Of a DNA stretch of 64,000 nucleotides, positions 1 through 64,000 are shown one piece after another. The DNA is from Alteromonas naphthalenivorans (lineage in GTDB: Bacteria; Pseudomonadota; Gammaproteobacteria; Enterobacterales; Alteromonadaceae). Below the pieces are notes generated by a model that was not told where the DNA came from, did no database searches, and saw only the letters and a list, made by a program, of their open reading frames with translations. Both the position numbers and the translations under genes were made by a program. Every line of letters starts with the position of its first letter. The stretch's first letter is position 1. The DNA lies in the NCBI RefSeq assembly GCF_000213655.1, contig NC_015554.1, positions 4,092,001-4,156,000 on the forward strand. The letters are read 5' to 3'.

Positions 1-306
1 CTGCCATATAGACGCATAAACAGGTACGTACTGAGTTTCTATCGCAGAATGAAAATCAACTTCTTCCCAATATTCAATTAACACGTCTGTGTCTACGTTT
101 TTGCTGTCTTTTTCGTACGCATCAACAACACTGCCGAATTTTTCTTCTAACCAGTGCACTTCTTCTGTGTACTCACCAATATGAGCTTGAAGATTGTTTA
201 CATGTTCGCTGATTACACCATTTGCAAAGGCGCTGCTTGTACCCAATGATAAGGTCACTGCTAATACTAATACCGAGGCACTTAGCTTCTTGATTGTTGT
301 TGTCAT
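1..306 (-). CDS. Secreted protein of unknown function, partial (C-terminus beyond window), Fur-box controlled
   Basis: A minus-strand reading frame opens at ATG 304-306 and stays open to base 1, so about 102 N-terminal residues are visible and the gene continues outside the window. The start looks like a Sec signal peptide: basic KK near residue 6, a hydrophobic stretch (about 10-23) and a likely cut after the AFA near residue 28. The visible mature part is acidic, helical-looking and rich in E, D and W, with no motif I recognise. A strong Fur-like site lies about 35 bp upstream, so the protein is probably made under iron limitation. I do not know its function. Confidence 0.7.
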   Translation of the reverse strand, partial: MTTTIKKLSASVLVLAVTLSLGTSSAFANGVISEHVNNLQAHIGEYTEEVHWLEEKFGSVVDAYEKDSKNVDTDVLIEYWEEVDFHSAIETQYVPVYASIWQ

Positions 307-640
307 CACTTTTCCTAGTACGCTTTTAATTATGCAAATGATACTTATTATCATTAATTAAGTAAAGGTAACTCGACGTATGATTATGACATACTTTCGC
401 ATTACCAAATTGACATTAAAGTCAGTAACTACGGTGTTTGCACCGAAAGTTGCGTTTAGCAATTCATCGTATAACCGCTATTCACTGGCTGTTTGCGACA
501 TAGTTATATTACATTTTAACGACACTATGCGATCAACTTTATTCAGACTAGGCAATCGTAAAAATCTATCTATATTTTTATGACGCTCGCTAACTTAGGC
601 ATGCTAATTGGGCTTGGACGGTAAATTTGGCGATCAAAAA
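307..640. other. Intergenic region
   Basis: Apart from the Fur box, I see no supported gene here. A 67-codon open frame on the plus strand (380-583) has no recognisable domain and is not preceded by a convincing ribosome binding site. The region is AT-rich and probably only carries the promoter of the minus-strand gene at 306. Confidence 0.5.
339..353. promoter_or_regulatory. Fur box
   Basis: The 15 bases TGATACTTATTATCA match the 7-1-7 Fur consensus TGATAATnATTATCA at all but one position. The inverted repeat extends outward (AATGATA at 337-343 against TATCATT at 349-355). It lies just upstream of the secreted-protein start at 306 and should repress that gene when iron is sufficient. Confidence 0.75.
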
Positions 641-675
641 AGGCCTGAGCATTGCGTTACATTATGCTCAAGCCT
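641..675 (-). terminator. Rho-independent terminator of the gmk-to-peroxiredoxin operon
   Basis: AGGCCTGAGCAT (641-652) pairs with ATGCTCAAGCCT (664-675) apart from one mismatch. On the minus strand the stem is followed by TTTTTT (bases 635-640 read in reverse). It lies 36 bp past the stop of the peroxiredoxin gene. Confidence 0.8.
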
Positions 676-710
676 TTCAATAGGTTTAGTGCTTAGTATT
701 GAACTTGCTG

Positions 711-1184
711 TTACAAGCTTTTTAGCATGCTCTCGGCATCACTGACTTCAAAGCGACCTGGATCTTCTACACTGATTTTTTTCACTACGCAGTCTTCAAC
801 TAACATGGCGTAACGCATTGAGCGCAAGCCACCAAAGTCGCTGGTATTCATGTCTAAACCAATTTGCTTAGTGAAATGACCGTTGCCGTCTGCCAGCATC
901 ATAATCTCTTCAGCGTTATTCGCTTTTCCCCATGCGTCCATCACGAACGCATCGTTAACCGATAAGCAAATAACCGTATCTACGCCTTTCGCTTTGATTT
1001 TATCTGCCAATGCCACATAGCCTGGTAAGTGTGCTTGAGAGCAGGTTGGCGTAAACGCGCCAGGCACTGCAAACACTACTACACGCTTGTCGTTAAAAAG
1101 CTCGGCAGTGCCGGGGTTTGTCATCTCACCATTGACTAAAAGGCTGAAATCTACCTCTGGCAAGGTGCTACCTACTTCTATCAT
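711..1184 (-). CDS. Peroxiredoxin, Prx5/hybrid-type redoxin
   Basis: This 157-residue protein is a thiol peroxidase of the Prx5/AhpE-like redoxin group, reducing H2O2 or organic peroxides in the cytoplasm. The active-site signature PGAFTPTCS puts the peroxidatic Cys at residue 48, with Thr45 in the usual position and the conserved Arg in the GGLRSMRYA segment (about 119-126). A second Cys at 73 is the likely resolving residue in an atypical 2-Cys mechanism. Length is normal for stand-alone Prx5 proteins. It is the last gene of the long minus-strand operon, 9 bp after rsmJ, and a terminator follows. The fused glutaredoxin domain seen in some homologues is absent. Confidence 0.9.
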   Translation of the reverse strand: MIEVGSTLPEVDFSLLVNGEMTNPGTAELFNDKRVVVFAVPGAFTPTCSQAHLPGYVALADKIKAKGVDTVICLSVNDAFVMDAWGKANNAEEIMMLADGNGHFTKQIGLDMNTSDFGGLRSMRYAMLVEDCVVKKISVEDPGRFEVSDAESMLKSL

Positions 1185-1193
1185 GCTGCTCTC

Positions 1194-1994
1194 CTAGGAT
1201 TTTTGACGTAAATACACATCGAATCTATGTTTTTTACTTTCTATTGCCATTGATGGATTTTTTCCTGCTAGCACTTCTGCACTATTAGGGCGTTTTACCA
1301 CTACTCTAGACGACGTTAATGCCAACGCAGGCGCGAGTAACGCGTCGGCGTCGGGGTCGTGTCCAAGCAATTGTTGAAACAATCGCATTTCCTTCTTCAC
1401 CAAGGCTGATTTCTTTTTATGCGGAAACATAGGGTCTAAGTAAATCGCATCTACGTTTTCACCATTCCAGTATTGCATTACATCGGCACTATTTCCATGT
1501 TGTAGTGCTAATCGTTCTGCAAGTTCTGGGAAGCGCTGTTGTAAACGTCGAATACCATCTTCAAGCAACGCGGCTACAATGGGTGAACGCTCTATCATAG
1601 TGACCTTGCAGCCTACGCTAACTAACACAAATGCATCTCTGCCTAAACCCGGCGTAGCATCTACTACGTGCCAAGGTGTTGCACCTTTAAGTACATCACC
1701 TTTCAACCCCACCGCTTTTACAATAGGCTCTTTTCTACCGCCGCCATGGGCTTTGCGATATAAGCTAGCCGGGGAAGCAAAATCAACTTCAACAGGCAGT
1801 GTTTTCTTTTCGCTCGCATCAGCAAGCCCAAGTACATCGTGACTGACTTGCAGATAAAATCCTTCAACGGGCTTTTCTTCAATCGCAAAACCCCAGTTTT
1901 TACTGATCGTTAGCGCGAGGGCTTTGTCGCTTTCAAAGTGGGTATCGCCTTCGGTGCTAGCAATCACAAGAGGCAAAGTATTAAGCATGGCCAT
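1194..1994 (-). CDS. rsmJ: 16S rRNA (guanine-1516-N2)-methyltransferase RsmJ
   Basis: RsmJ (formerly YhiQ) methylates N2 of G1516 in 16S rRNA using S-adenosylmethionine. The 266-residue protein has the family's SAM-binding segment (VVDATPGLGRDAFVL, mid-protein) and the catalytic-loop motif DPMFPHKKKSALVKKEM. The length matches E. coli RsmJ (about 250). The first and third codons are both Met, so the start is uncertain by two codons. The gene overlaps the end of recG by 14 bp, indicating translational coupling. Confidence 0.92.
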   Translation of the reverse strand: MAMLNTLPLVIASTEGDTHFESDKALALTISKNWGFAIEEKPVEGFYLQVSHDVLGLADASEKKTLPVEVDFASPASLYRKAHGGGRKEPIVKAVGLKGDVLKGATPWHVVDATPGLGRDAFVLVSVGCKVTMIERSPIVAALLEDGIRRLQQRFPELAERLALQHGNSADVMQYWNGENVDAIYLDPMFPHKKKSALVKKEMRLFQQLLGHDPDADALLAPALALTSSRVVVKRPNSAEVLAGKNPSMAIESKKHRFDVYLRQKS

Positions 1995-4053
1995 ATTGCT
2001 CCTTGTGCCCTATCCAGCGGTTGATAATGGCTTGTGCATGGGAAGGATATTGCTCCCATAAGGTATAGGCAATTTCTTGTACTTTGGGAATAAGCGCGGC
2101 GTCTCGCACTAAGTCGGCAATTTTAAGTTCCGCCATACCGGTTTGACGAGTACCCATAAATTCTCCTGGCCCACGAATTTCTAAGTCTCGTTGGGCAATA
2201 TAAAACCCATCGTTAGATTCTCGCAGCACAGTTAATCGCTGAGTAGCCGTTTTAGACAAAGGGCTTTGGTACATAAGTACGCATTGGCTTTCTACCGCCC
2301 CACGCCCTACTCGCCCGCGAAGTTGGTGTAGCTGAGCTAAACCTAATCGTTCGGGGTTTTCAATAATCATAATACTGGCATTGGGTACATCTACCCCAAC
2401 CTCAATAACGGTTGTAGCCACCAGTAAATCGAGCTCACCGGCTTTAAAATCAGCCATTACTTGTAGTTTTTCAGCTGGCTTTAGGCGCCCGTGCACTAAA
2501 CCTACGTTAAGTTCAGGTAGTGCTGTGCGAAGGATAACCGCAGCATCTTCAGCGGCTTGGCATTCCAACACTTCCGATTCATCAATAAGGGTACAAACCC
2601 AATAGGCTTGCCTACCGTTTTCTTTGCAGGCTGTGCGAACACGCTCAATAACATCCCCTCGCCTGCTATCCGGCAATACCACTGTGGTCACAGGGGTTCT
2701 TCCCGGAGGTAATTCATCGATTACTGAGGTATCTAGGTCGGCATAGGCAGTCATGGCCAGCGTTCGAGGTATAGGGGTGGCCGTCATAATTAACTGGTGC
2801 GGGTATCGCCCCTGCTGTTCGCCTTTATCTCGAAGCGCAAGGCGTTGATGTACACCAAATCTGTGCTGCTCATCCACAATCACTAACGCGAGTTGTTGGT
2901 AGTTTACGCTTTCTTGAAAAATCGCGTGGGTGCCCACCAACATTTGTACATCGCCACTTTCAAGCCGCGCTAACACTTCGGTGCGGGCTTTTCCTTTAAG
3001 CTTACCGGCTAGCCACCCTATTTCTATCCCCAACGGTGCGAACCATTCTCTAAAATTATTCGCATGTTGTTCGGCAAGTAATTCGGTGGGTGCCATAAGC
3101 GCAACCTGATGCCCAGCCCCAATAGCAGATAGCGCTGCAAGGGCGGCCACTAAGGTTTTCCCTGAGCCTACATCACCCTGTACTAAGCGCATCATGGGCC
3201 TGGGGTGTTGCATATCTTGCTGAATATCGGCTACTACCCGCTGCTGTGCCCCTGTGGGAGAAAACGGTAATTGGGCCAACATTTTTTCAATAAGAGGCTT
3301 GTCGACCTTAATGCTAATGCCTGGCTGCGCATCTGAAAGCTTACGTACTTTTAATACACTTAAATGGTGTGACAAAAGCTCTTCTAAAATTAATCGATAC
3401 TGAGCAGGATGAAGCCCTTCTTCCATTTCATGCACATCGGTATCGGGGGCTGGCCGATGTACCGCATGCAATGCTTCGTTTAGGCTTATCTGGTCGCTGT
3501 ACATACCTTCAGGCAGTAAGTCGGCCAGTGCGCCTTTATCTAACATTTTAAGCGCTTGGTCGGTTAAGTTTCGCAGGGTGAGTTGCTTTACCCCTTCGGT
3601 AGTGGGGTAAACAGGTGTTAAGGATTCTGCTTCTAGCGGTGCATCTTCATCAATTAATTTGAATTCGGGATGCATCATTTCAATGCCCCACTTGCCAGTG
3701 CGAACCTCACCAAAACATCGTATTAGATTGCCCGGTGTCATCATCGTGCGCTGCACTGCGCCAAAGTGAAAAAAGCGTAAAGTAATAGTGCCTGTACCAT
3801 CGCTTAGCTTCACCACTAACATGCGTTTTTTGCCGTATTGGATGTCGGCGCTTTTCACTTCGCCCTGCACACTAACATGAGTAAACGGACGGCACTCTGC
3901 CACACTGTAAACCCGTGTTCTGTCTTCATAACGCAGCGGCAAGTGAAACAGCACGTCTTGTAAGGTAAATAAGCCAATTTTAGCCAGCTTTTCGGCCACT
4001 TTAGCGCCTACCCCTTTTAGGGCGGTGATGGGCGTGGTGGCAAGAGTTTGCAT
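1981..4053 (-). CDS. recG: ATP-dependent DNA helicase RecG
   Basis: RecG is a monomeric double-strand DNA translocase that regresses stalled replication forks and processes R-loops and recombination intermediates. At 690 residues it is full length. It has an N-terminal wedge/OB domain (about 1-160), Walker A GDVGSGKT, the DEQH box within VDEQHRFG, TATPIPRT (motif III) and QLRGRVGRG (motif VI), and a C-terminal segment rich in aromatic residues. It follows trmH by about 145 bp and overlaps rsmJ downstream. The gmk-rpoZ-spoT-trmH-recG order matches that in enteric bacteria. Confidence 0.97.
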   Translation of the reverse strand: MQTLATTPITALKGVGAKVAEKLAKIGLFTLQDVLFHLPLRYEDRTRVYSVAECRPFTHVSVQGEVKSADIQYGKKRMLVVKLSDGTGTITLRFFHFGAVQRTMMTPGNLIRCFGEVRTGKWGIEMMHPEFKLIDEDAPLEAESLTPVYPTTEGVKQLTLRNLTDQALKMLDKGALADLLPEGMYSDQISLNEALHAVHRPAPDTDVHEMEEGLHPAQYRLILEELLSHHLSVLKVRKLSDAQPGISIKVDKPLIEKMLAQLPFSPTGAQQRVVADIQQDMQHPRPMMRLVQGDVGSGKTLVAALAALSAIGAGHQVALMAPTELLAEQHANNFREWFAPLGIEIGWLAGKLKGKARTEVLARLESGDVQMLVGTHAIFQESVNYQQLALVIVDEQHRFGVHQRLALRDKGEQQGRYPHQLIMTATPIPRTLAMTAYADLDTSVIDELPPGRTPVTTVVLPDSRRGDVIERVRTACKENGRQAYWVCTLIDESEVLECQAAEDAAVILRTALPELNVGLVHGRLKPAEKLQVMADFKAGELDLLVATTVIEVGVDVPNASIMIIENPERLGLAQLHQLRGRVGRGAVESQCVLMYQSPLSKTATQRLTVLRESNDGFYIAQRDLEIRGPGEFMGTRQTGMAELKIADLVRDAALIPKVQEIAYTLWEQYPSHAQAIINRWIGHKEQYGHA

Positions 4054-4198
4054 TTGACCGACATTCCTTAAAACAAGCGTATGATTTCATTAGGGTAATG
4101 AAAGCAATCATTTATTAGAAACGAAGTGTAATAGATTGCGAGAAGCTTGGCGAGTACGGTTTAAGGCCAGTATGACAGGTACTATAAGTATGAGCAGG

Positions 4199-4930
4199 CT
4201 AGGCGCGCGTAGACACTGCCTCGTCATTGTCAGATAGGGCGTGTAACGCTTCAGGCGTTAGCTGCATTTGCTTCCACCAACTTGCTGGTGCATCAATGCG
4301 GCCAATGTCGTCAATCGCAGGATATGGAACCCCTTTCGTCTTACTTAGAGCGCACAGTCTGGGGTAACCTCTTTCGAACAAGAGTTTTTGGCATTCTTCT
4401 TCGGGTAAGTGTTCAACATCGTACATGCCGGCTAGTTCCCGCTGACGCTGTGCTTCATAAAGCACTAACGCTGCCGCAACCGACACATTCAACGACTGCA
4501 CCATGCCCGCCATAGGAATGATGATATCTTGATCGGCCATAGCAATGGCTTCATCGGTAGCGCCGTAGCGTTCTTGACCAAAAATAATCGCGGTAGGTTT
4601 GGTGTAATCCACCTCACGAAAGCCCACGGCAGTATCAGACAAATGAGTGACTAACACTTGCATACCCTGCTGCTTCAGTGCGCCTATAGCGTTTCCTAAA
4701 CTGTCGTGATTAGTTTGGCGAACCCATTGCTGGCTGCCCATGGCGGTGTCGCCACGAAACTGATATTTCTCTTCCCACACGGTATGCACGCGGTGAATGC
4801 CAATGGCATCACAAGTACGGACTACCGCCGATACATTGTGGGGTTTGTGTACATTTTCGAGGCAAACCGTAAGGTCAGTTTGCCTTTTTGCCAACGCACT
4901 TCGAATGCGAAGGTAGCGCTCTGGCGACAT
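4199..4930 (-). CDS. trmH: tRNA (guanosine-18-2'-O)-methyltransferase TrmH
   Basis: TrmH is a SPOUT-class methyltransferase that 2'-O-methylates G18 in the tRNA D-loop. The three SPOUT motifs are visible: NVSAVVRTCDAIGI (with the catalytic-type Arg), IFGQERYGATDEAI and IPMAGMVQSLNVSVAAALVLYEA, the last forming the trefoil knot and SAM pocket. Length (243) is close to E. coli TrmH (229). It lies 3 bp after ridA in the same operon. Confidence 0.93.
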   Translation of the reverse strand: MSPERYLRIRSALAKRQTDLTVCLENVHKPHNVSAVVRTCDAIGIHRVHTVWEEKYQFRGDTAMGSQQWVRQTNHDSLGNAIGALKQQGMQVLVTHLSDTAVGFREVDYTKPTAIIFGQERYGATDEAIAMADQDIIIPMAGMVQSLNVSVAAALVLYEAQRQRELAGMYDVEHLPEEECQKLLFERGYPRLCALSKTKGVPYPAIDDIGRIDAPASWWKQMQLTPEALHALSDNDEAVSTRA

Positions 4931-4933
4931 GGC

Positions 4934-5320
4934 TTACTCCGGCAATTCCATCACGCCGTCGATTTCAATTTGTGCGCCTTTAGGCAATGCAGACACTTGC
5001 ACTGCAGCACGGGCTGGATATGGTTTGGTAAAGTAACGGCTCATAATTTCATTTACCGTCGCAAAGTGACTTAAATCGATAAGAAAGATGTTCACTTTTA
5101 CCAAGTCGTTGGTGGTGCCACCCGCGGCATCACACACCGCTTTTAAGTTTTCAAAAACCTGTACCGCTTGTTCAGCAAAGTCTTCTGAAACCATTTCCAT
5201 GGTCTCTGCCACTAAAGGAATTTGGCCTGAAAGATATACTGTTGTGCCAGCCTTAACGGCTTGACTGTAAGTACCAATAGCGGCAGGTGCCTTATCGGTC
5301 TGAATAATAGACTTAGACAT
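4934..5320 (-). CDS. ridA: RidA family reactive intermediate/imine deaminase
   Basis: RidA proteins hydrolyse reactive enamine/imine intermediates such as 2-aminoacrylate, protecting PLP enzymes. The 128-residue protein has the family landmarks: N-terminal [18 protein letters not shown], and the C-terminal segment with the substrate-binding Arg ([20 protein letters not shown]). It lies between spoT and trmH, a placement seen in many gammaproteobacteria. Confidence 0.93.
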
Positions 5321-5346
5321 AATGGATCCTAAAAATTTTTAAAAAG

Positions 5347-7455
5347 TTAGTGTCTGGACTGACTATGACGTGACACTTTCTGAACCTCTGGCATGGTGCG
5401 GATTTTTTTCATCACTCTTGCCAAATGTACGCGATTTTGCGTGGTAATTTCGATGTCGATAAAGTAGATATTACTCTCTTTTTCTTCTGTTTGCAGTCCA
5501 ATAATATTGGAATCGCAACCAGAAATTGTGTTCGTTAGGGTAGCAAGGGTTCCCTGATGATTAAACAGTTCAATTCGCAGCGAGGCTTTAAATTCACCTT
5601 GAGGTTCATCGTCCCAACGCATTGGTAATACGCGCTGAGGCTCTTCTTTTGAAAGCTTGCGAATGTTGTTGCAACCAATTTGGTGAATCGTCATACCACG
5701 GCCAGGGCTTAATACCGCCACAATTTCATCGTCAGGGATAGGGTGACAACAACGGGCATAATGCACCAATAATCCTTCGGTACCGCGGATAGCCACGTTA
5801 CCTTTTTTCTCTGGTAAATCTGTGTTCTCACCTAACAATCGGCGGGCAACAATAGCGCTTAGCTCGTTACCTAAGCCTATATCTATAAGTAAAGAATCAA
5901 AGTCGTCATGCTTAGTTTCAGCCACTACCCGTTCAATATCGGCCTCTGGAATATCGTCCAGCTTCACTTCACCTAATGCATGGCGCAGTAAGCGGTTACC
6001 CATGTTCACAGCTTCTTGCGAATGCTGTTTACGCAAATATTGGCGAATGCGGGTGCGTGCGCGAGCACTTACTACGAAGTTCAGCCAATTAGCATTGGGC
6101 TTAGCTTTAGGTGAGGTAATAATCTCTACGGTTTGGCCATTTTGTAGTGGCTTACTTAAGCTGTAGTTTCTACGCTCTACTCGAACACCAACGCAGGTGT
6201 TACCAATATCTGAATGCACCGCGTAGGCGAAGTCTACAGCCGTAGCGCCCATGGGCAGCTCAATAATGCGGCCATCTGGGGTAAACACGTATATTTCTTC
6301 TGGGAATAAATCGGTTTTAACCGATTCAATAAATTCGAAGGATGAACTGGCTGATTGTTGAAGCTCAAGTAACGACTGCATCCACTTACGCGCTCTTAGT
6401 TGCGCAGTAGTGCCGTTGTCGCCAGGCTCTTTATAAAGCCAATGCGCGGCAACCCCTTTATCAGCCATTTGATCCATTTCTTGGGTACGAATTTGTATTT
6501 CTACTGGAATACCATGGGGACCAATAAGCGAGGTGTGCAATGACTGGTAGCCATTGGTACGGGGAATAGCAATGTAATCTTTAAAACGGTTTTCAATAGG
6601 CTTATACAAGCTATGCATGGCGCCTAACGAGCGGTAACAATTATCGACTGAGTCAACCACAATACGAAACGCGTAAATGTCCATCACTTCGTTGAACATG
6701 AGTTCTTTATTACGCATTTTACGATAAATAGAGTACAGGTGTTTTTCGCGGCCCAGTACGTCCGACTCAATTTTATAAGCCGTTAAGCGAGTGCTAAGTT
6801 CTTCACGAATATTTTCAATAATTTCTTTACGGTTACCGCGTGCTTGGCGAACCGCTGATTTCAGTGCGCGATGGCGCATAGGGTACATGGCAAGAAAACC
6901 TAAGTCTTCTAGCTCATTTTTAATATCGTGAATACCTAAACGATGGGCAATAGGTGCATAAATTTCAAGGGTTTCAAGAGCAATGCGACGGCGTTTGTCA
7001 GGGCGAAGCGAACCGAGTGTACGCATATTGTGGGTACGGTCAGCTAGCTTAATCAGAATAACCCGGATGTCTTGCACCATGGCCATCATCATTTTACGGA
7101 AGTTTTCAGCCTGTGCTTCTTGCTTACTGCTAAAAGCAATTTTATCTAGCTTACTTACCCCTTCCACCAGCTCAGCAACGGTTTCACCGAAAGCTTCAGC
7201 AAGATCTTCTTGGCTGTAAGGGGTGTCTTCAATCACGTCGTGTAGCAAAGCTGCCATGAGAGTTTCATGGTCTAAATGCATGTCGGCAAGAATACTGGCA
7301 ACAGCAACAGGGTGCGTAATATAAGGGTCGCCACTTGAGCGCATTTGGCCATCGTGAGCTTCTTGAGCCAACACAAATGCCTCTTGTACCAGCTGAACTC
7401 GGTCAGAGGGTAAGTACTTTATTACTTTCTGTTTTAAGCCTTCAAACAAATACAC
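5347..7455 (-). CDS. spoT: Bifunctional (p)ppGpp synthetase/hydrolase SpoT
   Basis: SpoT makes and degrades the alarmone (p)ppGpp in response to starvation. The 702-residue protein has the full long-RSH layout: HD hydrolase domain with intact HDVIEDT (HD at residues 72-73), synthetase domain with TNGYQSLHTSLIGPHG, a TGS domain (VFTPDGRIIELPMGATAVDFAYA), the ZFD/CC segment with VHYARCCHPIPDD, and a C-terminal ACT domain. The intact hydrolase HD pair identifies it as SpoT and not RelA. It follows rpoZ after a 140-bp gap that contains a strong hairpin. Confidence 0.97.
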   Translation of the reverse strand: MYLFEGLKQKVIKYLPSDRVQLVQEAFVLAQEAHDGQMRSSGDPYITHPVAVASILADMHLDHETLMAALLHDVIEDTPYSQEDLAEAFGETVAELVEGVSKLDKIAFSSKQEAQAENFRKMMMAMVQDIRVILIKLADRTHNMRTLGSLRPDKRRRIALETLEIYAPIAHRLGIHDIKNELEDLGFLAMYPMRHRALKSAVRQARGNRKEIIENIREELSTRLTAYKIESDVLGREKHLYSIYRKMRNKELMFNEVMDIYAFRIVVDSVDNCYRSLGAMHSLYKPIENRFKDYIAIPRTNGYQSLHTSLIGPHGIPVEIQIRTQEMDQMADKGVAAHWLYKEPGDNGTTAQLRARKWMQSLLELQQSASSSFEFIESVKTDLFPEEIYVFTPDGRIIELPMGATAVDFAYAVHSDIGNTCVGVRVERRNYSLSKPLQNGQTVEIITSPKAKPNANWLNFVVSARARTRIRQYLRKQHSQEAVNMGNRLLRHALGEVKLDDIPEADIERVVAETKHDDFDSLLIDIGLGNELSAIVARRLLGENTDLPEKKGNVAIRGTEGLLVHYARCCHPIPDDEIVAVLSPGRGMTIHQIGCNNIRKLSKEEPQRVLPMRWDDEPQGEFKASLRIELFNHQGTLATLTNTISGCDSNIIGLQTEEKESNIYFIDIEITTQNRVHLARVMKKIRTMPEVQKVSRHSQSRH

Positions 7456-7533
7456 GGACTAGTGCGACTCCTGATTAACGTTACAACCTTTAGAATACGT
7501 AGAATTGAGCCTTTAGCCAATACCCAAAAAGCA

Positions 7534-7567
7534 AAGCGCCAGTGCTTTTTTCAAAGCACTGGCGCTT
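7534..7567 (-). terminator. Perfect 15-bp stem-loop between rpoZ and spoT
   Basis: AAGCGCCAGTGCTTT (7534-7548) is perfectly complementary to 7553-7567 around a 4-base loop. On the minus strand it follows the rpoZ stop by about 30 bp and is trailed by TTTGCTTTTT. This may be a leaky terminator or an RNA-processing site that sets the ratio of gmk-rpoZ to spoT expression. Confidence 0.6.
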
Positions 7568-7597
7568 AAACATACAATAGTTACCTATACGACGTAA

Positions 7598-7870
7598 CTA
7601 TTGATCAGAAAGAATGTTAGCAACTGATGAAAATTCAGCGTGTTCTTGTTGTTCTTGATCACGCAAATCGTCTTGTTCAAGTGTGCTAGCAGTTACCAAA
7701 CCTTGTTCGATTTCACGAAGTGCAGTTACGGTAGGCTTATCGTTTTGCACATCAACCATTGGAGTTTTACCTTCGGTGGCAATTTGGCGTGCACGACGAG
7801 CCGCTACTAAAACTAAATCAAAGCGGTTACCAATTTTATCTACGGCATCTTCAACTGTTACGCGGGCCAT
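7598..7870 (-). CDS. rpoZ: RNA polymerase omega subunit
   Basis: Omega assists folding of beta-prime and forms part of a ppGpp binding site on RNA polymerase. The 90-residue protein begins [20 protein letters not shown] and contains the conserved ARRARQI segment and the TALREI segment. Its length equals that of E. coli omega. It lies between gmk and spoT, as in E. coli. Confidence 0.97.
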
Positions 7871-7981
7871 GTATTTCTCCGAAAATTAGGTTGATCAAGT
7901 AATTCAAAAAACGGCCGCGCAGTATACACTCTTGTACTGCGCGATCCTAGCGGTTTGTGCGAATTTAAATCAATATAAATA

Positions 7982-8641
<660 letters not shown>

Positions 8642-8834
8642 TTAAAATATGGTGATTTCGTGGAGCAATGATAGCATATTGAACCGTTAAGCCGTAGTAG
8701 CAATCGTTTCGAACACATACTCACATTGCCTACGCGTGTACCTTTAACAAAGCAATGCATTTACAGTTAGCTTAAATTCGGCGCTGTTTTAGGGAAAGAC
8801 AAAAAGTACGACACATAAACATGGAGCAACAACT

Positions 8835-9491
8835 TTGCCTTACGTTGAACACAACCCCAGCTCTACGCCAAATGCCTGTGTGATTTGGCTTCATGGTTTA
8901 GGCGACTCGGGTCATGGCTTTGCGCCTATCGTCCCTGAGTTAAAGCTACCCGATAGTATGTCGGTAAAATTTATTTTTCCTCATGCTCCAGAGCGCCCCG
9001 TTACCATTAATGGTGGTATGCGGATGCGTGCTTGGTATGACATAAAGTCACTCGATTTTAATAGCCGTGCAGACTTAAGTGGTGTGCTTGAGTCCGCCGC
9101 TCATGTAGAAACACTTATCCAAGAGCAAGTCGACAAAGGCATTCCTACCGATAGGATTGTATTAGCAGGCTTCTCACAAGGGGGGGTTATTGCACTTCAC
9201 CTTGCGCCTCGCTTTAAGCATAAGTTGGCTGGTGTTATGGCACTTTCCACTTATATGTGTGAACCAAGTTTGTTGGCACAAGAAGCTACCGACGTAAATC
9301 GAGACATTCCCATCATGATGGCTCATGGCGAACAAGATGAAGTGGTGCCTATTTTTATGGGTAACGCGGCTTATAAAACGTTAACTGAGAATGGTTTTAA
9401 TGCCACTTGGCAAACCTATACCATGCAGCACAACGTCTGTATGCAAGAAATAAGTGATATTTCAGCGTGGCTTAAAAAAGTTCTAGGCTGA
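8835..9491 (+). CDS. Carboxylesterase/lysophospholipase-like alpha/beta hydrolase
   Basis: This 218-residue cytoplasmic alpha/beta hydrolase of the EstB/acyl-protein thioesterase group cleaves short-chain esters or lysophospholipids. The oxyanion segment is LHGLGDSGHG (19-28). The nucleophile elbow GFSQGG gives Ser114, with Asp168 (HGEQD) and His199 (MQHNV) completing a plausible triad. The start is TTG, because GGAG at 8823-8826 is 8 bases upstream while the ATG at 8821 is in another frame. It is transcribed divergently from gmk. The natural substrate cannot be told from sequence. Confidence 0.9.
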   Translation: MPYVEHNPSSTPNACVIWLHGLGDSGHGFAPIVPELKLPDSMSVKFIFPHAPERPVTINGGMRMRAWYDIKSLDFNSRADLSGVLESAAHVETLIQEQVDKGIPTDRIVLAGFSQGGVIALHLAPRFKHKLAGVMALSTYMCEPSLLAQEATDVNRDIPIMMAHGEQDEVVPIFMGNAAYKTLTENGFNATWQTYTMQHNVCMQEISDISAWLKKVLG

Positions 9492-9539
9492 TATCGTATT
9501 GCAAGCCCAGTCTGCGTTTAAAAAAGCAAGGCTGGGCAT

Positions 9540-10598
9540 TTAAACCACGCAGTTTCTACCCGTGCGCTTAGCTTCATATAAATTGTCGTCTGCCAATTTT
9601 ATTGCGGCTTCTACATTCACGTCTGCTAGGGCAGTAGCTACCCCAAAGCTCGATGTAAGGGGGTGTCGGATATCTCCATCTTCGAAGGGGGTAGATTCAA
9701 TCTCTATACGTATTTTCTCAGCAAGCTTAACCGCCACACTCAGCGGCGTGGCTGGGTAAATGATCAAAAATTCTTCTCCACCAGTGCGCGATACCAAGTC
9801 AGTTGAACGAATAGCACTGCGCATGATTTGAGCGAGGTGAATTAACACTTTGTCTCCTACATCATGCCCGTATGTGTCATTTATCTTCTTGAAGAAGTCG
9901 ACATCTACTACTACGGCACTTAGCGGAAAATAATCCACTGGATTGTTAATAGCGCGTTCGAAATATACCGACTCTAAAAATCGACGGTTCGGTATTTTAG
10001 TTAGCGGGTCGGTGTGCGCCTGGCGCATCTTCTCCAAGTTATCCGACATCATTTCTTTTCGGCTTTGGTGCCAAAAATATTCGCCAATAAAAAATACGGC
10101 AATAAAACAACTTAACGAAATGAGAAATCGAGATACATCTTCTGGTCGATAACTTGCGGGAATAACATCTTGATTTGAAACTATCAAAAATACCAGCAAC
10201 ATAGTGACAGACACATAGACAATTGCAGCCCTAAATTGCACAACTATAATTTGAATACAAATTAACGGAAATACGAAGTACAGACCTGTGTTGTGATAGC
10301 CGCCAGTAATGGTAATAGTAGATATCATTACTATGACAAGAGCGCCTGCTAGATAATAGAAAATATCATTTTTATTGTACAGGTGAGACAGTACCGCATT
10401 CCCATATACTGAAACTGAAAAGAGCCCCAGAAAGAAAGCAAGTAAATGATCGCCACGAAATACGTTTTGAATAGCAAGCACGGCCATAATTGTGCCGCCC
10501 ACGTAGGAAATAAAATACAAAGTTAATCGACGGCGTTTTATTTCGGCATCATTTTGATGGTTGCTTTTTAAAAACTGTCGCACAGAAATGCTGTCCAT
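9540..10598 (-). CDS. Membrane-bound GGDEF diguanylate cyclase
   Basis: The protein makes cyclic di-GMP. The N-terminal half has about six hydrophobic segments and forms an integral membrane sensor module of unassigned type. The C-terminal GGDEF domain has an intact GGEEF active site (75 residues from the C-terminus). An RxxD inhibitory site (RSTD) lies five residues ahead of it, so product feedback is expected. I place the start at ATG 10598 (352 aa). The frame stays open to a TTG at 10637, but neither start has a strong ribosome binding site. There is no EAL domain. The gene overlaps nothing and converges with the esterase gene. Confidence 0.9.
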   Translation of the reverse strand: MDSISVRQFLKSNHQNDAEIKRRRLTLYFISYVGGTIMAVLAIQNVFRGDHLLAFFLGLFSVSVYGNAVLSHLYNKNDIFYYLAGALVIVMISTITITGGYHNTGLYFVFPLICIQIIVVQFRAAIVYVSVTMLLVFLIVSNQDVIPASYRPEDVSRFLISLSCFIAVFFIGEYFWHQSRKEMMSDNLEKMRQAHTDPLTKIPNRRFLESVYFERAINNPVDYFPLSAVVVDVDFFKKINDTYGHDVGDKVLIHLAQIMRSAIRSTDLVSRTGGEEFLIIYPATPLSVAVKLAEKIRIEIESTPFEDGDIRHPLTSSFGVATALADVNVEAAIKLADDNLYEAKRTGRNCVV

Positions 10599-10788
10599 GG
10601 AGCCCAAGAAATAACTGAAGGAAAATGAGTAAACCAAGCATAGTCAGTAGTTATATATTTCTCCAACCGTAAACCTGTGCGCTGACGTAAGTTTTCAGTA
10701 CAATAACGTTATTAATTACCCCTTTTTACCAAAAACAGGTAAACACTTTAGTTTTTTGGGGTGTAGAACTTAGATAGGATATTCAAAA

Positions 10789-11724
10789 ATGCCAGTTGAA
10801 AAAAACCGAACTATTCGCATCGCTACACGCAAAAGCGCGCTGGCGCTGTGGCAAGCAGAATACGTGAAAGCGAAACTGTTAGAGCATCACGATGGGATAG
10901 CGGTTGAGTTGGTGCCTATGAGCACTCAGGGCGATAGAATACTTGATACGCCGCTGGCGAAAATTGGTGGTAAAGGCTTGTTTATAAAAGAGCTTGAAGT
11001 CGCCATGTTAGAAGGCAGAGCCGATATTGCCGTGCATTCAATGAAAGATCTACCGGTTGAATTCCCAGAAGGCTTTGGCCTTCACGCTATTTGTGAACGC
11101 GAAAACCCATTTGATGCCTTTGTTTCAAATCACTTCGATAATTTAGACGCGTTACCAGAAGGTGCTGTGGTGGGTACCTCGAGCCTTCGCCGCCAATGCC
11201 AAATTCGTAAGCATCGTCCAGATCTGAAAATTAAAGACTTACGCGGCAACGTGAATACCCGCCTCGCCAAACTAGATGCGGGTGAATACGATGCCATCAT
11301 TCTTGCCTCTGCGGGCCTCATACGTTTGGGCATGGAAGAGCGCATTAAAACGGGCTTGCCGGCTTCGGTATCACTTCCTGCCGTTGGGCAAGGTGCGGTA
11401 GGTATTGAGTGTCGTAATGACGATGCCGAGCTTATTGCGTTACTTCAAGCGCTGAACCATGGTGAAACTCAAACCCGAGTGAGCGCAGAGCGTGCTATGA
11501 ATGAACGCTTAGAAGGCGGTTGCCAAGTACCTATTGGTAGTTTTGCTACCCTTGACGGAGACAGCATAACCTTAACCGGCATGGTCGGACAGCCAGATGG
11601 CTCAACCTTATTGTTCGCTTCTGCAACAGGCCCTACAAAAAATGCGAAGAGTATTGGCGTAGAAGTCGCCGAGGCATTGCTTGAACAAGGTGCAGGGGAA
11701 ATTCTTAGCGCATTGTATGACTAA
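10789..11724 (+). CDS. hemC: Porphobilinogen deaminase (hydroxymethylbilane synthase)
   Basis: HemC polymerises four porphobilinogen units into hydroxymethylbilane for haem and sirohaem synthesis. The 311-residue protein has [13 protein letters not shown] at the N-terminus, the VHSMKDLP segment, the GTSSLRRQ substrate-binding segment, and the dipyrromethane cofactor Cys245 in [17 protein letters not shown] lies 8 bases before the ATG. It leads the hemCDXY operon. Confidence 0.97.
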
Positions 11725-12491
11725 TGTATGTTGTTGCTAACTTATATTATTACAAACTTATGCTGCTGATTACCCGCCCCCTTCCTAAATTACAAGCAAG
11801 TGCAGATGCATTTGAGCAGGCGGGTATTGATACAATAGGCGTTGCTACATCAGATATTCAAAGCATCCCTAGTAAGGCAGGCAAGCTACAACAGTTTTTG
11901 TTGGGCTCGCCCAGCATTAATATTATTATTGTTACTAGCATTTATGCCGTGCCAGCAGCACTTCACGCACTTAATCAAGCCTCTTTTTTATCTGCGCCCC
12001 CTACGTTAATAGCGGTTGGCGATGCCACGGCTAACGCATTACACAGCGCTAATTTACCTTTAAAAATCGTCACCCCTTCGCTACATACGTCCGAAGGTAT
12101 ACTGGTCATGCAGCAACTTAATGAGGCAAACTGTACACAAGTCGTTATTATAAAGGGCGAAGGTGGTAGAGATAAGCTTTCTCACGTTTTGGGCGAGAGA
12201 GGCATATCGGTTACCGAGTTTTGTGTTTATAAAAGAGAACCACTTACAAACCCAATTTACACAAAGCGCTGGAAAATTGGCGATGTTAGCGGCATTATCG
12301 CTACAAGCGAGAATTTAGCAAAGCAACTTATTTCTACTCATAGTAGACAAATATTAGCGTTGCCCTGGTTAACGGTAAGTGAACGAGTTGCAACGAGTTT
12401 ACGTAATCTTGGGATAGCACGCGTTTCGGTGTGCAACCGCGCCACCGATCAGGCATTAATTGCCTGGGTAAAGGAAAATTGGGAGTATTAA
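11724..12491 (+). CDS. hemD: Uroporphyrinogen-III synthase
   Basis: HemD cyclises hydroxymethylbilane to uroporphyrinogen III with inversion of ring D. Sequence conservation in this family is low. The call rests on the LLITRPLPKLQASADAF opening, the segment IATSENLAKQL, and position immediately after hemC (its first ATG overlaps the hemC stop by one base). Starting at the internal ATG 11760 would give the more typical MLLITRP start and 243 residues. Neither start has an obvious Shine-Dalgarno sequence. Confidence 0.88.
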   Translation: MYVVANLYYYKLMLLITRPLPKLQASADAFEQAGIDTIGVATSDIQSIPSKAGKLQQFLLGSPSINIIIVTSIYAVPAALHALNQASFLSAPPTLIAVGDATANALHSANLPLKIVTPSLHTSEGILVMQQLNEANCTQVVIIKGEGGRDKLSHVLGERGISVTEFCVYKREPLTNPIYTKRWKIGDVSGIIATSENLAKQLISTHSRQILALPWLTVSERVATSLRNLGIARVSVCNRATDQALIAWVKENWEY

Positions 12492-13700
12492 ATGTCTGAC
12501 AAGAATGAGAAGGACCCTCAAAACGGGGAATTGGTAAGCGTGGAATCATCATCAAGTACGACATCAGAAGCGACGTCAGCGAACACGGCTTCCGCTAGCG
12601 ATACCGTATCACCTAAAGCTTCATCTAAAAGCACACCACAAAAAACGAAAAAATCGTCGGGAACCAAGCTTCTATGGTTTGTGGTTATTATTATTTTCCT
12701 TTTAGTTCTAGGCATTATTGGTGCTGGTTACTGGTACTACACCCAACAACAAGGCAGCAGCGATTCCCTTGCCAAAGCCCAACAGGCAAATACAGCGCAA
12801 GTCAACGACATGCTTGCCGATCGTAAGCAGACAGCAGACGCATTGCGTACGCTAAATAGGCAAAACGATGAATTGAAAGAGACGCTTAATGCACTGCAAC
12901 AACAAAACAGTGCGTTAGTGCAACAAGCAGAAGCAACCCAGCAACAACTCAATAGCATGGAAGGTCAGCGCCCTGCCGATTGGCTTATTGCCGAGGCTGA
13001 TTATTTGGTTCGCATGGCAGGTAGAAAATTGTGGTTGGAAAACGATGTTCGTACAGCAACCTTGTTATTAGTGAACGCAGATAAGCGATTGAAATCACTA
13101 GCCGACCCTTCGGTGTTGCCGGTTCGCGCTAAACTTGCTGAAGACATTCAAACCCTTCAGCAAATGAACCCAGTATCACAAAGTTCAGTGGCGCTTGCCC
13201 TCACCGGCATGTTGGCGCAAATCGATAAGTTACCGTTAGATACCTTTGAAAAACCAGTAGACGCAAATGCTGATAGCAACGAACTGTCTGAATCGGCGGA
13301 CGACTGGAAAGAGAACCTTGCGAAAGTATGGCACTCCATTGTCGATGGTTTCTTAACCGTGAAAAGCTTAGAGGGTCCGGTTGAACCTGTGATGTCGCTG
13401 CAAGCTCAATTTTTAGTGAAAGAGCAGCTTCGCTTACAATTAATGCACGCTCAGTCTGCTGCACTTAAAGCGGACTCAGGTCTGTATGAGCAATCTTTGC
13501 TTTACGCTAAAACCATGCTTGAAGAGCATTACGATGTAGAAAAGAGCCAAGTTACTGGTTTTATCTCAGCACTTGATAACCTTGTTGATACCGACATTTC
13601 ACAACCAATCCCTAGTCAGTTGGCATCACAAAAGCCGCTTGAGCAATTATTAGAATCTCGTGTAAAACAAGCATTCAGTCAGGGAGCTAGCGCATTATGA
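12492..13700 (+). CDS. hemX: HemX, membrane-anchored protein of the haem operon
   Basis: HemX is a conserved protein encoded with hemCD and often annotated as uroporphyrin-III C-methyltransferase, though no methyltransferase motif is visible. The 402-residue protein has a Ser/Thr/Lys-rich cytoplasmic tail (about 1-55), one transmembrane helix (about 57-78), a long Gln-rich coiled coil (about 90-155) and a helical periplasmic domain including WLIAEADYLVRMAGRKLWLENDV. It starts one base after the hemD stop. Its exact role is unsettled; it may scaffold haem-pathway enzymes. Confidence 0.9.
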   Translation: MSDKNEKDPQNGELVSVESSSSTTSEATSANTASASDTVSPKASSKSTPQKTKKSSGTKLLWFVVIIIFLLVLGIIGAGYWYYTQQQGSSDSLAKAQQANTAQVNDMLADRKQTADALRTLNRQNDELKETLNALQQQNSALVQQAEATQQQLNSMEGQRPADWLIAEADYLVRMAGRKLWLENDVRTATLLLVNADKRLKSLADPSVLPVRAKLAEDIQTLQQMNPVSQSSVALALTGMLAQIDKLPLDTFEKPVDANADSNELSESADDWKENLAKVWHSIVDGFLTVKSLEGPVEPVMSLQAQFLVKEQLRLQLMHAQSAALKADSGLYEQSLLYAKTMLEEHYDVEKSQVTGFISALDNLVDTDISQPIPSQLASQKPLEQLLESRVKQAFSQGASAL

Positions 13701-14869
13701 AATGGTTAGTCATTGCCCTTGCGGTGCTGGCCGCATTTATTGTTGCGCTTATTGTTGGCCCCATGATTTTGGGCGACAAAGGCTACGTGCTGATTTCATT
13801 AGGTAATACCGCGATAGAAACCAGCCTAATTGGTTTTTGCATTATCATTATTTGCGCCATTATCAGCTGGTATATTATCTCTAAGTTGGTGTTATGGACA
13901 TTAAGCTTGGTAACGGGATCTCACCGTTGGTTTGGTGCATTAGGTGAGCGTAAACGCAAGCGTGCCTTTTACCATGGTTTACAGTCATTAGCAGCTGGCG
14001 ACCTAAAAAGTGCTCACAAGGCACTTAGCCAAACCACAAATGGTGATTTTGAAGGGGTAAACTACTTGGCTGCCGCACAAGTAGCACAAAGCCAAAACGA
14101 CCCACAAAAAGCCCGTTACTTCTTACTGCAAGCAGCAGAGTATGACAGTGCCAAAGTGGCTGCCACTATTGTGATGGCGCGCATTGATGTTTCTGAAGGT
14201 AAGTATACCGACGCACTTGAAAAGCTAGATAGCTTAGATGAAGAAGAAGCCAACAACCCACAAGTGATACAACTGAAAGCGTCGATAATGGCAGAGCAAG
14301 GCCAATGGCAAACCTTGCAAGAAAAGCTAAGCGGTTGGCGCAAGGCGTTACCCAAAGAAGATTATACCGCATGGTCACAGAGAATTGCCAAGGGCAAGCT
14401 AGCTGAAATTGCCAGCAAAAACGGCGCTGCTGAGCTTAAAACCCACTGGGAAGGATTACCTCGTAAAATTAAGCAAGACGATGCTTATCGCGCGGCTTAT
14501 ATTCAACAATTGCTTGAACAAGGCATGCATGCCGAAGCACAAACGCTGCTAGTAGAGTGGCAAAAACGTGGCCCGCACCCTGCTCTATTTCCCTATTTCA
14601 CCCAGTTGAACATTCCGAATGCTGCCCCTTCACTGCGGTTGCTGGAAAGCTGGATTAAACAAGACAGCGAAAATGTTGAGTTATATTCAACGTTGGGAAG
14701 AGTCGCGTTTAACGCTGGTGACGACATTCTAGCGGAGAAAGTGTTATTAAAAGCCGTGAAGATGGAATCGAACAAAGATGACCTGTTATTGCTGTCAGCC
14801 ATTAGTGAACGTAGACACGATAGCACCACGGCGTTGCAATATTATAAGGAAGGTCAACAGCTGGTGTAG
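13697..14869 (+). CDS. hemY: HemY, TPR-containing membrane protein of the haem operon
   Basis: This 390-residue proteobacterial HemY-N family protein (not the oxygen-dependent protoporphyrinogen oxidase of the same name) has two N-terminal transmembrane helices (about 3-25 and 40-65) followed by tetratricopeptide-like repeats. The characteristic YFLLQAAEYD segment is present. It overlaps hemX by the ATGA tetranucleotide, so the two are translationally coupled. A terminator follows at 14909. Confidence 0.92.
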   Translation: MKWLVIALAVLAAFIVALIVGPMILGDKGYVLISLGNTAIETSLIGFCIIIICAIISWYIISKLVLWTLSLVTGSHRWFGALGERKRKRAFYHGLQSLAAGDLKSAHKALSQTTNGDFEGVNYLAAAQVAQSQNDPQKARYFLLQAAEYDSAKVAATIVMARIDVSEGKYTDALEKLDSLDEEEANNPQVIQLKASIMAEQGQWQTLQEKLSGWRKALPKEDYTAWSQRIAKGKLAEIASKNGAAELKTHWEGLPRKIKQDDAYRAAYIQQLLEQGMHAEAQTLLVEWQKRGPHPALFPYFTQLNIPNAAPSLRLLESWIKQDSENVELYSTLGRVAFNAGDDILAEKVLLKAVKMESNKDDLLLLSAISERRHDSTTALQYYKEGQQLV

Positions 14870-14908
14870 CTTTACGCTGTAAGCTTTTAATTTAAAAGAA
14901 GATAAAAG

Positions 14909-14945
14909 AAAGGCCAGTCATTTCAAATCGACTGGCCTTTTTCTT
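14909..14945 (+). terminator. Rho-independent terminator after hemY
   Basis: AAAGGCCAGTC (14909-14919) pairs with GACTGGCCTTT (14930-14940) around a 10-base loop and is followed by TTCTTTTTT. The stem could also terminate the convergent hydA operon. Confidence 0.85.
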
Positions 14946-14971
14946 TTTTATTGTACGCTATACGCTGAGTT

Positions 14972-16447
<1,476 letters not shown>

Positions 16448-17923
16448 TTAAGAGGCTTTTGCTAGCTCACCAACGTTTGTGTTCACGGTGTTAACTAGCT
16501 TGCCCGCGGCAAAGTAATAAATGATGGCGCCAGAAATAGAACCGGTAAACCATCCATAGTTATAAAACCATGTGAATACATCTGCAGTAATGGCTAACAA
16601 TGTGATGCCAACTGGAATTAAGAAAGCGACAAAACCAGCCCAATTCACTTTCGGGTAAGCGGCACTGCTGGTGTACAGTGCGGCTACATCTAGCTCTTGT
16701 TTTCTAATCAGGAAGTAATCAACAATCATTATGCCCGCAATAGGGCCCAGTAAGCTTGAATAACCCAGCAACCAATTTGAGTACAGGCTTTCTACACTAA
16801 CGTCAGACTCTATAATGCCGGCCTTCTTTAATAGCTCCCAACTCATCAATAACACACCTACTAAGCCAGTTAATAAAACGCCGCGGGTATGGTTAATATA
16901 TTTTGGTGCTATGTTTTGAAAATCGTTGGTGGGAGATACTACGTTAGCGGCGGTGTTAGTAGATAAGGTAGCCACAATAATAAGTAGCATGGCGATTGCC
17001 ACAAAAAACGGGCTATCAATATGACCAATAAGCGTTACCGGATCGGATACGGTTTCACCAACTAAGGTCACTGACGCAGAGGTCAGTAATACCCCTAAGG
17101 CAGCAAACATAAACATGGTGAGGGGTAAGCCTATGATTTGCCCAGTTACTTGGGCTTTTTGGCTTTTAGCATAACGACTGAAATCAGGAATATTTAACGA
17201 CAGTGTTGCCCAAAAACCTACCATGGCAGTGAGTCCGGCGAAGAAATAGCTGAAAAAGCCTGCATCTTCAGGGCGACTTGCGGGTGTGGCTAAAACCTCA
17301 GTAACCGATACTTTATCACTCGCCCACCAAATAAGCCCTGCACCTACAATAAGGAGCAACGGGGCAGCTAGGGTTTCTAACCATTTAATCGACTCTGACC
17401 CTTTAATTACGATAAAGACATTTAACGCACCAAAAGCAAAAAAGCCAATGACTTCCCCCATACCGCCAAGCTGGGCCCAGCCGTCTGATACCGACGATAA
17501 AAACAAATGGATGGCAAGGCCACCAAACATGGTTTGAATACCAAACCAGCCGCAGGCTACAAAACCCCGAATTAAGCAGGGAATATTCGAGCCCACCACA
17601 CCAAACGATGAACGAAGTACCACCGGAAAGGGAATACCAAACTTAGTGCCAGGAAAGGCGTTTAACGTAAGAGGAATAAGTACCACTATGTTTGCTAACA
17701 AAATAGTGAATAAGGCTTCCATCACCGATAAACCGAAGTAGCTGGTAAGCACGCCGCCAAGGGTGTAAGTAGGTACGCACACCGCCATACCTACCCATAG
17801 CGCCGCTATGTTTCCCGTACCCCACGTACGCTCAGAAAGCTTAGTAGGTGCAAGGTCTTCGTTAAAATAGTCGCTCTCGGTCACCGATTTACTAAGTGTG
17901 ACCTCACTGATTTCTGAACTCAT
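16448..17923 (-). CDS. NCS1 family nucleobase/hydantoin permease
   Basis: This 491-residue inner-membrane transporter has about twelve hydrophobic helices and belongs to the NCS1 cation symporters (uracil, cytosine, allantoin, hydantoin). Family features include ERTWGTGNIAALWVGMAVCVPTYTLG at the first helix, PFPVVLRSSFGVVGSNIPCLIRGFVACGWFGIQ, and NIPDFSRYAKSQ. It overlaps the upstream hydrolase gene by 4 bp and is followed by hydA 24 bp on. The operon suggests uracil or thymine as the cargo. Confidence 0.92.
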   Translation of the reverse strand: MSSEISEVTLSKSVTESDYFNEDLAPTKLSERTWGTGNIAALWVGMAVCVPTYTLGGVLTSYFGLSVMEALFTILLANIVVLIPLTLNAFPGTKFGIPFPVVLRSSFGVVGSNIPCLIRGFVACGWFGIQTMFGGLAIHLFLSSVSDGWAQLGGMGEVIGFFAFGALNVFIVIKGSESIKWLETLAAPLLLIVGAGLIWWASDKVSVTEVLATPASRPEDAGFFSYFFAGLTAMVGFWATLSLNIPDFSRYAKSQKAQVTGQIIGLPLTMFMFAALGVLLTSASVTLVGETVSDPVTLIGHIDSPFFVAIAMLLIIVATLSTNTAANVVSPTNDFQNIAPKYINHTRGVLLTGLVGVLLMSWELLKKAGIIESDVSVESLYSNWLLGYSSLLGPIAGIMIVDYFLIRKQELDVAALYTSSAAYPKVNWAGFVAFLIPVGITLLAITADVFTWFYNYGWFTGSISGAIIYYFAAGKLVNTVNTNVGELAKAS

Positions 17924-19194
17924 ACGCTTGCTCCCTCGTCTTCAGTAACAGGGGCACCAGCAGCTTCAGCAATACGCTTACTGGCGGTTAACATGGTATG
18001 AAGCAACACATTTGCGCCATCTTCACATTGCTCAGGGCTAGAGTATTCAATTTCGTTGTGGCTAATACCATTTTCACAAGGCGTGAAAATCATGCCCGCA
18101 GGAACTAGGTCGGCCATATAACAGGCATCGTGACCTGCGCCCGCGTAGATATCCATGTGTGAATACCCTAAGTTTTCAGTGGCGGCTTTCACATCATCCG
18201 AGGCATTAAATTCGACCGGCGCAAAGTACCAGAAGTTATCCACGGTAATCTCTAAATTACGCTCTTTGGCTACCGCGTCGCAGTAGGCCACGAACTCTTC
18301 ATGCATGGTAGCCAACACGTCGGGGTTAGGATTACGTAAATCGGCGCTGAATTTCACGTTTCCAGGAATAGTATTACGTGAATTTGGATAAACCTGCATA
18401 AAACCTACGGTGCCCAAGCCGTTGTCATAACGGTTAGCTAGCGATTCGATTTCCGCTACAATTTTGCCTGTGGCAACCATGGCATCTTTGCGTAAGTGCA
18501 TTGGCGTGGTGCCAGAATGAGACTCTTGGCCTTGTATTTCTACGTTGTACCAACGAATACCTTGGCCTAAACGTACTACACCAATGCGCTTTTCTTCATC
18601 TTCTAATATTGGGCCTTGCTCAATATGGGCTTCAAAAAAGGCGCCTATATTACGGCTACCTAACTCTTCTTCACCCAAGTAGCCTATGCGAGCTAATTCG
18701 TCGCCTAAACGTAAACCGTTCACGTCGGTTTTATCTAGTTCTTGTTGTAAATCAAAACGGCCTACATATACGCCAGAACCTTGCATGGCAGGCTGAAAGC
18801 GTGAGCCTTCTTCGTTGGTCCACACACTAACTTCAATGGGGGTTGGGGTAGTAATATTATTTTCATGTAGGGTGCGAAGTACTTCAACACCTGACAATAC
18901 ACCGAATACGCCGTCGAACTTACCACCAGTAGGTTGAGTATCTAAGTGGCTGCCGGTGGCAACAGAAGGGAGTTCGTTATTAATACCTGGGCGTTTGGCG
19001 AATATATTCCCGAATTTATCTACTTTAATCTCACATCCAGTGGCTTCACACCATGCGCAAAACAAGTCTCTAGCTTGCTTGTCTAGATCTGTGCCGGCCA
19101 AGCGGTTACATCCGCCTTTTTCAGTGCCGCCAATCTCGCCCATTTCCATCAGGCTGTCCCATAATCTTTGACCGTTAATTCTAAGCTTATCCAT
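17920..19194 (-). CDS. hyuC: Beta-ureidopropionase / N-carbamoyl amino acid hydrolase, M20 family
   Basis: The enzyme hydrolyses N-carbamoyl-beta-alanine (or N-carbamoyl-beta-aminoisobutyrate) to the beta-amino acid, CO2 and ammonia. The 424-residue protein is an M20 metallo-hydrolase of the HyuC/AmaB type: ATGSHLDTQPTGGKFDGVFGV holds the first metal ligands, EAHIEQGPILE holds the catalytic Glu region, QGQESHSGTTPM is the dimerisation/substrate loop and GAGHDACYMA is a late metal segment. It is first in the hyuC-permease-hydA operon. Two RutR-like palindromes lie upstream (19291 and 19461). Confidence 0.9.
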   Translation of the reverse strand: MDKLRINGQRLWDSLMEMGEIGGTEKGGCNRLAGTDLDKQARDLFCAWCEATGCEIKVDKFGNIFAKRPGINNELPSVATGSHLDTQPTGGKFDGVFGVLSGVEVLRTLHENNITTPTPIEVSVWTNEEGSRFQPAMQGSGVYVGRFDLQQELDKTDVNGLRLGDELARIGYLGEEELGSRNIGAFFEAHIEQGPILEDEEKRIGVVRLGQGIRWYNVEIQGQESHSGTTPMHLRKDAMVATGKIVAEIESLANRYDNGLGTVGFMQVYPNSRNTIPGNVKFSADLRNPNPDVLATMHEEFVAYCDAVAKERNLEITVDNFWYFAPVEFNASDDVKAATENLGYSHMDIYAGAGHDACYMADLVPAGMIFTPCENGISHNEIEYSSPEQCEDGANVLLHTMLTASKRIAEAAGAPVTEDEGASV

Positions 19195-19290
19195 TGTTTT
19201 GTCCTCGCAGGTGGAAGGTTATTCCTATTAACACTTTGCCCCAAGTTAGCTCAGCGAACGTACTATAAGAGTGCAACCTTGATAAATTTA

Positions 19291-19306
19291 TTTACCAAAC
19301 GGTAAA
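19291..19306. promoter_or_regulatory. Candidate RutR-like operator, site 1
   Basis: TTTACCAAACGGTAAA is a perfect 6-4-6 palindrome about 100 bp upstream of hyuC. The arms resemble the E. coli RutR operator (TTGACCAnnTGGTCAA), and a RutR-like TetR gene lies at 23642. The same arms recur at 24506 and 31544. Confidence 0.7.
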
Positions 19307-19460
19307 TGTAATTTCTCTTTGATTTTGTACTGATTGTTCACTCATTATTATGTATCGCTACTATTGCTGAGACGCCTAAAGCAAAGGGCGTGATTATTCT
19401 TTTGTCTAATGCGCTGTTCTATTTTTAGGCGCTTAATTAATGCCGATAACATTGTAAAAA

Positions 19461-19476
19461 TTGACCGAATGGTAAA
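19461..19476. promoter_or_regulatory. Candidate RutR-like operator, site 2
   Basis: TTGACCGAATGGTAAA matches the palindrome except for one base (TTGACC arm, as in the E. coli RutR site). It lies 155 bp further from hyuC than site 1, so paired binding or looping is possible. Confidence 0.6.
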
Positions 19477-19550
19477 TTCTTATATTTTGGACTTTCAACA
19501 TTTATGCCAGCCGCTGTGCCAGAGGCCGTTGTACCGGTTTTTAATGGCCA

Positions 19551-19578
19551 ACGAAGTTCGCTTATTTGCGAACTTCGT
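19551..19578 (-). terminator. Stem-loop after mmsA
   Basis: ACGAAGTTCGC (19551-19561) pairs perfectly with GCGAACTTCGT (19568-19578) around a 6-base loop, 25 bp beyond the mmsA stop. It lacks a clear U-tract on either strand, so termination by this hairpin alone is uncertain. Confidence 0.45.
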
Positions 19579-19602
19579 CGGTTTAAAAAGCTAGCTTTAT
19601 GA

Positions 19603-21102
19603 CTAATTGCTTGGGAAAGAAAATTGACTGCCTTCGCGCAAATTCGTTGAAGGCCAGCGTTGTGTAATGGCTTTTCTACGTGTGTAGAAACGTACGGAGT
19701 CCGGCCCGTAAGCATGTAAATCGCCAAACAATGAGCGCTTCCAACCACCAAAGCTGTGGTAAGACACTGGCACGGGTAACGGTACGTTCACACCCACCAT
19801 GCCCACTTGAACCTGATCGATAAAGAAGCGCGCGGCTTCACCATCGCGGGTGAATATACAGGTACCATTTCCGTATTCATGCTCGTTAATTAGCTCAAGT
19901 GCGGTCTGCATATCAGGTACACGTAGCATCACAAGTACAGGGCCAAAAATCTCTTTTTGGTAAATTTCCATGTGAGGTTTTACCTTGTCGAACAAGGTAG
20001 CTCCTAAGAAATAGCCTTCTTCAAAACCTTCTACACTAAGCTTTCTACCATCGTTAACTAAATCGGCTTCTTGGCTAACACCTGAGTCGATGAACCCACT
20101 CACGGTATCGAAATGTTGAGCACTGATTAACGGCCCCATGTCATTACTGTTGTCGTTACCCGCACCCACTTTTAAGGTTTCGATTTGTGCAGACAAACGG
20201 TCACGCAGGGTATCACCCATTTCATCACCCACCGCTAGTACAACCGATAACGCCATACAGCGTTCGCCGCATGAGCCAAACGCAGCGCCCATGAGTGCAT
20301 TAACAACGTTATCAACATCGGCATCTGGCATAACAATGGCGTGGTTTTTCGCGCCACCTAAGGCTTGGCAGCGCTTACCGTTAGCACTGGCTTTTTGATA
20401 AATAGCTTCGGCAACAGGCGTTGAACCTACAAAACTTACCGCTTGAATCGTTGGGTCTTCTAATAAGTGGTCAACGGCAGCTTTGTCGCCGTTTACTACA
20501 TTTAGCACGCCCGGCGGCAAGCCTGCTTCAGCCGCAAGAGCCGCAATGTATAAAGCGCTGGAAGGATCTTTTTCAGATGGCTTTAATACGAAGGTGTTGC
20601 CACACATGATAGCGCTTGGCCACATCCATAAAGGTACCATGGCCGGAAAGTTAAACGGCGTAATACCTGTCACTACGCCTAGGGGCTGGAATTCACTCCA
20701 CGCGTCAATGCCCGGGCCCACGTCTTTGCTGTGCTCACCTTTTAGCAATTGAGGCATGCCACAGGCGAACTCAACGTTTTCAATACCGCGCTGCAACTCA
20801 CCTTTCGCATCGTGTAGCACTTTGCCGTGCTCTTCACTAATCAGTTCACAAATTTTGTCACTGTGTTGCTCTAGCAATACTTTTAAGCGAAACATAACCT
20901 GTGCACGCTTTGCTGGTGGCGTGGCACGCCATGCTGGATAAGCCGCTTTTGCTGAATCTATCGCCTTTTGTACTAATGCCGACGACGCCATTTCTACTTG
21001 TCCGCACACCGCGCCAGTAGAAGGGTTGTGGATATCAATCAAATTTCCATCTTGCGGCGCTACGTGTTCGCCATGAATGAAGTGTCCTACCAATGAAGTC
21101 AT
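19603..21102 (-). CDS. mmsA: CoA-acylating (methyl)malonate-semialdehyde dehydrogenase
   Basis: This enzyme oxidatively decarboxylates malonate semialdehyde to acetyl-CoA and methylmalonate semialdehyde to propionyl-CoA, using NAD and CoA. The 499-residue protein has ITPFNFPAMVPLWM and the catalytic Cys282 in GSCGERCMALSVV, a Cys context typical of MmsA. It lies 45 bp downstream of the omega-aminotransferase gene, so the pair would finish degradation of beta-alanine (from uracil) and beta-aminoisobutyrate (from thymine). A paralogue lies at 59706 in a valine-type context. Confidence 0.93.
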   Translation of the reverse strand: MTSLVGHFIHGEHVAPQDGNLIDIHNPSTGAVCGQVEMASSALVQKAIDSAKAAYPAWRATPPAKRAQVMFRLKVLLEQHSDKICELISEEHGKVLHDAKGELQRGIENVEFACGMPQLLKGEHSKDVGPGIDAWSEFQPLGVVTGITPFNFPAMVPLWMWPSAIMCGNTFVLKPSEKDPSSALYIAALAAEAGLPPGVLNVVNGDKAAVDHLLEDPTIQAVSFVGSTPVAEAIYQKASANGKRCQALGGAKNHAIVMPDADVDNVVNALMGAAFGSCGERCMALSVVLAVGDEMGDTLRDRLSAQIETLKVGAGNDNSNDMGPLISAQHFDTVSGFIDSGVSQEADLVNDGRKLSVEGFEEGYFLGATLFDKVKPHMEIYQKEIFGPVLVMLRVPDMQTALELINEHEYGNGTCIFTRDGEAARFFIDQVQVGMVGVNVPLPVPVSYHSFGGWKRSLFGDLHAYGPDSVRFYTRRKAITQRWPSTNLREGSQFSFPSN

Positions 21103-21146
21103 ATCTGTATCTCTTTTTGCGTAAGTGGATATAAGACGGTAAAGGG

Positions 21147-22475
21147 CTACTTGCCCATTAAAGTGTCTTGCATCGCGTTAATTAAGGTGTCGATTTCCGC
21201 TTTTTCGGTGGTAAACGGAAGGCCTAGCTGAATAGTGTCGCCGCCGTAGCGCACGTAAAATCCTTTCTTCCACATGGCGTCAGCAATTTCATACGGGCGC
21301 CTTGCCGGTTCGCCTGGGTAGCTTTCAATGCTAAACCCTGCTGCAAATCCGAAGTTTCGAATATCACTCACGAATGGCATGCCTTTTAAGCTATGCACCG
21401 CCTCTTCAAAATACGGACTAAGTTCGGCAACCCGGCTAACAAGCTTTTCTTGTTCTAGAATATCAAGGGCAGCCATGGCTGCAGCGCAAGCAACAGGGTG
21501 GCCGGAGTAGGTGTAACCGTGTGGCAATTCAATGTTGTAGTCGGCACCGCCTGCGTTAATCACAGTGTCGTAGATAAATTCGCGAGCCAATACCGCGCCC
21601 ATAGGAACAGCGCCATTGGTGATCTGCTTGGCCACGTTAATCATATCGGGTACTACATCAAACGCATCGGCGCCAAATAAGCTACCTGTGCGGCCAAAGC
21701 CCGTAATCACTTCATCGAAAATAAGTAAAATATCGTGCTGGTTACACAGTTCACGTAAGCGGCGTAAATAGGCTTTTGGTGGAACGATAACCCCAGCAGA
21801 ACCACTCATTGGCTCAACTATTACTGCCGCAATATTCGACGCATCATGTAATGCCACCATTTCGATAAGCTCATCAGCAAGCTCTTCACCATAGTTCGGT
21901 GCGCCTTTGCAGAATTGATTGTTCGGCAACAAGGTATGTGAAAGGTGATCAGACTCCATGGCTGGCCCCCACATTTTTCGGTTTGCGCCAATGCCGCCAA
22001 AGCTAATGCCGCCCCAGCTTGCACCGTGATAGCCTTTCGCGCGACCAATAATACGGGTTTTAGTAGGCTGACCTTGCTGGCGCCAATAGGCACGAGCAAT
22101 CTTGGTCGATGTATCAGCGGCTTCAGAACCTGAGTTAGTGAAAAACACTTTATTGATGTCGGCCGGCGCCATGTTAGCTAGCCTGTCGGCTAGTTCAAAC
22201 GCCAAATTGTGGCCATACTGAAAGGCGGGCGCGTAATCTAGCGTTGTTAACTGTTTCGCGACTGCTTCGGCAATTTCAGGGCGGTTATGCCCTGCGCCGC
22301 ATGTCCATAACCCAGATAATCCATCAAAGATTTTGCGACCATTGTCATCAATGAGGTAATTGCCTTGTGCACCGGTAATCATTTTAGGCGATGCTTTAAA
22401 CTGGCGATTTGCAGTGTAAGGCATCCACAACGCATCCATTTGCGATTGTGATAGCTTGGAAGCCCACTGGGTCAT
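21147..22475 (-). CDS. Beta-alanine (omega-amino acid):pyruvate aminotransferase
   Basis: This class III PLP aminotransferase probably transfers the amino group of beta-alanine or 3-aminoisobutyrate to pyruvate, giving (methyl)malonate semialdehyde. With the start at ATG 22475 it has 442 residues; AGGA lies 8 bases upstream, although the frame is open to 22526. The PLP Lys is Lys283 in NVAKQITNGAVPMG, and the cofactor Asp lies in FDEVITGFGRTG. It closely resembles BauA-type omega-aminotransferases (FDGLSGLWTCGAGHNRPEI). It is divergent from a LysR gene, with a palindrome between them, and mmsA follows. Confidence 0.92.
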   Translation of the reverse strand: MTQWASKLSQSQMDALWMPYTANRQFKASPKMITGAQGNYLIDDNGRKIFDGLSGLWTCGAGHNRPEIAEAVAKQLTTLDYAPAFQYGHNLAFELADRLANMAPADINKVFFTNSGSEAADTSTKIARAYWRQQGQPTKTRIIGRAKGYHGASWGGISFGGIGANRKMWGPAMESDHLSHTLLPNNQFCKGAPNYGEELADELIEMVALHDASNIAAVIVEPMSGSAGVIVPPKAYLRRLRELCNQHDILLIFDEVITGFGRTGSLFGADAFDVVPDMINVAKQITNGAVPMGAVLAREFIYDTVINAGGADYNIELPHGYTYSGHPVACAAAMAALDILEQEKLVSRVAELSPYFEEAVHSLKGMPFVSDIRNFGFAAGFSIESYPGEPARRPYEIADAMWKKGFYVRYGGDTIQLGLPFTTEKAEIDTLINAMQDTLMGK

Positions 22476-22559
22476 AATTGTTTTCCTATGATATTTGTTC
22501 ACTTGGTCTACTTTACCTAGCCTCATAAGTTCGATAAATTATAAATATTCAAATCTTAC

Positions 22560-22575
22560 TTTCATAAACATGAAA
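22560..22575. promoter_or_regulatory. Candidate LysR-regulator operator, site 1
   Basis: TTTCATAAACATGAAA is a perfect 6-4-6 palindrome ending two bases before the LysR start codon, in the 102-bp divergent gap to the aminotransferase gene. The same arms (TTTCATAAATATGAAA) recur upstream of the TonB receptor. An autoregulatory LysR site fits, but it is not proven. Confidence 0.6.
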
Positions 22576-22577
22576 CT

Positions 22578-23507
22578 ATGCGCGCAATTCTTGGAAATCT
22601 ATCAGATACAGACATTCGCTTATTAAGAGTATTTATAGTGGTGGCGCAGGCTGGCGGCCTTTCTGCTGCCGAGCTAGAACTCAATATTGGGCGTTCTACC
22701 ATTAGCCGACATTTAAAAGATTTAGAAACTCGATTGGGTATGGTGCTTTGTCATCGAGGCCGTGGGGGCTTTTCGCTTACCGAAGAAGGAAAGCGAATTT
22801 ATGAATCGACTCAACGCTTACTGCTGTCTCTACAAGACTTTAGAAATGAAGTTAACGACATGCACCGGCATTTGCAGGGCAATGTGGTGGTAGCCATGTT
22901 CGATAAAACCGTGTCGAACGATGCGTGCAAGGTGAATGAAGCCATTTACACCTATCAGCAACAGGCGCCTAATGTGAATGTAGAAATTCATGTGGTGCCG
23001 GTTAATACCATTGAGCAAGGCATATTGGATGGGCGCTATCATATTGGTATTATTCCTACCCATCGTTCGTCTTCAAGCCTAAATTACTTGCCCTTGTTTG
23101 GTGAGCAAATGCATCTTTACTGCGGAAGAAAACACCCTTTCTACATTGAGCTTGGCGACATTCCTCGAGAAGAAATATGCGAAGCTAAGTATGCGGGGCT
23201 AAGCTTTCACAGCCCAAATATGGATAAAAGTATGTCGCTAGGGCTCAATAAAATGGCGGTAGCGAACGATCAGGAGGGCATTGCCACGCTGATTTCTTCG
23301 GGCTGTTATTTAGGCTTTTTGCCTGATCATTATGCGGAATCTTTCGTAAAAAAGGGCCAGATGCGTTCTATCGAACCTAATAATTTCGCCTATCATTGTG
23401 AATTCGCGGCCATCTATCGTAAGTCACCTAAGCCCACCCGTTTGGTTGAGTTATTTTTAGAAGCCCTTGCCAAGGAACATGGGAAGGAAGAAACAATGGC
23501 TATTTAG
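22578..23507 (+). CDS. LysR-type regulator of the pyrimidine/beta-alanine genes
   Basis: This 309-residue LysR-type regulator has an N-terminal winged helix-turn-helix (DIRLLRVFIVVAQAGGLSAAELELNIGRSTISRHLKDLE, about 11-49) and a periplasmic-binding-protein-like effector domain from about 95. It is divergent from the beta-alanine aminotransferase-mmsA operon, so it probably senses a pyrimidine-derived amino acid. The start codon is almost abutted by the palindrome at 22560-22575, and no Shine-Dalgarno is evident. Binding there would block its own translation start region or promoter. Confidence 0.88.
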   Translation: MRAILGNLSDTDIRLLRVFIVVAQAGGLSAAELELNIGRSTISRHLKDLETRLGMVLCHRGRGGFSLTEEGKRIYESTQRLLLSLQDFRNEVNDMHRHLQGNVVVAMFDKTVSNDACKVNEAIYTYQQQAPNVNVEIHVVPVNTIEQGILDGRYHIGIIPTHRSSSSLNYLPLFGEQMHLYCGRKHPFYIELGDIPREEICEAKYAGLSFHSPNMDKSMSLGLNKMAVANDQEGIATLISSGCYLGFLPDHYAESFVKKGQMRSIEPNNFAYHCEFAAIYRKSPKPTRLVELFLEALAKEHGKEETMAI

Positions 23508-23641
23508 CGTAGCGATTACACTGACTTTATGACATTCAAGGTTGTGCTTTCAATGCTTAGGTAAGCAGTAAAGAGAACGAACAATAAGAACAAGTGGCAA
23601 ATTTATACAAGGCCACATGGAAGCGGTAACAGGAAATAAAA

Positions 23642-24271
23642 ATGACAAAACCTACAAAGACGCAGGCCAATCGTGCAAAAACAGAGGCCGGAATTCTACG
23701 CGCCGCAGAAGAGGTATTTGCACAAAAAGGGTTTGCTGGCTCTTCAATGGATGCAGTTGCGCAACAAGCCGGCATCTCTAAACAGCTCATTTTGTATTAC
23801 TTTCCAGGCAAAGATAAGTTGTACCAAGCCGTACTAGAAAACATGATTGATTTATGGCTTGAGAAAATGCAGTTCAACGACGACCCAGAGGCTTCACCAG
23901 CCTGCACCATTCGTCAGTACATTCAGCAGAAAATCGAGTTATCTCGTGATTATCCCAATGGGTCAAAAGTATTCGCCCATGAAATTATTAACGGTGCACC
24001 TGTACTGAAAACCTATTTGATAGAAAATTTGAAGCCTGCGTTTGAACGAGACGTAAAAATTATTGAGCGCTGGATAGCCGCTGGCCATATTCGCCCTGTC
24101 GATCCTAAGCATCTGTTTTTTACCATATGGGCTGCCACGCAAACCTATGCCGACTTCTCAACGCAAATTCAATTACTGTTAGGTAAGCCGTCTTTAGAAC
24201 AAGATGACTTTAACGAGGCCACTGAATTTTTATGCAATTTCGTTTTAAGTGCCCTAGATGCACAACACTAG
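23642..24271 (+). CDS. rutR: RutR-like TetR family regulator
   Basis: This 209-residue TetR family repressor closely resembles E. coli RutR (212 aa), the uracil/thymine-responsive regulator. The N-terminal helix-turn-helix covers about 15-62 (MDAVAQQAGISKQLILYYFPGKDKLYQAVLENM). The effector half keeps RutR-type segments: LSRDYPNGSKVFAHEIINGAP, IERWIAAGHIRPVDPKHLFFTIWAATQTYADF. AGGA lies 8 bases before the ATG. It sits between the beta-alanine genes and the F420 operon. The four TTTACCnnnnGGTAAA-type sites in this window are its likely targets, with pyrimidines as inducers. Confidence 0.85.
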   Translation: MTKPTKTQANRAKTEAGILRAAEEVFAQKGFAGSSMDAVAQQAGISKQLILYYFPGKDKLYQAVLENMIDLWLEKMQFNDDPEASPACTIRQYIQQKIELSRDYPNGSKVFAHEIINGAPVLKTYLIENLKPAFERDVKIIERWIAAGHIRPVDPKHLFFTIWAATQTYADFSTQIQLLLGKPSLEQDDFNEATEFLCNFVLSALDAQH

Positions 24272-24302
24272 TGCATAAAAATTAATTTATCCTTCTTTTT
24301 CT

Positions 24303-24334
24303 GGCGCGCCTCATCGAAAAGGCGCGCCTTTTAC
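24303..24334 (+). terminator. Terminator after the RutR-like gene
   Basis: GGCGCGCC (24303-24310) pairs perfectly with GGCGCGCC (24321-24328) around a 10-base loop and is followed by TTTT. It separates the TetR gene from the F420 operon. Confidence 0.8.
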
Positions 24335-24600
24335 TTTCTACTCCCCCTACTTTAGCATCAGCAATAAACCAAATTAAGCCATTGTTATATATAAGATTTA
24401 GCAAAATTAAGCCAAGCATTAAAACCTACCCAACTCCCTACTAGCGCACCCAACTTGCTCTATTTTGAGACACACTTCGCACCAAAAAAACCTGCAAATA
24501 TTTTCTTTACCATTTGGTAAAAACCATGATAAAGATTAAAAAAGCAACAGCCTAAATTGAATATTTAGTGCATTAACCTTACTTGCAGGAGACGCCCATT
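24335..24600 (+). other. Promoter region of the F420 operon
   Basis: This AT-rich 270-bp leader precedes cofG and contains the operator candidate at 24506. A possible promoter uses the operator arm TTTACC (24506-24511) as the -35 element, with GATAAA (24528-24533) as the -10. In that case repressor binding would occlude RNA polymerase. No coding sequence is evident. Confidence 0.45.
24506..24521. promoter_or_regulatory. Candidate RutR-like operator, site 3 (F420 operon)
   Basis: TTTACCATTTGGTAAA is a perfect 6-4-6 palindrome 80 bp before the cofG start and has the same arms as the hyuC and TonB-receptor sites. It ties coenzyme F420 synthesis to pyrimidine control. Confidence 0.7.
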
Positions 24601-25758
24601 ATGCTATCGCGCCAACACGCCATTGCCCTTGAACATGCTACAGGTGCACAGCTAGATGCACTTTGCGAACAAGCTGCAGGCGTTCGCGATACGCACTGGC
24701 CTAATACCCTCACGTACTCACGAAAGATATTTATTCCACTTACAAACATGTGTAGGGATACCTGTGGGTATTGCACGTTTGTAAAACATCCAGATTCGGG
24801 GCAAGCCAATATCTTAAACCCAAGTCAGGTGTTAGCTTCCGTGCTAAAAGGTCAGGCGCAAGGGTGTAAAGAAGCATTGTTTAGCTTGGGCGAAAAACCT
24901 GAGAAACGTTATCGCTACGCGAAAGATTGGTTGGCCACATTGGGCCATACCAGCATGGTGGATTATCTTACCGAAGTATGTGAAATGGTGCTGGATAAAA
25001 GCTTGATGATCCCCCATGTGAATGCTGGAACGTTAACCTTTAACGAACTGAAACAGCTGAAAAACGTAAGCGGCAGCATGGGTATGATGCTCGAGTGCAC
25101 CAGCGACCGTTTGATGAAAAAGGGCCAACCCCATTATGCCTGTCCAGACAAAGTGCCAGGTATTCGCTTAAAAACGTTGGAAGACGCAGGAAAGCTAGAT
25201 ATTCCCTTCACCACCGGCATTCTTATTGGCATCGGTGAAACGTGGGAAGAACGTGTTGATAGCTTAATGGCGATTAACACCCTGTACCAAGAATACGGCC
25301 ATATTCAAGAAGTCATTGTTCAGAATTTTCGCGCAAAAGCCGGTACAGCCATGGCAAATGCACCAGAGCCTACCCTAGATGATATGCGCCGCACATTGGC
25401 CATGGCACGGTTAATATTAGACCCGGCTATTTCACTGCAGGCGCCGCCTAACCTAGCCCAAGAATACCCTCATTACATAGCGGCAGGCATTAACGATTGG
25501 GGCGGCATTTCACCGTTAACGAAAGATTTTATTAACCCTGAACGTAGCTGGCCGCAAATTACAGAATTAGCCACTGCATGCGAGCAACAAGGCTATGCAT
25601 TGCAAGAGCGTTTAACGGTATATCCAAAGTACCTACAAGCTGGCGAACGTTACGTTACCAAAGCGTTGCATCAAGCTATGCCAGCTTGGCGCAACGACGG
25701 CCTTGCCGTAGAGCAATGTATAGATAACACCACTTTTCAAGGAGTTGCTCATGGGTAA
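24601..25758 (+). CDS. cofG: 7,8-didemethyl-8-hydroxy-5-deazariboflavin synthase subunit CofG
   Basis: CofG is the radical-SAM subunit that, with CofH, makes Fo, the deazaflavin chromophore of coenzyme F420, from tyrosine and a ribityl-diaminouracil. The start is ATG 24601 because AGGAG lies 9 bases upstream; an in-frame TTG at 24583 also exists. The 385-residue protein has the radical-SAM cluster CRDTCGYC (Cys51, 55, 58) and the family segments SLGEKPEKRY and NVNAGTLTF-like PHVNAGTLTF. It is separate from CofH, unlike the fused actinobacterial FbiC. It opens a tightly coupled cofGHDCE-fno operon. Confidence 0.95.
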   Translation: MLSRQHAIALEHATGAQLDALCEQAAGVRDTHWPNTLTYSRKIFIPLTNMCRDTCGYCTFVKHPDSGQANILNPSQVLASVLKGQAQGCKEALFSLGEKPEKRYRYAKDWLATLGHTSMVDYLTEVCEMVLDKSLMIPHVNAGTLTFNELKQLKNVSGSMGMMLECTSDRLMKKGQPHYACPDKVPGIRLKTLEDAGKLDIPFTTGILIGIGETWEERVDSLMAINTLYQEYGHIQEVIVQNFRAKAGTAMANAPEPTLDDMRRTLAMARLILDPAISLQAPPNLAQEYPHYIAAGINDWGGISPLTKDFINPERSWPQITELATACEQQGYALQERLTVYPKYLQAGERYVTKALHQAMPAWRNDGLAVEQCIDNTTFQGVAHG

Positions 25759-27100
25759 CATACTGCAAAATATCACCTCGGTTTCACCTTGCGAACTAAC
25801 CCCAGCGGGCGACTTCACCTTACCGTACAGCGATACGCCTATTCAAAGTAAGCTAAGCCAACTTCGCCCTGCTATTGCACATATTTTACAGCGGGCTTTA
25901 GAAGGTAAAATGCTTAACCACGAAGAAGCAGAAGCCTTGTTTTACTGCCAAGGGCCAGAAACAGATGCCTTGTTGCATACCGCAGACATTGTGCGTGAAC
26001 TGCGCACCGGCAATGATGCATCCTTTGTGATCACTCGTAATATTAACTTTACCAACGTATGCCATATGGGCTGTCAGTTTTGTAATTTTGGGGTGAATAA
26101 AAACGCTGGCGATGCAGAGTTTTTAGCCCCTCATCAAGTGGCCGCTAGAGCCAAAGAAGCCCACGCTCGCGGCGCAACAGAAATTTGTGTTCAAGGTGGT
26201 TTGCATCCTGACTTACCTGCCGGTTTTTACGGTGATTTACTTGATACGGTGTCATCTACCGTACCCGATATTCATATTCATGCCTATTCGCCCTTTGAAA
26301 TTTGGTATGGCGCAATGAAAGGCCGCAAAACCTATACAGAATTATTAACCGACTTAAAACAACGTGGCTTGGCTTCTATGCCAGGTACGGCTGCTGAAAT
26401 TCTTGATACCGAAGTAAGGCGCAAGCTAACTAAAAATAAACTCAGCACCGAAAACTGGCTTAAAATCATCGAAACTGCGCATAACGTTGGCTTACCAACC
26501 ACATCCACCATTATGTATGGACATATAGATGGGCCATCGCACTGGGCCGCTCATCTTATTTTATTGCGTGACATGCAAGCGCGGACTGGCGGCTTTACCG
26601 AATTTGTTCCGTTAGGCTTTATACATAATGACAGCCCCCTTTACAAAAATAACCCTAGCGAAGTAAGAACCGGCCCAACTGCCGATGAGCATTTCAAAAT
26701 GCACGCCATTGCGCGATTAGTGTTACAAGGCTATATCGATAATATTCAAGCCTCATGGGTAAAAATGGGCCCAGATATGGCGTCAAAAGTGCTACGCGCA
26801 GGCGCTAACGACTTAGGCGGTACGCTAATGAACGAGAGTATTTCTCGTGCAGCAGGGGCTAGCCATGGTCAGGAAATTGTCCCTAGGGATATGGTGAACT
26901 TTATTCAGCGTGCGGGGCTAAACGCCCATCAGCGCAATACCTCGTACGACGTAGTTACCCCCTACGGCCGAGACAAAAAGCCAGCTCACCAAGAGGCGCT
27001 TGTGGGTTCAGAAGTTGCCAAGCCAGTATCTAAAACTGCCAAGCCAGCCATTAGTCCATTTAACGCAGCATCTCACATTCCCGTGAAGGTAAGCGCATGA
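25751..27100 (+). CDS. cofH: 5-amino-6-(D-ribitylamino)uracil:tyrosine transferase CofH
   Basis: CofH is the second radical-SAM enzyme of Fo synthesis, joining a tyrosine-derived radical to 5-amino-6-ribitylaminouracil. The start is ATG 25751, preceded by AAGGAG 6 bases upstream; the frame also has a TTG at 25745. The 449-residue protein has the cluster CHMGCQFC (Cys104, 108, 111), then CVQGGLHPD and AYSPFEIWYG typical of CofH/MqnC relatives. It is longer than usual (about 370), with roughly 60 extra N-terminal and 30-40 extra Lys/Ala-rich C-terminal residues. It overlaps cofG by 8 bp. Confidence 0.94.
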   Translation: MGNILQNITSVSPCELTPAGDFTLPYSDTPIQSKLSQLRPAIAHILQRALEGKMLNHEEAEALFYCQGPETDALLHTADIVRELRTGNDASFVITRNINFTNVCHMGCQFCNFGVNKNAGDAEFLAPHQVAARAKEAHARGATEICVQGGLHPDLPAGFYGDLLDTVSSTVPDIHIHAYSPFEIWYGAMKGRKTYTELLTDLKQRGLASMPGTAAEILDTEVRRKLTKNKLSTENWLKIIETAHNVGLPTTSTIMYGHIDGPSHWAAHLILLRDMQARTGGFTEFVPLGFIHNDSPLYKNNPSEVRTGPTADEHFKMHAIARLVLQGYIDNIQASWVKMGPDMASKVLRAGANDLGGTLMNESISRAAGASHGQEIVPRDMVNFIQRAGLNAHQRNTSYDVVTPYGRDKKPAHQEALVGSEVAKPVSKTAKPAISPFNAASHIPVKVSA

Positions 27101-28053
27101 AGAACATAGTGTTATTCGCAGGCGGCGTAGGCGGTGCAAAAGCCGCAAAGGGCCTGTATCAATCAGACTACAAAGATAACCTAACCATTATTGGCAATGT
27201 GGGTGATGACGACGAGTTTCATAATTTATGGGTGTCGCCTGACCTAGACACGCTCACCTACACGTTGGCGAACGAAGTAAATCCAGTCACTGGCTGGGGT
27301 CATAAAAACGACAGCTGCCGCATATTGTCGCGACTTGCTCAGTTTGGATCTAGTACGTGGATGCACTTGGGCGACATGGATATTGCCACCCATATTTTCA
27401 GAAGTGCTAAGCGAGCAGAAGGTACTAGCATGACGGCCATCACGCGCCAAATTACTACCCGATTAGGTATTACCGTACCTTTGCTGCCAGCTACCGACGA
27501 TACCGTGCAAACCCGACTCAAGACCGAAAACGGCTGGGTAGACTTTCAAACTTACTTTGTACATCAACGCTGCGAAGCTGATGTAACTGATATAGCGTAC
27601 AAAGGTGCAGAGTTCGCCTCTGCCACACCGGAAGTATTAGCCGCCATAGAAGCTGCAGACATCATTGTTTTTGCCCCTAGCAACCCGTTGCTCAGTATTG
27701 CACCTATGCTTGCTATACCACAAATTCGCGATGCACTAGCAGCAAGTGAATCCACGAAAATTGCGGTATCGCCACTTATAGGAGGAAAAGCAATAAAAGG
27801 CCCTGCTGAAAAGCTACTACAGCAAATGAGCTATACGCCGGGCAACAAAGGCATTGCTGAATTCTACCAAGGCCTGTGCGATGTATTAGTAATTGATAAT
27901 CAAGATGATGGCGACATAGACACCATCGAAAGCTTTGGCTTACATGCGCATTGCACGTCAACCCTAATGAAATCAGACCAAGACAAAGTCACCCTTATGG
28001 AAGAGGTTATTTCGGCGGCCACCGCTTATCAACTGGAGGTGCCTTGTGCATAA
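27097..28053 (+). CDS. cofD: 2-phospho-L-lactate (or related) transferase CofD
   Basis: CofD transfers a phospho-lactyl, phosphoenolpyruvyl or phosphoglyceryl moiety from its guanosine-diphosphate carrier to Fo, giving F420-0 or a variant. The 318-residue protein has the signature FAGGVGGAKAAKGL at the N-terminus, IGNVGDDDEFHNLWVSPDLDTLTYTLA, and FAPSNPLLSIAPML plus SPLIGGKAIKGPAEKL. Overlap with cofH is ATGA (4 bp). Length and motifs match stand-alone CofD/FbiA. Confidence 0.95.
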   Translation: MKNIVLFAGGVGGAKAAKGLYQSDYKDNLTIIGNVGDDDEFHNLWVSPDLDTLTYTLANEVNPVTGWGHKNDSCRILSRLAQFGSSTWMHLGDMDIATHIFRSAKRAEGTSMTAITRQITTRLGITVPLLPATDDTVQTRLKTENGWVDFQTYFVHQRCEADVTDIAYKGAEFASATPEVLAAIEAADIIVFAPSNPLLSIAPMLAIPQIRDALAASESTKIAVSPLIGGKAIKGPAEKLLQQMSYTPGNKGIAEFYQGLCDVLVIDNQDDGDIDTIESFGLHAHCTSTLMKSDQDKVTLMEEVISAATAYQLEVPCA

Positions 28054-28657
28054 ACTATGCGTTGTTATTCCAATGAAAGACCCGGCGTTTAGTAAGCAGC
28101 GCTTGTCACCGCATTTACCTGCCAGTGTGCGTAAAGCCTTAGCAATCAAACTGTTTAAGAAAACCGTTATGTCGTTAAACGGTGCGTTTCCTCAATGGCA
28201 GAAACTGGTAGTAACGCCGTCACTTTATATCGCCGATTTAGCCACCAGCTTGGGTTGCAAGGTCATATTCGAGCAAAAAGGCAGTAATTTAAATACCGCG
28301 CTTGCCCAAGCTACTGAGTGGAGTATGTCTCACGGCTTTACCCACCAGCTTATTTTGCCTGCCGATATCGCTCGGTTGGATGCAACCGAACTAACGTCAA
28401 TTACCTCACTAGCCTCAGGAGACACCTCTGTAGTTATTGGCAGTGCCTATGATGGCGGCACAAACGCGCTTTGCACAACACCACCAAATGCCATCGACTT
28501 TGCATTTGGTAAAGCGTCTTCTTATGAACATCATCAAGCTGCTATAGAAAAAGGCTTAAAGTGCGTAACGATACAGCCCAAATACCTAAGTCAAGACATC
28601 GACCATCCAGACGATCTTCGGCACGTGAATGACGTTATCGTCTCTTTGATTGCTTAA
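28046..28657 (+). CDS. cofC: Phospholactate/phosphoenolpyruvate guanylyltransferase CofC
   Basis: CofC activates a three-carbon phospho-acid with GTP to form the substrate of CofD. The protein has 203 residues, starts with GTG (GGAGG lies 6 bases before it), and has the nucleotidyltransferase opening CVVIPMKDPAFSKQRLS and LPADIARLDATEL (the metal Asp). Family members differ in accepting 2-phospholactate, PEP or 3-phosphoglycerate, and this cannot be decided by eye. It overlaps cofD by 8 bp. Confidence 0.9.
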   Translation: MHKLCVVIPMKDPAFSKQRLSPHLPASVRKALAIKLFKKTVMSLNGAFPQWQKLVVTPSLYIADLATSLGCKVIFEQKGSNLNTALAQATEWSMSHGFTHQLILPADIARLDATELTSITSLASGDTSVVIGSAYDGGTNALCTTPPNAIDFAFGKASSYEHHQAAIEKGLKCVTIQPKYLSQDIDHPDDLRHVNDVIVSLIA

Positions 28658-28667
28658 GGTAGAAAGT

Positions 28668-29450
28668 ATGCGAGCACTTACCATCAACACAATTGAAGGC
28701 CTACCGGATATCCGCGAAGGCGACAATCTTGTGGGCTTGATAATTGAGAAGCTTACCGCACAGCGACAGGTTTTATGTGAAGGCGATGTATTGGTTATTG
28801 CCCAGAAAATCATATCGAAGGCTGAAGGCGCGGTTTGCCATGTTGACGATATTACCCCAACGCAAGAGGCCATAGACGTGGCTGAAAAGGTGAATAAAGA
28901 CCCTCGCAAAGTTACGGTTATTTTATCGGAATCTACCCGCTTGGTAAAAGTGCATAAACACCCTGGCGCTAACGAAGGCATTATTCTTACCGAACATCGT
29001 TTAGGTCATATTAGTGCTAACGCAGCGGTTGATGAGTCGAACACCGATAACCCAGGCGAGTTAATTTTACTCCCCAAAGATCCCGACGCTAGTGCGCGAG
29101 AAATTGCTGAAAGTCTATGCAAATATTATGGCGCACCAGCCCACAGTATTGGCGTGGTGATAAGTGATACCTTTGGCCGCCCTTGGCGATTAGGCCAAAC
29201 CAATGTGGCCATTGGCGTAGCGAATGTGCCCGCCTTAAACCCACTTTTTGGTGAATGTGATGCTTGGGGTCGCCCCCTAAAAGTTACAGCGCCTGCCCTT
29301 GCCGATGAACTTGCTGCAGCTTCTGGCTTGCTGATGAGTAAACAAGGTAAGTGTCCCGTTATTTTATTCAAAGGGCTTGAATGGGAAAGTAACCCAGACA
29401 GTAAAGCCTCAGACCTGTTAAGACCAACCCAAGAGGATTTATTTGCATGA
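28668..29450 (+). CDS. cofE: F420-0:gamma-glutamyl ligase CofE
   Basis: CofE adds gamma-linked glutamates to F420-0 using GTP. I choose ATG 28668 as the start (260 aa), with AAGG 8 bases upstream; a TTG at 28650 is in frame. Family landmarks include [25 protein letters not shown], and the C-terminal [20 protein letters not shown]. It lacks the C-terminal nitroreductase-like domain of actinobacterial FbiB, so it resembles the single-domain archaeal type. It overlaps the fno gene by ATGA. Confidence 0.94.
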
Positions 29451-30127
29451 AGATTGCTATTTTAGGCGGCACTGGCCCGCAAGGTTCGGGGCTAGCGAAA
29501 CGCTTCGCCCTAGCGGGAATAGACGTCGTTATTGGTTCACGAGATGGTGAGCGGGCAGCAGAAAAAGCCCAAGCATTACAAGAATCTATTGCAGCGGCAA
29601 GTACCGCCACAACGGGCACCATCAGTGGCACAGATACGATTGCAGCCACATCGGCAGCGGATGAGTTCGTTATTATTTCAGTACCTTGGGCTGCGCATCA
29701 CGCGACCTTAGATGCAATCCGTCCATTGCTTCGCGACAAAATCGTTATCGATATTGTTGTACCGCTGGCAGACAACAACCCCAAAGCGGTTGCCATGCCG
29801 CCAGAAGGCTCAGCCACAGAATCTGCCCAAGCATTGTTAGGCGATGACTATGCCGTGGTAGGTGCGCTACATAATGTATCTGCTGTCACCCTTAACAACC
29901 TTGAGCAAAGCATTAACTGCGACATTTTGGTCTGCGGTAATCAGCTTGAAGCCAAAAATAAAGTCATAGCATTGCTAGATAACTTAGGTGTTCAAAGTTA
30001 CAACGCTGGCCTAGCAGAAAGTGCCCGCTGTATTGAAGCCATCACCCCCATTTTGATTCGCTTAAACATATCCAAAGCAGTGCCATTTAGCCATGCAGGT
30101 ATTCGTATCTGCCCACCCGATCATTAA
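29447..30127 (+). CDS. fno: F420:NADPH oxidoreductase (NADPH-dependent F420 reductase)
   Basis: Fno moves hydride between NADPH and F420. The 226-residue protein opens with a Rossmann motif [20 protein letters not shown], followed by IGSRDGERA (the Ser-Arg typical of NADP specificity), and has [10 protein letters not shown] and the family segment [13 protein letters not shown]. It is the last tightly coupled gene of the cof operon. In an aerobic heterotroph it would run towards F420H2, supplying the LLM oxidoreductase encoded next. Confidence 0.93.
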
Positions 30128-30152
30128 AACGGCGACGTGAAAAACAAGGTAA

Positions 30153-30185
30153 GCAGCTAGTGATTAGCTACTAGGTATTAGCTGC
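30153..30185 (+). other. Intercistronic hairpin between fno and the LLM gene
   Basis: GCAGCTA (30153-30159) pairs with TAGCTGC (30179-30185). There is no U-tract, so it may stabilise or process the mRNA and does not look like a terminator. The remaining 130-bp gap shows no operator palindrome. Confidence 0.35.
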
Positions 30186-30257
30186 CAAATAAATTAAGCA
30201 AAGAAAATTAAGTAAAGACACGCATTAAACAAAATAGAAAAAGCAGAGGAAGAACTC

Positions 30258-31259
30258 ATGGAATTTGGTATTACATTTAAAGGCTTTGTTAGCCCAGATC
30301 GTGCCCGTAAATTAGTAAAAATGGCCGAAGAAGCCGGTTTCGATTATTGCTGGTTTTACGATTCACACATTCTTTGGCGCGAGTCTTTCGTGGCAATGGC
30401 TATGTGTATGGAGCACACCACCAAAATGCGCTTTGGCCCCTGTGTGACTAACCCTAACGTACGTGACTGGTCGGTAGCGGCAAGCTTGTACGCCAGCTTG
30501 GCGTTGCAAAGTAATGGCCGTTTCGACATTGGTTTAGGCCGTGGCGATTCTTCCATGCGCGTAATGGGTAAAAAGCCTGCTAACCTAGCCCGCTTAACCG
30601 AATTCACTCACAAAGTGAAAGCCATGGTGCGCGGAGAAGAAGTGATGTACGGCGAATGCGAAAAGCCGGTTAAATTCCCTTGGGCTACAGGCTATGAACT
30701 GCCAGTTTGGGTGGGCGCTTATGGCCCGAAAGCCCTAGCAGTAGCTGGCGAGCATGGCGATGGTGTTATTCTTCAAATCGGCGACCCAGATTTAGTGCAA
30801 TGGTTTGGCCAACAGTGCCAAGACGCAGGCAACAAGGTTGAGCGCGACATGAGCGACTTCAAAGTTCAAGCGGCTGCACCTGCATACTTTGGTGACATGG
30901 AAACCTGTATTGAAAAAACCAAATGGTTCCCTGCCATGGTAGGTAATCACGTGGCTGATATTGTAGAAAAATACGGTACAGATTCAGGCTTAGTACCAAA
31001 AAGCTTAACCGATTATATAGAACAACGTCGTGGCTACGATTATTCAAAACATGGTCAAAGCGATAACCCTTACCTAGACTTTATTACCGACGACATCGTA
31101 AAAAGCTTCTGTGTATTAGGTGAAGCTGAAGATCACATTACTAAAATTCAGGCACTTAAAAATGCCGGAACCACGCAATTTAATATCTATTTAGACAACG
31201 GTGATGAAGAAAATATTATCACCCGTTACGGCAAAGAAGTTATCCCTGCCTTCCGATAA
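30258..31259 (+). CDS. F420-dependent LLM-family oxidoreductase, candidate pyrimidine reductase
   Basis: The 333-residue protein is a luciferase-like TIM barrel of the F420-dependent class, close to what I recall as the TIGR03842 (CPS_4043, Colwellia) family. It starts MEFGITFKGFVSPDRARKLV and has SHILWRESF, RFGPCVTNPNVRDW, the GLGRGDSSMRVMG loop used for cofactor phosphate binding, and PVWVGAYGPKALAVAGEHGDGVIL. GAGG lies before the ATG. It follows the F420 synthesis operon and Fno inside a pyrimidine catabolic locus with no dihydropyrimidine dehydrogenase, so I infer that it reduces uracil/thymine with F420H2. The substrate is unproven; LLM enzymes act on many molecules, including uracil (RutA). 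Confidence 0.85.
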   Translation: MEFGITFKGFVSPDRARKLVKMAEEAGFDYCWFYDSHILWRESFVAMAMCMEHTTKMRFGPCVTNPNVRDWSVAASLYASLALQSNGRFDIGLGRGDSSMRVMGKKPANLARLTEFTHKVKAMVRGEEVMYGECEKPVKFPWATGYELPVWVGAYGPKALAVAGEHGDGVILQIGDPDLVQWFGQQCQDAGNKVERDMSDFKVQAAAPAYFGDMETCIEKTKWFPAMVGNHVADIVEKYGTDSGLVPKSLTDYIEQRRGYDYSKHGQSDNPYLDFITDDIVKSFCVLGEAEDHITKIQALKNAGTTQFNIYLDNGDEENIITRYGKEVIPAFR

Positions 31260-31506
31260 ATTTGGTGACTAGCCAAGGGTGAGTTTCACGTAAATTATTG
31301 TCATTTAATTTGCTTGAAACTTCGCCCTACGCTATCGCTTTTCCTTATAGCCATATCAATAAACCCTTTACCCTAAATCAGTTCCAACACCATAAAAAAC
31401 AAACTTTACCTATATATATTAGCTATTTAAGCACCAACCACCTAATTTCGCTTAAATCACCACATTGTTAATATATTGTAAACTTAGGAAAGTAAGTGCC
31501 ACTTAG

Positions 31507-31522
31507 TTTCATAAATATGAAA
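31507..31522. promoter_or_regulatory. Candidate LysR-regulator operator, site 2
   Basis: TTTCATAAATATGAAA is a perfect palindrome that differs by one spacer base from the site at 22560 beside the LysR gene. It lies 135 bp before the receptor start. Confidence 0.6.
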
Positions 31523-31543
31523 CATGACTTCGACACATGAATA

Positions 31544-31559
31544 TTTACCCCTTGGTAAA
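31544..31559. promoter_or_regulatory. Candidate RutR-like operator, site 4 (TonB receptor)
   Basis: TTTACCCCTTGGTAAA has the same 6-base arms as the cofG and hyuC sites and lies about 98 bp before the receptor start, overlapping a possible -35 element. Confidence 0.7.
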
Positions 31560-31656
31560 ACCCCTTTAGTTTCGTTAGAACAAAAGTTAATCAAATAAAA
31601 AACAAAAAAATACTTCTATGTAGTTTGTAGATGTAACAACAACAAGAAGGGAACAC

Positions 31657-33975
31657 ATGATGAAATCGAAACAGACGCTATGCGCTTTAGCAATCGGATT
31701 AGCACTTCAATCTTCATACACTGCAGCAGCAGATTCGGTGGTACTTGAAAAAATTACGGTTACTTCGCAAAAGCGTGAGCAATACATAAACGACGTAAGT
31801 ATTGCGGTAACGGCATTTAGTGGCGAGCAAATGGAGTCACTAGGTTTTGAAAGCAGCACTGATCTTATTGCGTTTACGCCAGGTGTATCCCTAGCCGGTG
31901 ATATTGGTGGTCAACGTGCCATCTTTAACATTCGCGGTGTTGTACAAAACGATTACGCCGACATTGCTGAAGCTCCTGTTGCGGTATACGTAGATGGCGG
32001 GTACTTAGCCAGTACACAAGCGCAAACATTCGGTTTATTCGATATAGCCCGTGTTGAAATATTAAAAGGCCCACAGGGCACCCTTTTTGGCCGTAACGCC
32101 ACTGGCGGTATGGTAAATACAATTACAGCGAAACCTACTGAAGAAGTGGAAGGTTACGCTGAACTCACTTTCGCTAGCTTCGAACAAAAACGCTTTGAAG
32201 GTGCGGTATCTGGCGCATTAAGCGATAAAGTATCGGGCCGTATCTCTGTGATGGCGAACCATATGGGTAACATCCTTGAGAACGTGTACGAAGATGAAGC
32301 GGCCCCCGACACCCGTGCCGGAAGTATTGGTGGCGGCGAAGACGGTTACAACGACGATACCAAAGCTTTTCGTGCACAGTTAAACTTTGACTTAAGCGCT
32401 AATTCTAACCTTTTGGTTAGTGCAAACTGGGCCGATACCACAAAAAGTGAAGGCCCTTATCAGGTAGTTAATACCACAGAAGTTAAAGACGCTGCTGGTA
32501 ATGTTATTGATGTTATTTACGCCGCTGACGATCCTCTAGGCTGCGACACCATTCAAGCTGGCGCTTGTGTAGACGGTAACTTTAACGGTGATCCGTTGCG
32601 CCCAGTTCAAGGCGGTGACTTTAACGGTAATATCGACCCTGATGGTAGCGGTGAGAAAGTAAATAAAGACTTCGCCTTTGAAGATCAAAACAAAATTAAG
32701 TCACGCGGCCTAGCGGCAACCTATGAATATGATTTTGACGACTTCACCTTTACCTCGGTGACCGACTGGAAAAACTTTACCCGTGTTATCGGCCTAGATT
32801 CAGATCAAACCGCCTCACCAGAATTGATTTTCCAATCAGACGGCGACATTACCCAGTTCAGTGAAGAGTTGCGCGTAAGCGGCAACACTATGAACAGCAA
32901 ATGGGTGGCAGGTTTTTATTACTTAAGCATTGAAACCGACTACCTGCAAGGCCTAGCTGCAAGCCCAACGGGCGGTTATTTAGCCGGCGAAGAGCAAAAC
33001 ACGTTAGCCACCATTGATACCGACTCCTACTCTGTATTCGGGCAAATTGACTACGATTTAACCGACGAACTCGTGCTGGTATCGGGTTTACGTTTAGTAC
33101 GTGAAAATAAGTCGATGGATGGCCAATTGCGTCAAAACGCCAACTTGGTAGACCGTGATATTGAAGTAGATTACGGCATTGATCCATTGGTAGATGTAGC
33201 CATGGATAATGATGAAACCATGTGGTCTGCAAAGCTACAGTTAGATTATAAACCAAACTCAGATACGCTTTTATATGCTGGTATTAACCGAGGCGTAAAA
33301 GCAGGTAACTTCAACGCGCCTTTAGGCGGTAGTTTTAGCACCTACGACGCCGAAGTACTTCTTGCCTATGAAGCGGGCGCAAAGCTAACCCTTATGGACG
33401 GTAAAGCACAGTTAAACAGTAGTATTTTCTACTATGATTACTCTGATTATCAGTCGTTTTCGTGGGTGAATAATGCTGGCGTAGTGTTCAACGAAGACGC
33501 GCAATTTACCGGTGCTGAAGTTGAGCTACTATTAAACCCTATTGATGCACTAGACATCATGTTCGGCGTGTCTTACACCGATGCTGTGGTAGAAGATTTA
33601 GAAGTAGCTTCAGGCGTATTTGTAGACACCACGCCCCCTTACACACCTGAGTGGCAATCATCAGGTTTAGTACGCTACACATGGGATATAGACAGCGGCA
33701 GTGTTGCAGCCCTAGTAAGCGGTTCATACCAGTCAGAAGCTTTCCACAACGCAAGAAACTTTACTGCGCATACCATCGAAAGCCACTTCAAAGCCGATGC
33801 ACGCATTACCTGGACTGACAAAGAAGATTTATGGAGCGTAGCCGCTTATGTAGATAACCTTACCGATTCAGACCACGAATTAATTGGTTTCGACGTATCA
33901 GGCTTCTACGGAAACTCACAAATCTCTTACGCAAAACCACGCACTTACGGCGTTACGGTAAGACGTAATTTCTAA
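31657..33975 (+). CDS. TonB-dependent outer-membrane receptor of the pyrimidine/F420 locus
   Basis: This 772-residue TonB-dependent receptor has a signal peptide (about 1-25, ending TAAA), a TonB-box-like ITVTSQK segment, a plug domain (FNIRGVVQNDY, VEILKGPQGTLFGRNATGGMVN) and a beta barrel ending in the aromatic C-terminus VTVRRNF. It resembles the receptors for small organic nutrients that are common in Alteromonadales more than siderophore receptors. AAGGG precedes tandem ATG codons. Two operators upstream link it to the RutR-like and LysR regulators, so uptake of a pyrimidine, nucleoside or related compound is plausible. The ligand is inferred. Confidence 0.88.
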   Translation: MMKSKQTLCALAIGLALQSSYTAAADSVVLEKITVTSQKREQYINDVSIAVTAFSGEQMESLGFESSTDLIAFTPGVSLAGDIGGQRAIFNIRGVVQNDYADIAEAPVAVYVDGGYLASTQAQTFGLFDIARVEILKGPQGTLFGRNATGGMVNTITAKPTEEVEGYAELTFASFEQKRFEGAVSGALSDKVSGRISVMANHMGNILENVYEDEAAPDTRAGSIGGGEDGYNDDTKAFRAQLNFDLSANSNLLVSANWADTTKSEGPYQVVNTTEVKDAAGNVIDVIYAADDPLGCDTIQAGACVDGNFNGDPLRPVQGGDFNGNIDPDGSGEKVNKDFAFEDQNKIKSRGLAATYEYDFDDFTFTSVTDWKNFTRVIGLDSDQTASPELIFQSDGDITQFSEELRVSGNTMNSKWVAGFYYLSIETDYLQGLAASPTGGYLAGEEQNTLATIDTDSYSVFGQIDYDLTDELVLVSGLRLVRENKSMDGQLRQNANLVDRDIEVDYGIDPLVDVAMDNDETMWSAKLQLDYKPNSDTLLYAGINRGVKAGNFNAPLGGSFSTYDAEVLLAYEAGAKLTLMDGKAQLNSSIFYYDYSDYQSFSWVNNAGVVFNEDAQFTGAEVELLLNPIDALDIMFGVSYTDAVVEDLEVASGVFVDTTPPYTPEWQSSGLVRYTWDIDSGSVAALVSGSYQSEAFHNARNFTAHTIESHFKADARITWTDKEDLWSVAAYVDNLTDSDHELIGFDVSGFYGNSQISYAKPRTYGVTVRRNF

Positions 33976-33991
33976 GAAAGACGGGGCTCAT

Positions 33992-34040
33992 TGAAGTGAC
34001 CCCTAATAGTTGGACTATCCAATTACTGGGGGTCACTTCA
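33992..34040. repeat. 49-bp imperfect palindrome resembling two abutted IS ends
   Basis: TGAAGTGACCCC (33992-34003) is the reverse complement of GGGGTCACTTCA (34029-34040). Homology extends inward: read outside-in, the two arms agree at about 19 of 23 positions. The pattern (TGaagTGACCCC...GTTGGA) is like the terminal inverted repeats of IS3-family (IS150-group) elements, but nothing lies between the arms. It also sits 16 bp after the receptor stop, so as RNA it could act as a 3' hairpin. Confidence 0.5.
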
Positions 34041-34581
34041 GAGTGCGAGGCTTTGGATTTATAATTAAGTTTTGTTTAAATTGCCTAAGACGTTTGATGT
34101 TCCTCTTTATAAGTTCTCCGGCTTTAAAATTGCTTTGCATAGGGGGCAACTGTCTGGATTTAATACAACTCCGCCCTGAGCAACTATTGTAAATGGCACA
34201 GTATCGCATTTCGGGCAAGTATAAACTTGTTAATGTGAATACAACCCAAGCTATTAAACTTAATGTGAATACAGTAATTCCTATGCTCAGCCGTTGTCCC
34301 TCAAAACTGTCCAAGGTAAATAGAAGAGGGAGAAAAACACAACTGCAAACAATGGATATTAAAATCCATTTTTTTCTTCTTCTTTGAAATTCACTAGCAA
34401 TTCCATAAGGCGTCACTTTTACCTGCCTATAATATTTTTCCTCACCATTCGGATCAGTGTATTTAAAAAGGTTATTTGCGACATAAAAGTACCTGTTAAA
34501 CGTATCTACCTCACCAGTATACCCAACAAGATCATTCGAATAAAACCGCCCGATAACAGGTTCATAGTATCGTGCCTGCAT
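34033..34581 (-). pseudogene. Orphan Rhs C-terminal tip fragment, frameshifted
   Basis: The first ~47 residues (QARYYEPVIGRFYSNDLVGY, NRYFYVANNLFKYTDPNGEE) match the conserved end of Rhs core repeats, which normally precede a variable toxin tip. An in-frame TAA lies just before the first ATG, and no upstream Rhs core remains. The tip has two hydrophobic helices (about 69-88 and 97-122). After that the annotated frame looks wrong: the adjacent frame (open from about 34229 to a stop at 34107-34109) encodes two zinc-ribbon-like pairs, CPKC and CPLC. A single indel near 34220-34235 therefore seems to have broken the tip. The end lies inside the 49-bp palindrome. The fragment is probably non-functional. 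Confidence 0.65.
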
Positions 34582-34753
34582 ATAAATTAGTACAATTTAT
34601 AAACCACCAAAAACTTAAGAATGTGTTTTCCCGGGCGAATATATAGCAACATGTCACACCAGTCAATCCTGACATCATTAACCTTGAAAACACCATAAAT
34701 AGTAGGATACAATGGGTTCACCATAGAATAAATTTGTCAGCATTTAAATAGAT

Positions 34754-35377
34754 ATGTCCGTGTCCGCATTGGTTAATAATAGGTTATCTCGTATGCAACG
34801 AGGAACACCATTTACAATAGAGAAATTTTATTCTCTAGGCTCTGTTACGGCTGTCCAAAAGGCAATGAGTAGGCTTACAAAAGAGGGGGAAATTGTTCGA
34901 GTAGCAAAAGGGATCTACTCTCGACCGAAACCACTAGCGGCCCTCCCATCTATTAAAATTACAGCTAAAGCTGAAGATGTTGCTATAACTTGGGCTAAGG
35001 CTAATCACTACAAGATGGTTCCTCAGGGGCTAGAGTCTGCCTACCGATTAGGGCTACAAACTCAAGCTCCATTAAAAACAGTGTTTTGGAGTTCCGGCCC
35101 TTCACGTGTATTTAAAGTAGGGAACGAAGAGGTTCAGATCAAACATACTGCTAATTTCAAACTTAGATGGCAGCATCGGCCTGAAGGAGAGTTGTTACGC
35201 GGTTTAATGTTCGTATCTCCTGAACATACTTCGATGCAACAATTGAGTACAGCTCTCAAACGTCTCAATATTTCACATGAAGAAAAATTGGTAGTGATAA
35301 ACAAACTGCTCAACAACAGCAGCTTAAGGACTTGGAAAAACAAGTTATCTAGCATAAAGCAGACCTTGACATCATGA
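34754..35377 (+). CDS. AbiEi-like antitoxin (DUF6088 family)
   Basis: The 207-residue protein resembles DUF6088/AbiEi antitoxins of type IV toxin-antitoxin systems. It has an N-terminal winged-helix-like DNA-binding region (VQKAMSRLTKEGEIVRVAKGIYSRPKP, about 32-60) followed by an AbiEi-type domain (YKMVPQGLESAYRLGLQTQ). Its last bases overlap the start of the AbiEii-type toxin (ATGA), a typical coupled pair. Base composition is more AT-rich than in flanking operons, consistent with transfer. AbiEi proteins usually repress their own promoter. Confidence 0.8.
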   Translation: MSVSALVNNRLSRMQRGTPFTIEKFYSLGSVTAVQKAMSRLTKEGEIVRVAKGIYSRPKPLAALPSIKITAKAEDVAITWAKANHYKMVPQGLESAYRLGLQTQAPLKTVFWSSGPSRVFKVGNEEVQIKHTANFKLRWQHRPEGELLRGLMFVSPEHTSMQQLSTALKRLNISHEEKLVVINKLLNNSSLRTWKNKLSSIKQTLTS

Positions 35378-36447
35378 ACTTATTTGAACTTTATACCGAT
35401 AATAAAAACTATAAAGATTTAACTGATATATTCACAATTGGCGCACAACAGCACCCAGTCGGCTTACCTGCAAACTTTTTAGAGAAAGACATTTGGGTAA
35501 CGGAGATACTAAGATTACTCTATGATGAGTCATTACTAGGTAATCTATCAGTTGCATTTAAAGGTGGAACCGCTTTAAGTAAATGCTGGAGTGCAATTTC
35601 GCGTTTCTCTGAAGACATCGATCTTTCAATTCACTGGGCTGACTTATCTGGTCTCTCTGAAGAAGATGAATTAAAAGCATGGCAACAAAGCACCACATCA
35701 AAAAGCCAAGCAAAAAAATTCAGAGATAAACAACAAAGTCTATTGGAAGACTGGAGTAATGAATTTTTAGTGGGTCTAAACCAAGAATTGGATAAGTACC
35801 AGATTGAAGGTTTATACGCTGAAATTGAGCCAGGTAGCAGAGGTGAAAAAATAGATATTCACTTCCCACGAACCACTCGTGGCTCGAATGATTACCAGCT
35901 CGATCATGTTTTGTTAGAATTTGGCGGTCGTAACAGAGGAAAACCTACGGAAACTTTGAATGTCGAGACTTATTTATATCAATGTCCAGATTTGAGTAAC
36001 TTGGAATTACCCAGAGCCAATGTTAAAGTTTTCCAACAGGATTACATATTATGGGAAAAACTAACGGCTCTTCATCAATTTTCTACACAAACAAAAGAGC
36101 CAAACCCTGTCAGGTTGGCTCGTCATTGGTATGATGTTGATTGTTTACTACAAAACAAATTTGCAGACCCGCTTGCAACAACTGAGGCTATGCAGGCTGT
36201 TATCGAAATGAAAAAGCACAGGTGGTCCACTCCAGGCGTCGATTTTGAAGCTATTTTAAGCGGTGGATTGCGACTAATTCCTGATGGTGAAAGATTACAC
36301 GCAGTCAATCAAGATCATGTAGAAGCTATCTCTGGAAAAATGTTTTTTACAGTTCCTGATGAGTTTGAGCATATCGTTTCTCGTTTGACCAATGCACAAA
36401 ACTTGTTCAACCAGCATACTAGACAATCAGAAACGACTTCAAAATAA
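35374..36447 (+). CDS. AbiEii/AbiGii family nucleotidyltransferase toxin
   Basis: This 357-residue DUF1814-type nucleotidyltransferase is the toxin half of an AbiE-like type IV system; characterised homologues modify tRNA acceptor ends or use NTPs to arrest growth during phage infection. The catalytic core FKGGTALSKCW followed by SEDIDLSIHW (GG...DxD) is intact at about residues 63-91. It is coupled to the DUF6088 antitoxin through a 4-bp overlap. No transposase or integrase is adjacent, though an Rhs remnant and an IS-like palindrome are. Confidence 0.85.
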   Translation: MNLFELYTDNKNYKDLTDIFTIGAQQHPVGLPANFLEKDIWVTEILRLLYDESLLGNLSVAFKGGTALSKCWSAISRFSEDIDLSIHWADLSGLSEEDELKAWQQSTTSKSQAKKFRDKQQSLLEDWSNEFLVGLNQELDKYQIEGLYAEIEPGSRGEKIDIHFPRTTRGSNDYQLDHVLLEFGGRNRGKPTETLNVETYLYQCPDLSNLELPRANVKVFQQDYILWEKLTALHQFSTQTKEPNPVRLARHWYDVDCLLQNKFADPLATTEAMQAVIEMKKHRWSTPGVDFEAILSGGLRLIPDGERLHAVNQDHVEAISGKMFFTVPDEFEHIVSRLTNAQNLFNQHTRQSETTSK

Positions 36448-36583
36448 TCCACTAGCGCCCTCAGCAGAAGGGTGTGTTGCTTGATAAACTTCAAACAGCT
36501 TTTTACGGCTAACACGCTTCCCCTACCACGCTAAAACAAGGCTTGAAATTTTATTTTCTTTCGCTTTATACTGATTACAGTTA
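36448..36583 (+). other. Intergenic stretch before the thiamine leader
   Basis: This stretch has no supported gene or clear hairpin. It should contain the promoter of the thiamine operon. Confidence 0.4.
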
Positions 36584-36680
36584 CTTGTCGGAGTGCTCAA
36601 CTGAATTAATCCAGTGAGCTGAGACCGCGAAAGCGGGATCCGTTGAACCTGATCAGGCTAATACCTGCGAAGGGAACAAG
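36584..36680 (+). promoter_or_regulatory. TPP riboswitch (THI element)
   Basis: The stretch carries the conserved aptamer cores: GAGTGCTC near 36590, CTGAGA (36619-36624), CCGTTGAACCTGATC (36640-36654), and GCGAAGGGAA (36667-36676). CTTGT (36584-36588) pairs with ACAAG (36676-36680) to close P1. It lies 170 bases before thiC and should switch off the thiamine operon when TPP is abundant. Downstream, GCATGA (36732-36737) can pair with TCATGC (36771-36776), followed by TTTT; this is a possible transcription-terminating expression platform. Confidence 0.93.
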
Positions 36681-36825
36681 AAAGTACAAAGTGGTAAGTC
36701 GTAAATAGTAAAAGTTAAACTATGTGGTATGGCATGAATTTGTCCTTCAGGATTTTGCATGCAATACTGGTCATGCTTTTGCGCCCTTTGTATTCTCTCC
36801 TCCACTCCTGACAAGCATTTTATAA

Positions 36826-40401
<3,576 letters not shown>

Positions 40402-40409
<8 letters not shown>

Positions 40410-41166
40410 TGCACACCTTTCTGCCGATGACATCAGCCGTTACAGTCGCCAGTTGCTGCTTGATGACATTGACGAAGAAGGGCAAGCTCGCCTGAAACAA
40501 GCATACGCTGTTGTTATCGGGCTTGGAGGGCTAGGTACCTTAGTTGCGCGTTACTTGGTGGGTGCAGGTATTGGCAAAGTTTTGCTGGTAGATAACGACA
40601 CTGTTGATAAGAGTAACATCCATCGGCAAGTGCTGTTTAACCAAGAACATATTGGCCAATACAAAACAAAAGCCAGCTATGCCCAGTTGCGCCTAGTAAC
40701 CCCCCACACCCAGATTGAACTAGCCGAAATTCACGCAAATAGCAGTAACTTACCGTTGCTGATAACCGGTGCCCAGTGCGTGCTGGATTGCAGTGACAAC
40801 ATCACTACCCGAAAAGCCATTAATGCCGCTTGTGTTGACCAGCGCAAAGCACTTTTTATTGCTGCCGCCAGCCAGTACAGCTGGCAAGCGATAAACCTGC
40901 AATTGAGTGAAAAAAACAGTGGCTGCTACGCATGCCTACTTGCGCACACAAGGGTACAAGAAGACTGCATCAGTCAAGGTATTTTAGGCCCTGTGGTAGG
41001 CATGGCAGCATGCTTTCAAGCTACCCAAGCCCTGCTGTATATGGCCAACCCCAAGGTAAACATTACGTGGGGGCAATACACCATCATGAATGTGGCCTCC
41101 GCACAGTTTCAATCTTTCTCACTTCCGCCTTACAAACACTGCGAGGTATGCCAATGTCACACATAA
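40402..41166 (+). CDS. thiF: Sulfur-carrier adenylyltransferase ThiF
   Basis: ThiF adenylates the C-terminal glycine of ThiS for sulfur transfer. The 254-residue E1-like protein has the nucleotide motif VIGLGGLGTLVARYLVGAGIG, the DNDTVDKSNIHRQVLF segment, and Cys pairs CYAC and CEVC for zinc. It overlaps thiDE by 8 bp and thiS by 13 bp. Confidence 0.93.
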
Positions 41167-41375
41167 ATATTTCATTAAATGGTGAACAGGCTAACTGTGC
41201 ACCAAATACGTCGGTGTTAGCATTTCTAACAGCCCAAGGCGTAATCCAAGACATAAGCCAAGACGGCACTGCTGTGGCTAAAAACGGCACTATTTTGGCC
41301 AAGCCGCTTTGGGATGAAATCCACTTACAAAACAACGATAAGCTTGATATTTTCACGCTTGTAGCAGGAGGGTAA
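41154..41375 (+). CDS. thiS: Sulfur carrier protein ThiS
   Basis: The 73-residue ubiquitin-like carrier brings thiocarboxylate sulfur to thiazole synthase. The chosen start is ATG 41154 (GAGG 7 bases upstream), inside the end of thiF in another frame. The protein begins MSHINISLNGEQ and ends with the required di-glycine, LVAGG. A longer frame reaching further upstream is only the shadow of thiF. The stop is immediately followed by the thiG start. Confidence 0.93.
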   Translation: MSHINISLNGEQANCAPNTSVLAFLTAQGVIQDISQDGTAVAKNGTILAKPLWDEIHLQNNDKLDIFTLVAGG

Positions 41376-42143
41376 ATGCTTACCTTAGCGAATCAAACTT
41401 TTTCATCTCGCCTATTAATGGGCACGGGTAAATTTAGCTCGCCAAGCATAATGAAACGCAGCGTAAAAAGTGCCAAAAGCACTATAGTAACCTTAGCCAT
41501 GAAGCGGCTTTCTGCGCATATTGAGCATGATAATTCCTTAGCACTTTTAAGAGAATTAGACGTTACGCTATTACCGAACACCTCTGGCGCCAAAAACGCA
41601 CAAGAAGCCATTTTTGCTGCTGAGTTAGCCTATGAAGTGCTCGGTTCGCCATGGATAAAGTTAGAAATACACCCTGACCAACAGCACCTTTTACCAGATC
41701 CTATCGAAACTCTACGTGCCGCCGAAGTATTAGTGAAAAAAGGCTTCAATGTGTTGCCTTATTGCCATGCCGACCCTGTGCTTTGTAAGCGGTTAGAAGA
41801 AGTGGGCTGCGCAGCGGTTATGCCATTAGGCGCACCTATTGGCACCAATCAAGGGTTACAAACCGCGCCTTTTTTGCGCATTATTATTGAACAAGCGAAT
41901 GTACCCGTTATTGTTGATGCGGGCATTGGTAAGCCTAGCGAAGCCATGGCGGCCATGGAAATGGGCGCTGATGCTGTGTTGGTGAACACAGCTATTGCTA
42001 CTGCAAGCAATCCTGTTGCCATGGCGAGCGCTTTTTCTAAAGCCGTTGAAATAGGCCGTAAAGCTTATGAAGCCGGCATGCCTATTACTCATCAAGAAGC
42101 CCAGCCTTCTAGCCCCTTAACCCAGTTTTTGGTGCAGGAGTAA
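41376..42143 (+). CDS. thiG: Thiazole synthase ThiG
   Basis: ThiG condenses deoxyxylulose phosphate, dehydroglycine and ThiS-thiocarboxylate into the thiazole phosphate. The 255-residue TIM-barrel protein has [10 protein letters not shown] at the N-terminus, the Schiff-base Lys in [26 protein letters not shown], and the phosphate-binding C-terminal [30 protein letters not shown]. It directly abuts thiS. Confidence 0.95.
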
Positions 42144-42150
42144 TTTGAAA

Positions 42151-43275
42151 ATGGGCATTGCAAGCACACTCATGTCGCAAGATTTAACGAATATAGCGCT
42201 TTCTATTCAAAGTAAAACCAACAAGCACGTAGAGCAAGCGTTAGGGAAAACCAGCCGCAATTTAGATGATTTTATGGCGCTAATATCCCCTGCTGCCACG
42301 CCTTATTTAGAAGAGATGGCCGCGCAATCACAAATGCTAACCCGCGCCCGATTTGGCAATACCATGGGGTTATTTGTGCCCCTATACCTTGCCAATTTAT
42401 GTGCAAACGAATGTACATATTGCGGTTTCACCATGAGTAACAAAATAAAGCGTACGGTGCTGAATTTGAGCCAAATAGAAACCGAGATAGACGCTATTAC
42501 CGATATGGGGTTTTCACAAGTATTGCTGGTAACAGGCGAGCACGAACAAAAGGTAGGCATGCCTTATTTTAGTGAAGTGCTACCGGCAATAAGGGCTAAA
42601 GCGAGCAACGTCATGATGGAAGTGCAGCCGTTGCCACAAAAAGACTATGAAACCTTAAAGACCCTAGGGGTGGATGCGGTATTAGTTTACCAAGAAACCT
42701 ATAACCCTCAAGCGTACGCAAAATACCATACTCGGGGCAAAAAGCAGGATTTCTTATGGCGTTTGCAGGCCAGCGATCGTATTGGCGCAGCAGGTATTGA
42801 TAAAATAGGTATTGGCGCATTATTAGGGTTAGGTGACTGGCGTACCGATAGTGTGATGACTGCCCTGCACGGCCAGCTTATTCAGCAGCATTACTGGCGA
42901 AGTCGGGTGGCTATTTCTTTCCCGCGCTTACGACAGTGCGAAGGCAATACCAACGATTCAGTTAATTTATTAACCCAGCAGTTTCCTAACGAAACGCAAC
43001 TGTTGCAATTGATATGCGCTCACCGTTTGTTTAACCCACAAGCCGAACTGTCCCTATCTACTCGTGAATCGGCGCGATTTCGCGATGGTGTGTTACCACT
43101 AGGTATTACCTCTATGTCAGCAGGGTCGCAAACTCAACCTGGCGGTTATAGTGCGCCTTCAGAAGCGCTTAACCAGTTTGATATAGATGACACCCGCGCT
43201 GTAAATTTGGTAGCCGCCGCCATTGAAGCAAAAGGGTTGGAGCCGGTATGGAAAGATTGGATGGCTTTTAGTTAG
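42151..43275 (+). CDS. thiH: 2-iminoacetate synthase ThiH
   Basis: ThiH cleaves tyrosine by radical-SAM chemistry to dehydroglycine and p-cresol. It replaces the glycine oxidase ThiO, which is absent from the operon. The start ATG 42151 (374 aa) has CAGGAG 10 bases upstream; TTG 42145 is in frame but badly spaced. The cluster motif is CANECTYC, followed by GFTMSNKIKR as in E. coli ThiH. It is the last gene of the thiamine operon. Confidence 0.95.
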   Translation: MGIASTLMSQDLTNIALSIQSKTNKHVEQALGKTSRNLDDFMALISPAATPYLEEMAAQSQMLTRARFGNTMGLFVPLYLANLCANECTYCGFTMSNKIKRTVLNLSQIETEIDAITDMGFSQVLLVTGEHEQKVGMPYFSEVLPAIRAKASNVMMEVQPLPQKDYETLKTLGVDAVLVYQETYNPQAYAKYHTRGKKQDFLWRLQASDRIGAAGIDKIGIGALLGLGDWRTDSVMTALHGQLIQQHYWRSRVAISFPRLRQCEGNTNDSVNLLTQQFPNETQLLQLICAHRLFNPQAELSLSTRESARFRDGVLPLGITSMSAGSQTQPGGYSAPSEALNQFDIDDTRAVNLVAAAIEAKGLEPVWKDWMAFS

Positions 43276-43469
43276 CCATTCAATAAATACCTTATTTTCT
43301 GTCACACCCTTTTGTTTGTTTTTGGCCGTTATATATGGCTAAGACATGGCCTCGTCGTGCTATGTAAGCGATGAGTAATACTTATTGTTTCTGAGTGTTA
43401 ATCCAAAAAGCCCTCTGTAAGCTACTATTACTAAGCAGCTTTGTTTTAACCGTGTGGAAAAGGATAGCA

Positions 43470-44651
43470 ATGAAGAATAACAAACTACGAAGACTAGCGT
43501 TGGTTATGGGTGTGTTTACCCTAAGCTCACTTGCCGCGTGCGGCGATCATTCCAACCCAGACTCCCACGAGCACCCAAAAAAAGAATCAACAAAACAAAG
43601 TACAAACGCTTCACTCCCAACCACTACCGAATACTTTACTGATGACGTGATTGTTAGTGATGGCCTTGTAGACTGTACATTGAGCGATGGCAGTGAATCT
43701 TCGTGTTATATCGTTACTATGCCGGTAAATAGCGGTATAGACGTTGGGCACGACAAAGGGCCGTGGTGCCCGCGTAATATTAACGATACCGCTGAAGACG
43801 CGGGAATTTGGTTGAGTGATAACCAAGTATACGATGCGGATGGCAACTTTATAGAAAACCTAGCCACCTTCTATAGTGATGACAATTGGCAGCTGTTTAA
43901 CCCTGAAACGGGTGAAGTTAAAGTGACCGATAGCAAAGATGCCTGCCTTGCTGCTGCGCGCCCCGATGTTGCCCCCGAATATCAGAACTACTGCGTTGAA
44001 TGCCAACCTGAATACGCGGAAGATGTTGAACCACAAAAATACCTTATTCCCGCCTACCCTAAAAAAGCATCACGCATTACCCAATTCGACCCTCATGGTG
44101 GAGTAGGCCTTGCTTTCAACGGTATTAAGATGGATGCGCCTGCGCCAGTTGATGCCATTTTAGGGGCTTACACTCTTGCCCCCTTTGATGACTGTGGCGG
44201 ACACGTTAACCCTCATGTTGGGTACCATTACCATGCCATTACCGAATGCTCATCTATTGATACTGCGCTTTCTACCCACGGCAAAATGTTAGGCGTAGCA
44301 CTAGACGGTTTTACTATTTTTGAACGTAAACTCCCTGATGGACAAGTACCTGATGATCTTGATGACTGCGGCGGGCATGCTCTAGATGGAAGTAGCGTTG
44401 ATAAAGAGAAAGAGGGTGACATCGGTTACCACTACCATGCTGGCGATGCCGGAAGTAACCAAATTTTAGCCTGTTTCAGTGCACCTCAAGGTTGCGCTAT
44501 ACAGGGTGACAGTATGCAGTGCGATACCAAGCGAGGTGGCCCTGGTGGTCTTGGTGATCATCCTCCTGGTGGCCCTCCTGGAGGTCTTCGTGATGATGGC
44601 CCTCCTGGGGATCTTCCACAAAATAAGCGCCTTCCTAGTGACGCATCTTAG
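43470..44651 (+). CDS. YHYH-domain lipoprotein
   Basis: The 393-residue protein begins with a lipoprotein signal (hydrophobic 8-22, lipobox LAAC), then a His/Lys/Ser/Thr-rich linker and a YHYH-domain region. The namesake motif occurs twice, HVGYHYHAITECS and IGYHYHAGDAGSNQILACF. Several Cys residues (CPRN, CGGH repeated) may form disulfides or bind metal. The C-terminus is Pro/Gly-rich low complexity (repeated PPG and GGP). I chose ATG 43470 because AAGGA lies 6 bases upstream and it restores a proper signal; the frame is open 25 codons further. Its function is unknown; membrane-anchored periplasmic or surface location is likely. Confidence 0.75.
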   Translation: MKNNKLRRLALVMGVFTLSSLAACGDHSNPDSHEHPKKESTKQSTNASLPTTTEYFTDDVIVSDGLVDCTLSDGSESSCYIVTMPVNSGIDVGHDKGPWCPRNINDTAEDAGIWLSDNQVYDADGNFIENLATFYSDDNWQLFNPETGEVKVTDSKDACLAAARPDVAPEYQNYCVECQPEYAEDVEPQKYLIPAYPKKASRITQFDPHGGVGLAFNGIKMDAPAPVDAILGAYTLAPFDDCGGHVNPHVGYHYHAITECSSIDTALSTHGKMLGVALDGFTIFERKLPDGQVPDDLDDCGGHALDGSSVDKEKEGDIGYHYHAGDAGSNQILACFSAPQGCAIQGDSMQCDTKRGGPGGLGDHPPGGPPGGLRDDGPPGDLPQNKRLPSDAS

Positions 44652-44741
44652 TAGAAAAAAGCATTAGTTTTTCTAACGTGAAAATTTAATAAATGTTTTT
44701 TGCGTTATGCTTATTTTGCCTCTACAATCCGCGCAAATTTT

Positions 44742-44779
44742 AGCCAAGCCTTTTTATACTCAAAAATTCAGGCTTGGCT
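44742..44779 (+). other. Stem-loop upstream of the ThrE-like gene
   Basis: AGCCAAGCC (44742-44750) pairs with GGCTTGGCT (44771-44779). It is followed by TATTTC and not a clean U-tract, so it is either a weak terminator for the YHYH gene or a leader hairpin. Confidence 0.35.
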
Positions 44780-44853
44780 TATTTCGCTACCGCACTTAGC
44801 GGTGAATGCACTTTTATTTTTATTAAAAAATAACCCCCAAGTAGGACAAGTCG

Positions 44854-46080
44854 TTGGACACTGTAGAATTTATTCAAATTCGGAGATTTATTGTAAAGCT
44901 TGGCAAAATGCTGCACAAATACGGCACGCCTGCTTTTCGACTAGAAGCTTACTTACTAGAAGTTGCGACCTACTTAGGCGTGCACGCTTCATTTATTTCC
45001 ACACCGACTTCATTAACTTTTGTTATTTGGAGTGACAGACACGAAGATGAATATAATCATGCTTCTCGCCTACTTCCCGGCGACCTAGACATGAACGCGT
45101 TATCACTTACCGACGAGCTTGCAGGCTCACTACTAAACGGTGAGCTTACTCTAGCAGCAGCCGATAAACGCCTTGATGAAATTGATGCTATGGGTAGCCC
45201 CTATGGGAAATGGCTTACGGGTGGCGCCTTCGGTATGGCTACCAGCGCCTTTGCCATGCTAATGGGTGCAAGCTGGGCTGAAATTGGTTGGTCAGGTTTA
45301 CTAGGCTTACTTGCCTATGTATGGACGCTGTGGTCCGAGCGTTCTAAGCGGGTTAATTTAATGCTAGAACCGGCTACCGCTTTTATTGCTGCCCTACTCG
45401 CGTGTGCTATTGGTACTTACATCGACCCAGGGATTAACATTCCTCTTATTGTACTTTCCTCGGTAATAGTATTTGTTCCTGGGCTTGCCCTTACCATGGG
45501 GCTTGCCGAGCTTTCGTCCCGCAATATGGTATCGGGCACTGCTCGCACCATGGATGCCGTAATGCAGTTGTTTAAGCTTTATTTCGGTGCTTTTTTAGGC
45601 GTATCGGCAGGCTTTAGTTTATTTGGCGAGAACGTATACCAACCGGCTGAGTCTTTGCCTTATTGGGCAACGTGGTTATCGGTATTTCTATTATGTTTAG
45701 CGCTAGTGGCTATTTTTCGCACCCGGGTTAAACATATTCCATGGGCCATGGCGGCGGCCTTTATTGCATACAGTGCCACGGCGTGGAGCTCTGATTACAT
45801 GAGCCCCGGATTAGGCGCATTCGTGGGAGCCTTCGCCCTAGGGCTTTTTGCCAATGCTTTCACCCGCATTGCAAATCAGCCTGCTACCATTGTGGCTATG
45901 CATGGGCTAATTGTATTGGTGCCGGGGTCTAAAACTTATATTGGGTTGAACTCGTTTATTTCGGGGCAAGATTTTGTACAGGCCGATCACTTAGGCCAAG
46001 AAGTATTCTTGATCTTTATGTCGCTAGTAGCAGGGCTTATTTTTGCCAACGTTGTGATGCCAACTAAAAAAGCGCTATAG
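44854..46080 (+). CDS. ThrE-like threonine/serine exporter family protein
   Basis: This 408-residue integral membrane protein of the ThrE (DUF1212/DUF3815) family is fused in one chain, with about ten transmembrane helices after a ~115-residue cytoplasmic domain. Family segments are YGTPAFRLEAYL and, in the second half, LVPGSKTYIGLNSFISGQDF. Some members export threonine and serine; substrate here is unproven. The start is TTG, with AGGA 7 bases upstream. A terminator follows. Confidence 0.85.
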   Translation: MDTVEFIQIRRFIVKLGKMLHKYGTPAFRLEAYLLEVATYLGVHASFISTPTSLTFVIWSDRHEDEYNHASRLLPGDLDMNALSLTDELAGSLLNGELTLAAADKRLDEIDAMGSPYGKWLTGGAFGMATSAFAMLMGASWAEIGWSGLLGLLAYVWTLWSERSKRVNLMLEPATAFIAALLACAIGTYIDPGINIPLIVLSSVIVFVPGLALTMGLAELSSRNMVSGTARTMDAVMQLFKLYFGAFLGVSAGFSLFGENVYQPAESLPYWATWLSVFLLCLALVAIFRTRVKHIPWAMAAAFIAYSATAWSSDYMSPGLGAFVGAFALGLFANAFTRIANQPATIVAMHGLIVLVPGSKTYIGLNSFISGQDFVQADHLGQEVFLIFMSLVAGLIFANVVMPTKKAL

Positions 46081-46148
46081 CTTATGGTAGCTGAGCACGA
46101 CTGCTCGAATTTTCGCTTCGTGTCCATACTCTTAAAATGATCATATAA

Positions 46149-46186
46149 AAATAACAGCGTTATAAATAACGCTGTTATTTTTTATT
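46149..46186 (+). terminator. Bidirectional terminator between the ThrE-like gene and ycjF
   Basis: AAATAACAGCGTTAT (46149-46163) pairs perfectly with 46166-46180 around a very short loop and is followed by TTTATTT. It serves the two convergent genes. Confidence 0.85.
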
Positions 46187-47156
46187 TCAATAGCTTCATT
46201 AGCGCCTTTCCTAAACGCACATTCAGCGCTCCCGCAGCAACGGCTTCAGCGGAATTTTCCATAAATTTTGCACTTAACGAACCACCAATTTGATTGGCGA
46301 CTTCGTCAGTCGCTAAATCGAACACGCCCTGCGCAGCAATATTTTGTGCTAATACGCCGAGTAGTTTCCAATTGCCTATGGTGCCGGGTCGAAGGCCATA
46401 AATTTTGGCCATGCGTCTTATGGTACGAAAGCTTATCCACATCACCGCAAAGGTTTGAATTAAGTTATTCGGACTAATAAATGCCAAGCTTCCTGCGGTA
46501 ATCGATTCTTTGTTAAGCACTTTCTGCGCTTTTTGTTGCACCGCGTTTAACACCGTATCGTGATACAGCTCAAGCCGCTCTTTGGCAGACATATCATTGT
46601 GTAACTGCTTTTGGTAAATAGCGAAACAATGCGCAGCATAAGACGATGAGGTAAAACGGCTACCATGGCGTTTGAGTACCTTATCCACGGTCTCAATGCT
46701 GTCTTCACCCGTTAACGACGCGATTGTTTGCCCATCATCAATGGCCTTATTGATTTGCTTATAGCCTCGCCATTCTCGAAAGCTCAAATAACTGAAACAG
46801 GCCACAAAACCACTAAGTAGTGCGGCCAAAGCAATGCTAGCAATAGGGTGCTCGGCCACGCTTGCGGTAAGGGTGGTGTAGGCATCGAAAACAAAGAAGC
46901 CAATAATGGAAAGTACACCTAGCCCTAAGGTTAATCCACCAGTGGAAATACGCACTTTTGCGCTGTCCATTTGCCATTCGTTGGTTTCAGTTTTTGCGGG
47001 CATTGCAGTATCGGGGGGCCTAATATCAAGGCGCTGCTGTACCACTTTGGGGCGATAGGCTGGCCCAGCTGCACTTGTTGGTTTCTCGGTATTTTTGTCC
47101 ATCGAGCGTTGTTTATCCATCGAGTTTTGTTCGTTCATCGCGCTTGGCTTATTCAT
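46182..47156 (-). CDS. ycjF: YcjF family membrane protein (TIGR01620/DUF697)
   Basis: The 324-residue protein resembles E. coli YcjF. It has a polar N-terminus (many Met/Asn/Lys, ~1-70), two transmembrane helices (about 73-95 and 100-125) and a C-terminal DUF697-like helical domain with a glycine-rich segment (SLAFISPNNLIQTFAVMW, RPGTIGNWKLLG). YcjF is usually encoded with YcjX, and in enterics the pair belongs to the phage-shock regulon, but no psp genes are in this window. It overlaps ycjX by 8 bp. Confidence 0.88.
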   Translation of the reverse strand: MNKPSAMNEQNSMDKQRSMDKNTEKPTSAAGPAYRPKVVQQRLDIRPPDTAMPAKTETNEWQMDSAKVRISTGGLTLGLGVLSIIGFFVFDAYTTLTASVAEHPIASIALAALLSGFVACFSYLSFREWRGYKQINKAIDDGQTIASLTGEDSIETVDKVLKRHGSRFTSSSYAAHCFAIYQKQLHNDMSAKERLELYHDTVLNAVQQKAQKVLNKESITAGSLAFISPNNLIQTFAVMWISFRTIRRMAKIYGLRPGTIGNWKLLGVLAQNIAAQGVFDLATDEVANQIGGSLSAKFMENSAEAVAAGALNVRLGKALMKLLK

Positions 47157-48543
47157 TGGAAACTCCTTCAGCCAACAAGAACTGGAGTAATCTGTCCAAT
47201 CCTCTGCCGGATAGTATTCGCGCCATATAATCTTGTGGCACTTGGGTGTTCAATACAGGAAAGTGTGCATCTGCTTCCATGGCTTTAAGTGAAGCAGGTA
47301 TAGGTTCAAATGCCGCTTCTACGTAGCCATTCTCGGCATCTTGATAGCGCAATGCGTTCGGCGAACCACCTTCATCAGTCACCTGTATTGCCGATACTAA
47401 AAAGTGCTCAAACTGAATGGGTTTATCAACAAAACGGGCTCTGGCCCCTTCAGTAACCTGCTTAAGTAACGATAACAAGTTTTCCCGTTCAGACACCGGT
47501 ATTAAATCAGCTTTTGTGGCCACAAAAGCCACTCGGCCAATGGCTTCTTTACGCATAACATTGCGGGCAAACCACCCTGTTTGGCCGTACACAAAGGTGT
47601 CGGCCAAATGACTAAGCGTTTCTTTTAATTGATACAAATGCTGACGGCTGTGATTTAAACCCTCGAATAAATCCACCAAAATAATTTGTTTATCGGTTTC
47701 TCGAAATACAGACTGCTTTAACGGTGTTAACCAGTCTTTTTGAAACGCAGTAAAATGGCTTTCAAATGCTTTGTACCAAGGATGAGATACGTCGCTGGTA
47801 ATACTCGACGGTAACGGCGCAAACCCTAGCTGCTGCCAATCGAAATCACTTGAATCTAATAAAAAACTGCCAGGTTGTAGTAGGGATATACCATTTTTTT
47901 TCGCTATCACTAAATAGTGTCGATAGGCACTTACAAGTTCATTAATATTATCTTGAGTAGGTGATTGCTCGAAGTCAAAGGCATTCACAACGGTTTTCCA
48001 CTCATTCGCAAAATGCTGCTGGGGGCCGCTGCTTAACTGTGCCCACGCAGAATCAGACCACTGGGCGTAGGTTTTACCTAGCATGGGGATATCAGTTATC
48101 CACTCCCCTGGGTAGTCGATAAACTCAAAAACAATATCGGTATGGGGTAGCACGTGGCGCTTAATACTGGTGGTTTGTGTTAACCGCACGATAAGCTTAA
48201 AACCATAAGCCTCTTCCGTAGCGGCAGGCCAGCGGCCCTCAGCCAGTGCAGCCATGTTCTCATCAAGAGGAAATGGCTTGTACCCGCCTATGGGTTCAAT
48301 CCGCATGAACTCAACCTGTGAAGGCGGAAGGTATCGCAACAAAGGCATACAAGCATAACCCTCTTCGCTACGACTTTTCAGCATGGTCATTAAGCTGGTG
48401 AACAACATAGATTTGCCACTTCGGCTTAAGCCGGTAATGGTAAACCTATGGGTTTCTTTACTGAAGATATCAGACAGGGTTTCCCCTGATGCAGACGCGG
48501 CTGAGCGCACCTTATCAAGTAAAGAAGACAAACTGTTTTGCAT
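47149..48543 (-). CDS. ycjX: YcjX-like P-loop GTPase
   Basis: The protein (464 aa from ATG 48543; a GTG at 48570 is in frame) is a DUF463/YcjX nucleotide-binding protein. Its Walker A is GLSRSGKSML; also present are DYPGEW (Walker B/G3-like), DLFEGLNHSRQHL and VATKADLIP (G4-like TKAD). It is the first gene of the ycjX-ycjF pair. The role is uncertain and associated with membrane stress in enterics. Confidence 0.88.
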   Translation of the reverse strand: MQNSLSSLLDKVRSAASASGETLSDIFSKETHRFTITGLSRSGKSMLFTSLMTMLKSRSEEGYACMPLLRYLPPSQVEFMRIEPIGGYKPFPLDENMAALAEGRWPAATEEAYGFKLIVRLTQTTSIKRHVLPHTDIVFEFIDYPGEWITDIPMLGKTYAQWSDSAWAQLSSGPQQHFANEWKTVVNAFDFEQSPTQDNINELVSAYRHYLVIAKKNGISLLQPGSFLLDSSDFDWQQLGFAPLPSSITSDVSHPWYKAFESHFTAFQKDWLTPLKQSVFRETDKQIILVDLFEGLNHSRQHLYQLKETLSHLADTFVYGQTGWFARNVMRKEAIGRVAFVATKADLIPVSERENLLSLLKQVTEGARARFVDKPIQFEHFLVSAIQVTDEGGSPNALRYQDAENGYVEAAFEPIPASLKAMEADAHFPVLNTQVPQDYMARILSGRGLDRLLQFLLAEGVSNE

Positions 48544-48770
48544 GAGCCACCCGTTTCCTTTTAGTTGCACTTAAACATACGTGCTTCTACATAATGTGGT
48601 CATTAATTGATGTAAGACAAGCATATTGCACGTTTTGTTACAACTTCCAGCATTTCGCCGTACTCTATATTGACCATAATATAATGCACTGATATATAAG
48701 ATTACACGCATGTAAATATTTACTTACTTTGTGCTTAGTCTTTACCGTTAATAGTAAAAAGGATGATCAA

Positions 48771-49115
48771 ATGAGCAAGTCGTACCCTGATATAACCAAA
48801 CGCATTTCAGATAACATGAAGTCGCTTCGTGCTGGCATACCCGACACTATGCAAGGGTTTTCAGCCATGGCGAAAGCCGCGACTCAAGACGGCGCGCTAG
48901 ATAAAAAGACCAAAGAGCTGATTGCATTGGCTATTGGTATTTCAACACGGTGCGACGGCTGTATTGGCTTTCATGTAAAAGCATTGGTCGATTTAGACGT
49001 AACCAAAGAAGAGTTAGAAGAAACACTAGGGATGGCAATTTATATGGGCGGTGGCCCGTCCCTGATGTACGCTGCTGATGCCATGTTAGCCTACGAGCAA
49101 TTTACTCAGGGGTAA
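48771..49115 (+). CDS. AhpD-like carboxymuconolactone decarboxylase family protein
   Basis: The 114-residue protein has the CMD/AhpD fold signature LIALAIGISTRCDGCIGFHVKAL with a CxxC pair and downstream His, suggesting alkylhydroperoxidase-like thiol chemistry and not gamma-carboxymuconolactone decarboxylation. ATG 48771 is chosen because AAAAAGGA sits 8 bases upstream; the frame is open 14 codons further. It stands alone, and the physiological substrate is unknown. Confidence 0.87.
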   Translation: MSKSYPDITKRISDNMKSLRAGIPDTMQGFSAMAKAATQDGALDKKTKELIALAIGISTRCDGCIGFHVKALVDLDVTKEELEETLGMAIYMGGGPSLMYAADAMLAYEQFTQG

Positions 49116-49196
49116 TTTAGCATGCTGGCTTTGTCTTTAGCGGCTTTAAATACAGCCGCCTTCGCACTTTTGCAATATGCACTTTTACTGAACCCA

Positions 49197-49958
49197 CTAG
49201 TGCTGAGCGGTTTTGCCAAACAGCTTTCGATTTATACGGTTTTTAGCTGAGTGCCAGTGATTCTTTGGCAAGGTAGGCGCGTTCTCGATAACGTGGTCGA
49301 AAGGAATATCAGTCAATTGTACTGGGGCAACATGGGCGCAGAAAATAGTTTCTATAGACGACTGCGCAATGCGCTGCAACGACTTACGGTACTGGTTTGG
49401 ATGGCATAGAGGGTAAGGTGGTACTAACTCACCTTTTACTTTCACCAATAAATCGGCCACGTACGCTTGCCGCGTAGGTTCGTGCATAATAGTGAGATCG
49501 TGGTCAGTGTGCCCGGGTGAATATAGCACTTTCCACTCGTTAAAAAAGGGCAGATTTTGCTCGTCTTCCAGCAAAATATCAGCACGCAATACAGGGTTAT
49601 ACCAAATAGACTCACGCTGCTTGCCTATACGGTTTGCCACCCACCACGTTAAGCCCAAATCAATGGCGTGGGCTGCTCTACCCATTAAGCCTGCATACCA
49701 ACTTTTTGCTTTGGGGTGCGCAGCAATAGGCGCCCCGGTTAACGCTTTTAGTCGAACTGCCCCACCAGCATGGTCGGGGTGCATGTGTGTTACCACAATC
49801 AGTTTTAAGTCACTTAATGGCCGATGTAAAGTATCAGTAATAAACTGGCTCACTGTTTCAACGTCTGCGCGACTACACCCATCTAACAACAGTAGGCCAT
49901 GCTCGTGCTCAGCCAAGTATATATGTTGAATGTAGCCAGAAATGGTGTGGATCTTCAT
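49197..49958 (-). CDS. MBL-fold metallo-hydrolase
   Basis: This metallo-beta-lactamase-fold hydrolase has THMHPDHAGG (HxHxDH metal motif), the later metal His in YSPGHTDHD, and the Asp ligand near VADLLV. I start it at ATG 49958 (253 aa), where the fold begins (MKIHTISGYIQHIY). The frame is open to a TTG at 49991 via an ATG at 49988, and no start has a strong ribosome binding site. It is a glyoxalase-II/lactonase-like family member without a clear substrate. Confidence 0.85.
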   Translation of the reverse strand: MKIHTISGYIQHIYLAEHEHGLLLLDGCSRADVETVSQFITDTLHRPLSDLKLIVVTHMHPDHAGGAVRLKALTGAPIAAHPKAKSWYAGLMGRAAHAIDLGLTWWVANRIGKQRESIWYNPVLRADILLEDEQNLPFFNEWKVLYSPGHTDHDLTIMHEPTRQAYVADLLVKVKGELVPPYPLCHPNQYRKSLQRIAQSSIETIFCAHVAPVQLTDIPFDHVIENAPTLPKNHWHSAKNRINRKLFGKTAQH

Positions 49959-50097
49959 TTGAGTTCTCAAGGCGTTGAACACTGCCATCAATATTATGTG
50001 CGCTTTCTATGTGACTTTTACAGCACTGCAAGAAAATAGCACAGCAAGCCAATAATTTATGCTGAAATACTAGCAAACATTACACGCAATAACCAGA

Positions 50098-51003
50098 TTA
50101 CGCAAACAGCTGTAATACCAGAGCCTTAAGCCACATTAACCCTGGCTCACCTTCTTGATGCTGATGCCAGTACAGATGTGTTTCCAATGCGGGTAGGTTG
50201 AAGGGCAGTGCTGCGATACTTAAGTTTTCGTCAGCAAGGGCGCTGGCAATAGAGCCTGGTAAGGTTAACAGTGCGTTGGTATTCGCGGTAACTTCTGCCG
50301 CGGCCCGGTAGTTTTGACAACGCCATAGCGAAGGGCGACTTACGCCAAGTTGCTGTAGAGCTATCTCCTCTACCGAGGCTCCTTTTATTCTATTCGATAC
50401 CGTTATATGCCGCGCATTTAAATAAGCCGCTGCACTTAGGCTGTTACGCAAGGCATGCTGAGTATTCATTAATACAGCGTAGTTATCTCGGGTTAGCAAA
50501 CAGTGTTCAACCGGCGGTGAAATGGGTCGGCCAATGTCTACCACTAAATGTAAATTGCGATTGCTTAAGTCGGCTACCATAGTGTCGCGATTTAGTCGCG
50601 CACTGACAATTTCAACATTAGGCGCATGCACTTCAAGCTTGGCCAATAGTGCCGGCAACACACTAAGTTCTAACGACTCTTGCATGGCAATAACGAAACG
50701 CTGATGGCTGTGAGCGGGGTTAAAGACGGTAAATTCACTTAATGCTCGACGAATATTGGCTAACGCCTCTAGAATTTGAGGTGCTAACCGTTCGCAGGCG
50801 GCCGTAGGCAGCATATGATTTTTTTCACGAGCAAATAGTGGGTCGCCAAGAATTTCGCGAAACCGCCTCATAGCGTGGCTAACCGCTGATGGGGTGATAT
50901 GCAGCGACTCCGCCGCATGAGTCATGTTGCGCTGCTGCCACAAAGCTTCAAACACTTTCAGTAAGTTTAAGTCGAGCTTTTCAAATTGCCGATTATCTTG
51001 CAT
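50098..51003 (-). CDS. LysR-type regulator, divergent from an acyl-CoA dehydrogenase
   Basis: This LysR-type regulator (301 aa from ATG 51003, AAGGA 8-9 bases upstream; the frame is open to 51042) has the winged helix KLDLNLLKVFEALWQQRNMTHAAESLHITPSAVSHAMRRFRE. It is divergent from the acyl-CoA dehydrogenase gene and probably regulates it. A 13-bp tandem repeat lies in the shared gap. Confidence 0.88.
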   Translation of the reverse strand: MQDNRQFEKLDLNLLKVFEALWQQRNMTHAAESLHITPSAVSHAMRRFREILGDPLFAREKNHMLPTAACERLAPQILEALANIRRALSEFTVFNPAHSHQRFVIAMQESLELSVLPALLAKLEVHAPNVEIVSARLNRDTMVADLSNRNLHLVVDIGRPISPPVEHCLLTRDNYAVLMNTQHALRNSLSAAAYLNARHITVSNRIKGASVEEIALQQLGVSRPSLWRCQNYRAAAEVTANTNALLTLPGSIASALADENLSIAALPFNLPALETHLYWHQHQEGEPGLMWLKALVLQLFA

Positions 51004-51046
51004 TAAGGCTTTCCTTTTAATACCTAAAGCGCCTACCACCACACTA

Positions 51047-51097
51047 TGCTGTAAAGCCGTGCTGTAAAGCTGTGCTGTAAAACTGTGCTAAAGCCAC
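51047..51097. repeat. 13-bp tandem repeat in the LysR/acyl-CoA dehydrogenase gap
   Basis: TGCTGTAAAGCCG (51047-51059), TGCTGTAAAGCTG (51060-51072) and TGCTGTAAAACTG (51073-51085) are followed by a partial copy. Degenerate TTAAAAGCGG-like units continue to about 51160. The array sits in the divergent promoter region. Confidence 0.75.
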
Positions 51098-51314
51098 CTA
51101 TTGAAACTGGCTTCAAACTGGCGGTTAAAAGCGGTTGTTAAAAACGGCTGCTAAAAGCGCATCACAACATCGTAACGTAGTGAATAGCATTCACAATACT
51201 GGCGGACGAGATTTCATTTCATTCATTCTATTAACTAAACTACGCTATAGCTATCAAATTTATTACCCACTGCTTTTAAGCTACTAGCCATTTGCTAAGC
51301 ACCCGAGGATAGTC

Positions 51315-52535
51315 ATGGATTTTTCGCATAACGATAAAACAAACGCCCTACTCGAAAAACTTGATGCATTTATTGCTGAACATATCGAGCCCATTGAAAA
51401 TGAAGTTTATGATTTTCATCATAAAGAGAACCACCACGGTGATTGGAAAAAGTGGAAGCTACACCCTGGCACCGAGGCACTAAAACAAAAAGCGCGAGAA
51501 GCAGGTTTAGCTAATTTATTTTTGCCCGATGCTGAGCTTGGTAAAGGACTAACCACGCTAGAATATGCGCCTATGGCTGAGCGTATGGGCAGATTTCTTT
51601 TCGCCCCTGAAATATTCAACTGTAACGCGCCAGATACGGGAAACATGGAAGTGCTTTATCACTTTGGTAACGATGCCCAAAAAGCCAAGTGGCTTACCCC
51701 ATTGCTAGCAGGTGAAATACGTTCCGTGTTTGGTATGACGGAGCCCGATGTTGCCTCCTCTGACGCCACCAACATGGCAGCGACTATTATTGAAGATGGC
51801 GATGATGTAGTGATCAACGGCAAAAAGTGGTGGTCTACCGGTTTGGGGCATCCCAACGCTGCTTTCACTATATTCATGGGTTTATCTAACCCTGAAAACG
51901 ACAAGCACAGCCGCCATAGTATGGTGATTGTGCCACTTGATACACCGGGAATTACTATAACCCGCATGCTTGATGCCTACGGCGATTACGATGCCCCTTA
52001 CGGTCATGGTGAAATGCATTTTGATAATGTACGGGTAAGCAAAGAAAACCTGGTGATGGGTTTAGGCAAAGGCTTTGCTATAGCTCAAGGGCGCTTAGGG
52101 CCTGGCCGTATTCACCATTGTATGCGCGCTATCGGCATGGCTGAAAAATCACTTGAACTTGCCCTTAAGCGTGGGCACGAACGTGTCGCGTTTGGTAAGC
52201 CTATTATCCGCTTAGGCGGTAATTTAGAGCGAGTTGCTGAAGCTCGAATGGCCATAGAGCAAGCAAGGCTATTAACCCTTCATGCGGCATGGAAGATAGA
52301 CAACCTTGGGGTGAAGCACGCCATGACAGAAATATCTGCCATTAAAGTGGTGGTGCCAAACATGCTGCAATCGGTCGTAGACATGGCCCTGCAAATTCAT
52401 GGTGGTGCTGGCATGTGTAGCGACTTCCCATTAGCACGCTTTGCTGCAGGTGCTCGCGCACTACGATTAGCTGATGGCCCTGATGAAGTGCATAAAGGCA
52501 TGGTGTCGCGGATAGAGCTTAGAAAGTATCAATAA
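51315..52535 (+). CDS. Acyl-CoA dehydrogenase family protein (ACAD10/11-like)
   Basis: This 406-residue FAD-dependent acyl-CoA dehydrogenase has FGMTEPDVASSDATN (flavin/substrate loop), KKWWSTGLGHPNA, RLGPGRIHHCMRAIGMAEKSLELALKR and the C-terminal IHGGAGMCSDFPLAR. The catalytic-base position fits DGPDEVHKG, as in ACAD10/11-type proteins. It is transcribed from a gap shared with a LysR gene. The chain length or structure of its acyl-CoA substrate is not evident. A tandem repeat starts two bases after the stop. Confidence 0.9.
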   Translation: MDFSHNDKTNALLEKLDAFIAEHIEPIENEVYDFHHKENHHGDWKKWKLHPGTEALKQKAREAGLANLFLPDAELGKGLTTLEYAPMAERMGRFLFAPEIFNCNAPDTGNMEVLYHFGNDAQKAKWLTPLLAGEIRSVFGMTEPDVASSDATNMAATIIEDGDDVVINGKKWWSTGLGHPNAAFTIFMGLSNPENDKHSRHSMVIVPLDTPGITITRMLDAYGDYDAPYGHGEMHFDNVRVSKENLVMGLGKGFAIAQGRLGPGRIHHCMRAIGMAEKSLELALKRGHERVAFGKPIIRLGGNLERVAEARMAIEQARLLTLHAAWKIDNLGVKHAMTEISAIKVVVPNMLQSVVDMALQIHGGAGMCSDFPLARFAAGARALRLADGPDEVHKGMVSRIELRKYQ

Positions 52536-52536
52536 A

Positions 52537-52662
52537 ACAGCCTTGAGCGAATAGACAGCCTTGAGCGAATAGACAGCCCTGAGCGAATAGACAGCCCTGA
52601 GCGAACAGACAGCCTTGAGCAGGTAAACAGCCCTGAGCGGATAACCAGCCATGAGCGTTTAT
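52537..52662. repeat. 18-bp tandem repeat, seven copies
   Basis: Seven consecutive 18-base units of the form ACAGCCyTGAGCGAATAG start at 52537, 52555, 52573, 52591, 52609, 52627 and 52645. The first four are almost identical and later copies drift. A possible eighth degenerate unit follows. There are no spacers, so this is a minisatellite and not a CRISPR array. It lies in the 3' untranslated region of the acyl-CoA dehydrogenase gene, before a terminator. Confidence 0.9.
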
Positions 52663-52684
52663 AAATAACCTCGAGCATTAAACA

Positions 52685-52724
52685 AAAAAGAGGCCTACTT
52701 TTCTAAGTAGGCCTCTTTTTCTTA
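52685..52724 (+). terminator. Bidirectional terminator
   Basis: AAAAAGAGGCCTACTT (52685-52700) pairs with AAGTAGGCCTCTTTTT around a 4-base loop. U-rich runs on both strands serve the acyl-CoA dehydrogenase gene and the convergent hypothetical gene. Confidence 0.88.
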
Positions 52725-52766
52725 TTCACTCTTCAGTATTAGGTGTTCAAAAGAATGGTGTTTACG

Positions 52767-53300
52767 CTACTCACTGTCTTCGTTCAAACGACTATGAATG
52801 AGCTCAAGTTTGGCAAAACTTTTGTTTAACTCTGGGTTCGTCATGACTAACGCCAACACGTGTTCATAGCTTTCTTCGCGAGTTTGTTTGGTTAAAAATT
52901 TAATCATTTGGTCGCTAGGTAATCGACTCAAATCAATCCCTGTGCCAGTAGACATGGCTTGGATATACATTGCTCGCGCAGTTTTAACATACCGAGGCTC
53001 ACAGGTTTTTTTGGCAATTTTACTGCCTATAGGCCGATGATAAGAACAGAGCACGTCAAACTTCGCCACTTCATTTATTTCATGATACATATCCAAGAAA
53101 TCAAATTTGGCTTTATTGAATTCACGCTGTAATTGCGGTTTTGTTTTTTGTCCAAGTATTTCAAATTTCTCATACTGTCGAGTTTTATCATGCTGCGCAA
53201 ATACTGCACTACTAAACAGAATAGAAGCTACTGTGAATAGGCCTGCTAAGTGCTTTATGGTAGCGCCAGATATAGCGGAAGTGGTGTGTGCCTTCATCAT
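52767..53300 (-). CDS. Hypothetical periplasmic protein
   Basis: The 177-residue protein has a signal peptide (hydrophobic ~19-34, cut after VFAQ or AVFA) and a helical, charged mature part with two Cys (CSYHRPIG, KTCEPRYV) that may form a disulfide. I recognise no family. It is monocistronic, between the terminator at 52685 and the efflux operon. Confidence 0.7.
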   Translation of the reverse strand: MMKAHTTSAISGATIKHLAGLFTVASILFSSAVFAQHDKTRQYEKFEILGQKTKPQLQREFNKAKFDFLDMYHEINEVAKFDVLCSYHRPIGSKIAKKTCEPRYVKTARAMYIQAMSTGTGIDLSRLPSDQMIKFLTKQTREESYEHVLALVMTNPELNKSFAKLELIHSRLNEDSE

Positions 53301-53427
53301 TTGTTCCCTTTTTGATGCGTTAAATTCAACCTAGCACATGTACAATTTATAGGCAAAAAAATAACTATTGTGCCTTCTGCTACCGCTTGGGGCTTGGGCT
53401 CGCGCCTTTCTTGGCAAAACCTTCTTT

Positions 53428-54549
53428 TTAAGCCATGCTACCCACGGTGCTTTTAAATCGACGTAGGGCAATATAATAAAATACCCCACCAATAAATGTT
53501 AGCGCAATAAGTTGAGGGTACACCACACTTAGCCCAGCCCCTCTGTACAGCACACCTTGTGATGCCATAACAAAATGAGTATTAGGCGCAATAAGCATAA
53601 TGTTTTGAATTAAGTCAGGCATACTTTCTCTTGGTGTTACACCACCAGACAGCAACTGAAGCGGTAATAATACTAGAATCAATAAAAGCCCAAACTGTGG
53701 CATAGAGCGCGCGATGGTTGCCATGAATATACCTAAACTACTCACCGCAAACAGGTGAATGGCCACCGCCAGCATAAATAACCACACGTCGCCATTTATG
53801 GGAACGCCCAGTACATATTGAATCACTAAGTACACAGACATGAGTGTAGCAAGCCATACCATCAATAAGGTAGCGGCAATTTTCGACAACATAATTTCAC
53901 TGCTAGATACCGGCATTGCCAGCAAGTGCTCTACCGTACCCCGCTCTTTTTCTCGAATAAGCGCCGCGCCCGATAAAATAATGGCAATCATGGTCACCGC
54001 ATTAATGAGCTCCATAACGGAGCCAAACCAAAAACTTTCTAATGCGGGGTTAAACCGTGCGCGCATGATTAAGTCTACAATGTAACTGGTTTCTGACTTA
54101 TACCCAGCCACATAAGCGGCCACCTCTTCGCCGATAATTTCCGTAATATAGCCGTTACCGGTAAACGCCTGGCTAATGCGGGTAGCATCTACGTTAACTT
54201 GTACATCAGGTACTGACCCCTTCATCACGTCTTTTTCGAATTCAGGCGGTATGGTCACTACAAAGGTGTACTTGCCTGTATCTAAGCTGGGGTTAACCTC
54301 CTGATCTGTAATAATATCAGGTGTTAAAAAATAAGGTGGCACGAAGCCGTCTATTACCCGATGAGAAAGCTGCGAACGGTCGTGATCTACAAACGCGATA
54401 GGCGCGTTATGCAAAGACTCAGGTACTGCTGTGGCCGCAGTGTAAATGTTTAAGGTGAATACATAGAAAATGAGCACCAACATCACAGGGTCGCGCCATA
54501 AGCTCCACAGTTCTTTTACGCTAAGGTGTAATACATTATTCATCTTCAT
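53428..54549 (-). CDS. yhhJ: ABC-2 type permease (YhhJ family)
   Basis: This 373-residue inner-membrane permease has one N-terminal transmembrane helix, a large periplasmic domain (~45-175) and five C-terminal helices, the ABC-2 layout. The segment IREKERGTVEHLLAMPVSSSEIMLSKI is typical. It lies 3 bp after the RbbA-like gene, and with the HlyD-type adaptor it forms a tripartite exporter operon like yhiI-rbbA-yhhJ. Substrate unknown. Confidence 0.9.
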   Translation of the reverse strand: MKMNNVLHLSVKELWSLWRDPVMLVLIFYVFTLNIYTAATAVPESLHNAPIAFVDHDRSQLSHRVIDGFVPPYFLTPDIITDQEVNPSLDTGKYTFVVTIPPEFEKDVMKGSVPDVQVNVDATRISQAFTGNGYITEIIGEEVAAYVAGYKSETSYIVDLIMRARFNPALESFWFGSVMELINAVTMIAIILSGAALIREKERGTVEHLLAMPVSSSEIMLSKIAATLLMVWLATLMSVYLVIQYVLGVPINGDVWLFMLAVAIHLFAVSSLGIFMATIARSMPQFGLLLILVLLPLQLLSGGVTPRESMPDLIQNIMLIAPNTHFVMASQGVLYRGAGLSVVYPQLIALTFIGGVFYYIALRRFKSTVGSMA

Positions 54550-54552
54550 GTC

Positions 54553-57345
54553 TTAGCGTTCCTGTTTCTTAAGTAGCACCACTGACAACCACAGAGTAAC
54601 GGGAATGCCAATCGCTATGGCATATACCGCAAAATCTAAAGTGCCAAACCCTAACCCTTTGCTGAAAATGCCTCGACTGGCTAACAAGAAGTAGCTTATG
54701 GGGTGCATTTCTCCAATAACTTTACCAATACCTTCGAGCGCTGAAACCGGCGTAATCATGCCTGCAAATTGTACCGCAGGTACCATGGTTCCAATGGTAG
54801 TAAGTAGAATAGCGGCAATTTGGCTATTGGTAAAAACAGACGCCAACAAGCCAAAACTGGTAGAAAAGGTCACAAATAATAGTGCAATAATGGCAAACGC
54901 GAAGACATCGCCTTTAAGCGGTACTTTAAAAAAGTACACCGCCATCAGTACCAATAAAATGAAGCTAACAAACGAAGTAAGGATATAAGGCACTTGTTTG
55001 CCCAGCAGAAATTCGAGTTTCGATACTGGCGTCACATACAAATTAATAATTGAGCCTAGCTCTTTTTCTCGCACCACGGCTAACGAGGTAAGCAACGCCG
55101 GTATCATCAATAACAGCATTGGAATAACCGCAGGTACAATGGCAACTAAGCTTTTAATATCGGGGTTATACAAGTAGCGCGATTGCACATCAATCAGCGA
55201 GGTAGAAGTGGTCGTGCTCATTTGAGAGGCTTGTTCTAACAACCAGGTTAAGTGGATACCTTCAACATAGCCTTCAATGGTCTCTGCTCTAGAGGGCATA
55301 GAGCCATCTATCCACGCGGCAATTTGTACATTTTCACCTTTGTATAGCTTTTGACCAAAATCAGGTGGTATCTCAATGGCAAGTGACAGCTCGCCACTTT
55401 TCATTCGCCTATCCATATCTTCATAGCTGGTTATATCAGGCTGGGTAACAAAATATCGTGAACCTGCAAGGCTATTGGTGTATTGCTCACTGATGGCAGA
55501 CTTGTCGCGGTCGAACACCGCATATTGTAAATCTTCTACATCCATGGTTATGCCGTAGCCAATGACCAGCATCAATACGATAGAGCCTAAAAATGCCATG
55601 GTTAAGCGGATAGGGTCGCGCATTAACTCCAGCGTTTCACGGGTGGCATAACTCATTAAACGTTGTAGCGACTGTCTATAGCGGCTCTTTTGTTTTGTAG
55701 CCGCAGGCACTGCGCTGGTATTTTCTTTTTCTGGGATGGCTTCTTGTCCCGCTGAAGAAACACCTTTCTTCAAGCTAGCCTCTTCGCTTTGCACATCATC
55801 TTTACTTGGCTGCGCGGCCTCTAAGTAGTCGATAAACGCTTCTTCTAAGGTCGCAGCTTGCTTGTGGGCCACAATGGCCTCAGGTGAATCAGTTACCAGC
55901 ACTTTGCCAGCGTGCATAAGCGAAATGCGATCGCACCTTGCCGCTTCGTTCATAAAGTGTGTGGAAATAAAGATAGTCACACCATCTTCTCTGGCCAAGG
56001 TGATGAGCAAACGCCAGAAATTATCCCTCGCGATGGGGTCTACCCCCGATGTGGGTTCATCTAGAATCAGTACTTCAGGTTTGTGTACCATGGCCACCGC
56101 CAACGACAACCGTTGACGCAACCCTAACGGTAACGATGCGGGCAACGCATCTTTGTGATGACTTAGTGAAAAGCGCTCAAGCATCTCTTGTACGCGAGCC
56201 TCACGCTGCTTGTTATCTTGAGTATTAGCCTGTGTAAATAGCCGCGCGTGTAGTACCAAATTTTGTTCAACGGTAAGCTCGGTATACAAGGAAAAGCTTT
56301 GCGACATATAGCCCACGCGGTATCGCGTGGCAATGTCGTTCGGATCTAATACGCTGCCTAACATCCATGCTTCGCCAGCGGTTTGTGGTAATAGCCCAGT
56401 TAGCATTTTCATGGTGGTCGATTTACCACAGCCATTCGACCCCAGAAAGCCAAATATCTCGCCTTTTTTAATAGAAAAACTGACGTTATCAACCGCAGTA
56501 AAATCACCAAACTTCATGGTGAGACTTTTCGCCTCTATGGCAATAGGCGCGTGAGCACTTTCATCTATGGGGGTAATAACAACGGGCAGGTGTTTGCGTC
56601 TTATCGATTCGGGCAGCAACGCAATAAATGCCGACTCTAGATTATCCGTTTGGGTTTTCGCCAGCAGTTCTTTCGGCGTACCTGTGGCTAACACCTTGCC
56701 ATCGTTCATGGCAATAAGATGTTCAAATTGCTGCGCTTCATCCATATACGCGGTGGCAACCAGCACCGTTAGATCAACCTGCCCTTTTCGAATATCCGCA
56801 ATTAAGCGCCAAAATTGACTGCGCGCTAACGGATCTACGCCGGTAGTAGGCTCATCTAAAATCAGTAATTTAGGATCGTGAATAAGGGCACAGCATAAGC
56901 CTAACTTTTGCTTCATTCCACCAGACAGCTTGCCCGCAGGGCGAGATAAAAAAGGAAACAGCCCGGTGCGCTTAGTTAAATTGTCGATACGTTTGCGACG
57001 CTCGGCGCGTCCGTGCCCAAATAGCTTGGCGAAAAACTGTAAGTTTTCTTCAACCGATAAGGTGGGATATAGATTCTTGCCCAATCCCTGTGGCATGTAG
57101 GCAATATCCGCACAAATGGCTTCTCGGTGAGCCCGCTCACGCATGTCGCCATCAAGGACATTAAGCGTACCTTGCTGCAACGCCCGTTCACCAGCAATAA
57201 GCGATAAAAGCGTAGATTTCCCCACGCCATCAGGCCCAATGAAACCTACCGTTGCACCGCGCGGAATGTGAAGTGAGATGTCTGCGATGGCGGTAGTTGA
57301 TTTGTAATGAACCGTCAGACCTTCGCAGGTAATGACGTCTTTCAT
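54553..57345 (-). CDS. rbbA: RbbA-like fused ABC ATPase-permease
   Basis: The 930-residue protein contains two ABC ATPase domains and one ABC-2 permease. Domain 1 (about 1-245) has [17 protein letters not shown] and [12 protein letters not shown]. Domain 2 (about 270-500) has GSNGCGKST and [12 protein letters not shown], but the signature is LPLGLRQRL and not LSGGQ-like, so it may be hydrolytically unequal. An acidic/Lys linker (~510-550) precedes the permease with six helices. It overlaps the HlyD gene by 4 bp. Homologues are described as ribosome-associated ATPase RbbA or as exporters. Confidence 0.92.
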
Positions 57346-58406
57346 AGCGCAACCAATTCAGGCACATCACTTGGCCACGCGGCATCATCATCAAGCTTTA
57401 CCCATACCACTCCAGGCAGGCCTGTCTTCACTTTTTCAATATGCTTTTGCAGCAAGTCTTTTGGAATTTGTGCTTTTACCCGGAACATCAATTTTTCTCG
57501 CTCACTTTCAGTTTCCACTGAACGAGGCGTAAATTGGGCGACATCTGCCACATAAGAAATGCTGGCGGGAATAGAAATATCAGATGCAGCATCTAAAACA
57601 ATACGTGCTTCAGAGCCAATAGAAAGCCGCCCTACTTGGGTAGCAGGCAAATAGAACGTCATATAAACATTGGTTAAATCCACAAGGCTAAGTACACGCC
57701 CGCCTGCAGCAACCACTTCGCCAGGTTGCACAACACGGTATTGAATACGCCCGTTGCGCGGTGCTTTTAATAACATATCGTCTATTTCAGATTCAATTTG
57801 CGCGATGGTGGCATCGCTTGCCGTTACCGCCGCTTGGGCTGACAAGTACTGAGATTTAGAGGCTTCAATGGTAGCGTCTGCGGCAGCAAGTCTTGCCGAA
57901 GCAGCATTCACTGCCGCCTTCGCACTTTCTACCGTGGTTAAGTTATCTTCGGCTAACTGTTTCGACACCGCACCGGTTTTTGATAATTCATTGGTGCGTC
58001 TTGCATGGGCTTCTGCCGCTTTTAGTTCGGCTTCGGTTTGAAGCAACGCAGCTTGTAAGGCCACCTTTTCGCTCTCACGCTGTGCAATGGCCATGTGCGC
58101 TGCGGCTACTGCACTTTGCGCCTGAACTCGCTGGGCATTAGCTTGACGAAGCTGACCTTTAATCGTTGTAGTATCAAGCTCTGCGACTAGCATTCCCTCT
58201 TCTACTTGCTCGCCTTCATCTACAAAAATAGCTTCTACTCTTCCCGCCACCTTGGCAGCAATACCAATTTCAATCGCTTCAATTCGGCCATTACTCGACA
58301 CCACATCTTCTTGTTCGGCGTCACCGAATAAGGCGTTATAGCCAAGCACTAACAATACCATCAACAAAAGAACTAAAACGAAGGGGGTCTTCTTCACTGT
58401 CTTCAC
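57342..58406 (-). CDS. yhiI: HlyD family periplasmic adaptor (YhiI-like)
   Basis: This 354-residue membrane-fusion protein has one N-terminal transmembrane anchor (about 8-25), a lipoyl-like beta domain ([26 protein letters not shown]), a long alanine/glutamate-rich coiled-coil hairpin (~75-190) and a beta barrel ([18 protein letters not shown]). It links the inner-membrane RbbA/YhhJ pump to an outer-membrane channel encoded elsewhere. It is the first gene of the operon. Confidence 0.92.
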
Positions 58407-58790
58407 GGCAACGCTTCCTGTGTAATGAATCTCGCTGTATAAAAAGCGCGAGTGTTTTCACGGTGTGGGGAACGAATAAGTTACCCCTGTGATTTAATCA
58501 ATTAATGGCTTTCTAGCTGAATAACCCAGTGTACCCATTAGGGAGGAAGCATCTTTGTTCTAAATCAACAAAACGTAGTGTTGAGCTATTAGTAAGCTGA
58601 AGTTTATTAAACAGATGTTGCTTAGAAGCGTAAGCGAGGATATTTGTATGGAAAGTAAAAGAATATCGAACCTGATAAAGGTGCAAAAAATGAAGGTCGC
58701 CTCTACCTTTCTTGCACCTTTTTTACACCTTGAATAATCAAGTTTTAAGCAAAGCTTTTTAGCTAAAATCCTAAAGATAGAAGCGTTGAG
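58407..58790. other. Intergenic region with a hairpin
   Basis: The region between the efflux operon and mmsB holds the promoter for the HlyD gene. AAAGGTGCAA (58677-58686) pairs with TTGCACCTTT (58712-58721), with inner pairing AAGGT/ACCTT, and is followed by TTTT on the plus strand. A 29-codon open frame (ATG 58648, AGGA 8 bases upstream) spans the hairpin, but nothing supports it as a gene. Confidence 0.45.
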
Positions 58791-59675
58791 CTAAAGGGTT
58801 TTGATAATAGAAGAAAAATCTAGCCCACCGTTTTCTTGTGCTTGTTCACAATACGCCCGATATAACTCGGCAGCTCTTTCTCCCATCGGCACTTTTGCTC
58901 CCACAGACTCAGCGCCCTGCATGGCTAAGGTCAAATCTTTCACCATAAGCGCTGCGGCAAAACCACCGGCAAAGTCATTATCCGCGGGGCTCGCTGGGCC
59001 TACCCCCTTTACTGGGCAGTAGCTGGTCATCGACCATGTTTGCCCCGACGCATTCGACGCAATATCGAAAAATACTTGTGGATCTAAATCTAGCTTTTCA
59101 GCTAGTTGAAACGCTTCACAGGTAGCAATCATGCTGGCACCTAGCAGCATATTATTGCAAATTTTAGCGGATTGCCCTGCCCCACATTCTCCCGCATGAA
59201 TAATTTTCTTACCCATGGCTGAAAGTACTTTTTCTGCCTGTTCGAAGGCAGTGTTTTCTCCTCCCACCATAAAAGTAAGGGTGCCGTCGCCTGCAGCCTT
59301 GGTGCCGCCAGATACTGGTGCGTCTACCATAAGCAAGCCCTGCGCTTTTGCCATGCCGCCGACTTCCTTGGCAGTGGCCACATCTATGGTTGAACAATCT
59401 AATAGCAAGGTACCTGATTTTGCATTGGGCAATACGGTTTCTTCGTATATGCCCTTAACGTGTTTGCCAGCCGGTAACATGGTTACCACTGCATCACAGC
59501 GCTCTACGGCTTGCTTGGCAGACTCGGCTAATTCACAGCCATTCTCTTTTGCCATGGCCATAGCATCGCTGCTTAAATCAAACGCCAATACGCTAAACCC
59601 GTTTTTCACTAGGTTTTTTGCCATGCCCGAGCCCATATTACCTAGGCCAATAAACGCAATTTTTTTAGTCATCAT
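58791..59675 (-). CDS. mmsB: 3-hydroxyisobutyrate dehydrogenase
   Basis: The enzyme oxidises 3-hydroxyisobutyrate to methylmalonate semialdehyde with NAD in valine breakdown. The 294-residue protein has the Rossmann motif GLGNMGSGMAKNL, the substrate loop DAPVSGGTKAAGDGTLTFMVGG and the catalytic Lys in AGQSAKICNNM. It lies 30 bp after the second mmsA, whose product uses its product. Confidence 0.93.
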   Translation of the reverse strand: MMTKKIAFIGLGNMGSGMAKNLVKNGFSVLAFDLSSDAMAMAKENGCELAESAKQAVERCDAVVTMLPAGKHVKGIYEETVLPNAKSGTLLLDCSTIDVATAKEVGGMAKAQGLLMVDAPVSGGTKAAGDGTLTFMVGGENTAFEQAEKVLSAMGKKIIHAGECGAGQSAKICNNMLLGASMIATCEAFQLAEKLDLDPQVFFDIASNASGQTWSMTSYCPVKGVGPASPADNDFAGGFAAALMVKDLTLAMQGAESVGAKVPMGERAAELYRAYCEQAQENGGLDFSSIIKTL

Positions 59676-59705
59676 TCACTCCAAATTTATATCGTTGGAC
59701 TCGGC

Positions 59706-61205
59706 CTATTCCATGGTAGGAATAACAAACGCATTGTCGTTAGTATCAGAACCATCAGGCCATCGCTGGGTAACGGTTTTCACTTTGGTCCAAAATTTAA
59801 CCCCTTCCATACCATGCTGATTGGTATCGCCAAAGGCCGAACGCTTCCAGCCGCCAAATGTGTGGTAAGCCACAGGGACCGGAATGGGTACATTGATGCC
59901 TACCATGCCCACGTTCACACGATGCGCAAACTCTCTGGCGGCATGGCCGTTTCGGGTGTAAATAGCCACACCATTACCGTATTGGTGATCGCTTGCCAGC
60001 GATACCGCGTGGTTAAAGTCGGTGGCACGAACAATTTGAAGCACAGGCCCGAAGATTTCTTCTTGATAGGAGCGCATATCGGCAGTGACATTGTCGAACA
60101 ATGTGGGTCCAATAAAATAGCCGTTAGTTTGCTGAGGTATTTGCGACGTGCGACCATCGTAAATAAGGTTCGCGCCTTCTGAAATGGCTAGTTCAATGTA
60201 TTCTTCAACCCGTGATTTATGGGCAGCGGTTACCACAGGGCCGTAGTGGGCCGACTCATCTTCAGAGTGACTTACTTTTATGGCTTTAATGGCAGGGATA
60301 AGCTTGTCGATAAGCTTTTCTGCGGTGCCCTCACCTACGGGCACTACCACAGGCAATGCCATGCATCGCTCGCCCGCAGACCCATACGCAGCGCCCACTA
60401 AATCGGCCACCACCTGATCTAAATCAGCGTCTGGCATCACTATGCCGTGGTTTTTAGCGCCGCCCATGGCTTGAATACGTTTGCCGGCTCGTGCACCACG
60501 CTCATAAACATAATTGGCAATGTCAGATGAGCCCACAAAGCTGGCTGCCTTTACGTCTTGATGATCAAGCAAGGCATCAACCGCTACTTTGTCACCATGT
60601 ACCACGTTCAATACGCCTTTAGGCAACCCTGCTTGTAGCATGAGCTTGGCTAATTCAACAGGTACCGACGGATCCCGCTCTGAAGGTTTTAAAATAAAGG
60701 CATTCCCGCAGGCAATGGCTACGCCGAACATCCACATGGGTATCATTGCTGGGAAATTAAACGGCGTTATCCCCGCAACCACACCTAATGGCTGGCGCAT
60801 GGAATACACATCAATACCCGGCCCTGCGCTATCGGTGTATTCTCCTTTTTGCGCATGAGGAATGCCGCAAGCAAATTCAATAACCTCTAGCCCTCGTTGA
60901 ATGTCACCTTGGGCGTCGGATAGCACTTTACCGTGTTCGCTCGATAGCAACTGGGCAAGCCTGTCTTTGTCTTGCTCAACAAGGCGTTTAAATTCAAACA
61001 TAACCCGTGCACGGCGCTGAGGGTTTGTGGCTGCCCATTCACGCTGGGCTTTTTGGGCTACTTCAACAGCATGATTTACCGTTTCCACGGTAGCCAGCGT
61101 AACGTGGGCTTGAACCTTTCCTGTGTTAGGGGCGAACACATCGGCGTGACGCTCGCCTTCAGCAGTATAATCTTTGCCTTCAATAAAATGCGTTATGGTT
61201 CTCAT
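59706..61205 (-). CDS. mmsA: CoA-acylating methylmalonate-semialdehyde dehydrogenase (second copy)
   Basis: This 499-residue aldehyde dehydrogenase converts methylmalonate semialdehyde to propionyl-CoA. The catalytic Cys281 is in GSAGERCMALPVV, with ITPFNFPAMIPMWM and GGAKNHGIVMPDADLD. It is clearly paralogous to the protein at 19603 but differs throughout. Its partner mmsB indicates a role in valine catabolism, with the other copy assigned to beta-alanine/pyrimidines. A divergent LysR gene lies upstream. Confidence 0.94.
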   Translation of the reverse strand: MRTITHFIEGKDYTAEGERHADVFAPNTGKVQAHVTLATVETVNHAVEVAQKAQREWAATNPQRRARVMFEFKRLVEQDKDRLAQLLSSEHGKVLSDAQGDIQRGLEVIEFACGIPHAQKGEYTDSAGPGIDVYSMRQPLGVVAGITPFNFPAMIPMWMFGVAIACGNAFILKPSERDPSVPVELAKLMLQAGLPKGVLNVVHGDKVAVDALLDHQDVKAASFVGSSDIANYVYERGARAGKRIQAMGGAKNHGIVMPDADLDQVVADLVGAAYGSAGERCMALPVVVPVGEGTAEKLIDKLIPAIKAIKVSHSEDESAHYGPVVTAAHKSRVEEYIELAISEGANLIYDGRTSQIPQQTNGYFIGPTLFDNVTADMRSYQEEIFGPVLQIVRATDFNHAVSLASDHQYGNGVAIYTRNGHAAREFAHRVNVGMVGINVPIPVPVAYHTFGGWKRSAFGDTNQHGMEGVKFWTKVKTVTQRWPDGSDTNDNAFVIPTME

Positions 61206-61333
61206 GGCCTACCTCAACAACTTAAAAATAAAAACATATTATTTACAATTTTGAAACCTTGCGTTAAAAACTGCAAGTCAATATAGTTACAGCACAGTGC
61301 TGCATTTTTGCAGCAAGTTAAAAAGGTAATCAC

Positions 61334-62215
61334 GTGAACTGGGATGACTTAAGACTGTTTCTTGGCCTCGCCAGAAATGGAAAAATTAGCATTGCTGCCA
61401 GAAACTTACACCTTGATGCCACCACGCTCATTAGGCGTGTAAAAAGACTGGAGACTGCCCTTAATTGCAATTTGTTCGAGCTAAGCAATAAAGGCTATTT
61501 ACTTACCGATCACGGTAAGCGCTTAGTCAATTACATAGAACATGCAGAGAGGCACATTTTAGAAGCAAAAAATGACTTAACCGACGAGCGTCAGGAGCTT
61601 TCCGGCACGGTAAGGGTTAGTGCTTCTGAAGGGTTTGGTTCTTGGGTGTTAGCTCCAGCATTGGCAGAGTTTAAGCAGCGCTACCCCGCTATTTGCGTGG
61701 AGTTAGTGGCAAACAGCGGCTTTTTAAATATCAATAAACGGGAAGCCGATATTGCCATTTTGCTAGAAAAGCCCACGAAAGGCTTGCTGTACACTAAAAG
61801 ACTTACCGACTACCGCTTAAATTTATACATGCATGAAGATCTAGTAGCAGCGCATGGCGCTCCAACGTCTATCGAGCAACTAAGCCCATTTAACCTAGTA
61901 AGTTACGTGCCCGATTTAATTTATGCGCCACAGCTTAATTTCATTGAAGAATCGCTGCTTTCGCCGCTTCACGCCCTTAAAAGCACCAGTATTAATGCGC
62001 AATTTCAAATGCTACGAAACAAAGCAGGCGTAGGCATTCTGCCTCATTTTATTGCCAAGAATGCCCATGAACTACAACCGGTACTGCAAGATAAAATAAA
62101 CATTACCCGTACCTTTTGGCTGGCAACTCACCGCGATGTAAGGCACTTAGCCAGGGTGAATGTATTTTTAGATTGGTTGAACGATACCGTGCAACAACAC
62201 GCTGACATCTTTTGA
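61334..62215 (+). CDS. LysR-type regulator, divergent from mmsA-mmsB
   Basis: This 293-residue LysR-type regulator has the helix-turn-helix LRLFLGLARNGKISIAARNLHLDATTLIRRVKRLE and a substrate-binding domain resembling regulators of semialdehyde/amino acid catabolism. The 128-bp gap to mmsA holds both promoters. It begins with GTG or the adjacent in-frame codon (61334). A strong terminator follows at 62268. Confidence 0.88.
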   Translation: MNWDDLRLFLGLARNGKISIAARNLHLDATTLIRRVKRLETALNCNLFELSNKGYLLTDHGKRLVNYIEHAERHILEAKNDLTDERQELSGTVRVSASEGFGSWVLAPALAEFKQRYPAICVELVANSGFLNINKREADIAILLEKPTKGLLYTKRLTDYRLNLYMHEDLVAAHGAPTSIEQLSPFNLVSYVPDLIYAPQLNFIEESLLSPLHALKSTSINAQFQMLRNKAGVGILPHFIAKNAHELQPVLQDKINITRTFWLATHRDVRHLARVNVFLDWLNDTVQQHADIF

Positions 62216-62267
62216 ACTAGCCACAGGTTTGCCATGTTACTGTTTTCGCTAAGTTACACCTACATAA

Positions 62268-62291
62268 AAAAAGCGCCCGAAGGCGCTTTTT
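62268..62291. terminator. Bidirectional rho-independent terminator
   Basis: AAAAAGCGCC (62268-62277) pairs perfectly with GGCGCTTTTT (62282-62291) around a CGAA tetraloop. It serves the LysR gene and the convergent TonB receptor gene. Confidence 0.92.
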
Positions 62292-62311
62292 AGTGTTCTT
62301 TCTATTACATT

Positions 62312-64000
62312 TTAGAATGCGTAAGTTAGGCTCACAGAACCATTCACTGGTGCACCATAAAAGCCTATAGTATGTAGGCTAGTAATGTATTTTTCGTCAA
62401 AAATATTGTTGATGTTTGCACGCAAGGTAAGGTCGTTGGTTACCGCGTAGGTTGCATAGGCATTTGCTAAGAAGTAGCTGCCCTGCTCTACGTTGTAATC
62501 GGTGTTGCTGATTTCAGATTGCCATCTGCCGCCTAAGCCAACGGTAAGTGCTGGTACAGCTGGTAGTTCATAACCCAATTGGAAAGTCACTACATCACGT
62601 GGAGCCCATAGGTTCGCATCATTGCCCGCTTCATCTTCCACATCAATTGCGGTATACGATACTTGAACACGCAATGCATCAGTAATTTGACCGACCACTT
62701 CCACCTCAAACCCTTCAGACTCTACCGTAACACCTTCGTAGTAGTACTGCTGGTTTTCTGGGTTAATACCCGCAAAAGCAGCAAGATTTTCTTGGTCTGC
62801 TGTGAAGTATGCGAAGGTCGTTAATAGTGCGTCGTCTAACCACTGCGCTTTCACACCTGCTTCGAAGTTTTTGCCCTTAGTGGGTGCTAAAAATTGCCCC
62901 GACAAGTCGTATTGCTCTTGAGGCTGATACACATCTGAATAGCTTACATAAGTATTGATGTTTTCAGTTACCGCATAGGTCGCCCCAACATACGGGCTAG
63001 CTTCACTTTCTTCATTGTCGATAGTGGTGCCCGCATTGTTACCACTGCGCTCAAAATCAATTGCGTTGAAGCCCGCAATAACAAACAATTCATTGGTGAC
63101 GCTTATTTTGGTAGAGCCAAAATAGCGGGTAAGATCTTGTTCAATATCAGAATACAGCACCGCGTCAAACCAGTCTGGTTCGGCAATGGCATCAAATGCA
63201 TAGGGGAACGCTGGCGTTGCGCCATAGGCAGGCGTATTAGCATAGTCGAAACCGTATTGATACATGGTGTCGGAACTAGAGGCATGACTTACACCAACGT
63301 TCACTTCATGTTGACGGCCGAAGAGCTCGAAAGTACCAAAGGTACGCGCTTCTACTAAGTTTGAATCTATGTCTGAATCATAACGACCGGGCCAGCCTAC
63401 TAAACCTAAGCCCGTGTCTTTATCGATAGTACCGTAAGCATAAAACAACTTATCTTGTTCTTCGTAGCCGCGATAGTTGTAGCTTACTTTCACTTGCCAG
63501 TCGTTATCGAAAATATAGTCGAATTCAACGAAGGCATTGGTGTTTTCTGTGTCCCACATTGCCCATTCTTGCGCTGTGGTATCACTCACATCCCACTCAG
63601 CTTGTGTACCGTCTGTGTAATTAAATACTAACCCGCCCCAATTGTTTCCATCGGTGTTGGCATCTTGGTAAGAGTAGCCCAACGTAATGGTGGCGTTATC
63701 GGTAAGTTGCCCATCTACTACGCCATATAAAAAGGTGCGATCGTTCTCTAAGCCATCTAAGTAAGATTCTTTATCTTCTATAGCACCTACAAAACGTGCA
63801 GCCCAACGGCCATCTTCGGTTAGCAAAGTAGAGTAATCCGCCTGCAAGCGTTTAAAATCAAACGACCCTGCACTCACTGTCACTTCACCACCTTCTTCAT
63901 TGGTGGGGCGTTTACGTACATAGTTTAATGTACCCGATGAATTACCTACACCGGTTAGCAGGCCATTGGCACCACGAATAACTTCAATTTTTTCATAACC
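62312..64000 (-). CDS. TonB-dependent siderophore receptor, partial (N-terminus beyond window)
   Basis: The frame is open from the window edge to a stop at 62312, showing about 562 C-terminal residues. The visible plug end (EVIRGANGLLTGVGNSSGTLNYVRKRP) is typical of FhuE/FpvA-like ferric-siderophore receptors, followed by a barrel ending in the aromatic SVSLTYAF. A GTG at 63883 could be mistaken for a start, but the plug motif upstream shows the gene continues leftwards in its own orientation. The signal peptide and promoter lie outside. Confidence 0.9.
   Translation of the reverse strand, partial: GYEKIEVIRGANGLLTGVGNSSGTLNYVRKRPTNEEGGEVTVSAGSFDFKRLQADYSTLLTEDGRWAARFVGAIEDKESYLDGLENDRTFLYGVVDGQLTDNATITLGYSYQDANTDGNNWGGLVFNYTDGTQAEWDVSDTTAQEWAMWDTENTNAFVEFDYIFDNDWQVKVSYNYRGYEEQDKLFYAYGTIDKDTGLGLVGWPGRYDSDIDSNLVEARTFGTFELFGRQHEVNVGVSHASSSDTMYQYGFDYANTPAYGATPAFPYAFDAIAEPDWFDAVLYSDIEQDLTRYFGSTKISVTNELFVIAGFNAIDFERSGNNAGTTIDNEESEASPYVGATYAVTENINTYVSYSDVYQPQEQYDLSGQFLAPTKGKNFEAGVKAQWLDDALLTTFAYFTADQENLAAFAGINPENQQYYYEGVTVESEGFEVEVVGQITDALRVQVSYTAIDVEDEAGNDANLWAPRDVVTFQLGYELPAVPALTVGLGGRWQSEISNTDYNVEQGSYFLANAYATYAVTNDLTLRANINNIFDEKYITSLHTIGFYGAPVNGSVSLTYAF

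Follow-up and report, generated by a model that had tools for sequence, protein, structure and literature searches.

The LLM-class oxidoreductase encoded at 30258..31259 on the forward strand of the analysed window, a stretch of 64,000 nt from the chromosome of Alteromonas naphthalenivorans, very likely reduces uracil, and probably also thymine, with F420H2 and so takes the place of the dihydropyrimidine dehydrogenase PydA/PreTA in reductive pyrimidine breakdown. A reductase in this role had been proposed in the original prediction, and that proposal is supported by the absence of PreA and RutA from the genome, the exchange with preT-preA in related bacteria, the palindromes shared between the two sets of operons, and the coupling to NpdG or Fgd relatives. 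From these gene-level observations we infer the reaction F420H2 + uracil -> dihydrouracil; the analysis does not separate uracil, thymine and cytosine as substrates.

The LLM Gene and Its Surroundings

The open reading frame at 30258..31259 is a real gene and encodes a protein of 333 amino acids. It scores 520 bits against TIGR03842, over the curated cut-off of 295, and this model describes the LLM class of CPS_4043 type and is held by NCBIfam as a hypothetical equivalog. Relatives of the protein are very common, being found at E <= 0.001 for 7428 of 8000 scored candidates. Its structure model has a pLDDT of 89.2, and in structure comparison the predicted fold is closest to the F420-dependent Mer, with RutA bound to uracil more distant. 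A lid at residues 223-280 contains many invariant residues. When the TIGR03842 profile was run on the whole genome, one other LLM protein was found, which is of MsnO8 type and whose model is not an F420 one.

The LLM gene starts 130 nt past an operon of F420 synthesis and reduction genes on the same strand, consisting of cofG (24583..25758; TIGR03550, 466 over 213), cofH (25745..27100; TIGR03551, 468 over 374), cofD (27097..28053; TIGR01819, 278 over 257), cofC (28046..28657; TIGR03552, 142 over 105), cofE for the F420-0 gamma-glutamyl ligase (28650..29450; TIGR01916, 251 over 181) and npdG for the NADPH:F420 oxidoreductase NpdG/Fno (29447..30127; TIGR01915, 197 over 150). The F420 synthesis set of the host is thus complete, each member together with NpdG scoring above its curated cut-off.

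The pyrimidine breakdown genes are located on the reverse strand. They encode the dihydropyrimidinase HydA (14972..16423), which at 584 bits over the TIGR02033 cut-off of 393 supplies the dihydropyrimidinase expected of a Pyd pathway, an NCS1-type nucleobase transporter (16448..17923; TIGR00800, 327, slightly below the cut-off of 353), the ureidopropionase-type amidohydrolase HyuC (17920..19194; TIGR01879, 429 over 204; NF006769, 588 over 452), the (methyl)malonate-semialdehyde dehydrogenase MmsA (19603..21102; TIGR01722, 648 over 448) and an AptA-type omega-aminotransferase for beta-alanine (21147..22526; NF052567, 684 over 500). The best profile of HyuC, NF006769, is a model named allantoate amidohydrolase, and a hydantoinase/carbamoylase model is also over its cut-off. 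HydA, HyuC, MmsA, AptA and NpdG/Fno had been named earlier as neighbors of the LLM gene, and all of them were recovered in place. Genes for a LysR-type and a RutR-like TetR regulator sit between the HydA-to-AptA block and the cof operon, and the distance from hydA to the LLM gene is 14 kb. Further downstream, at 34754-36447, a DUF6088 protein gene followed by an AbiEii-type nucleotidyltransferase gene forms an AbiE-like toxin-antitoxin pair.

Absence of the Usual First Enzyme and Its Exchange with the LLM Protein

The host genome is a single contig of 4.97 Mb with 100% completeness. Searching it with E. coli PreA gave a sole match of 27% identity (E=3.8e-4), which is the biosynthetic quinone-dependent PyrD, and the PreA profile had no match at 1e-60. 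The claim that PreTA/PydA is absent from the cluster was confirmed in that no PreA is found there, and the genome search for preA that had been suggested with it returned, at the sensitivity used, nothing but PyrD. RutA (TIGR03612) had no match at E <= 0.001 anywhere in the genome.

In a class-wide survey, the LLM protein was over its cut-off in 1 of 274 genomes, namely the window's own. This count is too small for a profile test, so the comparison was shifted to the family level. In the window's own family, HydA is over cut-off in 11 of 147 genomes. All three LLM genomes (G000, G337 and G442) have HydA and none has PreA, and PreA is over cut-off in seven of the other eight HydA genomes; in the eighth, G395, PreT is present and PreA runs off the contig end. 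One further genome, G446, has PreA without HydA. In the HydA genomes of this family that were read at length, preT-preA was found within the HydA/NCS1/AptA/MmsA/HyuC clusters. CofH is present in 3/3 LLM genomes vs 0/9 of these PreA-type genomes.

The family of Paracoccus denitrificans offers larger numbers: LLM occurs in 13, PreA in 238 and HydA in 259 of 295 genomes. PreA is found in 2/13 LLM genomes vs 236/282 others (p=3.4e-7), and among HydA genomes only, in 2/12 vs 228/247 (p=3.6e-9), although both values overstate independence, the genomes being related. Neither LLM nor PreA was found in 19 of the 259 HydA genomes. The two genomes having both, G575 and G704, contain two pathway clusters each, one with PreA-HydA-HyuC and one on the LLM side. 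The LLM-side cluster lies on separate contigs, with an AptA-HyuC-HydA-NCS1 block after a pntB piece on one and the LLM block starting with a pntA or pntB piece on another, and these pieces agree with the joined cluster NCS1-hydA-hyuC-aptA-pntAB / cofGHDCE-npdG-LLM-tetR of a Leisingera plasmid. The record of G704, which appears among the loci as L033, is titled Nocardioides marinus DP1N28-1; its contig is Leisingera-like, and the title looks wrong. We picked 50 LLM genomes from the best 80 named ones; four of these have PreA above its cut-off, and four further genomes have PreA-like matches below the cut-off (E 1e-41 to 1e-64) which may be reductases.

Gene Neighborhood Across Phyla

The best 80 named LLM loci were collected and their neighbors read by tblastn, flank counts being restricted to loci with at least 9.8 kb on both sides. 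In this set, HydA or HyuC is encoded on 15 of 19 gammaproteobacterial loci, on 12 of 18 alphaproteobacterial loci (L054 and L059 by matches of only 27-32% identity), and on all five loci from Chloroflexi and others; none of the ten Devosia-type loci has either gene within 10 kb. In the four gammaproteobacterial loci lacking both (L010, L021, L025 and L087), MmsA, AptA and RutR adjoin the cof operon as they do in the window. PreA or PreT was found on none of the 80 loci. Direct hydA-LLM operons are seen in L031, L032 and L065, where the LLM gene comes after hydA in the same orientation and the locus has no cof gene. On the Streptomyces plasmid L008, a hydA-like gene, so labeled on 37% identity, lies about 30 nt before an LLM gene whose product is 44% identical. 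The recurrence of HydA or HyuC on loci of several phyla bears out a linkage between the LLM protein and the pathway beyond chance.

Some LLM clusters also include transhydrogenase genes, pntAB being found at 7254-10271 of the Leisingera locus L006 and at 12422-15216 of the Halomonas locus L017. Their presence fits a demand for NADPH in F420 reduction.

A RutR-Like Regulator and Palindromes at Both Operons

The TetR-type regulator encoded at 23642..24271 on the forward strand has RutR models as its best profiles, both below their cut-offs (TIGR03613, 199 vs 368; NF011584, 173 vs 230), and shares 38% identity with the RutR of E. coli. In E. coli RutR, uracil is contacted by W77, Y97, W167, Q171 and Q179 (PMC10891134), and all five contacts are kept in the window's protein as W72, Y93, W163, Q167 and Q175. 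The neighboring LysR-type regulator (22578..23507, forward strand) is below all cut-offs.

The 16-bp palindrome TTTACC-N4-GGTAAA was taken as a putative RutR-type consensus. With one mismatch allowed, it occurs four times in the window vs 0.30 expected. One putative site is at 24506..24521, 77 nt before the cofG start; two are upstream of hyuC, at 19291..19306 and, with one mismatch, at 19461..19476; and the fourth is at 31544..31559. A slightly wider pattern has 50 sites in the window and L006-L089 together (1.66 Mb, some loci being near-copies), and the control gave one site in each of three Markov-sampled sets. Across the best 80 named loci there are 46 sites, spread over 33 loci, and 35 of the sites fall no more than 350 nt ahead of a cof or pyd gene. 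Among the 37 of these loci with cofG, 17 have a palindrome within 350 nt before cofG and 20 do not. In the PreA-type clusters of the window's own family, the palindrome TTGACC-N4-GGTCAA precedes preT, hydA or aptA in five of seven (L136, L138, L139, L141 and L142, not L137 and L140). Seven of ten Devosia-type loci have a palindrome of this kind upstream of the LLM gene block, whereas G575 and G704 have none on their LLM contigs. The E. coli rutA promoter region has three mismatches to the consensus used, no better than chance, and a simple sigma-70 scan gave 20 promoter-like sites vs 29 in shuffles. As judged from these candidate sites and the kept uracil contacts, a single uracil-sensing regulator appears to govern both F420 synthesis and the breakdown of pyrimidines.

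The fourth palindrome lies ahead of a gene for a TonB-dependent receptor (31657..33975, forward strand; PF00593 and PF07715, below all NCBIfam cut-offs), 0.4 kb downstream of the LLM gene. The receptor may be a further member of the regulon and serve in outer-membrane uptake, perhaps of pyrimidines or nucleosides.

The regulator and the exchange with preT-preA bear on what the LLM protein reduces. It could act on another heterocycle that feeds HydA and HyuC, such as purine-derived yanthine or a modified pyrimidine, with uracil not the main substrate; a luciferase-family F420 yanthine reductase has been proposed in Chloroflexota (PMC12507026), and allantoate/allantoin models are among the profiles matching HyuC and the NCS1 transporter of the window. 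We regard this as improbable, because the LLM protein swaps with preTA inside the same clusters, AptA and MmsA suit beta-alanine and 3-aminoisobutyrate, and the regulator retains the uracil contacts of RutR. The allantoin/hydantoin pathway was rejected on the same features, all of which favor pyrimidines.

There is an even smaller chance that the linkage is all there is, and that the LLM protein has another F420 role, its position beside the pathway being due to chance or shared mobility, with the first step left to an enzyme encoded elsewhere. HydA is indeed not close to the LLM gene in Paracoccus alcaliphilus (L007) or, as noted above, in the Devosia-type loci. However, such an explanation has to account for PreA avoidance at genome scale in two families, for palindromes at both the hyuC and the cofG operons, and for the direct hydA-LLM operons.

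F420 Supply in LLM Genomes

CofH was found in 53 of 63 LLM genomes vs none of 17 genomes without LLM (p=8e-11). The ten LLM genomes without a CofH match are three of Devosia type, one single-cell genome (G031) and six others. The six others, five distant members of Chloroflexota type and one cyanobacterial MAG (G042 and G044-G048), all have HydA beside LLM and speak against the assignment; on the loci of these MAGs (L072, L074, L075, L076, L080 and L083) the LLM gene adjoins a dihydropyrimidinase-type gene.

The Devosia-type genomes seem to obtain the cofactor in another way. CofH had no match in the three that were searched (G029, G033 and G038), and on all ten Devosia-type loci the LLM gene is placed with genes for CofE, a Peripla_BP_2 protein and a FecCD-type permease. 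A relative of Fgd is encoded on nine of the ten, the copy of L066 having only 34% identity. In L058 (5112-10999) and the nine other loci, Fgd (in most), CofE, the putative F420-0 ABC importer and LLM are encoded in one gene block, which by its gene content looks like a system for scavenging F420-0. In the Mesorhizobium MAG L067 (8964-10996), the usual place of npdG, immediately ahead of the LLM gene, is taken by a gene for an Fgd relative. Service of the LLM protein by Fno/NpdG, part of the original prediction, agrees with its coupling across loci to NpdG or an Fgd relative, and an F420-reducing enzyme beside the LLM protein points to the latter as a consumer of F420H2, i.e., a reductase.

These data also bear on the cofactor. 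At least part of the family might reduce uracil with FMN or another cofactor, the F420 genes being adjacent for other reasons, and both the six CofH-less LLM-HydA genomes and the LLM-hydA operons without nearby cof genes (L031, L032, L065, L075 and L008) would agree with that. The genomes of L031, L032 and L065 (G018, G019 and G037) do have CofH, however, the Devosia-type loci that lack synthesis still encode CofE, the F420-0 importer and in most cases a relative of Fgd, and the closest structures to the predicted LLM model are F420 enzymes, so that we consider a different cofactor highly improbable. That the LLM protein is a RutA-like FMN monooxygenase opening the uracil ring oxidatively has a probability close to nil, and RutA-type chemistry was rejected since the genome has no RutA and the RutA fold is further off than that of Mer.

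Proposed Pathway and Its Meaning

For an F420H2-dependent LLM reductase, the pathway would proceed as follows. NpdG would reduce F420 with NADPH. From F420H2 bound in the TIM barrel, C6 of the pyrimidine would receive a hydride, and a pocket residue would supply the proton at C5; the product would be dihydrouracil or dihydrothymine. Ring opening by HydA would follow, HyuC would remove the carbamoyl group, and AptA and MmsA would convert the resulting beta-alanine or 3-aminoisobutyrate to acyl-CoA. Through the palindromes before hyuC and cofG, the RutR-type regulator would switch on the pathway and the synthesis of its cofactor together. In many Proteobacteria, F420 is probably a dedicated cofactor of pyrimidine catabolism, inducible by uracil through a RutR-type regulon and made mainly for the LLM protein, and Devosia-like relatives, having dropped its synthesis, would import F420-0, finish it with CofE and reduce it with Fgd for the same step. 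Weighing against the assignment are the ten LLM genomes lacking a CofH match, the LLM genomes that do have PreA, the distance of HydA and HyuC in Devosia-type loci, the 19 HydA genomes with neither first enzyme, the allantoate name of HyuC's best profile, the RutR scores below cut-off and the loci without the palindrome.

A 2021 review on F420 listed its purpose in Proteobacteria and Chloroflexi among the unanswered questions, and the word uracil appears nowhere in the main text of that review (PMC8498797). If the present assignment is correct, uracil and thymine breakdown would be the answer for many Proteobacteria, and the unnamed family TIGR03842 would gain a function. A further prediction is that a uracil-sensing regulator controls how much F420 the cell makes or imports. 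As far as the open-licence PMC literature was covered, F420-dependent reduction of uracil as a step of pyrimidine catabolism was not found described; such a report may exist elsewhere.

Comparison with Known Systems

Mer is the closest known protein to the LLM protein in sequence and predicted fold, and it uses F420H2 as hydride donor. However, the LLM protein scores 123 against TIGR03555, vs the Mer cut-off of 349. The catalytic acid of Mer is Glu6 (PMC11094777), and the corresponding position in LLM proteins is Thr in 28 and Cys in 22 of 50 aligned rows. With the score below the cut-off and Glu6 lacking, Mer activity was rejected. RutA, which uses FMN and oxygen for oxidative ring opening, has no counterpart in the host genome.

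Two proposals from other pathways come near to the present one. The Chloroflexota yanthine reductase mentioned above, put forward from gene neighborhood as a putative F420-dependent member of the luciferase family, is like the LLM protein a luciferase-family enzyme standing in for a YgfK/PydA-type reductase; it differs in its purine-derived substrate, and the consulted passages of that paper make no claim about uracil (PMC12507026). SSGG-03002/NpsU of mureidomycin and napsamycin biosynthesis, a putative F420/FMN-dependent oxidoreductase, is needed in vivo for reduction of C5=C6 of a uracil ring (PMC10714638). It differs from the LLM protein in acting on a nucleoside antibiotic, and its activity was not obtained in vitro.

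PydA/PreTA and PydAc would share with the LLM protein the reaction and the place in both pathway and gene cluster. The known donors of dihydropyrimidine dehydrogenases are NAD(P)H or ferredoxin, PydAc being the ferredoxin variant (PMC7332683). PydA, PreTA and PydAc combine a DHO_dh/FMN domain with Fe-S domains, whereas the LLM protein is an unrelated TIM barrel with F420H2 as its proposed donor; if so, uracil reduction would draw on a third donor class, F420H2, through an enzyme of unrelated fold.
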